From contig CANIJN010000017.1 in assembly GCA_947467625.1 (NCBI GenBank), positions 1 through 38,812 on the forward strand: 38,812 nt of DNA, given 5' to 3'. Below, piece after piece: positions 1 through 38,812 of this stretch. The stretch comes from Opitutia bacterium. GTDB taxonomy: Bacteria; Verrucomicrobiota; Verrucomicrobiia; Opitutales; Opitutaceae. Under the pieces are notes generated by a model, which did not search any database, was not told the DNA's origin, and worked only from the letters and a program-made list of their open reading frames with translations. Numbering within the stretch: the stretch's first letter is position 1; each line of letters starts with the position of its first letter. The position numbers and the translations under genes are program-made.

Positions 1-471
1 AAGCGAGCCTTCCGTGCGGCTCAACTGCGCCGCGAGTGCCTTCATCGATGTGTCGGGCGCATAGGCCGCCAGCGCCAGTTCGCGGTGCTCACGCCGCAGC
101 TTCTCGATGCAGCAATCGAGTGCTTCGAGCTGGCGGCTGCGCACGGGCATTTCCTCCGCCCCTTCGTCAGCGAGCTGGGCGATTACGTCCTCATCGAGCA
201 CCAAGCGGTCTCGGGCGTGACGGCGGCGGGCCATCAGAATCTCATACCGGGCGATCAAACAGGCCCAACGAGGGAAAAGCGTGTGATCTGCGAGCGTGGG
301 AAATTTCCGCCAGGCAACGAGACTTACATTCTGCATCACTTCATCCACCTCCGCTGCGCGCGGCAGACAGGCGTGAACAAACGCCCGCAAAGCTGGTTCA
401 TGATGCGTCCACACTCGCAAAAAAACTTCATTGGGGTCCTGCGGTACGGTGGTTTCGAGGTCGGTTTTCAT
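1..471 (-). CDS. ECF-type RNA polymerase sigma factor, N-terminal part (cut by left edge)
   Basis: Reading the minus strand from the ATG at 471-469 gives 157 uninterrupted codons to base 1, so the gene continues beyond the window. The protein begins MKTDLETTVPQDPNEVFLRV. It has a sigma-70 region 2 pattern: an acidic, aromatic stretch with RAFVHACL, then AAEVDEVMQNVSLVAWRKF (about residues 38-57), matching the core-binding helix of small sigma factors of the Rhodopirellula/Verrucomicrobium type. A linker is followed by the start of region 4, with REHRELALAAY and the helix-turn-helix start ALAAQLSRTEGSL near residues 145-157. Members of this family direct core polymerase to a limited set of promoters and are often followed by a membrane anti-sigma gene, which here would lie off the left edge. 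No strong Shine-Dalgarno sequence precedes the ATG. I see no direct link to the glycan genes. Confidence 0.85.
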   Translation of the reverse strand, partial: MKTDLETTVPQDPNEVFLRVWTHHEPALRAFVHACLPRAAEVDEVMQNVSLVAWRKFPTLADHTLFPRWACLIARYEILMARRRHARDRLVLDEDVIAQLADEGAEEMPVRSRQLEALDCCIEKLRREHRELALAAYAPDTSMKALAAQLSRTEGSL

Positions 472-828
472 GATCGTGATGATACCCGGTCACCCTATTG
501 CTGCCGACGGCGTGTGTATCTAACGAAATATTTTTGGAAATGCTGGAACTGCAGCTCGGCGGCCCGAGCCGGTGGCAGTGGTGGTACGGCTGCCAGGAAA
601 TTGGGTCCCCCGGGAATTGGGCGGGAGGGAGACTGCTACTTGATTCCCGACAACGCCGGTTTGAACTCCGCAGCACGAACACGGTGACTGCTCCGGAAAC
701 TTCACTTTCGTGGCCGAAGTGGCGCAAATTCCACGGAATGCTTCCGAAAACTCTCGCCGGTCGTCCCAGTAATTCTCCCGCATGATGCGTAATATCACTG
801 GAATCTCATCGGCCACGCCCTCTGAAAA
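472..828. other. Intergenic stretch without a recognisable gene
   Basis: This 357-base stretch lies upstream of the sigma-factor gene and downstream (minus strand) of the transposase relic. Open frames exist on both strands, but none gives a protein with recognisable motifs, and their composition is irregular compared with neighbouring genes. It should contain the promoter of the sigma-factor gene, probably in the AT-richer part around 500-545, but no convincing -35/-10 pair could be picked. It may also hold decayed remains of the inserted element whose 5' end is at 1074. Confidence 0.4.
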
Positions 829-1074
829 TCACCTATCAACGCCACTTGGCTTCGCGTTGAAATCACGTCTCCTCCGCCCTCTTTCCCGACTGACCGACGT
901 CCCGTCGATACCTTCGTCGCGCCAACGCTGCCGCCACTGCGCCATCGTCCGCGGATGAACCTTCGGATCGGTCGCGATCCTCCGGTGCCTGTTTCCCGCG
1001 CACGCCGAGCGAACGATCTTCGCTGTCAGGACCTCCTGCTGAGGCGTCACTCCATTTCGAAGCCGACGTTCCAT
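829..1074 (-). pseudogene. IS630-family transposase N-terminal relic
   Basis: The 81-residue reading frame resembles the N-terminal helix-turn-helix region of IS630-type transposases. It reads LTAKIVRSACAGNRHRRIA, then HPRTMAQWRQRWRDEGIDG, then a basic RERGRRRRDF stretch, equivalent to the usual 'A.IVL..A.G.....IA......RTV..WR.RF...G..GL.D..R.GR.R' pattern. An intact transposase would need about 250 more residues, including the DDE catalytic domain. These are absent: the frame stops at 829 and nothing similar continues in other frames down to the sigma-factor gene. Terminal inverted repeats were not found. It is therefore a dead fragment, showing that this flank has received mobile elements. 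Confidence 0.5.
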
Positions 1075-1108
1075 TTACACGGTTTGCTCAACCGCTGATT
1101 CCACCGAT

Positions 1109-1122
1109 GCCCTTCGAAGGGC
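1109..1122. terminator. Perfect 14-bp palindrome (possible stem-loop) after the LacI gene
   Basis: GCCCTTCGAAGGGC is a perfect palindrome about 36 bases beyond the stop of the minus-strand LacI-type gene. An RNA hairpin here would be GC-rich but would have almost no loop, and no U-tract follows in the direction of transcription. A role as terminator is therefore only a guess; a protein-binding site or chance are alternatives. Confidence 0.25.
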
Positions 1123-1158
1123 GTCCCACCTCATCATCCAATCAGCCAATCATGGCCG

Positions 1159-2217
1159 TTATTTGAGAGCAGCGACATGAGCACACGCAGGCACGGTCGG
1201 CGCCACCCACTGTCCGGGAAAGAGCATCATGCCGGGGTGACGGGGCGGCCCGCGCTCATTGTGGTGGAGTTGCGCAATCAGCAGCTCGACCGCTTGGGCT
1301 CCGAGTAATTCGTCGCACTGATCGATCCCCGCGATGTTGGCCGGCAGCGCAGCTGACCACCGGAGGGTGGCGACCTGCAGTCGCTTTTGGCGGCAAAACG
1401 CGCGCACCCCGGGCGCAGACAACTGCGCCACAGCGCTCACGATCAGCGCATCCGCACCGCTCCCCCGCAGCCAAGCAGCCAGATCGCGCGGCCGTCGCCC
1501 GTCGTGCACATGCAGCAGTGGTCGGGCACGCTCCGGCTCCGGGTGATTCGCAAAAAATGCACCCGTCCACGCGTGCTTCGCCCGCTCATCGATCACCGCA
1601 TCGACGACCGCCGCCGGCCTCCTGTAGCCGAGCTTCACCAGTTCCAACAACACCGTTCGCATGGCAAAAAAGTGGTGGTGGCCAACGTGGTGGAGCTCCG
1701 GCGTCCACGTCACGTTTCCGATCACTACGGCGGCCAAGCCGCTCCAGTCCCAGTCGAGCGCCAGCGAGGTCTCCGAGGTGAGCACCGGGGAAAGCAGCAC
1801 GCCCGTGATTCCACGCGCGACGATGATCTCCTGCAGCCGCGGCTCTTTCATGCCGGCGTCGTCGGTCCAAAATTCCTCCAACGCGAACCCGAGGCGCTCC
1901 GCGCGGGCCACGGCCCCCTTGAACACGGCGCGCAGGTAGGGATTTTCCGCCGCAACCCGCCGGCTCGTGTGCACCCACACAAAGGCAATGCGCTCCGCCC
2001 GCGGCCGCACGCGCGCGCTGCGGATGTGTGCCATCAGACCCGCCACCCTCGAGTTGGGCCGGTAGCCCAGTTCGATCGCCGCCGCAGCGACCAGCTCACG
2101 CGTGGCCGGCGTAATCTTGGGATGAGCGCGTAGCGCATACGAGACCGTCGCGAGCGAGAGACCCGCGCGGCGGGCCACCGCTCTGAGGGTGACAACGGGC
2201 TGAGGCGTATTGGTCAC
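1159..2217 (-). CDS. LacI/GalR-family transcriptional regulator (first paralogue)
   Basis: A typical LacI-type repressor of about 352 residues. The N-terminal helix-turn-helix reads VTLRAVARRAGLSLATVSYA, followed by RAHPKITPATRELVAAAA and the hinge-helix area ELGYRPN. A periplasmic-binding-protein-like effector domain follows (IAFVWVHTS, ITGVLLSPV, AVVIGN) and the end is LFPGQWVAPTV. I chose the GTG at 2217 because it is the valid start codon closest to the DNA-binding domain. A TTG at 2250 and a GTG at 2232 are in-frame alternatives. The TTG would place the gene start inside a perfect inverted repeat (2242-2256) that looks like an operator. The gene is divergent from the TonB receptor at 2351, so it probably controls that long operon and itself, with a sugar or sugar acid as effector (inference). 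It carries an unusual HHVGHHH motif shared with the paralogue at 24343-25362. Confidence 0.92.
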   Translation of the reverse strand: MTNTPQPVVTLRAVARRAGLSLATVSYALRAHPKITPATRELVAAAAIELGYRPNSRVAGLMAHIRSARVRPRAERIAFVWVHTSRRVAAENPYLRAVFKGAVARAERLGFALEEFWTDDAGMKEPRLQEIIVARGITGVLLSPVLTSETSLALDWDWSGLAAVVIGNVTWTPELHHVGHHHFFAMRTVLLELVKLGYRRPAAVVDAVIDERAKHAWTGAFFANHPEPERARPLLHVHDGRRPRDLAAWLRGSGADALIVSAVAQLSAPGVRAFCRQKRLQVATLRWSAALPANIAGIDQCDELLGAQAVELLIAQLHHNERGPPRHPGMMLFPGQWVAPTVPACAHVAALK

Positions 2218-2241
2218 AGTGAACGAGTTCACCGGAACGAC

Positions 2242-2256
2242 GATTGCCAAGCAATC
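2242..2256. promoter_or_regulatory. Perfect inverted repeat, candidate LacI-type operator
   Basis: GATTGC-CAA-GCAATC is a perfect 6+6-base inverted repeat with a 3-base centre. It lies in the divergent region between the LacI-family gene and the TonB-receptor operon, 95 bases before the receptor's ATG. LacI-family dimers bind such short palindromes, and autoregulation from a shared divergent region is common in the family. No binding data exist; assignment is by position and symmetry only. Confidence 0.45.
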
Positions 2257-2350
2257 CCTGACTGAATGGTCTTTCGACCGTACTTTTTTCAGCGCGCTTC
2301 AAACCGCAACCCACCCCACCCTACAAGCCCCACCACTCGAATTCCACGAA

Positions 2351-5248
2351 ATGAAAACGCCCCTGTATTCCCTTGTTTCCGCCGTCCTCTTGGCACCACT
2401 TGCGCTCTTCGCGCAGTCCGTTCCCACCCAGCCTAGGCCGTCACCGGCCCCAACCGACGCTGTGGTACTTTCGCCCTTCGAAGTGTCCGGCAATCCGAAT
2501 GACTCCTACGAGGCCACCAACACCAATTCCCTCACCGGCATCAGCACGCCCCTCAACAAGGCGCCCATCGATGCCCGCGTACTCACGCGCACGATGATGG
2601 ACGAGCTCGGCGGCGGCGATGTGTTCCGTCTCCTCTCCGACTACGGTGGGCTGGGCGCCATGCTCTTCGGCGGCGGCAACGAGGACCAGCGTGGCATGCA
2701 GGAGGGCGACGCGGCGCAACCCGGCGCTTACAACGCCCGCGGCTTTTCCATCGGCGAGCCACGGCGCGACGGTTTGCTCCGCTCGTCCACCGCGGGCTTC
2801 AACGGCTTCGACGTCGAGAGCGCTGAGGCCGTCAACGGCTCCAACAACCTGCTCTACGGTTCTGGCGATCCCGGCGGTATTGTCGTCATCAATACCAAGC
2901 GCGCCCGCGTCAACCAGCGCGCCTTCACCTTCAGCACCAAGTTCGATTCCGAGGGTTCGCACACCCACACCGCCGATCTCAACTACGGCGCGCGCAAGAT
3001 CGCCTTTCGACTCAACCTTCTCGAAAACGCCGACCGCTACTATCGCCCCATCCTCGGGCTCGATCAAAGAGGCCTGCAGGCGGCGCTCACGCTGCGTCCC
3101 TACCGCTGGATCAGCATCTTTTCCGACTATCGTTTCTACGAGCGCGCCGCGATTATTGCGAGCGGCGCGACCATCCGCACTCCGGCGGGCTTCGTGCTCA
3201 ACAACGGTGTCACCATGGACAATCAGTCGCCTGCCTACATCACCGGCCTTGGCGGCTCCGAACGGCTGAACAATCTGATCACGCTCCGCAACCAGGACTC
3301 CCTCGCCGGCGTGATCCCGCGCCAGCACTGGATCAACAAGGCCAAGGGCATCACCGTCGATCTCACACCGCATCCCGACCTCGCGTTCCAGCTCCGCTAC
3401 AGCCACGACGACCGCATCAACCGCGCGCTCTCGCCGCTCAGCACCCAGTTCCTCCATCCCGATCTGCCGACGAATCTCGCGACCGATGCCAACGGCGCGC
3501 CGCTCCGCCAGTGGGCCGTATTCACCTCGCTCGGCGGCTCGCCGTTCTCAACCGGAGCGCACGGCTACAAGTTCACCGCCGTCGGCCACCGCGACCTCGG
3601 CCGCTGGGGCGATCACCGTCTCAGCGTTTTTTACTCGCGCCTCGACTCGTGGACCATCAGCCGCTCCGCGCGTTTTTATGAAATCAACGCCGACGGCTCG
3701 TGGGTACAAAATCGTGCCGCTCTCACCAACGCTGACTCCGGCCGCACCTTGATGCCCGCGATGTGGCGTCCGATTTTTTCCACCGAGATGCCTGGTAATC
3801 TCCAGTGGCCCCAGGACATCATCACGCACCCCAACGGCAAACGCTACGCGTGGGACACTTCGGTCTCGCCTGGCACCGTGCCAGCGACCGCCAACAATCC
3901 CCTTGGCCTCGGCGGTCCGCTGAACGCGCTCGGCCAGCCCACGAGCACCGCGTTCTCCGACGATGATACCACCGAGAAAGGCTGGGGCACCGGCTTCACG
4001 AGCTCTTTCTGGAAAGGCCGAATCGACACGCTCGTCGGCCTGCGCTTCGAAAACGCTGAGACCGTCCGCACCACCACGACCGTCTCGAAGGGCCCGATCG
4101 ACTACGCCAGCCGCACCTATGGCATCGTCTTCGACACGCCGTTGTCCGGCCTTCGCGGCTACGGCAACTACTCCGTGAATTCCAAAATCAATTTCGCGAC
4201 CGACCGCGATGTCTTCAACGTCGTGCTGCCGATCGGCAAGGGCGAGACGAAGGAAGCCGGCCTCAAGCTCTCGCTCTGGGACCACCGCCTCTCCGGCAAC
4301 GTCACCTACTACCAAACCACGGGGAAAAATTTCGCCGCCACGCTCGGGTCCATCCGCGACGACGTCGATCCCAACGGCATCAACGGCCGCAACGGCGGCG
4401 CCGGCTACGTCTTCAGCCGCACCTCCGACGGCCTGAGCGCGAGCTTGAGCGCGCGGCCGCTCAAGCCGTGGCAAATCACGTTCAGCTGGGCGCAAGCCAA
4501 TGGCTCCGAGCGTAGCGACGTCGTCCTCCCCATTTTCTACAATGACGAGTTCAACACCACGACGGTCGGCAGCCAGCAGGTCGTCGCGATCAAGAACGTC
4601 GCCAATAATTTACTCACGCCACTCATGGTCCCCGTCGACCCGACTCAGCCCGGTGGCGCCACCATCGCCCTTTCGCTGGCGATGATGAAGGATCGCACGA
4701 GCCCGTATTTTGCCAACCTCGACCCCGACTCTGGCGCGATCCTCAACTCGCAGCCACTCGGTCTGCGCACAACGGGCGTCGGCACCACCAAAACCGCACT
4801 CCCGATCAGTGCGCACCAGCTCGGCTTTGTCCCACCCGTACCCGAACTCATCGTACGCAAGTCCGGCGAAGCGTCGTCCGGCTACGCCGAGAATTCCTTC
4901 AGCACGGTCAATCGCTTTCAGGTGAGCGAAGGCCGCTTCCGTGGTCTCGTTGGCGGCCTCGCGACCACCTACGCGAGGAGCTTCCGCGGCTATATGTATA
5001 CCGACGCCGCGGACGCCAATAAACGAAAACTGTTCTACTACCCCGACAAGCTTCAGAACAACGTCTTCCTCGTCTATCGCTTCAAGGGCTTCGCGAAATC
5101 GCAGATGTCCGTGCAACTGAACATCGAAAACGTCTTCGATCGCCAGCGCGTCCTCGCCCTCCCGCGCAGCACCAACGGGACCATCCGCTACTTCCAATAC
5201 CAATACTCCCCGCGCAAAACCGCCCTCACGACTAACGTGACGTTCTGA
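2351..5248 (+). CDS. TonB-dependent outer-membrane receptor (SusC-like role, no SusD)
   Basis: A 965-residue outer-membrane receptor expected to import oligosaccharides or sugar acids using energy from TonB-ExbBD. The ATG at 2351 starts a clear signal peptide (MKTPLYSLVSAVLLAPLALF then AQS). In-frame upstream codons would extend into the LacI gene and were not used. After cleavage comes VVLSPFEVSG (about residues 38-47), a string seen again and again near the N-terminus of Opitutaceae receptors that may act as TonB box. The plug domain follows, with PIDARVLTRTMMDELGG, YNARGFSIGEPRRDGL and LLYGSGDPGGIVVINTKRA. The rest is beta-barrel in character, ending in the outer-membrane-type sequence ALTTNVTF with terminal Phe. 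There is no carboxypeptidase-regulatory-like domain before the plug and no SusD-type gene nearby. It is the first gene of the block that contains the hexonate catabolic genes, 43 bases ahead of the next. Confidence 0.93.
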   Translation: MKTPLYSLVSAVLLAPLALFAQSVPTQPRPSPAPTDAVVLSPFEVSGNPNDSYEATNTNSLTGISTPLNKAPIDARVLTRTMMDELGGGDVFRLLSDYGGLGAMLFGGGNEDQRGMQEGDAAQPGAYNARGFSIGEPRRDGLLRSSTAGFNGFDVESAEAVNGSNNLLYGSGDPGGIVVINTKRARVNQRAFTFSTKFDSEGSHTHTADLNYGARKIAFRLNLLENADRYYRPILGLDQRGLQAALTLRPYRWISIFSDYRFYERAAIIASGATIRTPAGFVLNNGVTMDNQSPAYITGLGGSERLNNLITLRNQDSLAGVIPRQHWINKAKGITVDLTPHPDLAFQLRYSHDDRINRALSPLSTQFLHPDLPTNLATDANGAPLRQWAVFTSLGGSPFSTGAHGYKFTAVGHRDLGRWGDHRLSVFYSRLDSWTISRSARFYEINADGSWVQNRAALTNADSGRTLMPAMWRPIFSTEMPGNLQWPQDIITHPNGKRYAWDTSVSPGTVPATANNPLGLGGPLNALGQPTSTAFSDDDTTEKGWGTGFTSSFWKGRIDTLVGLRFENAETVRTTTTVSKGPIDYASRTYGIVFDTPLSGLRGYGNYSVNSKINFATDRDVFNVVLPIGKGETKEAGLKLSLWDHRLSGNVTYYQTTGKNFAATLGSIRDDVDPNGINGRNGGAGYVFSRTSDGLSASLSARPLKPWQITFSWAQANGSERSDVVLPIFYNDEFNTTTVGSQQVVAIKNVANNLLTPLMVPVDPTQPGGATIALSLAMMKDRTSPYFANLDPDSGAILNSQPLGLRTTGVGTTKTALPISAHQLGFVPPVPELIVRKSGEASSGYAENSFSTVNRFQVSEGRFRGLVGGLATTYARSFRGYMYTDAADANKRKLFYYPDKLQNNVFLVYRFKGFAKSQMSVQLNIENVFDRQRVLALPRSTNGTIRYFQYQYSPRKTALTTNVTF

Positions 5249-5291
5249 GTCCAGCCACCCGCTCGCACCCGCCACCCCATCTGTTATTACC

Positions 5292-6191
5292 GTGCTCCAA
5301 GGTATCTTCCCAGTCATCCCGACGCTCTTCACCGCTCGCAACGCACTCGATCTCGCGGGGCAGCGGCGCGTGATCCGCTTCGCCCTCGATGCGGGCGCGC
5401 ATGGGCTCGTCTTCCCGGGCGTGGCGAGCGAATACAGCCACCTCTCACTGCCGGAGCGCGAGCAACTGCTCGCGTTGGTGGCGGCGGAGACGGCCGGAAA
5501 AGTGCCGCTCGTCGGTGGGGCGAGCGCGCCCACCGCGAATGAGGTGATCGCCGCGGGCGCCATCGCCATGCAGCACGGGATTCGGCACCTGATGATCATG
5601 GCGCCGGTCGGCCTGGGTTCGGATGCGGCGACCCAGCGGACGTTTTTTCAGCAGGTCGCAGCGGGATTGCCGGGAGTGGAGATCATTTTGCAGAACGCCC
5701 CGACGCCGACCGGCGCCGGCTTGAGCGCCAAGACCATCATTGAAATCGCGGCCAGCGTTCCGACCATTACCTACATCAAGGAGGAGACGCTGCCCTCGGG
5801 TCCGGCCATCAGCGCGCTGCGTGCGGCCGCCATCCCGAGCGTGCGGGGCGTCTTCGGCGGCGGCGGCGCGCGCTACATCATCGACGAATTGGATCGCGGC
5901 GCGTGTGGCGCGATGCCGGCGGTCGAGCTGACCGACCTACACGTGGCGTTGTGGAGCGCGGATGCCTCCGGCGATCGGGCGCAGGCCCGACGGCTCTATG
6001 GCCTGAGCCTGCCGCTGCTCACGGCCCAGGCGGTGTATCGCATGCGGTTGACCAAGCTCGTGCTCGCGCAGCGCGGCATCGCCGACGCCCGGCACGTGCG
6101 CGCATCCTTGCCGGAGATGGATGCGTTCACTGAGCGTGACGTGGCCACGATGCTCGGCGACTTGCTGGCTGAATTTCCGGGTCGGAAATGA
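5292..6191 (+). CDS. Dihydrodipicolinate synthase / N-acetylneuraminate lyase family aldolase
   Basis: A 299-residue class I (Schiff-base) aldolase or dehydratase of the DapA/NAL family, a cytoplasmic TIM barrel. Supporting segments are GIFPVIPTLFT (residues 4-14), VPLVGGASAPTANEVI (71-86) and TYIKEETLPSG (160-170), where K163 aligns with the Schiff-base lysine. The start is a GTG. Two usual features differ. The Tyr of the family's YNxP motif is replaced (IILQNAPTPTG, Q134), and the TTGE loop reads GVASEYSHLS. The protein is therefore unlikely to be a true DapA. Given its neighbours it may cleave or dehydrate a 2-keto-3-deoxy sugar acid. The stop overlaps the start of the transporter gene by 4 nt (ATGA), indicating translational coupling. 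The precise substrate cannot be read from the sequence. Confidence 0.88.
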   Translation: MLQGIFPVIPTLFTARNALDLAGQRRVIRFALDAGAHGLVFPGVASEYSHLSLPEREQLLALVAAETAGKVPLVGGASAPTANEVIAAGAIAMQHGIRHLMIMAPVGLGSDAATQRTFFQQVAAGLPGVEIILQNAPTPTGAGLSAKTIIEIAASVPTITYIKEETLPSGPAISALRAAAIPSVRGVFGGGGARYIIDELDRGACGAMPAVELTDLHVALWSADASGDRAQARRLYGLSLPLLTAQAVYRMRLTKLVLAQRGIADARHVRASLPEMDAFTERDVATMLGDLLAEFPGRK

Positions 6192-7435
6192 TCACGAAGA
6201 TTCCGCATCTGCGCTGGGGAATCGCCGCGCTGCTGTTTTTTTCCACGGTCATCAATTACGTCGACCGGCAGACGCTGTCGGTGCTGGCGCCGGTTTTGAC
6301 CAAGGAGCTCGGGATTTCCGAGGTGGAGTATTCGAACATCCTCACGGCCTTTCTCGCGGCCTACACGCTCATGTATGTCGGCTCCGGTTTTCTCGTGGAC
6401 CGCTGGGGCGCGCGGCTCGCGCTGAGCGTTTTTATCGTGTGGTGGTCGCTGGCCAACATGTCGCACGCGCTCGCCATCGGCGTGTGGTCGCTGGGTGCGC
6501 TGCGGTTCCTGCTCGGCCTCGGGGAATCGGGGAACTTCATGGCGGCCTTCCGCGTGGTGAGCGAATGGTATCCCGCCAAGGAGCGCGCGCTCGTGCACGG
6601 ACTCATCCAAGGCGGCGCAGCGATTGGCGCGATCATCACGCCACCGGTCGTCACTTGGATTTACTCGCTCTACGGCTGGCGGCCGGCGTTTGCCCTCACG
6701 GGGGCGCTCGGGTTTGTGTGGCTGGTCCTCTGGCTCCTGCTGTATCATTCGCCGGACAAACATCCGCGCATCACCGACGCCGAGCGGGCACTCGTGCTCG
6801 CGGAGACAGTGCCTGCAGCCACAGCGAGCGCGGTGTCGTGGCGGCAACTCGCCCAGTATCCGCAAATGTGGGGCTTGATGGCGGCGCGCTTCGTCTCGGA
6901 TCCGGTGTGGTGGTTCTACCTCTTCTGGCTGCCCAAGTATCTCGTCGAGCAGCGCGGCTTCACCATGGTCGAGATGGGCATGCTCGCGTGGATTCCGTAT
7001 CTGTCGGCCGATCTCGGCGCGCTGTTCGGCGGCTGGTTCAGCGGCCGGTTGGTCGCGCAAGGCAAGCCAGTGCTGTCGGCGCGTCTGACCGTGATGTTGC
7101 CGTGCGCGCTGCTGATGCCCGTGTCGCTGGCGATCCACCACGCCCCGTCACGCGCTGTGACCATCGCGTTGATTTGCGTCGTGACGTTCGCGCACATGGC
7201 CTGGAAAACGAATCAGAACACGCTCACAAACGATCTCTTCCCCAAGCACCTCATCGGCGCCACGTCGGGGCTGCTCGCCTTCGGCACAGGGCTCGGTGGC
7301 ACGCTCTTCGTCTGGATGACCGGCCACGTGGTGCAGGGGTTCGGCTACGGCGCCCTCTTCATCATCATGGGCCTGCTCCATCCAATTTCATATCTCATCA
7401 CCCGCCGCTTCGTCCGGCAGCCCATCGCGGTTTAG
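6188..7435 (+). CDS. MFS transporter, hexuronate/aldonate (ACS family, ExuT/GudP-like)
   Basis: A 415-residue inner-membrane major facilitator with about 12 predicted membrane segments. The anion:cation symporter subfamily is indicated by NYVDRQTLSVLAPVLTKELG (residues 18-37) at the end of segment 1, FLVDRWGARLAL (the D-R-x-G-x-R loop), LRFLLGLGESGNFMAAFRVV, EWYPAKERALVHGL and AIGAIITPPVV. Characterised relatives import galacturonate, glucuronate, galactonate or glucarate with protons. It overlaps the preceding aldolase gene by 4 nt and lies 4 nt before the dehydratase gene, so transporter and enzymes are almost certainly made together. Import of a hexonate or hexuronate liberated from a pectin-like glycan fits the operon. 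The exact ligand is inferred from context. Confidence 0.9.
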   Translation: MITKIPHLRWGIAALLFFSTVINYVDRQTLSVLAPVLTKELGISEVEYSNILTAFLAAYTLMYVGSGFLVDRWGARLALSVFIVWWSLANMSHALAIGVWSLGALRFLLGLGESGNFMAAFRVVSEWYPAKERALVHGLIQGGAAIGAIITPPVVTWIYSLYGWRPAFALTGALGFVWLVLWLLLYHSPDKHPRITDAERALVLAETVPAATASAVSWRQLAQYPQMWGLMAARFVSDPVWWFYLFWLPKYLVEQRGFTMVEMGMLAWIPYLSADLGALFGGWFSGRLVAQGKPVLSARLTVMLPCALLMPVSLAIHHAPSRAVTIALICVVTFAHMAWKTNQNTLTNDLFPKHLIGATSGLLAFGTGLGGTLFVWMTGHVVQGFGYGALFIIMGLLHPISYLITRRFVRQPIAV

Positions 7436-7439
7436 CGCC

Positions 7440-8588
7440 ATGCGTATCAAATCCGTCCAAGCCATCCCGGTTCGTCTGCCACGCGATATCGCGCGCTCGC
7501 GCGGCACTGCGGGTTCCCCCACCTCGCTCACCGGCGATGGAGCCTACCGCTGGTCCACTGCCTATCCGGTGCTTTATTCAGAAAATTTCGAGACCGCGCT
7601 GGTGCGCGTCGAGTTGGCCAACGGCCTCGTGGGTTGGGGCGAGGCGCAGGCCCCGCTCGCGCCGGAAGTCGCGTGCAGCATCGTCACCCACCTGCTGCGT
7701 CCGGCGCTCGAGGGCGCGGAGTTCGACGGCACCACGGAACGGATCTCTGCGCTCTGGGATCGCATGTATGCCACGATGCGGGTGCGCGGCCAGAACGGCG
7801 GCTTCATGTTCGACGCGATGAGTGGCGTGGACCTCGCGCTGTGGGACCTCGCCGGCAAGATCGCTGGGAAACCCGTCTGCGCGCTGCTCAGCGCCCAGCC
7901 GAAGCTCCGCATTCCCGTTTACCTCAGCGGCACATCCGGCCACGGCGCGGCGGAACGCGCCGCCTTTGCCGCGCGCTATGCCGATGAGGGGATCTCGGTC
8001 GTGAAGCTCTATTACGAGAGCGAGTGGCAGGACCTCCTCGCCATCGCGGATCGGCTGCCGGCCGGAATGCAGTTCGCGGTCGATGGTCTCTGGCATCTTC
8101 CGCCCGATCGCGCCGTTGCGATGGGCCGAGACCTCGATGCGCGCAACGCCCGTTGGCTCGAGTGCCCGCTGTATCCCGAAGACGTCGCAGCCCACGCCGC
8201 CCTCGCCGCCGCCATCCGCACCCCGCTCGCACTCGGCGAGAGCTACCGCAGCCTGCGCGAGCTGGAGCCGTTTTTACCCAGCGTCGGTGTGCTGCAGCCC
8301 GATCTCGGTCGCTGCGGAATCACCGGCTCGCTGCGCATTGCCGCCGCATTTTCCGGAGAAATCGTCCCCCACCTGAGCATCGCGATGGGCCCACAGATCG
8401 CTGCCGCGCTACACTTCGCCGCCGCCGCGAAAAACTGCTCACTCTGCGAGTTCAATCCGCACGTCTTCAACTCCGCGAACAGTTTCCTGCAAACCCCGCT
8501 CACCCGCAAAGGCGGCGAGTATCACGTTTCCGAGGCGCCCGGCCTGGGCATCGAGTGGAACGCGCGCTTTGACGAAAATTTCGCATGA
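7440..8588 (+). CDS. Enolase-superfamily sugar-acid dehydratase (mandelate racemase-like)
   Basis: A 382-residue protein with the capping domain followed by the (beta/alpha)7-beta barrel of the mandelate racemase/muconate lactonizing group. Visible metal ligands are D215 (AVDGLW), E241 (LECPL) and E267 (LGESY). A D288/H311 dyad (QPDLGRCGIT and VPHLS) gives the general base typical of the mandelate racemase subgroup. At the end of the second barrel strand the usual KxK is only partly present (VVKLYY, K189, second position Tyr). The neighbouring DgoK-like kinase and KDPGal aldolase make an aldonate such as galactonate the likely substrate, dehydrated to the 2-keto-3-deoxy acid. L-fuconate, L-rhamnonate or another epimer are alternatives, so no gene symbol is given. 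The stop overlaps the kinase start (ATGA). Confidence 0.85.
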   Translation: MRIKSVQAIPVRLPRDIARSRGTAGSPTSLTGDGAYRWSTAYPVLYSENFETALVRVELANGLVGWGEAQAPLAPEVACSIVTHLLRPALEGAEFDGTTERISALWDRMYATMRVRGQNGGFMFDAMSGVDLALWDLAGKIAGKPVCALLSAQPKLRIPVYLSGTSGHGAAERAAFAARYADEGISVVKLYYESEWQDLLAIADRLPAGMQFAVDGLWHLPPDRAVAMGRDLDARNARWLECPLYPEDVAAHAALAAAIRTPLALGESYRSLRELEPFLPSVGVLQPDLGRCGITGSLRIAAAFSGEIVPHLSIAMGPQIAAALHFAAAAKNCSLCEFNPHVFNSANSFLQTPLTRKGGEYHVSEAPGLGIEWNARFDENFA

Positions 8589-9589
8589 GCATACCGACCT
8601 CCGCATCCGCGCAGCGATTCCTCAGCTGCGACTGGGGCACCACCGCATTTCGTCTGCGCTTGGTCGAGGGCGCCACCCGTCGCGTGATCGCCGAGAGCCG
8701 CGGCGCCGAAGGCATCGCGACCACGTTCGCCGCGTGGCAGGCCGCGGGCGGCCTGGCCGAGAATCGTTGGATTCATTTCTCGCGCGTCATCGCCCACTAC
8801 CTCGCCACGATTGCCAATCAAACCAGCGGATCACTCACAGGAATCCCGGTGGTTATTTCCGGCATGGCCTCGTCGTCGATCGGGATGCGCGAACTCCCTT
8901 ATCGCTCGCTGCCCTTGGCCATCGACGGCTCGGGCCTTTCCGCGGAAGGCGTCGCTGCGCGCGATGATTTTCCTCATGCACTCGTCCTCGTCTCCGGCGT
9001 GCGCAGCCACGACGACGTCATGCGCGGCGAGGAGACCCAGCTCATCGGCGCCTGCGCCATCGACCCCGCCGACCACGCCGCGGGCGCGCGCACCCGCGTG
9101 TTTGTCTTCCCCGGCACGCATTCCAAACACGTGGAGGTGCGCGGCGCCCACGCGGTCGCCTTTCAGACCTACATGACGGGCGAATTCTTCGCGCTGCTTT
9201 CGCGCCACAGCGTTTTGGCGAACTCGGTGACATCCTGCTCACACCTCGGTGGCCCCGAGAATCTCGCCAGCTTCGACGACGGTGTGCGCGCCGGTGCCGC
9301 GGACAACCTGCTGCACGCGGCCTTCCGCGTGCGCACCCGCGCTCTGCTCGATAATGCCGCCCCCAGGGAAAACTATCATTATCTCAGTGGACTCCTGATC
9401 GGTGCGGAGCTGCGCGAACTCGCCGCGCTAGACGCGGCCATCACGCTCGTCGGCGCTGATCCGCTGCGCACCGCGTATCAACGGGCCTTTGACGTCTTGG
9501 GCGCCCGCTCACCGCTGGCGGTGCACGACGTCGACGACTGCCTGATCGCGGGTCAGCTGATAATCGCGACGCGGCTCGGACTCCTCTGA
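8585..9589 (+). CDS. dgoK: 2-dehydro-3-deoxygalactonokinase
   Basis: A 334-residue kinase that phosphorylates 2-dehydro-3-deoxy-D-galactonate at O-6 with ATP in the De Ley-Doudoroff pathway. Family hallmarks are all visible: the N-terminal phosphate-binding DWGTT (residues 16-20), GMASSSIGMRELPY (93-106, equivalent to the usual GMVGS..GW), SGVRSHDDVMRGEETQLIG (137-155), PGTHSKHVEV (176-185) and YMTGEFF (196-202). Its length matches the family. The start overlaps the dehydratase stop by 4 nt and the aldolase gene follows 4 nt after its stop, the order expected for consecutive reactions. The sugar may be an epimer or a related 2-keto-3-deoxy acid, because the dehydratase upstream is not clearly DgoD. 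Confidence 0.92.
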   Translation: MSIPTSASAQRFLSCDWGTTAFRLRLVEGATRRVIAESRGAEGIATTFAAWQAAGGLAENRWIHFSRVIAHYLATIANQTSGSLTGIPVVISGMASSSIGMRELPYRSLPLAIDGSGLSAEGVAARDDFPHALVLVSGVRSHDDVMRGEETQLIGACAIDPADHAAGARTRVFVFPGTHSKHVEVRGAHAVAFQTYMTGEFFALLSRHSVLANSVTSCSHLGGPENLASFDDGVRAGAADNLLHAAFRVRTRALLDNAAPRENYHYLSGLLIGAELRELAALDAAITLVGADPLRTAYQRAFDVLGARSPLAVHDVDDCLIAGQLIIATRLGLL

Positions 9590-9593
9590 CGCC

Positions 9594-10256
9594 ATGACCA
9601 CGACATCGATGTTGCCAGATCCGCTTGCCGAACGCCTGGCCCGCTCCGGCGTGGTGGCGGTCGTCACGGTGGAGAATCCGGAGGATGCCGGTCCGATCGC
9701 GCGCGCATTACTCACCGGCGGCGTCGACGCAATCGAGCTGACCTTTCGCACCGCCCGCGCCGCCGAGGCGATCCGGCGTATCCGCGCCGAGGTGCCAGAG
9801 ATTCTCGTCGGCGCCGGGACCCTGCTGAATCGCGCACACGTGCAAACGGCGATCGAGGCCGGGGCCCTGTTCGGCGTGGCGCCGGGCTGCAATCCCTCGA
9901 CGATCGCGGCCGCCCGCGAGTGCGGACTGCCTTTCGCCCCGGGCGTCATGACGCCCACTGACATGGAGATCGCGCTCGAGCACGGCTGCCGCGTCCTGAA
10001 ATATTTCCCGGCCACAAATCTCGCGGGACCGTCCGCGCTGGAGACGATGGCCGCACCCTTCGCACATCTCGGCCTGCGCTTCATTCCACTCGGAGGGATC
10101 AACCTCGCCTCGCTCCCGCAGTGGCTCGCCTCGCCCGCCGTGCTTTGCGTCGGCGGTTCCTGGCTGGCCCCGCGCGATCTCATCCAGCGCAAGGATTGGA
10201 CTGCGCTCCAACGCAACGCCGAGCAGGCAGCGGAGATCGCCCGCGCGAGGACGTAA
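9594..10256 (+). CDS. 2-dehydro-3-deoxy-6-phosphogalactonate / KDPG aldolase
   Basis: A 220-residue class I aldolase of the KDPG/KHG family that splits a 2-keto-3-deoxy-6-phosphohexonate into pyruvate and D-glyceraldehyde 3-phosphate. Diagnostic residues are E48 in AIELTFRT, the GAGT turn (73-76), APGCNP and the Schiff-base lysine K136 in RVLKYFPA. The phosphate-binding end of the barrel is seen as PLGGINLAS and CVGGSW. It directly follows the DgoK-like kinase, so it most likely acts as DgoA. Sequence alone cannot exclude action on KDPG (Eda), and enzymes of this family often take both epimers. Start ATG at 9594, 4 nt after the kinase stop. Confidence 0.92.
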   Translation: MTTTSMLPDPLAERLARSGVVAVVTVENPEDAGPIARALLTGGVDAIELTFRTARAAEAIRRIRAEVPEILVGAGTLLNRAHVQTAIEAGALFGVAPGCNPSTIAAARECGLPFAPGVMTPTDMEIALEHGCRVLKYFPATNLAGPSALETMAAPFAHLGLRFIPLGGINLASLPQWLASPAVLCVGGSWLAPRDLIQRKDWTALQRNAEQAAEIARART

Positions 10257-10296
10257 CGCCGCTCATTTCTAACCCCCAAGCCACCCTCTGTTCGCC

Positions 10297-11082
10297 ATGA
10301 AAACCATACCCTCACTCGCCCTCGCCCTGCTGCTCACATCGCTGACCTCTCTGCCAGCCGCTGATCCCAAGCCGACCGCATCGTCCCACGACGACGCCCG
10401 ATGGCTGCGCGAGAAAGGTACGCTGATCTTCCACGACGCCTTCGAGCGCGAGGAAGACGGCAATCTCGCCAAGGCCATCGGCAACGGTTGGAACAGCGCC
10501 ACGGCCGACCGCGTGCCGCAGATCAAAATGGCCGATCTCGACGGCGGCATTCTCAAGATCGCCAGTGCCTCCAAGGAGGCCGGCCACTCCGCGCACATTC
10601 ATCACGAAGCCGGTTTCAGCGATGGTGGCGCCGTCGTCCGCTTCAAGTTCCCCGGATTGACGAAGGGCGAGTCGCTCCAACTCGGCTTCGTCGATCGCGA
10701 GACGCAAGGCATCCACGCCGGCCATCTTTGCTACGCGAATCTCGCTCCGAACGGCATCACGCTCATGGATTGGAAAACCGGCGTCATGAACCTCGAAATC
10801 CGCCAGCGTCGGCAACCTTACCTCGACCGCAAGGAGCCGCTGCCCGCCGATCTCGATGCGTTGCTCAAGACGAAGCAGATTACCGTGCCGTGGAAAGCCG
10901 ACACTGACTGGCATGAACTCGTCCTCCTGACCGAAGGCGACGAGATGCGCCTCAGCCTCGACGGCAAGCTCGTCGCCCGCCACCGCTCCGCCGGCTTCGC
11001 CCACCCGATGAAGCGCTGGTTCAGCTTCCTCGTGCCCAACACCGTGTGGATCGACGACGTGAAGATTTGGAAAGTGAAGTGA
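10297..11082 (+). CDS. Secreted LamG/DUF1080-like (concanavalin-type) protein
   Basis: A 261-residue exported protein with a short signal peptide (MKTIPSLALALLLTSLTSLP then AADP). The mature part reads as a beta-sandwich: LIFHDAFEREEDGNLAKAIG, VRFKFPG, LSLDGKLVARHRSAGFAHPM and VWIDDVKIWKVK at the end. This pattern (FEDDF-like start, 'DDVKIW' end) is common in DUF1080/LamG-type secreted proteins of Verrucomicrobiota and Planctomycetota found near glycan genes. No catalytic residues are evident, and it may bind sugar or hydrolyse a glycoside. It sits between the aldolase gene and the GH28 gene and shares a GTGA overlap with the latter. Confidence 0.7.
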   Translation: MKTIPSLALALLLTSLTSLPAADPKPTASSHDDARWLREKGTLIFHDAFEREEDGNLAKAIGNGWNSATADRVPQIKMADLDGGILKIASASKEAGHSAHIHHEAGFSDGGAVVRFKFPGLTKGESLQLGFVDRETQGIHAGHLCYANLAPNGITLMDWKTGVMNLEIRQRRQPYLDRKEPLPADLDALLKTKQITVPWKADTDWHELVLLTEGDEMRLSLDGKLVARHRSAGFAHPMKRWFSFLVPNTVWIDDVKIWKVK

Positions 11083-12749
11083 TAGCCCGCGCCTTGAAAC
11101 CCACCCCCGCCCTCCTCGCAGCCCTGTTGCTCGCATCGCTGGCTGCACTGCGAGCGGCTCAACCACGGGCCTTCGACATCACGGCCTTTGGCGCCGTGAG
11201 CGACGGCGCGACGATCAATACCGCCGCGATCCAACAAGCCATCGACGCCTGCCATGCGGCCGGTGGGGGCACAGTCCTGGTGCCCAGCGGTGTGTTTGTG
11301 TCCGGTTCGCTGCAACTCAAGAGCCGAGTCACGTTGAAAGTCGGGAAGGATGCCATCCTGCGCGGAAGTCCGCGGATCGCCGACTACGCGGTGGAGACGG
11401 CGGAGCTGCACTGGAGCGCCGATTGGAAATTTGCGGCCAGCCAGTGGCGGCAGTGCCTGATCTACGCCGAGAATGCGGAGGAGATCGGCATCGAGGGACC
11501 CGGGACGATTGACGGCCAGGGCGGCACCGAGCGCAAAGTGTTCCCAAACGTGAATGACCCCCGCCGACCGATGCTCGTGCGGTTCGTCGGTTGCCGAAAG
11601 GTGACTGTTCGCGACGTGACGCTGCTCGATCCCGCAGCGTTCACCACGTTCTTCGTGCGCAGTGAGGCTATCCACATCGAGGGGGTCACGATCCGCAGTC
11701 GAAAGTCACCGAATGGCGACGGGCTTGATTTCGATGGCTGCAAGCGAGTCCGCATCAAGGACTGCGACATCGACGCCGGCGACGACGGCATCGCCCCCAA
11801 AGTTTTTCACCCCGGCTGGCCGAACGAAGATTTCGAGATCAGCGGCTGCCGCATCACCTCACGCTGGCACGCTATCCGCGTCGGCACGGAGTCCATCGCG
11901 CCCATCCGTCGGCTGAGCGTGCGCGACTGCGTCTTCACGCAGTGTCAGGGAGGTATCAAGATCGAGGCCAACGAGGGCGCTCAGTTTGAAGACCTGTCGT
12001 TCTCCGGGATCGAAATGAAGCAAGTCTGCCAGCCATTCATGGTGCTGGCGTCCCGATTTACCTTCAGCGCCCATGGCCAATCGGTGCGCCCTCCGGTGGG
12101 ACGCATCCGCAACGTGCGGTTCAGCGATATTCGGGTGGTCGTGGGTTCGGGAGACGACGTCGGCTACAAGGGCAAAAGTGGATCGGAGGATCCGTTCGAG
12201 CGGCTCTGCTCGGCGGTCGTTTCACGCCCGGGATCGCACATCGAGAACGTGTCGTTCACGAACATCGACTTCGCCTTCCCAGGTGGCGGGACGGCCGAGC
12301 ACGCCGCCCGGCTCGACGTGGGCGAGCTGCTGGAGTCATCCAACTACATCAAATGGGCCACGCCCTTCGACGGCGAATTGCCTGCCTCGGCACTCTATCT
12401 GCGGCATGTCAAAGGCGTGCGTCTCACAAATGTGCGGTTCACCGTGGAAAAGCCAGATGCCCGCGCCTTCATCGCTGGAGATGATGTCGACGGCCTGACG
12501 CTCCAAGGCGTCGTCGCCCGCGCTCCCGCGCCGGTGCCCGGCCTCGCCAAACTCGCCGACGCCAAAGACGTCGTTGAAAAGGATTGCCGCGTAGACTGCG
12601 GCGCGAACGTGCCTGTGTTGGTCGCACCGACGGCAGATGAACTGCGCCGCCTCGCCGAGTTACGCACGCGGTCCGCTGCACTCGACCGCGAAATCCAACA
12701 GAAGGCCGACCAGGCTGATGCCGCCGCAAAGAAAGCGGCGTCCAATTAG
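11079..12749 (+). CDS. GH28 family glycoside hydrolase (polygalacturonase-like, secreted)
   Basis: A 556-residue exported right-handed parallel beta-helix enzyme predicted to act on a galacturonan or rhamnogalacturonan. The GTG at 11079 overlaps the previous stop (GTGA) with GGAAAG just upstream. A TTG at 11094 is an alternative start. The signal peptide ends near RAAQP, then FDITAFGAVSDGATINT marks the usual N-terminus. The active-site series is present in divergent form. The NTD motif reads NGD (SPNGDGLDFDGC, D214). DD is intact (DIDAGDDGIAPK, D235/D236). The GHG motif reads RWHAIRVGTES with H264 kept. The C-terminal 30 or so residues (ELRRLAELRT onward) form a charged helical tail unusual for the family, possibly a coiled coil. 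Debranching or exo-activity rather than classic endo-polygalacturonase action is plausible. Confidence 0.88.
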   Translation: MIARALKPTPALLAALLLASLAALRAAQPRAFDITAFGAVSDGATINTAAIQQAIDACHAAGGGTVLVPSGVFVSGSLQLKSRVTLKVGKDAILRGSPRIADYAVETAELHWSADWKFAASQWRQCLIYAENAEEIGIEGPGTIDGQGGTERKVFPNVNDPRRPMLVRFVGCRKVTVRDVTLLDPAAFTTFFVRSEAIHIEGVTIRSRKSPNGDGLDFDGCKRVRIKDCDIDAGDDGIAPKVFHPGWPNEDFEISGCRITSRWHAIRVGTESIAPIRRLSVRDCVFTQCQGGIKIEANEGAQFEDLSFSGIEMKQVCQPFMVLASRFTFSAHGQSVRPPVGRIRNVRFSDIRVVVGSGDDVGYKGKSGSEDPFERLCSAVVSRPGSHIENVSFTNIDFAFPGGGTAEHAARLDVGELLESSNYIKWATPFDGELPASALYLRHVKGVRLTNVRFTVEKPDARAFIAGDDVDGLTLQGVVARAPAPVPGLAKLADAKDVVEKDCRVDCGANVPVLVAPTADELRRLAELRTRSAALDREIQQKADQADAAAKKAASN

Positions 12750-12753
12750 TAAA

Positions 12754-15480
12754 ATGTACATTCTCGTGAAACGCATCCTCACACCACTCACGTCACTGCT
12801 GCTCTTCGCCGCCGCCTTCTCGGGCGCGCGCGGGGTGGAAACGCCCGCGGGCGCGATGACGGAACGGCACCGCGTCTTTCTGGAGACCAACTGTCTGGGC
12901 TGCCACGGGCCTGAAAAGCAGAAAGGTAAATTCAGGGTGGACGACTTGCCGCTCGCGATGACCGATCTGCCCACCGCGGAACGCTGGCAGAAGATCCTCA
13001 ATGCGCTCAATTCCGGCGAAATGCCGCCCGAGGACGAGACGCAGCCCGCGCCCGAGGCGAAGGCCAATTTCCTCGATGACCTGTCCCACGCGATGGTCGG
13101 AGCCCGAAAGCGACTCGCCGATCAGAAGGGTGTTATCGCCCTCCGCCGGCTCAACCGGCGCGAGTATGCCAACACGCTCCGCGATCTCCTCGGCGTGCAT
13201 GTGGACGTGAGTGCGCTGCCCGCCGACACCGGCGGCCCCCACTTCGACACAGTGGGCGCCAACCTGTTTGTGAACGGCAACCAGTTCGAAATCTACGAGG
13301 CGCTTGCGCACGAAGCGCTCGAGGAGGCGTTCAACGCCGCCACCGCCGCCCCAGCGGCGAAGACCTTCCGCCGCGAAGCGGAGACGATTCACCCGACCTT
13401 CCTAAAACGGAATCACGAGTCGCTCGACGCGGTGGATCGGGCCAACCGCTGGATCAAAGCCGTGGATGACGCCGCCGCGCGCCCGGAGAACGCAGCAATT
13501 GTGGCGAAGCTCCGCGAAATCGCCGCGACGGACGACGCCCTGCGCTACCACTGGCAAAAAATCCCCGGCGCCCCGAGCGCCAAGACCTTCGGCTTCAACG
13601 CGGAAGCGGAGGCAAATCCCGCGATCATCTACCGCACCCGGGACCGCACGGAATTCGTGCGCTACGACGAGTATTACCTGCAACTGCCCGCCCTCGACCG
13701 GGGCACCTACCTGACCATGCCCGGTGGCTACGGCGGCACCGGCTTCACCGCGGACCAGGGGCTCGCCATTCCCAAAGACTTTCCTCCGGGCGACTACGTG
13801 GTCCGGATCCGCGCCGGCGCCGCGCCAGGCGCCCCGGCGGAGCGCCGCTTTTTGGAATTCGGGCTGAAAGGATTCGCCGGCGCCGGCCCCGGCACGCCCG
13901 CGCTCAGCACCCACCACCTCACCGGCACGATCGAGGCCCCGGACGTCATCGAAATCCCCTTCACCTTCACTCGGCAAAGCGCCGACCGAAATCACCGCAA
14001 TCTCTTCATCCGCGAGCGCGGCGTCCTCGATGGCGACCGCATCCAGCAACAGATCCGGGCGGCCATCGCCCGCAACGGCTACGGCCCGGAAGTCGCAATC
14101 TGGATCGACTGGGTAGAGATTGAGCGCGTGCCGGTCTCACCCGAGACCATGGCGCCCGGACTCCGCGCGCTCGACCTCCCACTGGTCGCCCCGGCGGCGG
14201 ACGTTCCTCAGGAAAAACTCCGGAGCGCCTTCGCCCAATTCGCGCGGGAGGCCTACCGCGGCGTCCCGGCGACCGACGCCTCGCTGGATCGTCTGCTGCG
14301 GATCTACGAATCCCGGCGAGGCGCAGGCGGCACGCACCGTGAGGCGCTCAAACAGGTGCTCGCAGCGGTGCTTTCTTCCCCTCGTTTCCTCTATCGCGCC
14401 GAGCCCGAGGCCGGCGCGGAGCGTCGCGGGCTCGACGGGCTCGAGCGAGCCACCCGGCTCGCCTATTTTCTCTGGGGCTCCCCGCCGGATCGCACGCTGC
14501 GCGATCTCGCGGTCGCGGGAGAACTCGAGCGGCCGGAGATCCTCGCCGCCCAAGCCGACCGGCTGCTCAACGATCCTCGCGTGTCGCATTTTGTGCGGCC
14601 GTTTCTGAGCCAATGGCTCACCCTCGAACGGCTCGATCTGTTTCAATTCAACCGGAAGCTGTATCCAAAATTCGACGACTCCGTGAAGTCGGCCGCGCGG
14701 CAGGAAGTCTACGAGACCTTCGCTGCCCTGCTGCGGGACAACGGCCGCCTCGGCGCATTGCTCAGCGCAGATCACGTGGTGATCAATGCGCTGCTGGCCG
14801 AGTACTACGGGATTGCCGGGGTCTCGGGCGACGTGTTTCGCAAAGTGGCGCTACCCGCCGACTCCCCGCGCGGGGGCCTGCTCGGCATGGCGGCCATCAT
14901 GGCGATGGGCAGCAACGGCCAGCACACCAATCCGGTGGAGCGTGGGGCGTGGGTGCTGCGCAAGCTCCTCCACGAACCGCCGCCGCCGGCCCCGGCCAAT
15001 GTCCCGGAACTCGCGCGCCTCGGCGCCCAATTGCTCACCGCGCGCGAACGGCTCCACCTGCACCAGCAGGAACCGCAGTGCGCCAACTGCCACCGCAAGA
15101 TCGATCCGATCGGCTTCGGCCTGGAAAACTTCGATGCGGTGGGCCAATGGCGTACCACCGACACCTATCAAGCCCGAGACGAGGCGGGGAAACCACTCCC
15201 GAACGCGCAGAAGACCTGGACCATCGAGGCCGGCGGCGCGCTGCACAAGGGCCCCGCCTTCCGCGACTATTTCGAACTGCGGTCAATCATCGCCGCCAAG
15301 CAGGAAAACTTCTCCCGTGGTTTCGCCTCTGCGTTGATCGAATACGCGCTCGGCCGCCCGTGCGGATTCAGCGACGAGCCCCTGATCGCGAGCATCGTCG
15401 CGCAGGCCGGAACGAAATCGTTCGCGACCCGCGAGTTCATCCATGCTTTGATCCGCAGCAAAGAATTCTCCTCAAAATAA
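12754..15480 (+). CDS. Planctomycete-type cytochrome protein (PSCyt1, DUF1587/1595/1592/1588/1585)
   Basis: A 908-residue exported protein. The ATG at 12754, 4 nt after the GH28 stop, starts a signal peptide (MYILVKRILTPLTSLLLFAA). A PSCyt1 domain has a haem-binding CLGCH (C47, C50, H51) and the MPPEDE loop. The DUF1587 marker follows (ALRRLNRREYANTLRDLLGV, about residues 128-147). A long central region includes the DUF1595/DUF1592-like helical part (FLYRAEPE, RLAYFLWGSPPDRTLRDLA, FVRPFLSQWLTLERLDL). Next come DUF1588 (GLLGMAAIMAMGSNGQHTNP), a second CANCH (C776, C779, H780) followed by RKIDPIGFGLENFDAVGQWR, and the DUF1585 end. Two c-type haems are therefore expected in the periplasm. Such proteins are frequent in Planctomycetota and Verrucomicrobiota, but I know of no established reaction. 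The DUF1552 gene follows after 7 nt, the pairing seen again at 19929-24080. Confidence 0.9.
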   Translation: MYILVKRILTPLTSLLLFAAAFSGARGVETPAGAMTERHRVFLETNCLGCHGPEKQKGKFRVDDLPLAMTDLPTAERWQKILNALNSGEMPPEDETQPAPEAKANFLDDLSHAMVGARKRLADQKGVIALRRLNRREYANTLRDLLGVHVDVSALPADTGGPHFDTVGANLFVNGNQFEIYEALAHEALEEAFNAATAAPAAKTFRREAETIHPTFLKRNHESLDAVDRANRWIKAVDDAAARPENAAIVAKLREIAATDDALRYHWQKIPGAPSAKTFGFNAEAEANPAIIYRTRDRTEFVRYDEYYLQLPALDRGTYLTMPGGYGGTGFTADQGLAIPKDFPPGDYVVRIRAGAAPGAPAERRFLEFGLKGFAGAGPGTPALSTHHLTGTIEAPDVIEIPFTFTRQSADRNHRNLFIRERGVLDGDRIQQQIRAAIARNGYGPEVAIWIDWVEIERVPVSPETMAPGLRALDLPLVAPAADVPQEKLRSAFAQFAREAYRGVPATDASLDRLLRIYESRRGAGGTHREALKQVLAAVLSSPRFLYRAEPEAGAERRGLDGLERATRLAYFLWGSPPDRTLRDLAVAGELERPEILAAQADRLLNDPRVSHFVRPFLSQWLTLERLDLFQFNRKLYPKFDDSVKSAARQEVYETFAALLRDNGRLGALLSADHVVINALLAEYYGIAGVSGDVFRKVALPADSPRGGLLGMAAIMAMGSNGQHTNPVERGAWVLRKLLHEPPPPAPANVPELARLGAQLLTARERLHLHQQEPQCANCHRKIDPIGFGLENFDAVGQWRTTDTYQARDEAGKPLPNAQKTWTIEAGGALHKGPAFRDYFELRSIIAAKQENFSRGFASALIEYALGRPCGFSDEPLIASIVAQAGTKSFATREFIHALIRSKEFSSK

Positions 15481-15487
15481 GCCCCCC

Positions 15488-16792
15488 ATGAATGCTCCCC
15501 GCACCCGCCGTCATTTTCTGCGCACCAGCACCGCCCTGATCGCGCTGCCGATGTTCGAGTCGCTCGGCTTCCGTCGCTTCGCGTCGGCTGCACCCGCGAC
15601 CGTCGCCGCCGCGCGCCCGAAACGCATGGTCTTTCTGGGATTTGGCTGGGGCGTGACCGAGCAATCATGGTTTCCCGACGTCGCCCAAAAAGGTGCCGGC
15701 TACACCTTGCCCTCCGGGCTCGCTCCGCTGGCCCGGCACAAGTCCGACTTCACGATCGTCCAAGGCCTCGTCAACAAAGACGTCTCCGGCGGCCATTCCG
15801 GGAGCACGTTCTGGCTGACCGGCGCCAACGAGTTCGGCGAACCGGGTCAGAGTTTTCACAACACGATCTCGGCCGATCAGGTGGCCGCCGATGCTCTCGG
15901 GAAGGAGACCCGGTTTGATTCCCTCATCCTCGACTGCGGCGCGGCGGCGAGTGCCTCGGGCCACGGTCAGGGGCTCTCGCTTTCGTGGGACGCCCGGGGC
16001 AAGCCAATGTCCGGACCCAAGACGCCGGTCGAGGCGTTTCATCGGCTCTTTGCCCAAGATGACACCCCGCTCGACCAGCAGAAGGCGATGCTCCGGCAAC
16101 GGCGCAGCGTCCTCGACAACGCGAGGGAGGGCGCCCGGGAATTGCAGCGCCAGCTCGGCAAAACCGACAACGCGAAACTGGACGAGTATTTTCAGGGTAT
16201 CCGCGACATCGAGACACGCCTGAGCCGCGACGAACGTTGGCTGGGGGCGCCCCGGCCCGCGCCGGGCCTTGCGGAACCGAAGTCCAGCTTGGCGGGCTAC
16301 GAGGAGATCGAGCTCATGTATGCTATCATGATCGCCGCTCTGCGCACCGACAGCACGCGTGTGCTCAGTTATCGGCAGCCGGTATCGACGCTGCTCACCA
16401 GTCTCGATGTCCGCATCGACGCTCACACCATGAGCCACTACCTCGGCAAGGGACCAGAATATCTCGAGGCCTCCGAGAAACGCGACCGGGCACAAAGCGA
16501 GCTGCTCGCGGGTTTCCTCGACGCACTGAAGGCGACCGCGGAGCCGGATGGCAGCTCGCTGTTCGATCACACGACGGTCGTTTACGGGAGCAACATTCGG
16601 ACCGGCCACAACCTCGACAGCTGCCCCACGCTCCTCGCCGGCCGCGGCGCCGGCCTCCGCCTCGGACACAATCTCGTCGTCTCCAAGGACACGCCCCTCT
16701 GCAACGCGTGGCTCACGCTGCTGCGGGGTTCGGGGGCCACGGTCGAGCGACACGGGGACAGCTCCGGGACGATTCCTCAACTCCTCGCCTAG
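15488..16792 (+). CDS. DUF1552 family exported protein (Tat-type signal)
   Basis: A 434-residue protein with a twin-arginine-like signal (TRRHFLRTSTALIALPMFES). Folded export by Tat would be compatible with a bound metal or cofactor. Features typical of DUF1552 are PKRMVFLGFGWGVTEQSWFP, LPSGLAPLARHKSDFTIVQG, SGGHSGSTFWLTGAN, NTISADQVAADALG, the FHRLFA and RRSVLDNAREGARELQRQLG helices, and TMSHYLGKGPEYLEASEKRD near the C-terminal end, where VVYGSNIRTGHNLDSCPTLL follows. The fold is thought to be alkaline-phosphatase/sulfatase-like, but no activity is established. It lies 7 nt behind its DUF1592 partner, and this invariant neighbourhood implies a joint function at the cell envelope. Confidence 0.9.
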   Translation: MNAPRTRRHFLRTSTALIALPMFESLGFRRFASAAPATVAAARPKRMVFLGFGWGVTEQSWFPDVAQKGAGYTLPSGLAPLARHKSDFTIVQGLVNKDVSGGHSGSTFWLTGANEFGEPGQSFHNTISADQVAADALGKETRFDSLILDCGAAASASGHGQGLSLSWDARGKPMSGPKTPVEAFHRLFAQDDTPLDQQKAMLRQRRSVLDNAREGARELQRQLGKTDNAKLDEYFQGIRDIETRLSRDERWLGAPRPAPGLAEPKSSLAGYEEIELMYAIMIAALRTDSTRVLSYRQPVSTLLTSLDVRIDAHTMSHYLGKGPEYLEASEKRDRAQSELLAGFLDALKATAEPDGSSLFDHTTVVYGSNIRTGHNLDSCPTLLAGRGAGLRLGHNLVVSKDTPLCNAWLTLLRGSGATVERHGDSSGTIPQLLA

Positions 16793-16850
16793 TCGTCCAA
16801 TAAATCTGGATATCGGCGCGCTCACTGCCCCGACTCTCGGAACGCAACCC

Positions 16851-17045
16851 ATGAAGCCACTCCGCCTGCCCGTGCTCCTTGCCTTCACTCCGTTCGGCAG
16901 CGCGGCGTCAGTCGTCTTTGAGGGCACGCGCGACTCGGGCGTGGGCCGGCACATCGTCTTCCTCGCCGGCGATCACGAATCTCGCTCAGAGGGGGCCTTG
17001 ATCGTTCCGTGCCGGCTTCACCTACTGCATCCCGGCAAACCATAA
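16851..17045 (+). pseudogene. ThuA-like domain protein, truncated N-terminal relic
   Basis: The 64-codon frame begins with a signal peptide (MKPLRLPVLLAFTPFGSAAS) and continues VVFEGTRDSGVGRHIVFLAG DHESRSE in two consecutive pieces. This matches the start of secreted ThuA-like (trehalose-utilisation, type 1 glutamine amidotransferase-like) proteins of Verrucomicrobiota ('VFEG..G.G.GKHIV...GD.EYRSEE.LP'). After SEGAL the similarity ends abruptly and the frame stops at 17045, whereas intact members have about 250-300 residues. The loss is probably a deletion beginning within codon 48-50. The remnant lies between the DUF1552 gene and the PQQ-dehydrogenase relic, so the two relics may mark one decayed stretch of the operon. 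Translation of a short peptide remains possible. Confidence 0.5.
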
Positions 17046-17130
17046 CCTCCGGAAACCCGCACCAAAGAAAGCGACGGCCCACGAGTAATGCGGCTGCACA
17101 TCGCCCCGGACGCGGGCTCCCCTGCCCTCT

Positions 17131-17535
17131 ATGAAAATTCGTCTCGCACTCCTCGCCGCCTTTCAGGCCGGATGCTTCGCGGCTGACGGTGATTACCAAA
17201 CGATCCCCGCGGCCCGCACCGACGAACTGACTCCGGCCAACGGCTGGCCCGCGCTCGACCACTATCGGGATTGGAGCCGCTCACTCGGCGGGCCCACGTC
17301 CAACCGTTTCTCCACGCTCGACCACATCACCCGCGAAAGAAAGATCCGGGCGTTTTCCGCCGAGACGGGGGTGGAGCTTTGGGCGGCCGAGCTTCCCCTG
17401 CACGGCACCGCGCCCCCGACGACCTACGAAGTTGACGGTCGCCAGTTCGTCGTGATCGCGGCGACCGGCGGCGGCAAACTCGGCGGCCGCACGGGCGATG
17501 CCTGGGTGGCCTTCGCACTGCCCAAACCGAAATAA
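17131..17535 (+). pseudogene. PQQ-dependent dehydrogenase relic with internal deletion
   Basis: The 134-codon open frame joins the two ends of a PQQ-dependent quinoprotein dehydrogenase. After a signal peptide (MKIRLALLAAFQAGCFA), residues about 40-66 read DHYRDWSRSLGGPTSNRFST then LDHITRE, the family's N-terminal start ('W..Y.GG....RYSPL.QI...N'). From residue 68 it continues RKIRAFSAETGVELWAAELP and YEVDGRQFVVIAATGGGKLG, ending in DAWVAFALPKPK, which is the last propeller blade of an enzyme normally 600-700 residues long. About 500-600 residues are missing at a junction near 17328-17340, yet the reading frame is preserved. A mini-protein could be translated, but the propeller and cofactor site are gone. 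It shows that this locus once encoded a periplasmic quinoprotein oxidation step next to the cytochrome genes. Confidence 0.65.
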
Positions 17536-17567
17536 TCCTGGCCCCCGTTCCCACTAAAATTCCCCAC

Positions 17568-18542
17568 ATGAAAAAAAATCCCCTCGTTCAACGCTGCCTC
17601 CTCGCATTAATTTTAATCGCGCCGGCAAGCTCCACACGCGCCGCAGCGGCTGAACCCCCGTCCCTATTCGACCGCCAGAACATCGCTGCGTTGTGGATCG
17701 TGCCTTACGATGCCAAGAAGCGCGGCCCCGAGGAACGGGCGCAGATGTTGCGGGAACTTGGCTTGACCAAGCTCGCCTACGATTGGCGCGCCGAACACGT
17801 ACCGACCTTCGATGCCGAAATCGAAGCGATGCAGAAGCACGGCATCGAAATCACCGCGTGGTGGTATCCCAGCCACAAGCCGGAAATCCTCGATGCCATC
17901 AAGCGCCACGGCATCCATCCGCAGCTCTGGGTGTGCGGATCACGCGCCATCACAGTGACGAACGATGCCGAGCGAATCGAAGCCGAGGCGGCGCGCATCC
18001 GGCCCATCGCGGCGGACGCGGCGGCGCTCGGTTGCAAAGTGGGACTCTACAATCATCGCGAGCCGTGGTTTGAGGAACAGGATCATCAAATCGCGATCAT
18101 TGAGCGATTGCGCCGAGACGGGATCACGAACGTGGGCATCGTATTCAATTTTCACCACTGGCGCGGTTCGCTGGCGGAGTTTCCCGCGCTGTTCAAACGC
18201 ATCCAGCCCTATCTGCTCGCGGTGAATCTCAACGGTATGGGGGCCGACACCACGAAGTACCCCGGCGTGCGCTTCATCGGATCCGATGAGTCGGAACTGA
18301 CGATGATCCGAGTCGTCGAAGCCAGCGGCTGGCGCGGCCCCATCGGCGTCATCCACGAACGCGGTAACCTCGACGCCGCTGAGGGCATCAAGGGCAACCT
18401 GCAGGGCCTCGAGTGGGTGCAAAAGGAATTACGTCAGCCCGGCTCCGGCGGGCCGAAGCCGCAGGAGCCCACGCCCGCCGCCAAAGTGCTGCCCAAGTCC
18501 ACCGTCCCATCGCCAGTGTCCGGTCCAAAAACGTCGAAATGA
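17568..18542 (+). CDS. Secreted TIM-barrel protein, sugar phosphate isomerase/epimerase-like
   Basis: A 324-residue exported protein. The signal peptide spans about residues 1-27 (QRCLLALILIAPASSTRAAA). The body has the repeating strand-helix pattern of the xylose-isomerase-like/AP-endonuclease-2 TIM barrel: LTKLAYDWRAEHVPTFDAEI, HGIEITAWWYPSHKPEILDA, CKVGLYNHREPWFEEQDHQI, NVGIVFNFHHWRGSLAEFPA, PYLLAVNLNGMG and VRFIGSDESEL, with Glu/His/Asp residues placed as in metal-binding members. Secreted versions are common in Verrucomicrobiota beside glycan loci, and the activity is not known. A proline-rich tail (PGSGGPKPQEPTP) is variable. The stop overlaps the start of the SGNH gene by 4 nt (ATGA), so the two products are likely made in equal amounts. 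Confidence 0.75.
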   Translation: MKKNPLVQRCLLALILIAPASSTRAAAAEPPSLFDRQNIAALWIVPYDAKKRGPEERAQMLRELGLTKLAYDWRAEHVPTFDAEIEAMQKHGIEITAWWYPSHKPEILDAIKRHGIHPQLWVCGSRAITVTNDAERIEAEAARIRPIAADAAALGCKVGLYNHREPWFEEQDHQIAIIERLRRDGITNVGIVFNFHHWRGSLAEFPALFKRIQPYLLAVNLNGMGADTTKYPGVRFIGSDESELTMIRVVEASGWRGPIGVIHERGNLDAAEGIKGNLQGLEWVQKELRQPGSGGPKPQEPTPAAKVLPKSTVPSPVSGPKTSK

Positions 18543-19753
18543 AGCCCCTCCACCCAGCTCTCATCGCGCTGCTGCTCGCGCCGTTTGCCGCGCTCGTCGC
18601 CGCTGACCGCGCCGCCTACGACCCGAACATGCTGCCCAAGGGCCATGACTATTTCGAACTGCGCACCGGCTTGGCGAACAGCCGGCGCACGTTCGAACGC
18701 ACGCACGCCGGGCGCGTGGTCTTCCTCGGCGGTTCGATCACGGCGGGCGGCGCCTGGCGCCAACACACCTGCGACTACCTCACGAAAAAATTCCCCGGGA
18801 CGACGTTCGCGTTCATCAACGCGGGCATTGGCTCGCTCGGCTCCGTGCCGCACGCGTTTCGTTTGGAGCGCGATGTCTTGGCCCACGGGCCGGTCGATCT
18901 CCTGTTCCTCGAAGCGGCGGTGAACGACACCTCGAACACCGCCGACCCCGCGCACATGCTCCGCGGCATCGAGGGCGTGGTGCGCCACGTTCGCACCGCG
19001 AGCCCGATAACCGACATCGTTCAACTTCACTTTGTCATGCCCGAGCACATGACCGACTACAACGGCGGCAAGGTGCCCGCGTCGATCGCGCAGCACGAGA
19101 GCGTCGCGGTCGCCTACGGCAATCCTTCGTTGAATCTCTCGCGCGAGGTCACCGACCGCATCAACGCCGGCGAATTTTCGTGGGACGGCGATTTCAAGAA
19201 TCTCCATCCCTCGCCCTTTGGTCATCAACTGTACGCGAACAGTATCGCGCGACTGCTGAACGCGGCATTCGCAGGGCCCTTGGCCGCAGCCGAAAAACCA
19301 CACCCGCTGCCGCCGCCGATTGATCCCACGAGTTATTTTCGCGGACGTTTCGGCGATATCCGCGAGGCGCGCAACATCCGGGGCTTCACGCTGGAAAAGA
19401 CCTGGAGACCGGCGGACAAAAAAGGCACGCGCGCGGGATTTGTAGATGTGCCCGCGCTCGTCGGTACCGAGCCAGGCGCGGAGTTTGAGTTCTCATTCGA
19501 AGGCACGGGCTGCGGCCTCTTCATCACCGCTGGGCCGGATGCGGGCCGCCTCGAGTTCAGTGTGGACGGCGCTCCCTACCGTAAAATCGAAACCACCACG
19601 CGCTGGAGCCATACGCTGCACTTGCCCTGGGCTGTCATGCTCGACGACCATTTGGCCCTCGGGCACCACACCACCAAGGTACGGATCGCGAGCGACCACG
19701 ATCCCAAGTCCACCGGCACGGCGCTGCGAGTTTTCCAGCTTCTACTCAACTGA
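18539..19753 (+). CDS. Secreted SGNH/GDSL-family hydrolase (probable carbohydrate esterase)
   Basis: A 404-residue exported hydrolase. The ATG at 18539, overlapping the upstream stop, starts a signal peptide (MKPLHPALIALLLAPFAALV). Block I reads VVFLGGSITAGG with nucleophile S66. Block II is INAGIGSLGS (about residues 93-102). Block III is AAVNDTSN (N129-D130). The catalytic His is probably H223 in FKNLHPSPFGHQ. A C-terminal beta-rich region (about 290-404: FEFSFEGTGCGLFITAGPDA, LEFSVDGAPYRKIE, HTTKVRI) resembles the accessory module that accompanies such domains in bacterial carbohydrate esterases. Removal of acetyl or similar groups from pectin would fit the GH28 and hexonate genes. It is the last gene of the block, and its stop is followed by a weak hairpin. 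Confidence 0.82.
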   Translation: MKPLHPALIALLLAPFAALVAADRAAYDPNMLPKGHDYFELRTGLANSRRTFERTHAGRVVFLGGSITAGGAWRQHTCDYLTKKFPGTTFAFINAGIGSLGSVPHAFRLERDVLAHGPVDLLFLEAAVNDTSNTADPAHMLRGIEGVVRHVRTASPITDIVQLHFVMPEHMTDYNGGKVPASIAQHESVAVAYGNPSLNLSREVTDRINAGEFSWDGDFKNLHPSPFGHQLYANSIARLLNAAFAGPLAAAEKPHPLPPPIDPTSYFRGRFGDIREARNIRGFTLEKTWRPADKKGTRAGFVDVPALVGTEPGAEFEFSFEGTGCGLFITAGPDAGRLEFSVDGAPYRKIETTTRWSHTLHLPWAVMLDDHLALGHHTTKVRIASDHDPKSTGTALRVFQLLLN

Positions 19754-19928
19754 AGGATTAAATTCCTTGCCCTGCTCGGCATTGCCGGGGGGCCGCACGA
19801 AGCATTTTCCGCTGCGGGTGATGCCCTGCGCACTGGCGACTAAAGCGTCTTTTACGGCGGTAGCGCGGCGCACGCCGTCGAGCGCAACCGGAAGGTCGCG
19901 CTCTCCGCCTAGGCGTCGTTCATCGCCA
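19753..19928. other. Convergent intergenic region with small hairpins
   Basis: This region separates the plus-strand SGNH gene from the minus-strand DUF1552 gene. AAGGA/TCCTT arms (19753-19768) and CGGCA/TGCCG arms (19777-19787) can form small stems directly behind the plus-strand stop, but no T-tract follows, so any terminator role is uncertain. On the minus strand an unbroken frame of about 60 codons overlaps it (reading DLPVALDGVRRATAVKDALV and ending NPSVE). I do not recognise it, and it may be a gene fragment. Confidence 0.35.
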
Positions 19929-21332
19929 TTAAACATCGGCGTTCGCGCCGGTGCTGTCGGCGAACGATTCCGTTTCGACGCCGAGACGTTGCAGCATGGT
20001 GACGTAGAGATTCGACAACGGGAGATCCTGGTAAGTCGCCTCGAGCTGGTAGGGCTCTTTGCCGCCCAGCCAAGGGCCGCCCGCAGGGGTGCCTTTGATA
20101 TGATTGAGGAACTGCCCGTGCTTGAAGCCCAGGTTCTTTCCACCTGCCAGAATCAGCGGATAGTTACGCGAGAGGTGGAAGGCGCTCGAGGCGGAACCGA
20201 AGAGGAGCAGCGTGTTGTCCAGCATGTTGCCCGTGCCCCCGGCTTCGGGAGTCGCCTTCAGCTTGGCGGCAAAGCGGGCGAACTCTTCGCTCTGAAAGCG
20301 CGAATAGATGCCGAAGTTTTTCCAACCACCCGGTTCCTTCGTCGCGTGGCTCAGTTGGTGGGTGAGTTTAAAGCCCACGGCCCGCGCCAGATAATCGCTG
20401 ATACCGACGCCGTTTTCCCGACCAATCTGGTAGGTCGCGACTCGCGTGGTATCGGTTTTGAAGGCGAGGTAGAGTAACGCGTACATCGTCTGCAGATAGT
20501 TGCGCGGATCTTCCGGCGTCACGTCGAGTTGCAGGTGATCCACATCGACCGTCGCAAACGGGATATTCATCCAGCGCTTGGCCTTTTCAACTTTGATCTC
20601 CGTGTCGCGCACCGACTGGAGATACTGATCGAGCGTTTTCTGATCGTGGCCGGAAAGGAGTTTTTTCAAGGAGCGCGAGTCCTCCAAGAGATCGTCCAGC
20701 GCGCTTTGGCTCAGCGCCAATTTGCGCGCCGCATCGGCATCACTCTTTGCAAACAGCAGGTCGAAAATGCGCTTCGGTTTATGCTCCGCCGGGATAGCGC
20801 GGCCGTTGCGATTGTACGACATGGTCTGCGTGCCCCGAGGAGAGCCCGTGCCGCCGTCGGTGGACATCACGAGCGATGCGATGCGGGTATGCTCACCGGC
20901 TTGGGCGGCAAACACCTGATCGAGCGAGATGCTGTTCCGATAGTCACCACGCCCTCCCGTATTCGCTCCGGTGAGAAACTGGTCGGCGTTCGAGTGTCCG
21001 TGAACATTCCGCACCGCGGGATGAGAAAATCCGGCCAGCACCGTCATATCATTGCGCAGCGGCTCGAGCGGCTCGAGGCACTTGGTCAACGTGAAGTTCT
21101 GCCCGCTGCCATGGGGAAACCAGCTCCAGTCCGCGTGGGCCGGATCTTCCGCGAGCGGCATGGGCACTCCATCGGGAATATAAAAACACGCCAGACGTCG
21201 CCGCTTCTCCAGATTCTTCAGCTCGGCGGCGCTGGCGAGTGCGGCAAATGATTCAAACCAAGGCAGGGCCAGCGCGATGCCCGCTCCGCGCAGGAATCGA
21301 CGACGATCAATGGTGGACAGGTCGGTTTTCAT
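19929..21332 (-). CDS. DUF1552 family exported protein (second copy, Tat-type signal)
   Basis: A 467-residue homologue of the protein at 15488-16792, encoded on the opposite strand. The signal contains a strong twin-arginine motif (DRRRFLRGAGIALALPWFES). Shared markers include RRRLACFYIPDGVPMPLAED, LEPLEPLRNDMTVLAGFSHP, NVHGHSNADQFLTGAN, SISLDQVFAAQAG, IASLVMSTDGGTGSPRGTQT, IPFATVDVDHLQLDVTPEDP and LLLFGSASSAFHLSRNYPLI. Its length and motif order match full DUF1552 members better than the plus-strand copy, which is shorter and lacks several of these segments. It lies 39 nt downstream of a DUF1592-type gene, reproducing the cytochrome/DUF1552 order of the first pair. Export in folded form is predicted, and enzymatic function is unknown. 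Confidence 0.92.
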   Translation of the reverse strand: MKTDLSTIDRRRFLRGAGIALALPWFESFAALASAAELKNLEKRRRLACFYIPDGVPMPLAEDPAHADWSWFPHGSGQNFTLTKCLEPLEPLRNDMTVLAGFSHPAVRNVHGHSNADQFLTGANTGGRGDYRNSISLDQVFAAQAGEHTRIASLVMSTDGGTGSPRGTQTMSYNRNGRAIPAEHKPKRIFDLLFAKSDADAARKLALSQSALDDLLEDSRSLKKLLSGHDQKTLDQYLQSVRDTEIKVEKAKRWMNIPFATVDVDHLQLDVTPEDPRNYLQTMYALLYLAFKTDTTRVATYQIGRENGVGISDYLARAVGFKLTHQLSHATKEPGGWKNFGIYSRFQSEEFARFAAKLKATPEAGGTGNMLDNTLLLFGSASSAFHLSRNYPLILAGGKNLGFKHGQFLNHIKGTPAGGPWLGGKEPYQLEATYQDLPLSNLYVTMLQRLGVETESFADSTGANADV

Positions 21333-21371
21333 AGTGGGGTTTTGGCGGTGCGGCAGTCGGGGTTTCCTCGG

Positions 21372-24080
21372 CTAATTCGTCCTGAACAACTCACTGGTTA
21401 CGATCAGCGTGATGAGTTCGCCGAGTCGATCCCCTTTGTTTCTGAATTTCATCGTAAGTTCATCGACGCTCGCCCGGTCACTAAACGTCAGCGGCCGTCC
21501 CAAGGCGTAGGTGGTCAGTTTGTGCACCATCGCGTGGGCAAATTGATCCTGGCGGTCTGCGAGGAGGAAACGCTTCAGTCCATCGATACCCTCCAGTTTT
21601 TGCTTATTGAACAGGAGGCTGGAGGCATCGACCGGCGCCCCTTTGATTTGGTCTCGCCAACTCCCGACGGCATCAAAGTTCTCCAGCGCAATTCCCCACG
21701 GATCGATTTTCGCGTGGCAGGGCATACAGGCCGCGTGGCTCCGATGATTCGCGATCCGCTCTTTCAACGTCATCTTCGCAATCTCCGGATCAGCCAGATC
21801 GATCTCGGGCACAGCCGGGGGCGGTGGTGGCGGGGGATCATTGAGAATGCGTTCGAGAATCCAGATTCCCCGCTTGAGCGGGTGCGAATCTTTCCCGTCT
21901 GAATTCATGGCCAACAGACCCGCCTGAGCCAATAGCCCTCCTCGGCGATCCGCCGGGGTCAGCGACACCCGTCGAAAGTCACTCCCGTAGATTTCGGGCA
22001 GTCCGTAGTGCCGCGCGAGGCGCTCATTAACCATCGCGTAGTCAGCATGCAGGAAATCCAGCACGCTGTGATTTTGCCTCAGCACTTCCCTAAAGAAGGC
22101 GATCGGCTCACCCTGCATCGCTTCTTTCAACTCGGAATCGAATTGCGGATAAACCGTCTTCTCGACGTCCAAAAAATCGAGGAGCTGCAGGCCGAGCCAC
22201 TGTCGCACGAAGTGTTTGGCGAAACGCTCGCTCCGCACATCCGCCAGCATCCGTTGCGTCTGGGCGACCAGCACCGCCGGATCGTTCAGCTTCCTTTGCG
22301 CCGCCAAATCCACGAGTTCTTGGTCGGGCGTGCTACACCAGAGGAACATGGATAACCGCGTCGCCAGTTCGTCGTCCGACAGCCGCGCGACACCCCTGCT
22401 TTCCGGATCTTCCTGAATGAGATAAAGGAAGTTCGGAGACGAGAGCACGGTGGCGAGAACCTCGATCATCGCGGCCTGAAAACCATCACACCCCGGGCGC
22501 AATCGGGCGAACAACGCCATTTTCTGAGCGATCTCCGCTGCAGTTACGTGGCGCCGCCAAGCCCGCGGCAGGAAGCCCGCCAAGACCTCCCGTGCACGGG
22601 CCGTCTCGTCTCCCTCTTGCGCGGACTCGCCGAACACGCGCCGGTGCGATGCCGGTGGCCACTGCTCGTAAACGGGCGCCGTCACTTCCAGATAATCGAT
22701 CTGGATGTCTGCGCCGGTGCCGACGGCAGAACCATGATACACGCTCTGGAGCACGAGGTATTCCGACGGATTTGGAAAGCCGCCCAACGCTTTTACCCCG
22801 CGAAACGGATTGCGGCGCAGCTCGCCCAAAGGAACGGTCCATTCGTAAAACTGCGGCTGGTCAGGCGGCGCTTGGATCGCAATATCAGGACTGCCGATAC
22901 GCTCAGACGAACGGGAATTATTGCTGGGCTGAAAACCAAACTCGAGGCGGAGACTCGGCAAGCTTTTGCCCGTCGAAGCCACCCGAGCCGCGCGGGCGCG
23001 AACGCGCAGGGTGCCGGTGTCCGGCAGCGTATCGCCCAAATCAAATACATGCTGTCGATTGGCCGGTATAATCAGGACATGGGGGGAGAGCGCGGGCACT
23101 TCCGGCCGGATCGCGCTCGGTGGATAGGACATCTTTCCGCCTTGGTAGCTGTAAGTGGCCCGGGCGCCCGCACCGGTTTCCAAGTTTTTAAAATGGGTCC
23201 CACGCGGATCGATTTTTGGCGCGATCACCGGTTTGGCCGTTCTCTGCTCCGTTGGGCTCAGCGCTGGGGTGTCCCGCGCGCCCACATTCATCGTAATCCC
23301 GTAGTGGCTGACCGCCGGACGTTCGCCCCGCACGGTGGCCTTGAGCAGCGCGGTGCGACCGAGTTCGCGGTAATACTCGAACTGCACGACCGACATTTGC
23401 AGCAGGTCAGAGCTGTTCTCAAAACCCTCTTTGGTCCGAGTCTCCGGCGGCAAATCGGCGGCCAGATCGTAGGGCAACCCGAGCAAATCCTGTAGAGCGT
23501 AATTGTATTCGTAGCGCGTCATCCGGCGGAAGGATGAGTGCCCTTCCTCACTGCGTCGCACCTGCGAAGCGACCTGAATTTCCATCGAAAGCCATTCCAG
23601 TATTTTGCTGCGATTTTCACCGGACAGCTCCGGTTCATCCTTGGGCGGCATTTCGCCTTTACTGAGCACGCCCGACACCTCCAGCCACCAACTGACATCC
23701 GGACCGCGGAGCAGATCGGGATTCAGGGTATCGACCCGAAAATTGGCTTTCTGCTTCTCAGCTCCGTGACACTTGAAACAGGTCTCCCGCAAAATGGGCT
23801 CAATCTCCCGCCGGAACACCGCAAGCTTGGGCTGCGAGGTTTCGCTGCCGGCGGACGCGACCGCGTGATGCGAAAACCGCGACCGCAGCGCACCGGCCGC
23901 CTTGACCTCATCGAGGGTGGGGAGCGTCACCGTATCCGGCGCGTCTCCGCGTCTCGGCAGTTCCACCGTGGATTTCGGCGGCGTGACGTTATTCGGCTGC
24001 GCCGGGGCGAGCGCCGCCCCGAGAAACGCCAACGCGAGCAATGCAGCGCGGGGCTGCCAGGTAGGGGGCTTGGGTTTCAT
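21372..24080 (-). CDS. Planctomycete-type cytochrome protein (PSCyt1 to DUF1585), second copy
   Basis: A 902-residue exported protein with the same multidomain layout as 12754-15480. I start it at the ATG at 24080, which gives a plausible signal peptide (RAALLALAFLGAALAPAQP). The frame stays open upstream, but without one. A first haem motif CFKCH (C101, C104, H105) is followed by KGEMPPKDEPELSGENRSKI. Next come DUF1587 (FRRMTRYEYNYALQDLLGL), the beta-rich central segment, the helical DUF1595/DUF1592 part (PNFLYLIQEDPES, LATRLSMFLWCSTPDQELVD, FAKHFVRQWLGLQLLDFLDV), DUF1588 (GGLLAQAGLLAMNSDGKDSH) and a second haem motif CMPCH (C785, C788, H789) before KIDPWGIALENFDAVGSW. A proline run (NDPPPPPPPAVPEI) precedes the second haem. 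It is not in the large plus-strand block and presumably has its own promoter in 24081-24342. Confidence 0.92.
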   Translation of the reverse strand: MKPKPPTWQPRAALLALAFLGAALAPAQPNNVTPPKSTVELPRRGDAPDTVTLPTLDEVKAAGALRSRFSHHAVASAGSETSQPKLAVFRREIEPILRETCFKCHGAEKQKANFRVDTLNPDLLRGPDVSWWLEVSGVLSKGEMPPKDEPELSGENRSKILEWLSMEIQVASQVRRSEEGHSSFRRMTRYEYNYALQDLLGLPYDLAADLPPETRTKEGFENSSDLLQMSVVQFEYYRELGRTALLKATVRGERPAVSHYGITMNVGARDTPALSPTEQRTAKPVIAPKIDPRGTHFKNLETGAGARATYSYQGGKMSYPPSAIRPEVPALSPHVLIIPANRQHVFDLGDTLPDTGTLRVRARAARVASTGKSLPSLRLEFGFQPSNNSRSSERIGSPDIAIQAPPDQPQFYEWTVPLGELRRNPFRGVKALGGFPNPSEYLVLQSVYHGSAVGTGADIQIDYLEVTAPVYEQWPPASHRRVFGESAQEGDETARAREVLAGFLPRAWRRHVTAAEIAQKMALFARLRPGCDGFQAAMIEVLATVLSSPNFLYLIQEDPESRGVARLSDDELATRLSMFLWCSTPDQELVDLAAQRKLNDPAVLVAQTQRMLADVRSERFAKHFVRQWLGLQLLDFLDVEKTVYPQFDSELKEAMQGEPIAFFREVLRQNHSVLDFLHADYAMVNERLARHYGLPEIYGSDFRRVSLTPADRRGGLLAQAGLLAMNSDGKDSHPLKRGIWILERILNDPPPPPPPAVPEIDLADPEIAKMTLKERIANHRSHAACMPCHAKIDPWGIALENFDAVGSWRDQIKGAPVDASSLLFNKQKLEGIDGLKRFLLADRQDQFAHAMVHKLTTYALGRPLTFSDRASVDELTMKFRNKGDRLGELITLIVTSELFRTN

Positions 24081-24342
24081 GGGGGGCCGAGGGGACTCAA
24101 TAAAGAATGTGAATCTCGAGATTAGGCTGACAAGGAAACTCCGAGTACAGGTTCCACGTTTCCGCTCCAATCAGTGGAAGCGCACGGTGAACGCACGCTG
24201 TATTCAGAATTCAAACGTACCCGTAAGGACGTGATTGCGGGAGCGGCGGATGCCCCTGAGCACGGCAACGATAGCGTTGGGCCTGCCGGAGATCGCAGGG
24301 GTGTCGTCATCCGATTTCACGAGCCGCGGCGGTGGCGCAGGG
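24081..24342. promoter_or_regulatory. Upstream region of the minus-strand cytochrome gene, with a 12-bp palindrome
   Basis: No gene is evident here. The region lies between the second LacI gene and the second DUF1592-type gene, both on the minus strand, and must hold the promoter of the cytochrome/DUF1552 pair unless these are read through from lacI. A perfect palindrome AATCTCGAGATT (24112-24123) lies about 32 bases upstream of the assigned ATG and could be a regulator site. Nearby imperfect arms (CGTTTCC and GGAAGCG, about 24155-24182) are weaker. No clear -35/-10 pair was found. Confidence 0.35.
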
Positions 24343-25362
24343 CTAACGCAAGCGCACCCTCGCCGCCGCCGGCTCCACCCACCGGCCGGGAAACAGCAGC
24401 ATGCGCGGCGAGATCGGCACGCCGAGTTCGTGGCTGTTGAGTTGGCTCACGACCAGATCGACCGCGTTCGCCGCCACCATGTCGTAAGCTTGATCGACTC
24501 CGCCAATCTCCGGCGCGGTCGGCAGCCAGTGCAGAGTGTAGATCGGTCGCTCCCCCGCCTCATCGCCCCCCATCGCACGAAATTGTTCGAGGGTTGCGTA
24601 GTCGCTGACGACGACCGCATCGGGCTGGCTCTCCTTAATCCGTCGTGCGATCGCGCGACGGCTTTCGGGCAGCCCTATCCACAACAATTCCGCCGCCGCG
24701 GCGCGAGTCGGGTGGAACACCGCAAACGCCGCCTCCCACGCCCGCCGAGCCCGCTCGTTTACGACCGCCTCCAGAATCGCCATCGGCCGCCGACAACCGG
24801 CCGCAGCCAGTCGCTCCAGGGCCATACGCATCGCGAGATAATGATGGTGTCCGGCGTGGTGGAGGTCCGGATTCCACCGGGCGCTCCCAATCACCGCCGG
24901 CGCGAAACCGCTCAAATCCAAATCCAGCGAAACCTCGGCTGCGTGCATCACCGGCGACAAGAGCAGGCCCACGATTCCCCTCGACTTCATCACATGCGAC
25001 AAACGCCGGTCGCTCATCCCGCGCTCGCCCGTCCAGAACGGCTCTACCCCATAGCCCAACGCCTCGGCCCGCGCCTTGGCACCGAGAAAAACACGTTGGA
25101 GAAACGGATCTCTCGCCGACTCCGCGCGCGAAGTGTGCACCCAAACAAACGCGATGCGTTCTCCCGCCGCGACCGGACGGGAGTTGCGGATATGGGACAT
25201 CAGCGCCGAGAAACGCGGGTTCGGTCGATAGCCCAACTGCGCGGCCACCTTTTGCACCAACGCCCGTGTTTCCGGGCGGATTCGCGGATCGTCCCGCAGC
25301 GCATAGGAAACCGTGGCGAGACTACAGTCGGCGGCGCGGGCGATTTGTTGTAGGGTGATCAC
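24343..25362 (-). CDS. LacI/GalR-family transcriptional regulator (second paralogue)
   Basis: A 339-residue LacI-type regulator starting with GTG at 25362. The DNA-binding domain begins at once (MITLQQIARAADCSLATVSY), followed by DDPRIRPETRALVQKVAA and the hinge QLGYRPNP. The effector domain shows IAFVWVHTSRAES, VGLLLSPVMH, PAVIGSARW and the end MLLFPGRWVEPA. It is clearly a paralogue of the regulator at 1159-2217, with shared strings throughout, including HHAGHHH at the same place and LFPGxWVxP at the end. It is divergent from the plus-strand block that begins with the decayed GH95 gene, so it is the likely local repressor of the GH106/receptor genes and perhaps, by readthrough, is expressed with the minus-strand cytochrome pair. 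Confidence 0.93.
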   Translation of the reverse strand: MITLQQIARAADCSLATVSYALRDDPRIRPETRALVQKVAAQLGYRPNPRFSALMSHIRNSRPVAAGERIAFVWVHTSRAESARDPFLQRVFLGAKARAEALGYGVEPFWTGERGMSDRRLSHVMKSRGIVGLLLSPVMHAAEVSLDLDLSGFAPAVIGSARWNPDLHHAGHHHYLAMRMALERLAAAGCRRPMAILEAVVNERARRAWEAAFAVFHPTRAAAAELLWIGLPESRRAIARRIKESQPDAVVVSDYATLEQFRAMGGDEAGERPIYTLHWLPTAPEIGGVDQAYDMVAANAVDLVVSQLNSHELGVPISPRMLLFPGRWVEPAAARVRLR

Positions 25363-25420
25363 GACAAGGATGCGATGGCACTGGAGAGGTCATGCGCCGG
25401 TTCCGACGAAGGCAATCGTG

Positions 25421-25475
25421 CTAATTGAAGGGTTTCAAAGAAACGACAGTAGCATCCCCGTTGGTGCCGGCTAAA
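25421..25475 (+). promoter_or_regulatory. Promoter/leader element, copy 1, with nested inverted repeats
   Basis: A 55-base element lies 84 bases before the start codon of the GH95 relic and has a near copy at 28852-28905. It contains TTGAA-GGGT-TTCAA (25425-25438) and, overlapping it, GTTTC-AAA-GAAAC (25432-25444), both perfect inverted repeats. It ends in TGGTGCCGGCTAAA, identical in the two copies. TTGAAG with TAGCAT about 19 bases later could serve as a -35/-10 pair. Its place in the region divergent from lacI suggests a LacI operator plus promoter. Confidence 0.5.
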
Positions 25476-25558
25476 CGTTGCTGACCTCCCAAACTCTCAG
25501 GCCCGTTCCTGCCTCGCTTCCCCGTAGCCAGCATCCCTCATTCTATGCGCCCCTTTCG

Positions 25559-25881
25559 ATGAGAAACTTACTTCGTTCCACCGCGCTCGCCGCCGTTGGG
25601 GTGTTAGCCGGTGCGCGCGCCGCCAATCAGGCCGATTCGCGACTCATGCTGAGGGATGATCGTCGGCCCACGATGAAGCAGAGTCGCTGCTCGTCGGCAA
25701 CGGCCGCGCGGGGAGATGGTGCACGGCGGCTTTCGCACCGAAATCAAAACGAAACTCGCCGCACTCGCACCCTACCCCATCGCTCCCCACGGCCGACCAA
25801 AGCCTCGCCGTCGGTCGCGAGCACGTACTCACTTTTTCCACGACCGCCGGCCAGATTTACCGCATCACTGCAGCTCGCTGA
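25559..25881 (+). pseudogene. GH95 glycoside hydrolase relic (both ends kept, middle lost, frameshifted)
   Basis: An ATG at 25559 starts a signal peptide (MRNLLRSTALAAVGVLAGAR then AANQADSRLML). About 40 codons on, the GH95 N-terminal signature appears spread over shifted frames: HDEAESLLVGNGRAG (from 25669) and then MVHGGFRTEIKTKL (from 25716). Together they match 'D.P...E.LPVGNGRLGAMVHGG...ERIQLNE'. After a short scrambled stretch, a third frame reads DQSLAVGREHVLTFSTTAGQ IYRITAAR and stops at 25881, which resembles the C-terminal end of GH95 enzymes. An intact member has about 750-800 residues. The gene is therefore dead by at least two frameshifts and a large internal deletion. GH95 members are alpha-L-fucosidases or alpha-L-galactosidases. 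A longer open frame from 25478 runs through this region into the next gene only by chance. Confidence 0.6.
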
Positions 25882-25939
25882 AAAACGCGACGCACGCGCC
25901 CTCTCCTCTTCAAGCCACACTGCCACGAATAGATTCTCT

Positions 25940-28831
25940 ATGAAGCCCCTGTATCAGACGTTCACGTTCCTCTGTCTTGTCGGTGCACTGTGCGCGATTG
26001 CTGCCGAGCCGCCCGTGGTCGGGCCGGCCGCGCGGCTCACCGTCACGCCCTCGGGCGAGCTCGAAGTCGCGATGGCTGACGGCGCGGTCGCCCGGTTTGC
26101 CCCACTCGTGGCCGTGTTGGCCACACGGGCGAATCCGAATGTCGATATGCGCTGGGGGAAGTTTCCCGACGCCGCCTTGAGACTGAACGATACGGGCTCG
26201 CTCTACAACGTGCTGACGTGGGGTGCGAAAGACACCGGCGGGAAAGTCTCAACAGCGCACGTCGAGGACGGGTTCGACCCGACGGTTGATCGGGGCTACG
26301 GGGCCGGGCGCACCGCGAATCTCTTCGCTGCGGGCAAACTGAAGACCTTGCGTGCCAGCGCCAGCCGCTCCGACGGCAACAAAATCACGTGGGACTTCCC
26401 CGCCGATGACACGGCCACCGTGCGGCTCGAACTCGATCTGCCGACGGACGGCACCGCGCCGCGCCTGCGGCTGAAGACGACCGTGAAGGCGGACGGGTGG
26501 TATTCGTTTGGCTACGTGGGCGCCCCCGAGACTCCGGCCAACGCAGTCGAGGAACTTTGGCAGCCGCTCATCTACAACGAACGGCGTTTTCCGCATGAAT
26601 CTTTTCTCGAGGCCGCCTATCGCTGCCCGCTGCCGACCACCTTGGTCACCCATGGCGGCGTGACGACCGGCGTGCTCGCCGACCCCGCCGAGTACCCGTT
26701 TCAGCCGCTGCCGAATTTCGCAAACTCCCGCTTCGGCGTGGCCCTGCGCAACGCCCGCGGACTCGCGCAGCCGATGCTCTTCGCCCCGCTGCTCGGTGGC
26801 GCCGGTTCGCAGATGAAGGCCGGCGAGTCGCGCGAGTTCGTGATGCGGCTCGTCGTTGCCAAAGCGAACCTCTCCGCCACCTACGAGCGCGTGGCCCGCA
26901 CCCTCTACGGCTTCGCCGATGTGCGCCACAACGCTCTGGGTTCGCTCAACGCCACCTTCGAGCGCATGCTGGAATTCGGCCTGAGCGACTACGCGAAATT
27001 CAATGCCGACCTGCGCGGTTTCGCCTACGACACCGATGTGCCCGGGGCGGTGAAGAACGTCTCCGCCCTTCATCCACTCGGCCTCGCCCTCGTCACCGAC
27101 CGCCCGGAAATCTACACGCGGCTCGCGCGCCCGCTGATGGAGTATTTCGTGTCGCGCGAGCGTTTCCTTTTCACGACCGATCCCAAAGTAAAGGGCCAGT
27201 CCGCCTCTTCGCACCTGAGGGGGCTGGGCGCGCCGCTCACCGAATACGCGAATCTCTACGCGATGTCGGGCCAACGCACCCCGTTCTTTCGCACCTCCGC
27301 CGAGAGCTTGTTCGGCCGGGACCGCGTCTTAAATCTTCAAGGCAATATTCGCGGCGACAACTGGTCCAACGCCCTCGGCCTTTACCGTGCGACGGGGGAA
27401 AAGCGTTGGCTCGACCATGCCATCAAGGATGCCGACGCCTATCTCAAGACCCGCGTCGGAGTGCGGGCGGCGGACTATTCGGACCCCGATTCCCGGGGAT
27501 TGTTTTTTTGGACGGCGTTCACCCCGCAGTGGATCGAATTGTTTGAACTCTACGAAGAAACCAAGCTGCCACGCTTCCTGGCTGCAGCCCACGCCGGCGC
27601 ACGGGACTACGCGCAGTTTGTCTGGCTCGCACCGCGCATTCCCGGCGGTGACGTCCGCGTAAACGAGGATGGCCTGGCGCCGGCCTACCGGTCCGGACCA
27701 CGTTTCCCGCGGATCAAGGCCGAGCCCGAAACCGTTCCCGCGTGGCGCACGTCCGAGATCGGCCTCACCAGCGAGTCCGCCCCGACCAGCAAAGGTGCCC
27801 GCGGCATTCTCCTCGCCTGCTACGCACCGTGGATGCTGCGCATCGCTTCACTCACGAACGATGCGTTTCTCCACGACATCGCCCGTTCCGCCATCATCGG
27901 CCGCTACACCAGTTTTCCCGGTTACCATATCAACACCGCGCGCACGACCGCCTATGAGAAACCGGACTTCGCCCGTCGTGGAAAAGACGAACTCAACTCG
28001 GCGACTTCGATTCACTACAACCACATCTGGCCGCACATAGCCTTGCTGCTCGACTACCTCGTGGCGGACGCATTCGCAAAGTCGCGCGGTGCTATCGATT
28101 TTCCGGCGCGCTACGCCGAGGGTTACGGCTACCTGCAACAACGCGTGTTTGGCGATCGCCCCGGCAAGGTCTACGACGAAAGCGGTCTCTATCTATGGAT
28201 GCCGCGCGGCGTGCTCACCGTCGATCACCCCGAACTCAACTTCGTGATGGCCCGCGGCGACGCCAAACTCGCCATCGCCCTCACCAACCAGTCGAAGTCT
28301 GCGGTCAAATCTCAGGTCACGCTCTCGCGCGAGCGCATCGCGCTCGCCCCGGGCGCCAACGCGAAAGTCACCGTGTGGGAAAACAACCGGCGCATCCGCG
28401 AGGAACCGTTGCCGGCCGATGCCCGCATCGCCGTGGACGTCGCCGCCGAGGGAATTACCACGCTGATCATCAGTGGCGTGAAGCCGCGCGTAGCGTTTCA
28501 GAATCAGATTCTCGGCCGCGCCGCACGTCTCCCGGCGGAAAGTGTCGTCGACCTCGGCTGGCGCGGCGCGCGCGGCGTCGTGCTCTCATTCGGCGCGGGT
28601 GAACTCACGAGTGCTTACGTTTACCTGCCCGATCAGGAGCGCGTCGTGACGAAGTGCACGGTCCACTATCGGCAAGGCGGCGGCGAGTTCCTCACCATGA
28701 CGGACGCAGCGTATCCCTACGATTTTACGCTGCCCGTCGCGGGCGACGCGCCATTGGAGTTCTGGTTTGAGACTCAGTCAGACGCCGGGCCTGCGGAGAA
28801 ATCTCCCGTCGGGCGTCTGCTCCTGAAGTGA
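25940..28831 (+). CDS. Large secreted protein of unknown function, probable alpha/alpha-toroid enzyme
   Basis: A 963-residue exported protein that I do not recognise as a named family. The ATG at 25940 gives a good signal peptide (MKPLYQTFTFLCLVGALCAI then AAEPP). Residues about 25-290 look beta-rich (LTVTPSGELEVAMADGAVAR, TVRLELDLPTDGTAPRLRLK). From about 300 to 730 the sequence is helical with aromatic clusters typical of (alpha/alpha)6 toroid enzymes: YANLYAMSGQRTPFFRTS, DNWSNALGLYRATGEKRWLD, GLFFWTAFTPQWIELFELYE and NSATSIHYNHIWPHIALLLD. The C-terminal part is again beta-rich (LAIALTNQSKSAVKSQVTLS). This beta/helical-toroid/beta layout is shared by several polysaccharide lyase and glycoside hydrolase families. 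Candidate catalytic residues include the Tyr/His/Asn of SIHYNHIWPH. A role on the same glycan as the GH106 enzyme downstream is likely. Confidence 0.75.
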   Translation: MKPLYQTFTFLCLVGALCAIAAEPPVVGPAARLTVTPSGELEVAMADGAVARFAPLVAVLATRANPNVDMRWGKFPDAALRLNDTGSLYNVLTWGAKDTGGKVSTAHVEDGFDPTVDRGYGAGRTANLFAAGKLKTLRASASRSDGNKITWDFPADDTATVRLELDLPTDGTAPRLRLKTTVKADGWYSFGYVGAPETPANAVEELWQPLIYNERRFPHESFLEAAYRCPLPTTLVTHGGVTTGVLADPAEYPFQPLPNFANSRFGVALRNARGLAQPMLFAPLLGGAGSQMKAGESREFVMRLVVAKANLSATYERVARTLYGFADVRHNALGSLNATFERMLEFGLSDYAKFNADLRGFAYDTDVPGAVKNVSALHPLGLALVTDRPEIYTRLARPLMEYFVSRERFLFTTDPKVKGQSASSHLRGLGAPLTEYANLYAMSGQRTPFFRTSAESLFGRDRVLNLQGNIRGDNWSNALGLYRATGEKRWLDHAIKDADAYLKTRVGVRAADYSDPDSRGLFFWTAFTPQWIELFELYEETKLPRFLAAAHAGARDYAQFVWLAPRIPGGDVRVNEDGLAPAYRSGPRFPRIKAEPETVPAWRTSEIGLTSESAPTSKGARGILLACYAPWMLRIASLTNDAFLHDIARSAIIGRYTSFPGYHINTARTTAYEKPDFARRGKDELNSATSIHYNHIWPHIALLLDYLVADAFAKSRGAIDFPARYAEGYGYLQQRVFGDRPGKVYDESGLYLWMPRGVLTVDHPELNFVMARGDAKLAIALTNQSKSAVKSQVTLSRERIALAPGANAKVTVWENNRRIREEPLPADARIAVDVAAEGITTLIISGVKPRVAFQNQILGRAARLPAESVVDLGWRGARGVVLSFGAGELTSAYVYLPDQERVVTKCTVHYRQGGGEFLTMTDAAYPYDFTLPVAGDAPLEFWFETQSDAGPAEKSPVGRLLLK

Positions 28832-28851
28832 AAAAACTCGAACGCAATCCC

Positions 28852-28905
28852 CTAAATTGAAGGGTTCAAAGAAACGAGGATAGACTCCTGATGGTGCCGG
28901 CTAAA
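28852..28905 (+). promoter_or_regulatory. Promoter/leader element, copy 2
   Basis: A near repeat of the element at 25421-25475. It contains TTGAA-GGG-TTCAA, then AAAGAAACGA, and ends in the identical TGGTGCCGGCTAAA. TTGAAG followed 18 bases later by TAGACT could form a -35/-10 pair. It lies 20 bases after the stop of the 963-aa gene and about 215 bases before the GH106 ATG, so it probably gives the GH106 gene its own copy of the regulated promoter. Confidence 0.5.
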
Positions 28906-29119
28906 TCCTCCGAATTTTCCCTATCGGTGAACGAGGACAACCTTGGTCGGCCGTCATCAACCCCACCTCTACCCGCCCCTATCGATGAGAAAATCCCTCC
29001 CTCCCGCCGGTCAGGTGCCAAGGTCGGCGATCACACTCCTGCGCCAAGAGATAGTCCGCGACGCAGTGCCCCGGCCACGTAGTCTTCGGCTGCGTCCCAC
29101 GGCATAACCATCACCGCCC
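28906..29119 (+). other. Leader region of the GH106 gene with a vestigial 40-codon frame
   Basis: The stretch continues the similarity to the leader of the GH95 relic up to the string CCCCTATCGATGAGAAAA (CCCCTTTCGATGAGAAAC in copy 1). The distance from element to ATG is nearly equal (133 versus 138 bases). The ATG at 28985 opens a frame of only 40 codons (MRKSLPPAGQ..., stop at 29105-29107) without recognisable content. It is probably the remnant of a start region whose gene was replaced by GH106. Nothing else is seen here. Confidence 0.4.
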
Positions 29120-32008
29120 ATGCGTCCACCTCGTCGCCCCGCCCTTGCCTTGTTTATGCTTCTGCTCGTCGCACGCGCGAACGGTGCCGATGCGCTCGAC
29201 GCCGGCTTCGCTACGCCGCCTCCGGTCGCCCGCCCGCTCGTGTGGTGGCATTGGATCAATGGCAACGTGTCCAAGCACGGCATCGAGGCCGACCTCGCCG
29301 ACATGAAGCGCGTCGGGATCGCGGGTGTGCAGATGTTCGACGCGAGCATCTACCTGCCCGCCGGCCCCGTGCGCTACGGCACCGACCTCTGGCACGAGCA
29401 CGTGCAGCACGCGATCGCCACGGCGGACAAACTTGGCCTGGAGTTTCACCTCATGAACACGCCCGGCTGGTCCGCCAGCGGCGGCCCGTGGGTCACGCCC
29501 GAGCGCTCGATGAAAAAGCTCGTGTGGAGCGAAACAGCGGCGACCGGTGGCGGCGCGCTCACGCTCGCCGTGCCGCCGCCGAAGATCGAGCCGCTGAAGT
29601 TCCGCTCCCCGCCCGTGAAAAAAATGGAGAATTTTTTCCGCGATATCGTCGTGCTGGCCGTTCCGGCCGAATCCACCCGCCGCACTCCCGATTGGGAATT
29701 CAAGACCAAGCTCAAGGAGAAGACGCTCACCGCTGCGCCGCTCGACCCGGATGCCTCGGGCTGCATCTCCCGCGCGCAGGTGCTCGACCTCACGGCGGAC
29801 TTTGATGCCGCCACCGGCACGTTGCGCGCCAAGCTCCCCGCCGGCGAGTGGACGATTTTGCGCTTCGGATTTACGTCCACTAGTTCGACGAACCATCCCG
29901 CCGTGCCCGAGGGCCACGGCCTGGAGATCGACAAAATGGACGCGGACGCCGTGTCGTTCTACTTTGATCAGGCGCTCGGCCGCATTTTGCGCGAGGCCGG
30001 CCCGAGCGTCGGCCGCACGCTCAAAGGACTGCTTTTCGACAGCTTCGAGGGCGGCCCGCAAAACTGGACGGACACGTTCCCCGCGCAGTTCCGCGCGCTG
30101 AAGGGCTACGATTTCGTGCCGCTCCTGCCCGTGCTGACGGGCCGCGTGGTGGAGAGCCCGTCGTTCACCGAAGCGGCGCTGCGCGATTTCCGCGGCGCGG
30201 TCGAGCAGCTGATCGCGAAGAACTATTTCGGCACGATGCAGCGGCGCGCGCACGAGCGCGGGATGGTCGTTTACGCTGAGGCGCAGGGCGGACCGCTGAA
30301 TCCGGTTTCGGCGAACGAGTTTGTCGATGTGCCGATGAATGAATTCTGGATGCCCGACACCGCACCGCGTTTTCCGCGCATCAAGCTCGTCGCGTCCGTC
30401 GCCAATGTCCTCGGGCGCCCGCTCGTCGCCGCCGAGTCGTTCACCGCCAAGCCCGAAGACGGCCGTTGGCTCGCGACGCCCGCCACGCTCAAAGATCCCG
30501 GCGACTATGCGTGGACGGCCGGCATCAACCGCTTCATTTTGCACCACTACGTGCACCAACCCACCGACGACGGCCCCGGTTTCGGCCTCGGCCGCTACGG
30601 CACGCATTTCGGCCGCCTCAACACCTGGTGGCCGCTCGCCGGCGCGTGGATCGACTACGTGGCGCGCGGACAGTTTCTCCTGCAACAGGGCCGCACCGTT
30701 ACTGACATCGCGTTCCTCAACACCGAGGACCACGGCTACGCCTTCCCCGGCGACATGGTGACGACGCCGGCCGGCTACGATTTCGACATCGTCTACCCGC
30801 ACCATCTCGCCGCGATGACGTGGCGCGACGGCGCGCTCACGCTTCCGACCGGGCCCACGTATCGCGTCCTCATGCTGCCGGCGAACTGGACCGCCGATCT
30901 CACGACGCTGCGCCGCCTCCGCGATTTCGCCCGCGCCGGTGCACCGATCTACGGCGATGCGCCCGCGGCTCCCGCCGGTGTGCGCGATTACGAGGCGCGC
31001 GAGGAATTCGCCGCGCTCGTCCGCGAGTTGTGGGAAGCTCCCCGCCCGCTGATCCGGCGGGGGGCCCTGCCCGCTGCGCTCGGTGCAATCGGTCTCGCGC
31101 CCGACGTGGTGCTCCCGGCCCCGCCCGCGGGGGGCGAACTCCGCTTCATTCACCGCCGCACACCCGACGCGGAAATCTACTTCGTTTTCAATCACTCGGA
31201 TCGCGACGTCGCCGGCGACTTCACCTTCCGCGTCACCGGCCGCCAGCCCGAACTTTGGAACGCCGTCACTGGCGCGCAGGCCGATTCCCCCGGCTATCGT
31301 GCGACGGCCACCAGCACTACGGTGCCGCTCGAGCTTGAGCCCCGCGGCTCCATGTTTGTGATTTTCCGTCGCCCGCTTCTGACCCCGCGCGCCGATGCTC
31401 CGAAGACTGCGGTCGCCGCGACGCTGCCGATCGCCGGACCGTGGCACGTCGTATTCCACGACGGTCGCGGCGCCCCGCCCAACGCCACCTTTGCGACCCT
31501 CGCCTCGTGGACGGAACACGAAAACCCCGCCATCACGTTCTACTCGGGCACCGCCACGTATCACACCACCTTCGTGATTTCCGCCGCCAATTTCCGCGCT
31601 GGCGCGATCGCCACACTTGAACTCGGCACGGTCGCCGATCTCGCCGAAGTCCGGCTCAACGGAACGCTCATCGGCACCCTCTGGCAGCCGCCGTTTCGCG
31701 TCGACGTCACGCGCCACCTGCGCGCCGGCGACAACCTCCTCGAAGTCCGCGTGGCCAACCGTTGGATCAACCGCGTGATTGGCGACGAGTCACTGCCCAC
31801 CGATCTCACTTATCAACCCGAGGGCACGAATAAGTTTACCGACGGAAGGCTCAAACAACTCCCCGCCTGGCTTTACGACCGCTCTCGTCTCTCCGAGCGG
31901 AAGCGCTACAGCTTCACCACGTGGAAACACTACGAGGCAAAATCTCCGCTCGTCCCCTCCGGTCTGCTGGGCCCCGTCAAGATCGATTGGAGAACGCCAG
32001 CGCCGTAG
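29120..32008 (+). CDS. GH106 alpha-L-rhamnosidase (secreted)
   Basis: A 962-residue exported enzyme that removes alpha-L-rhamnose, typically from rhamnogalacturonan or other rhamnose-decorated glycans. After the signal peptide (PALALFMLLLVARANGADAL) the GH106 N-terminus is unmistakable: RPLVWWHWINGNVSKHGIEA, DLADMKRVGIAGVQMFDASI and EFHLMNTPGWSASGGPWVTP. Candidate catalytic acids are E387 (VVYAEAQGGPLNP) and E439 (PLVAAESFTAKPED), the Glu-rich loops expected at the barrel face. Further family strings are NRFILHHYVHQPTDDGPGFG and a C-terminal jelly-roll module (about 810-900: YHTTFVISAANFRAGAIATL, VRLNGTLIGTLWQPPFRVDV). The length is normal for the family. A duplicated promoter element lies upstream, and the second TonB receptor starts 47 nt downstream, so enzyme and receptor are probably co-expressed. 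Confidence 0.95.
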   Translation: MRPPRRPALALFMLLLVARANGADALDAGFATPPPVARPLVWWHWINGNVSKHGIEADLADMKRVGIAGVQMFDASIYLPAGPVRYGTDLWHEHVQHAIATADKLGLEFHLMNTPGWSASGGPWVTPERSMKKLVWSETAATGGGALTLAVPPPKIEPLKFRSPPVKKMENFFRDIVVLAVPAESTRRTPDWEFKTKLKEKTLTAAPLDPDASGCISRAQVLDLTADFDAATGTLRAKLPAGEWTILRFGFTSTSSTNHPAVPEGHGLEIDKMDADAVSFYFDQALGRILREAGPSVGRTLKGLLFDSFEGGPQNWTDTFPAQFRALKGYDFVPLLPVLTGRVVESPSFTEAALRDFRGAVEQLIAKNYFGTMQRRAHERGMVVYAEAQGGPLNPVSANEFVDVPMNEFWMPDTAPRFPRIKLVASVANVLGRPLVAAESFTAKPEDGRWLATPATLKDPGDYAWTAGINRFILHHYVHQPTDDGPGFGLGRYGTHFGRLNTWWPLAGAWIDYVARGQFLLQQGRTVTDIAFLNTEDHGYAFPGDMVTTPAGYDFDIVYPHHLAAMTWRDGALTLPTGPTYRVLMLPANWTADLTTLRRLRDFARAGAPIYGDAPAAPAGVRDYEAREEFAALVRELWEAPRPLIRRGALPAALGAIGLAPDVVLPAPPAGGELRFIHRRTPDAEIYFVFNHSDRDVAGDFTFRVTGRQPELWNAVTGAQADSPGYRATATSTTVPLELEPRGSMFVIFRRPLLTPRADAPKTAVAATLPIAGPWHVVFHDGRGAPPNATFATLASWTEHENPAITFYSGTATYHTTFVISAANFRAGAIATLELGTVADLAEVRLNGTLIGTLWQPPFRVDVTRHLRAGDNLLEVRVANRWINRVIGDESLPTDLTYQPEGTNKFTDGRLKQLPAWLYDRSRLSERKRYSFTTWKHYEAKSPLVPSGLLGPVKIDWRTPAP

Positions 32009-32055
32009 CTCAGGCCCTCACACCTTCGTCCATCTAATCTCATTATCCAAACCCT

Positions 32056-35000
32056 ATGAATCCCCAACGATCCTTCACTTCCTCTGTGCCCAATCGAACG
32101 TATATTTCCGTCCGACGTGTTGTTTTGATTCTGTTAGCGTCGCTCTTTTTTGTTCTTGGCGCTCAGGCCCAATCCTCGGGCGAGTCCATGGGCGTGGTCC
32201 AAGGCACGGTGTCCAACGCGGTGAGCGGTTCCCCGCTCGGCCGCGCTAAAGTCGCCATCCGAGGCACGGCCCAGGAGACGCTGACGGATGACGACGGCCG
32301 GTTTTATCTCCGGGGAGCCCCGGCCCAGGAGATCGAGTTGGAAGTTTCCTATTTGGGATTCGGGTCGCAAAGGTCACGGGTGACGGTGCCGCCCGGCGGA
32401 CAGGTTGCGCAGGATTTCAAGCTCAGTCGCCAGGGAACCGATCATCGCGGCGCGGAAGCCCAGACGATTGTGCTGGAGACGTTCCAGGTGGTCGCGGAAC
32501 AGACCATGAGCGGCCAGGCGGTCGCGATGAACGAGCAACGCCATGCGGCCAATATCAAAAACGTGGTCTCGTTCGATGAACTCGGTGACCGCGGCCAGGA
32601 AAACATCGGCGATTATGTGCGCTTTCTCCCCGGTGTCACCATTCTGGACGACGGCACAAATCCCGGTCGGATTGCGCTGGGCGGTTTTCCCGCGGAAATG
32701 TCCAACATTCAGATCGACGGCATGGATGTGCCTGCCACCGGCATTGGCGCGACCAGCAGTCGCACCGCGGCGCTGCAGGACGTGCCAATCCTGAACATCG
32801 AGCGCGTAGAGGTCTCGAAGGTGCCCACGCCCGACCTGCCCGCTTCCGGCTTGGGCGGATCGATGAACCTGATCGCGAAGACCGGAGTGGGCCTCAAGCG
32901 CCCGGTCGGTCGCTACCAAGTGTATATGAATTTCGACAACGTGGACGGCTTGAGTTTCAACGGCGGTTCGCCGCAACCGCACGACCGGGCATCGCCGCGC
33001 CACAAGGAGCCCTCGTTCAGCCTGAGCTACGCCTTCCCGGTAGGGAAGACGCTCTCGGTGAGCCTGGGGGGCTCGCGCTCATGGCGTCAGCGGCCGACAG
33101 ACGACACGCCCTCCGAGGTCGCCTTTTGGAACCTCAAGAAGACCTATTTGGCAACCGGCGCGCCGAAGGATTTGGCGCTTGCGATCACGCAGTGGCGGCA
33201 GGAGGCCTCGATCTCCCGGACCGAGAATCTCCAGCTCGGCCTCGATTGGCGGCTGACCACCCACGACACCCTCAGCCTGCAGGTCCAGGAACGCTCGGTG
33301 GTCGAAAAGAAGGCCCAGAGCTTCATGACCGCGCGCGTGAACGCCGGCTACGACGCGATCGGCAATGCGGATTACACCCAAAGCCGCGGTGCGACCGGTA
33401 GCTTCGAAATGGGCACCCTCAATCCGTCAAATTTCGACGCGACTACCGACACCAGCATGCGTTCGCTGAAGTATCAGCATCGCGGCCCGGCGTGGAACAT
33501 CGACGCGCAGGCCTCCTACTCTGCCGCCGACCGCGAGCGCAGCAGCCTCGGCAAGGGCTACTTCAACGGCGTCCTGGCCAGCGTCCTCGCCGCCAACATC
33601 CGCGGCGACGGCATCGGGAAGGGTGCGAGCATCGGACCGGAAACCTATACGATCACCCGCGCCAACGGCACGCCGGTGGATCCCTTCAACGCCAACAATT
33701 ATACGCTCGGCACGGCGAATGAAGAGTATGCCCTGTACCAGACGGACCTCACGGCTGGGCGTCTGAACGTGAGCCGCGCGATCGGCCGGAACCTCACGCT
33801 CAAGGTCGGCGGCGCTTTCAACCGTCTCGAAAAGGACGACACCCGTCCGGTCAAGAACTACACCTTTGTCGGCCGGGCCGCCGGTCAGACCGCCGTCTCG
33901 CTTTATGACCTCGTGGACGATTCGATCGACGTGAAAGTGAACGGGAACCCAGTGCGCTGGATCAGCCCGGTGAAGGCCTATGATCTCTTCGTGCAACACC
34001 CGGAGTATTTTACCCTGAACAACACGTTCATAGCGAATCGGGCGCAGAACTCCAAGCGGATGCTCGAGGATATCCTGGCCGGCTACTTTCGGTTCGATCT
34101 GCGCCTGCTCTCCGGCCGGTTGAACGTCACCAGCGGTGCCCGCTATGAGAGAACCGACCTCAAAGGCTGGAGCCTGAAGCGCGACAACTTCGCCATCTAC
34201 CAGCGGGATGCAGCGGGAAAACTGCTACTCACGAGCACGGGCGCGTTGATCCCCGTCACCAACAATGCCGACGATCGCCTCAGGCTAATCAATCAGGAGC
34301 GCGGCAACATCGAAAGCCAGGGTTACGGCGGGCTCTATCCCAGCCTGAACGCCAATTACGCGATCACCGACAACTTAGTGGCGCGGGCCGCCTATGCGCG
34401 GACACTCGGCCGTCCGGACGTGCAATACGTCGTCGCGGGAGTCACGGTGCCCGTTCCCACCGACACCAATGCGACGACGGCCGACATTATCGTAGTCGGC
34501 AATCCCGGCCTGAAGCCTTGGACCGCGGATAGTTTTCACCTGTCCCTCGACTCCTATCATCTCAAGGGCGGATTCGGCTCCATCGGAGTCTACCAGAAGA
34601 GGGTCAGTAATTTCTTCGCCCAACGCGGCCGGCCGGCCACCGCGGCCACACTTGCGGCCTACGGCATCCCGAAGGGCGACATCGCCTATATGTTGGCCGA
34701 TAACTGGGTCGTGCGCCGCTGGGAAAACGTCGGTGACGCCACTCTGAATGGCCTTGAGCTGAGCTACCGCCAGGATCTGCTGTTCATGCCGTCATGGTTA
34801 CAGTTAATGCAGGCTTGGGTGAACTACACGCATCTGAAGGTAGGCGGACGCAATGCGGCGGATTTCGTGGGTTTCAGCCCCGATACTCTGACGGCGGGGT
34901 TGAACTACATCCGGCCGCGCTTCTCCGTCCGGCTGACTGCGGCCTATCAAGCCGAGACGAAGCGATCGGAGGTTGTGGTCACTCCCGGTACCTCGGCCGA

Positions 35001-35232
35001 AGGGTTCATCCCGCAGTCCACCTTTGAATACCAGGCGGCCTACACCCGCTACGGCATCAGCGCGGAATACGCCCTGAGCAAGACCTTCGCCCTCTACGTA
35101 AACTGGGACGACGTGTTCGCCAAGGACCGCTTGGTGTATCGCCGGGCCCCGGATACGCCGGCCTTCGCCCAAACCGCCCAACGCTACGTCAGCCCTTCCT
35201 ATATCGTGATCGGCGTGAAGGGCAGTTTCTGA
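32056..35232 (+). CDS. TonB-dependent receptor with carboxypeptidase-regulatory-like N-terminal domain
   Basis: A 1058-residue outer-membrane receptor. A longer N-terminus (MNPQRSFTSSVPNRTYISVR) precedes the hydrophobic signal core VVLILLASLFFVLGAQAQ. Residues about 46-118 form a carboxypeptidase-D regulatory-like domain (VVQGTVSNAVSGSPLGRAKV, TLTDDDGRFYLRGAPAQEIE). The plug starts near 140 with TIVLETFQVVAEQ (possible TonB box) and continues with IGDYVRFLPGVTILDDGTNP, IDGMDVP and IERVEVSKVPTPDLPASGLG. The barrel ends YVSPSYIVIGVKGSF with terminal Phe. This plug pattern (FLPGVT, P.S.LGG..N) is that of CirA/TIGR01782-like receptors and differs from the receptor at 2351, so the two proteins are not recent duplicates. 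No SusD-like lipoprotein is present. Position between GH106 and the cytochrome gene (28-nt gap) suggests one transcript. Confidence 0.94.
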   Translation: MNPQRSFTSSVPNRTYISVRRVVLILLASLFFVLGAQAQSSGESMGVVQGTVSNAVSGSPLGRAKVAIRGTAQETLTDDDGRFYLRGAPAQEIELEVSYLGFGSQRSRVTVPPGGQVAQDFKLSRQGTDHRGAEAQTIVLETFQVVAEQTMSGQAVAMNEQRHAANIKNVVSFDELGDRGQENIGDYVRFLPGVTILDDGTNPGRIALGGFPAEMSNIQIDGMDVPATGIGATSSRTAALQDVPILNIERVEVSKVPTPDLPASGLGGSMNLIAKTGVGLKRPVGRYQVYMNFDNVDGLSFNGGSPQPHDRASPRHKEPSFSLSYAFPVGKTLSVSLGGSRSWRQRPTDDTPSEVAFWNLKKTYLATGAPKDLALAITQWRQEASISRTENLQLGLDWRLTTHDTLSLQVQERSVVEKKAQSFMTARVNAGYDAIGNADYTQSRGATGSFEMGTLNPSNFDATTDTSMRSLKYQHRGPAWNIDAQASYSAADRERSSLGKGYFNGVLASVLAANIRGDGIGKGASIGPETYTITRANGTPVDPFNANNYTLGTANEEYALYQTDLTAGRLNVSRAIGRNLTLKVGGAFNRLEKDDTRPVKNYTFVGRAAGQTAVSLYDLVDDSIDVKVNGNPVRWISPVKAYDLFVQHPEYFTLNNTFIANRAQNSKRMLEDILAGYFRFDLRLLSGRLNVTSGARYERTDLKGWSLKRDNFAIYQRDAAGKLLLTSTGALIPVTNNADDRLRLINQERGNIESQGYGGLYPSLNANYAITDNLVARAAYARTLGRPDVQYVVAGVTVPVPTDTNATTADIIVVGNPGLKPWTADSFHLSLDSYHLKGGFGSIGVYQKRVSNFFAQRGRPATAATLAAYGIPKGDIAYMLADNWVVRRWENVGDATLNGLELSYRQDLLFMPSWLQLMQAWVNYTHLKVGGRNAADFVGFSPDTLTAGLNYIRPRFSVRLTAAYQAETKRSEVVVTPGTSAEGFIPQSTFEYQAAYTRYGISAEYALSKTFALYVNWDDVFAKDRLVYRRAPDTPAFAQTAQRYVSPSYIVIGVKGSF

Positions 35233-35260
35233 CGGCTCACTCACAACCCCGAAATCACCC

Positions 35261-37594
35261 ATGAAGAGATCGACCCCGATACTGTTAATCGGCCTCGCAG
35301 CCTCGCTCGGTGCCGCCGAGGTGCCCCGTTTTGAAGCGGACGTGCTTCCGGTGTTGTATCGTCACTGCTTCAGCTGCCACAGCGAGAAACCGGCGAAACC
35401 CAAGGGCGGGCTACGGTTGGATTCGGCGCAGCGGATTGGCGACAGCGATGTCGTCGTGCCCGGCATGCCCGACGCAAGCGAGTTGCTGCGGCGCGTGTCG
35501 CTGCCGCCCACCGATCCAGACGTGATGCCGCCGCTGAAGGGCGGCGCGCAGCCGCTCTCCGATGCCGAGCGTGCGTTGCTGCGCTCTTGGATCACCGCCG
35601 GCGCGAAACTGGACGGATGGGTGAAATTCCAGCATCGCGAGGCACCGCTCGGTGAGCCCGGCGCGACGGTAGCGCGCACGGCGGTGCCGGAGGTCGCCCG
35701 CCACGTGGATACCTTGATCGATCGCCACCATACGGCCAAGGGCACCACGTTGAACGCGCCCGCCAGCGACGAGGTGTTTCTGCGTCGCGTCTACCTGGAC
35801 GTCGCCGGCCGCATCCCGAGTCAGGAGGAAAGCACGCGCTTCCTCGCCGACACCCGCGAGGACCGGCGGGGCCGGCTGATCGACGCGTTGCTCGCTGGCG
35901 AGGGCTATGTGAGCCACACGTACAACTGGAAGGCGGACCAGCTCCGCCTCAACCCGCGCGCGCTGGCCGGCGGGCAACCGGCGTGGCTCTACGACGACTG
36001 GGTCAAGGACGCTATCCGCACGGGCCAGGCGCATGACGAGACAGTGCGCCAGCTCATCACCGCCAAAGGCTACCTCTGGGAAAACGGCGCGGCGGGATTC
36101 TACCTGCGCGATCTCGGCATGCCCCTCGACCACGCCTCCAACCTGTCACGCGTCTTCCTCGGCACGCGAATGGAGTGCGCCCAGTGTCACGACCACCCGC
36201 TCGAGCCCGTGACGCAGAAGGATTTTTTCCAGATGGCGGCCTTCACCGCCGGGGTGTCCAACCTCAGCAGTCCCGGCGGCTATTCCAATGACAACGTCAC
36301 GCAGTGGCCGGAGATCAAAGCCCGCTTGGCGCGAATGGACGCAGACAAGGCGCTGCAAGATGGCGTGAGCCGTGCGATCTCTCCTCTGAAGCGACTCACG
36401 AAGGACACGGAAAAACCGCTCACCTTTCCGGCGACGTATGTCTACGACAAATCTGTGCAGGGCCACCCCGTGGCTCCCCGGACGCTCTTTGGCGATGAGG
36501 CTCCGGTCATCGACGGCGACCGCCGCCGGGCCTTTGCGGAGTGGATGACGTCGCCGCGCAATCCACGGTTTGCCAAGAACGCGGCCAACCGACTCTGGAA
36601 ACGCGTCATGGGCGCCGGCCTGATCGAGCCCGTGGACAGCCTCACGGCGCTGCCGCATCCGGAGCACCGCGAGTTGCTCGAAGTTCTCACGTCCGCACTG
36701 ATCGGCTTTCGTTTCGACGAGCGGGCGTTCCTCGCCGTGCTGCTGAATACGCGTCTGTATCAGAGCGAAGCCGTGCGCGAGCGACCCGAGCCCGGGTCGG
36801 CCTTCGGGTTGCACGGCCCGCTGCTGCGGCGACTATCGGCGGAACAAATCTGGGACTCGCACCTCGTGCTCCTCGTGCCGGATCTTGATGAACGCAAATC
36901 CGCCGTGCGGCACGAGGGATCCCTTTTGAATCCGGCGCGGTTACGCCGGCTCACCACCATGAACGCCGATGAGATTATCGCGCGGTCCCGCGACGAAATG
37001 GCCTACCGCGTCCGGCGCCGGGAACACACGCTCCGGCTCGCAGAGCAGAAGAAGGAACTCGCCGCCGCCCAAGCCGGCGGGAATGCCGCCGAAGTGCGGC
37101 GCGTGCAGGCCGACCATGTCCGGGAGAACGAGACTTTTTATAGTCCTGAACTGCAGGCGTTGGAAATGGGCGATGCCCAACCGTCGCCGGAAACCGATCC
37201 GCGCTGGCAATCGCTGCCGCGAAATTTTCTGCGCGCCTCGGAGATTCCGCTGCCGTTGCCGCTCGGCCACTTTCTGCGCCAGTTCGGCCAGTCGGATCGG
37301 CGCGAGATCGACGCGTTCAACCGCGATCCCAACACCACCCACGCCCTAGCGTTGATGAACGGCGAACTCGCCGCGCGCATCCTCGCACCAGACTCCCATC
37401 TGCGGCGCCAGTTGGCGGCGGCCGACGGGCGCAGCGAACGAATGACAGCGCTCATCTACCGCGCCATCCTCGTGCGCTCTCCGAGCGCCGGAGAGCTCTC
37501 GACCATAGCGACGCTCACGGCCACGAGCCTCACGCCGGTGGAGGACACGATTTGGGCGCTGCTGAACTCGCCCGAATTTCTCTTCCAACGTTAA
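35261..37594 (+). CDS. Planctomycete-type cytochrome protein (PSCyt1-DUF1549-DUF1553)
   Basis: A 777-residue exported protein with signal MKRSTPILLIGLAASLGAAE. A PSCyt1 domain carries CFSCH (C36, C39, H40), GGLRLDS and DVMPPLKGGAQPLSDAERAL. DUF1549 (PSCyt2) follows from about residue 145: VDTLIDRHHTAKG, RRVYLDVAGRIPSQEESTRF, LLAGEGYVSHTYNWKADQLR, with a second ECAQCHDHP (C306, C309, H310). DUF1553 (PSD1) occupies the C-terminal half (FAEWMTSPRNPRFAKNAANR, GLIEPVDSLTALPHPEHREL, SAEQIWDSHLVLL, ALMNGELAARIL, LIYRAILVRSPSAGELSTIA). A helical, charged insert near 565-620 (RREHTLRLAEQKKELAAAQA) may be a coiled coil. Two haem-like motifs imply redox activity outside the cytoplasm. The DUF1501 gene follows after 20 nt, the usual partner for this architecture. 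Confidence 0.92.
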   Translation: MKRSTPILLIGLAASLGAAEVPRFEADVLPVLYRHCFSCHSEKPAKPKGGLRLDSAQRIGDSDVVVPGMPDASELLRRVSLPPTDPDVMPPLKGGAQPLSDAERALLRSWITAGAKLDGWVKFQHREAPLGEPGATVARTAVPEVARHVDTLIDRHHTAKGTTLNAPASDEVFLRRVYLDVAGRIPSQEESTRFLADTREDRRGRLIDALLAGEGYVSHTYNWKADQLRLNPRALAGGQPAWLYDDWVKDAIRTGQAHDETVRQLITAKGYLWENGAAGFYLRDLGMPLDHASNLSRVFLGTRMECAQCHDHPLEPVTQKDFFQMAAFTAGVSNLSSPGGYSNDNVTQWPEIKARLARMDADKALQDGVSRAISPLKRLTKDTEKPLTFPATYVYDKSVQGHPVAPRTLFGDEAPVIDGDRRRAFAEWMTSPRNPRFAKNAANRLWKRVMGAGLIEPVDSLTALPHPEHRELLEVLTSALIGFRFDERAFLAVLLNTRLYQSEAVRERPEPGSAFGLHGPLLRRLSAEQIWDSHLVLLVPDLDERKSAVRHEGSLLNPARLRRLTTMNADEIIARSRDEMAYRVRRREHTLRLAEQKKELAAAQAGGNAAEVRRVQADHVRENETFYSPELQALEMGDAQPSPETDPRWQSLPRNFLRASEIPLPLPLGHFLRQFGQSDRREIDAFNRDPNTTHALALMNGELAARILAPDSHLRRQLAAADGRSERMTALIYRAILVRSPSAGELSTIATLTATSLTPVEDTIWALLNSPEFLFQR

Positions 37595-37614
37595 CCGCCC
37601 TTTCCCCAGCCCCC

Positions 37615-38812
37615 ATGAAATCAATCGTCACCGACCTATCCCGCCGCGCGTTTGTCGAACGCTTCGTCAAAACCTTTCTGGGCGTGAGTCTGCTGCCGGG
37701 CCCCAGTGCCTTGCGGGGCGCCGGCGCGCCAGCCCGCGCCCGGGCCAAGAGCGTTATCTTTCTCTACCTGCGCGGGGGACTTTCGCACATCGACACCTTT
37801 GATCCAAAGCCCGGCCGCCCCGAGATGGGCGGCGTGAGCGCCATCGGGACCACTGCGGACGGCGTGCAGGTCTCCGAGTGGTTTCCGCAGATGGCGCGGC
37901 AGATGCACCATGTTTCGCTCGTGCGCTCCATGACCTCGACGCAGGGCATCCACGAGCTCGGCGCCTACTCGGCGCATACCAGCCACTTCATGACCCCAAC
38001 GATCCGGCACCCGTCGCTCGGCTCGTGGGCCGCGAAACTGATCGGCTCGCAAAACCGGTTTCTGCCGGGCAACATCCTCATCAACGGCAGTCCGCAGCAT
38101 CCGGGCAGTGGATACTTCCCCGCCCACCTCGCCCCGCTGCCGATCGTCGATCCGGGCGCGGGCTTGCAAAACTCCGTGCTGCCCGCCGCGGTGAGCGAGG
38201 CGGATTTCAATCGCCGCGCCGCGCTCGCACGCGCCATCGGCAGTCACTTCGTGCAGCAGACGCCGCACCGCGACGCCGCCGCCTATCTCAAAGTTCAACA
38301 GGAGGCCGCCGCCCTCATGAAGAGCGAAGACCTCAAGGTCTTCGACATCACGCGCGAAGACGCAAAGACACAGGCGGCCTACGGCGCGCAAACCTTCGGC
38401 AAGGGTTGCCTGCTGGCCCGCCGCCTGGTCGAGGCCGGCGTGCGCTTCATCGAGGTCGAAGACGATCAGAACTGGGACACGCACAACGATCAGATTAAAT
38501 CCATGCGCCTCATGACGCCCTCGGTGGATCAGACGATGGCCGCCCTCCTCGCAGATCTCCATCAGCGCGGTCTACTCGCGAGCACGCTCGTGGTCATGGC
38601 GACGGAGTTCGGCCGCACGCCTCAGATCAGCACCGTCACCGCCGGGCGCGGGCATCATCCGGGGGTGTTTACGTGGTGGCTGGCCGGCGGTGGCGTGAAA
38701 GGCGGCTATGTCCACGGCCAGTCCGACGCCATCGGCGAACACGTCGCGGAGAATCCCGTCACCATGCCCGATCTCAACGCGACGGTGGCGATGGCCCTCG
38801 GCATGGACATCG
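37615..38812 (+). CDS. DUF1501 family exported protein (cut by right edge)
   Basis: From the ATG at 37615 an unbroken frame of 399 codons runs to the end of the window. A Tat-like signal is present (SRRAFVERFVKTFLGVSLLP). The family is recognised by SVIFLYLRGGLSHIDTFDPK (replacing the more common 'L...GG.SH.DTFDPKP'), HHVSLVRSMTSTQGIHELGA, SLGSWAAKLIGSQNRFLPGN, FGKGCLLARRLVEAGVRFIE, WDTHNDQIK, TLVVMATEFGRTP, and GRGHHPGVFTWWLAGGGVKG. DUF1501 has an alkaline-phosphatase/sulfatase-like fold in which D, H and E of these strings could bind metal, but the substrate is unknown. Full members have about 420-480 residues, so only the last few dozen are missing. It is the partner of the DUF1549/DUF1553 cytochrome 20 nt upstream. 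Confidence 0.92.
   Translation, partial: MKSIVTDLSRRAFVERFVKTFLGVSLLPGPSALRGAGAPARARAKSVIFLYLRGGLSHIDTFDPKPGRPEMGGVSAIGTTADGVQVSEWFPQMARQMHHVSLVRSMTSTQGIHELGAYSAHTSHFMTPTIRHPSLGSWAAKLIGSQNRFLPGNILINGSPQHPGSGYFPAHLAPLPIVDPGAGLQNSVLPAAVSEADFNRRAALARAIGSHFVQQTPHRDAAAYLKVQQEAAALMKSEDLKVFDITREDAKTQAAYGAQTFGKGCLLARRLVEAGVRFIEVEDDQNWDTHNDQIKSMRLMTPSVDQTMAALLADLHQRGLLASTLVVMATEFGRTPQISTVTAGRGHHPGVFTWWLAGGGVKGGYVHGQSDAIGEHVAENPVTMPDLNATVAMALGMDI

Follow-up and report, generated by a model that had tools for sequence, protein, structure and literature searches.

Exchangeable TonB receptors in front of a planctomycete-type cytochrome–DUF1501 pair in Opitutaceae: a proposed glycan-utilisation operon

Abundant freshwater, soil and marine bacteria encode tens of planctomycete-type cytochromes and DUF1501 proteins in each genome. 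The module formed by a PSCyt2–PSD1 protein and DUF1501 was described in Planctomycetes and Verrucomicrobia by He 2017 (PMC5615132) and, as far as can be judged from later accounts (PMC2754498, PMC4452313, PMC4960237), by Studholme 2004 and Kamneva 2012, and it is already suspected of acting in carbohydrate metabolism. The 38,812-nucleotide stretch analysed here (the window), from an Opitutia bacterium, carries such a pair directly behind a TonB-dependent receptor gene. Do receptor, cytochrome and DUF1501 protein work as one unit, and is the receptor's cargo what the redox pair acts on, as the original prediction proposed?

Pfam matches and coordinates agreed that the three genes lie where they had been placed (Table 1), on one strand, with 28 nt between receptor and cytochrome and 20 nt between cytochrome and DUF1501. 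With 47 nt from the GH106 stop to the receptor start and this tight spacing downstream, the apparent operon with GH106 also held up; a scan of the + strand, in itself weak evidence, found no terminator-like or promoter-like sites in the gaps. The receptor matched Plug (E 4e-12), TonB_dep_Rec_b-barrel (3e-27) and CarboxypepD_reg, and scored 255.7 bits against NCBIfam TIGR01782, under its cut-off of 310. The cytochrome combines PSCyt1, PSCyt2/DUF1549 (1e-37) and PSD1/DUF1553 (9e-28) in a single protein, with the DUF1501 gene adjacent in the same direction. That gene is incomplete because the window spans the whole of contig C17, one of 362 in the draft assembly, and ends with it.

Table 1. Features of the receptor–cytochrome–DUF1501 locus and of a related locus in the same genome.
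Feature	Position	Strand	Basis or remark
Exported protein of ~960 aa, uncharacterised	25940..28831	+	Homology to ~885 aa proteins
GH106 alpha-L-rhamnosidase	29120..32008	+	Pfam PF17132, E 7e-188
TonB-dependent receptor, TonB-Xanth-Caul type, N-terminal CarboxypepD_reg	32056..35232	+	Pfam, NCBIfam
PSCyt1-DUF1549(PSCyt2)-DUF1553(PSD1) protein, 777 aa	35261..37594	+	Pfam, motifs
DUF1501 protein, 399 of about 426 aa	37615..38812	+	Pfam, 1.5e-101
482-nt overlap with start of contig C277, 98.3%	38331..38812	+	Nucleotide match
PSCyt1 remnant of a cytochrome N-terminus, between two TonB receptors	L069:3639-4052 (own contig C104)		Overlaps second receptor by 4 nt

Contig C277 of the same assembly, whose first 482 nt match the end of the window, probably continues the operon. 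Beyond the overlap lies the remainder of the DUF1501 gene, then genes for a SASA-type esterase, an esterase-like protein and a Gfo/Idh/MocA dehydrogenase, and finally the first part of another TonB receptor. The close relative L109 has the same order on a single contig, without the SASA gene, and its dehydrogenase is 97% identical to the one on C277; C277 might, less probably, begin with a near-identical paralog of the window end. The esterase-like protein belongs to no known family, has a GFSRGE motif and gave a weak PDB match to acetylxylan esterase only.

Among the relatives searched, the gene order extended beyond this genome. The window cytochrome falls into a tight group of relatives at 59% identity or above, and in five more Opitutaceae (L109, L110, L111, L113 and L116) a receptor lies 27–30 nt before the cytochrome, a conservation of spacing that exceeds chance. 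Two genes separate receptor and cytochrome in L114 and one does so in L132, and in L112 the Gfo/Idh/MocA dehydrogenase directly precedes the cytochrome and a different receptor follows DUF1501. GH106 is likewise found upstream of the receptor in L109, L111, L113, L114 and L132. Two more receptor–cytochrome–DUF1501 loci, on contigs C59 and C104, occur in the genome itself, their cytochromes 30–33% identical to that of the window. Orthologs of the pair in Verrucomicrobiales and Planctomycetota (59–68% identical) had no receptor beside them in the loci inspected outside Opitutaceae (for example L117, L118, L120, L121, L122, L127, L128 and L129). The receptor-first order is thus a feature of one family, the Opitutaceae, and not of this genome alone.

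The receptor has not simply been inherited with the pair. Compared with the window, L116 has a cytochrome that is 88% identical but a receptor that is only 64% identical. The receptors of L116 and L113 share 89% identity, while the L113 cytochrome is 81% identical to those of L116 and of the window. Within Opitutaceae, cytochromes that are 81–90% identical are preceded by one or other of two receptor alleles, which share 64% identity. The receptor at C59 is unrelated to the window's and that at C104 is 31% identical. At C59-type loci the receptor is retained in L188 and L189, a sulfatase gene takes its place in L190, and in L191 and L192 the position immediately before the cytochrome holds no receptor; the adjacent cytochromes of these three receptor-less relatives are 81–86% identical. 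At the C104-type locus of L197 the order is sigma factor, anti-sigma-like gene, receptor, cytochrome and DUF1501, with 2 nt between receptor and cytochrome. In C104 and in G001, a second receptor has been inserted after a residual piece of the cytochrome N-terminus, a piece that L197 lacks. What looked like a free-standing PSCyt1 gene at this position proved to be this remnant, the trace of a receptor insertion.

Allele swapping and loss at the C59-type orthologs rule out the receptor as a fixed partner; because alleles are exchanged in the window's group and receptors come and go at two other loci, the receptor is therefore better regarded as swappable, and such genes seem to have been placed before these pairs repeatedly and lost again. 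This bears on the strictest form of the original prediction, in which receptor, cytochrome and DUF1501 make up one dedicated unit and the redox chemistry acts on the particular cargo of the receptor. That form can draw on the 28- and 20-nt gaps, the same order in five more genomes and at C59 and C104, and the 2-nt gap in L197, yet it fits poorly with divergent receptor alleles before highly similar cytochromes, with loss or replacement at the C59-type locus, and with the absence of receptors beside orthologs outside Opitutaceae, and we consider it rather improbable. What survives of the one-unit claim is the tight shared order; what does not is the receptor as a constant member, as it is exchanged independently of the cytochrome. 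That the receptor imports the pair's substrate is still the most economical idea that the gene order suggests. We tentatively favour, with a little less than even confidence as part of the whole explanation developed below, the receptor as an exchangeable import part in front of an older, more widespread redox cassette. Its swapping indicates which part of the locus likely sets specificity and which carries the constant chemistry.

What stands in front of the pair elsewhere suggests a different reading. In L117, L118, L120, L121, L122 and L128 the pair is preceded by ECF sigma and anti-sigma-like genes, whereas the window has the receptor and GH106 there instead. The pair might then be a general PVC stress or envelope redox housekeeping module under ECF control, with receptors and glycoside hydrolases incidental in carbohydrate islands. 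In R. baltica a PSCyt2–PSD1 gene is thought to be controlled by the ECF gene RB10049, whose expression rises in response to several stresses (PMC2754498), and the arrangement before the non-Opitutaceae orthologs resembles RB10049/RB10051. Receptor swapping and the sheer abundance of receptors would suit this reading too. Of the 67 gene slots flanking DUF1549/DUF1501 genes of the genome, 11 held a TonB receptor. This exceeds an assumed background of about 4% (Poisson P about 1e-4), but relative to other genes of the same neighbourhoods the local enrichment was weak (2.1-fold, Fisher P 0.06); these statistics were computed on genome regions with our own gene calls. On the other side, sigma and anti-sigma genes are frequent but not defining for the PSCyt2/PSD1–DUF1501 module, many pairs being without them; about 34 DUF1549 copies per genome and the kept 27–30-nt spacing are better suited to substrate-specific modules; and glycan-processing genes recur beside the orthologs in two phyla. 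We regard the stress reading as unlikely, though worth keeping in mind. The 5.6-Mb genome (G000) has 150 or more TonB plug domains, about 34 DUF1549 matches and 42 DUF1501 matches, and one of its DUF1501 genes (C70:18385-19557) appears broken, with an in-frame TAA and two separate pieces.

The proteins themselves point to the periplasm. The cytochrome has two c-heme motifs, CFSCH (residue 36) and CAQCH (residue 306); the latter, in the DUF1549 domain, is invariant in 28 homologs, and the PSCyt1 part is missing in more distant ones. Judged by eye, its N-terminus is of Sec type without a lipoprotein cysteine and that of the DUF1501 protein is of twin-arginine type (LSRRAFVERF), which together place both in the periplasm. 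With no lipoprotein or other surface signal found in the pair and N-termini of this kind, the proposal of delivery to the surface found no backing in the sequences and we set it aside. For the cytochrome, no solved relative was found by sequence or fold, and its model had moderate confidence (pLDDT 77).

A model of a DUF1501 ortholog (pLDDT 88.6) matched the sulfatase/alkaline-phosphatase superfamily among solved folds (Foldseek; sulfatases scored best, with E 3e-7 and a TM of only 0.44), and a sequence profile matched 7stt (E 0.005). These matches, together with the sulfatase genes that adjoin many pairs, could point to a hydrolase role for DUF1501, sulfatase- or phosphatase-like, in an operon that strips sulfate or other esters from the glycan, with the cytochrome needed only for maturation or protection of the hydrolase. 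The fold match is distant, however, no clear role remains for the heme protein in this account, and the [CS]xPxR sulfatase signature was missing in 31 of 32 aligned DUF1501 sequences, on which ground a canonical sulfatase was rejected; the hydrolase reading as a whole strikes us as quite improbable.

Across relatives, the companions of the pair appear to be carbohydrate redox genes, joined by the gene for the esterase-like protein, in combinations that differ from locus to locus. One of them encodes a 1480-aa protein that fuses 3keto-disac_hyd, GDSL, DUF7133, HEAT and cytochrome c (PVC-heme) domains; it immediately precedes the receptor in L116 and follows DUF1501 in L117 and L118, so that the 3-ketoglycoside hydrolase domain PF06439 is found beside the orthologs in these three; no PF06439 gene was found among the called genes of the window. 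The Gfo/Idh/MocA dehydrogenase had the BT_2158 glycoside 3-dehydrogenase as its best NCBIfam model, at 333 bits and thus well under the cut-off of 750, with 8tdf/8tdh as its best PDB relatives (E 1e-70). Beside this ortholog group it was seen in Opitutaceae only, the genome's own copy being on C277 rather than in the window. The main new observation is that the gene at 25940-28831 shares the pair's neighbourhood across phyla: its product has 40% identity with L118:18081-20735 across 853 aa, and this ~885 aa family is encoded beside orthologous cytochrome–DUF1501 pairs in L118, L122, L127 and L129, in both Verrucomicrobiota and Planctomycetota. The protein had no Pfam or NCBIfam match and the family no PDB relative.

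Two published findings help in reading these neighbourhoods. He 2017 (PMC5615132) described CBMs in PSCyt genes and sulfatases in their vicinity, and proposed that the products, predicted to be periplasmic or cytoplasmic, work on oligomers after import; in Caulobacter, a periplasmic LacABC dehydrogenase acts with a DUF1080 hydrolase through 3-ketoglycoside formation (Price 2022, PMC9007349). Taken with the neighbour genes, they make an oxidation module in the periplasm, acting on imported glycan oligomers, our preferred reading. Because an endo-xanthanase also falls within DUF1080 (PMC10881899), the domain does not prove 3-keto chemistry. In a hand count over three relatives, 4 DUF1549 genes lay within 6 kb of BT2158-like genes against about 2.0 expected, and 6–7 lay near DUF1080 genes against about 5.2; a genome-wide link was thus not clearly above chance in these three, and the mechanism may apply to this ortholog group without extending to every pair.

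Our best explanation, which we put slightly short of an even chance, is a glycan-utilisation operon in which an exchangeable receptor feeds a periplasmic sugar-oxidation cassette. The receptor would import oligosaccharides of an acetylated, rhamnose-containing plant glycan, for which rhamnogalacturonan-type pectin is our best guess, and GH106 rhamnosidase, esterases and the cytochrome–DUF1501 module would process them in the periplasm. The DUF1549/DUF1553 protein would serve as a periplasmic di-heme electron carrier. Together with the Tat-exported DUF1501 protein, and with the BT2158-like dehydrogenase and the 3-keto-disaccharide-hydrolase/PVC-heme proteins, it may take part in an oxidative, 3-keto-type sugar step, either carrying out the oxidation or draining it into the respiratory chain. 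In favour are the conserved spacing with GH106 and the receptor in Opitutaceae and the SASA gene, esterase-like protein and dehydrogenase that C277 puts after DUF1501; for pectin-type sugars, the window holds GH28, DGOK, KDPG aldolase and an MR/MLE enzyme. Against it stand the orthologs in Verrucomicrobiales and Planctomycetota that do without a TonB receptor, not all of which retain 3-keto-type neighbours.

Comparison with known systems sharpens what is particular here. The window shares with the PSCyt2–PSD1/DUF1501 module its domain architecture, the neighbouring DUF1501 gene and the many copies per genome, but has a TonB receptor and GH106 directly in front, in an operon without a sigma gene. 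The BT2158-like dehydrogenase and 3keto-disac_hyd domain in orthologous clusters, and the periplasmic redox chemistry on glycosides proposed here, recall the 3-ketoglycoside pathway (Caulobacter LacABC with DUF1080; Bacteroides BT2157/BT2158), whereas the electron-handling proteins are DUF1549/DUF1553 and PVC-heme rather than LacABC, and the scores fall below equivalog cut-offs. A TonB receptor beside glycoside hydrolases and esterases is reminiscent of a SusC/SusD locus, yet this one is TonB-Xanth-Caul-like (SusC score 30 bits against a cut-off of 368), and no SusD match was found among the called genes of the window. Unlike a FecIR-type transducing receptor, it carries CarboxypepD_reg and no STN domain; the C104-type receptor, which has sigma genes in L197, matched STN only weakly (E 6e-5, under the cut-off).

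Relative to the open-licence literature, the receptor-linked variant, the exchangeable receptor and the conserved neighbourhood of the ortholog group appear to be new, though earlier descriptions may exist. This neighbourhood, with its rhamnosidase, receptor, glycoside-3-dehydrogenase-like and 3-keto-hydrolase-like genes, is partly common to two phyla and includes the cultured Brevifollis gellanilyticus (L122), so function can be tested on a named substrate class. A broader proposal, to which we give a low probability, is that DUF1549/DUF1553–DUF1501 pairs in general are interchangeable periplasmic glycan-oxidation modules that feed electrons from 3-keto-type or related chemistry to the respiratory chain, DUF1501 being catalytic or substrate-binding, and that they are retargeted by swapping the receptor or hydrolase genes in front. 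If true, it would assign a role to families that have lacked one ever since their first description.

The remainder of the window holds several other genes. Positions 5292-12749 encode sugar-acid catabolism (a DHDPS-family aldolase, an MFS transporter, an MR/MLE enzyme, 2-keto-3-deoxygalactonokinase and KDPG aldolase) as well as an unknown 261 aa protein and a GH28 polygalacturonase-family protein. At 2219-5248 lies a gene for a 1009 aa protein with no Pfam match, whose N-terminus (VLSPFEVSGNPNDSYEATNTNSLTGISTPLNKAPI) resembles that of a TonB receptor, which the Pfam models would then have missed. Further planctomycete-type pairs occur at 12754-16792 (+) and 19929-24080 (-), each a PSCyt1-PSD3-PSD5-PSD4-PSCyt3-PSD2 protein adjoining a DUF1552 gene whose product has a twin-arginine-like N-terminus.
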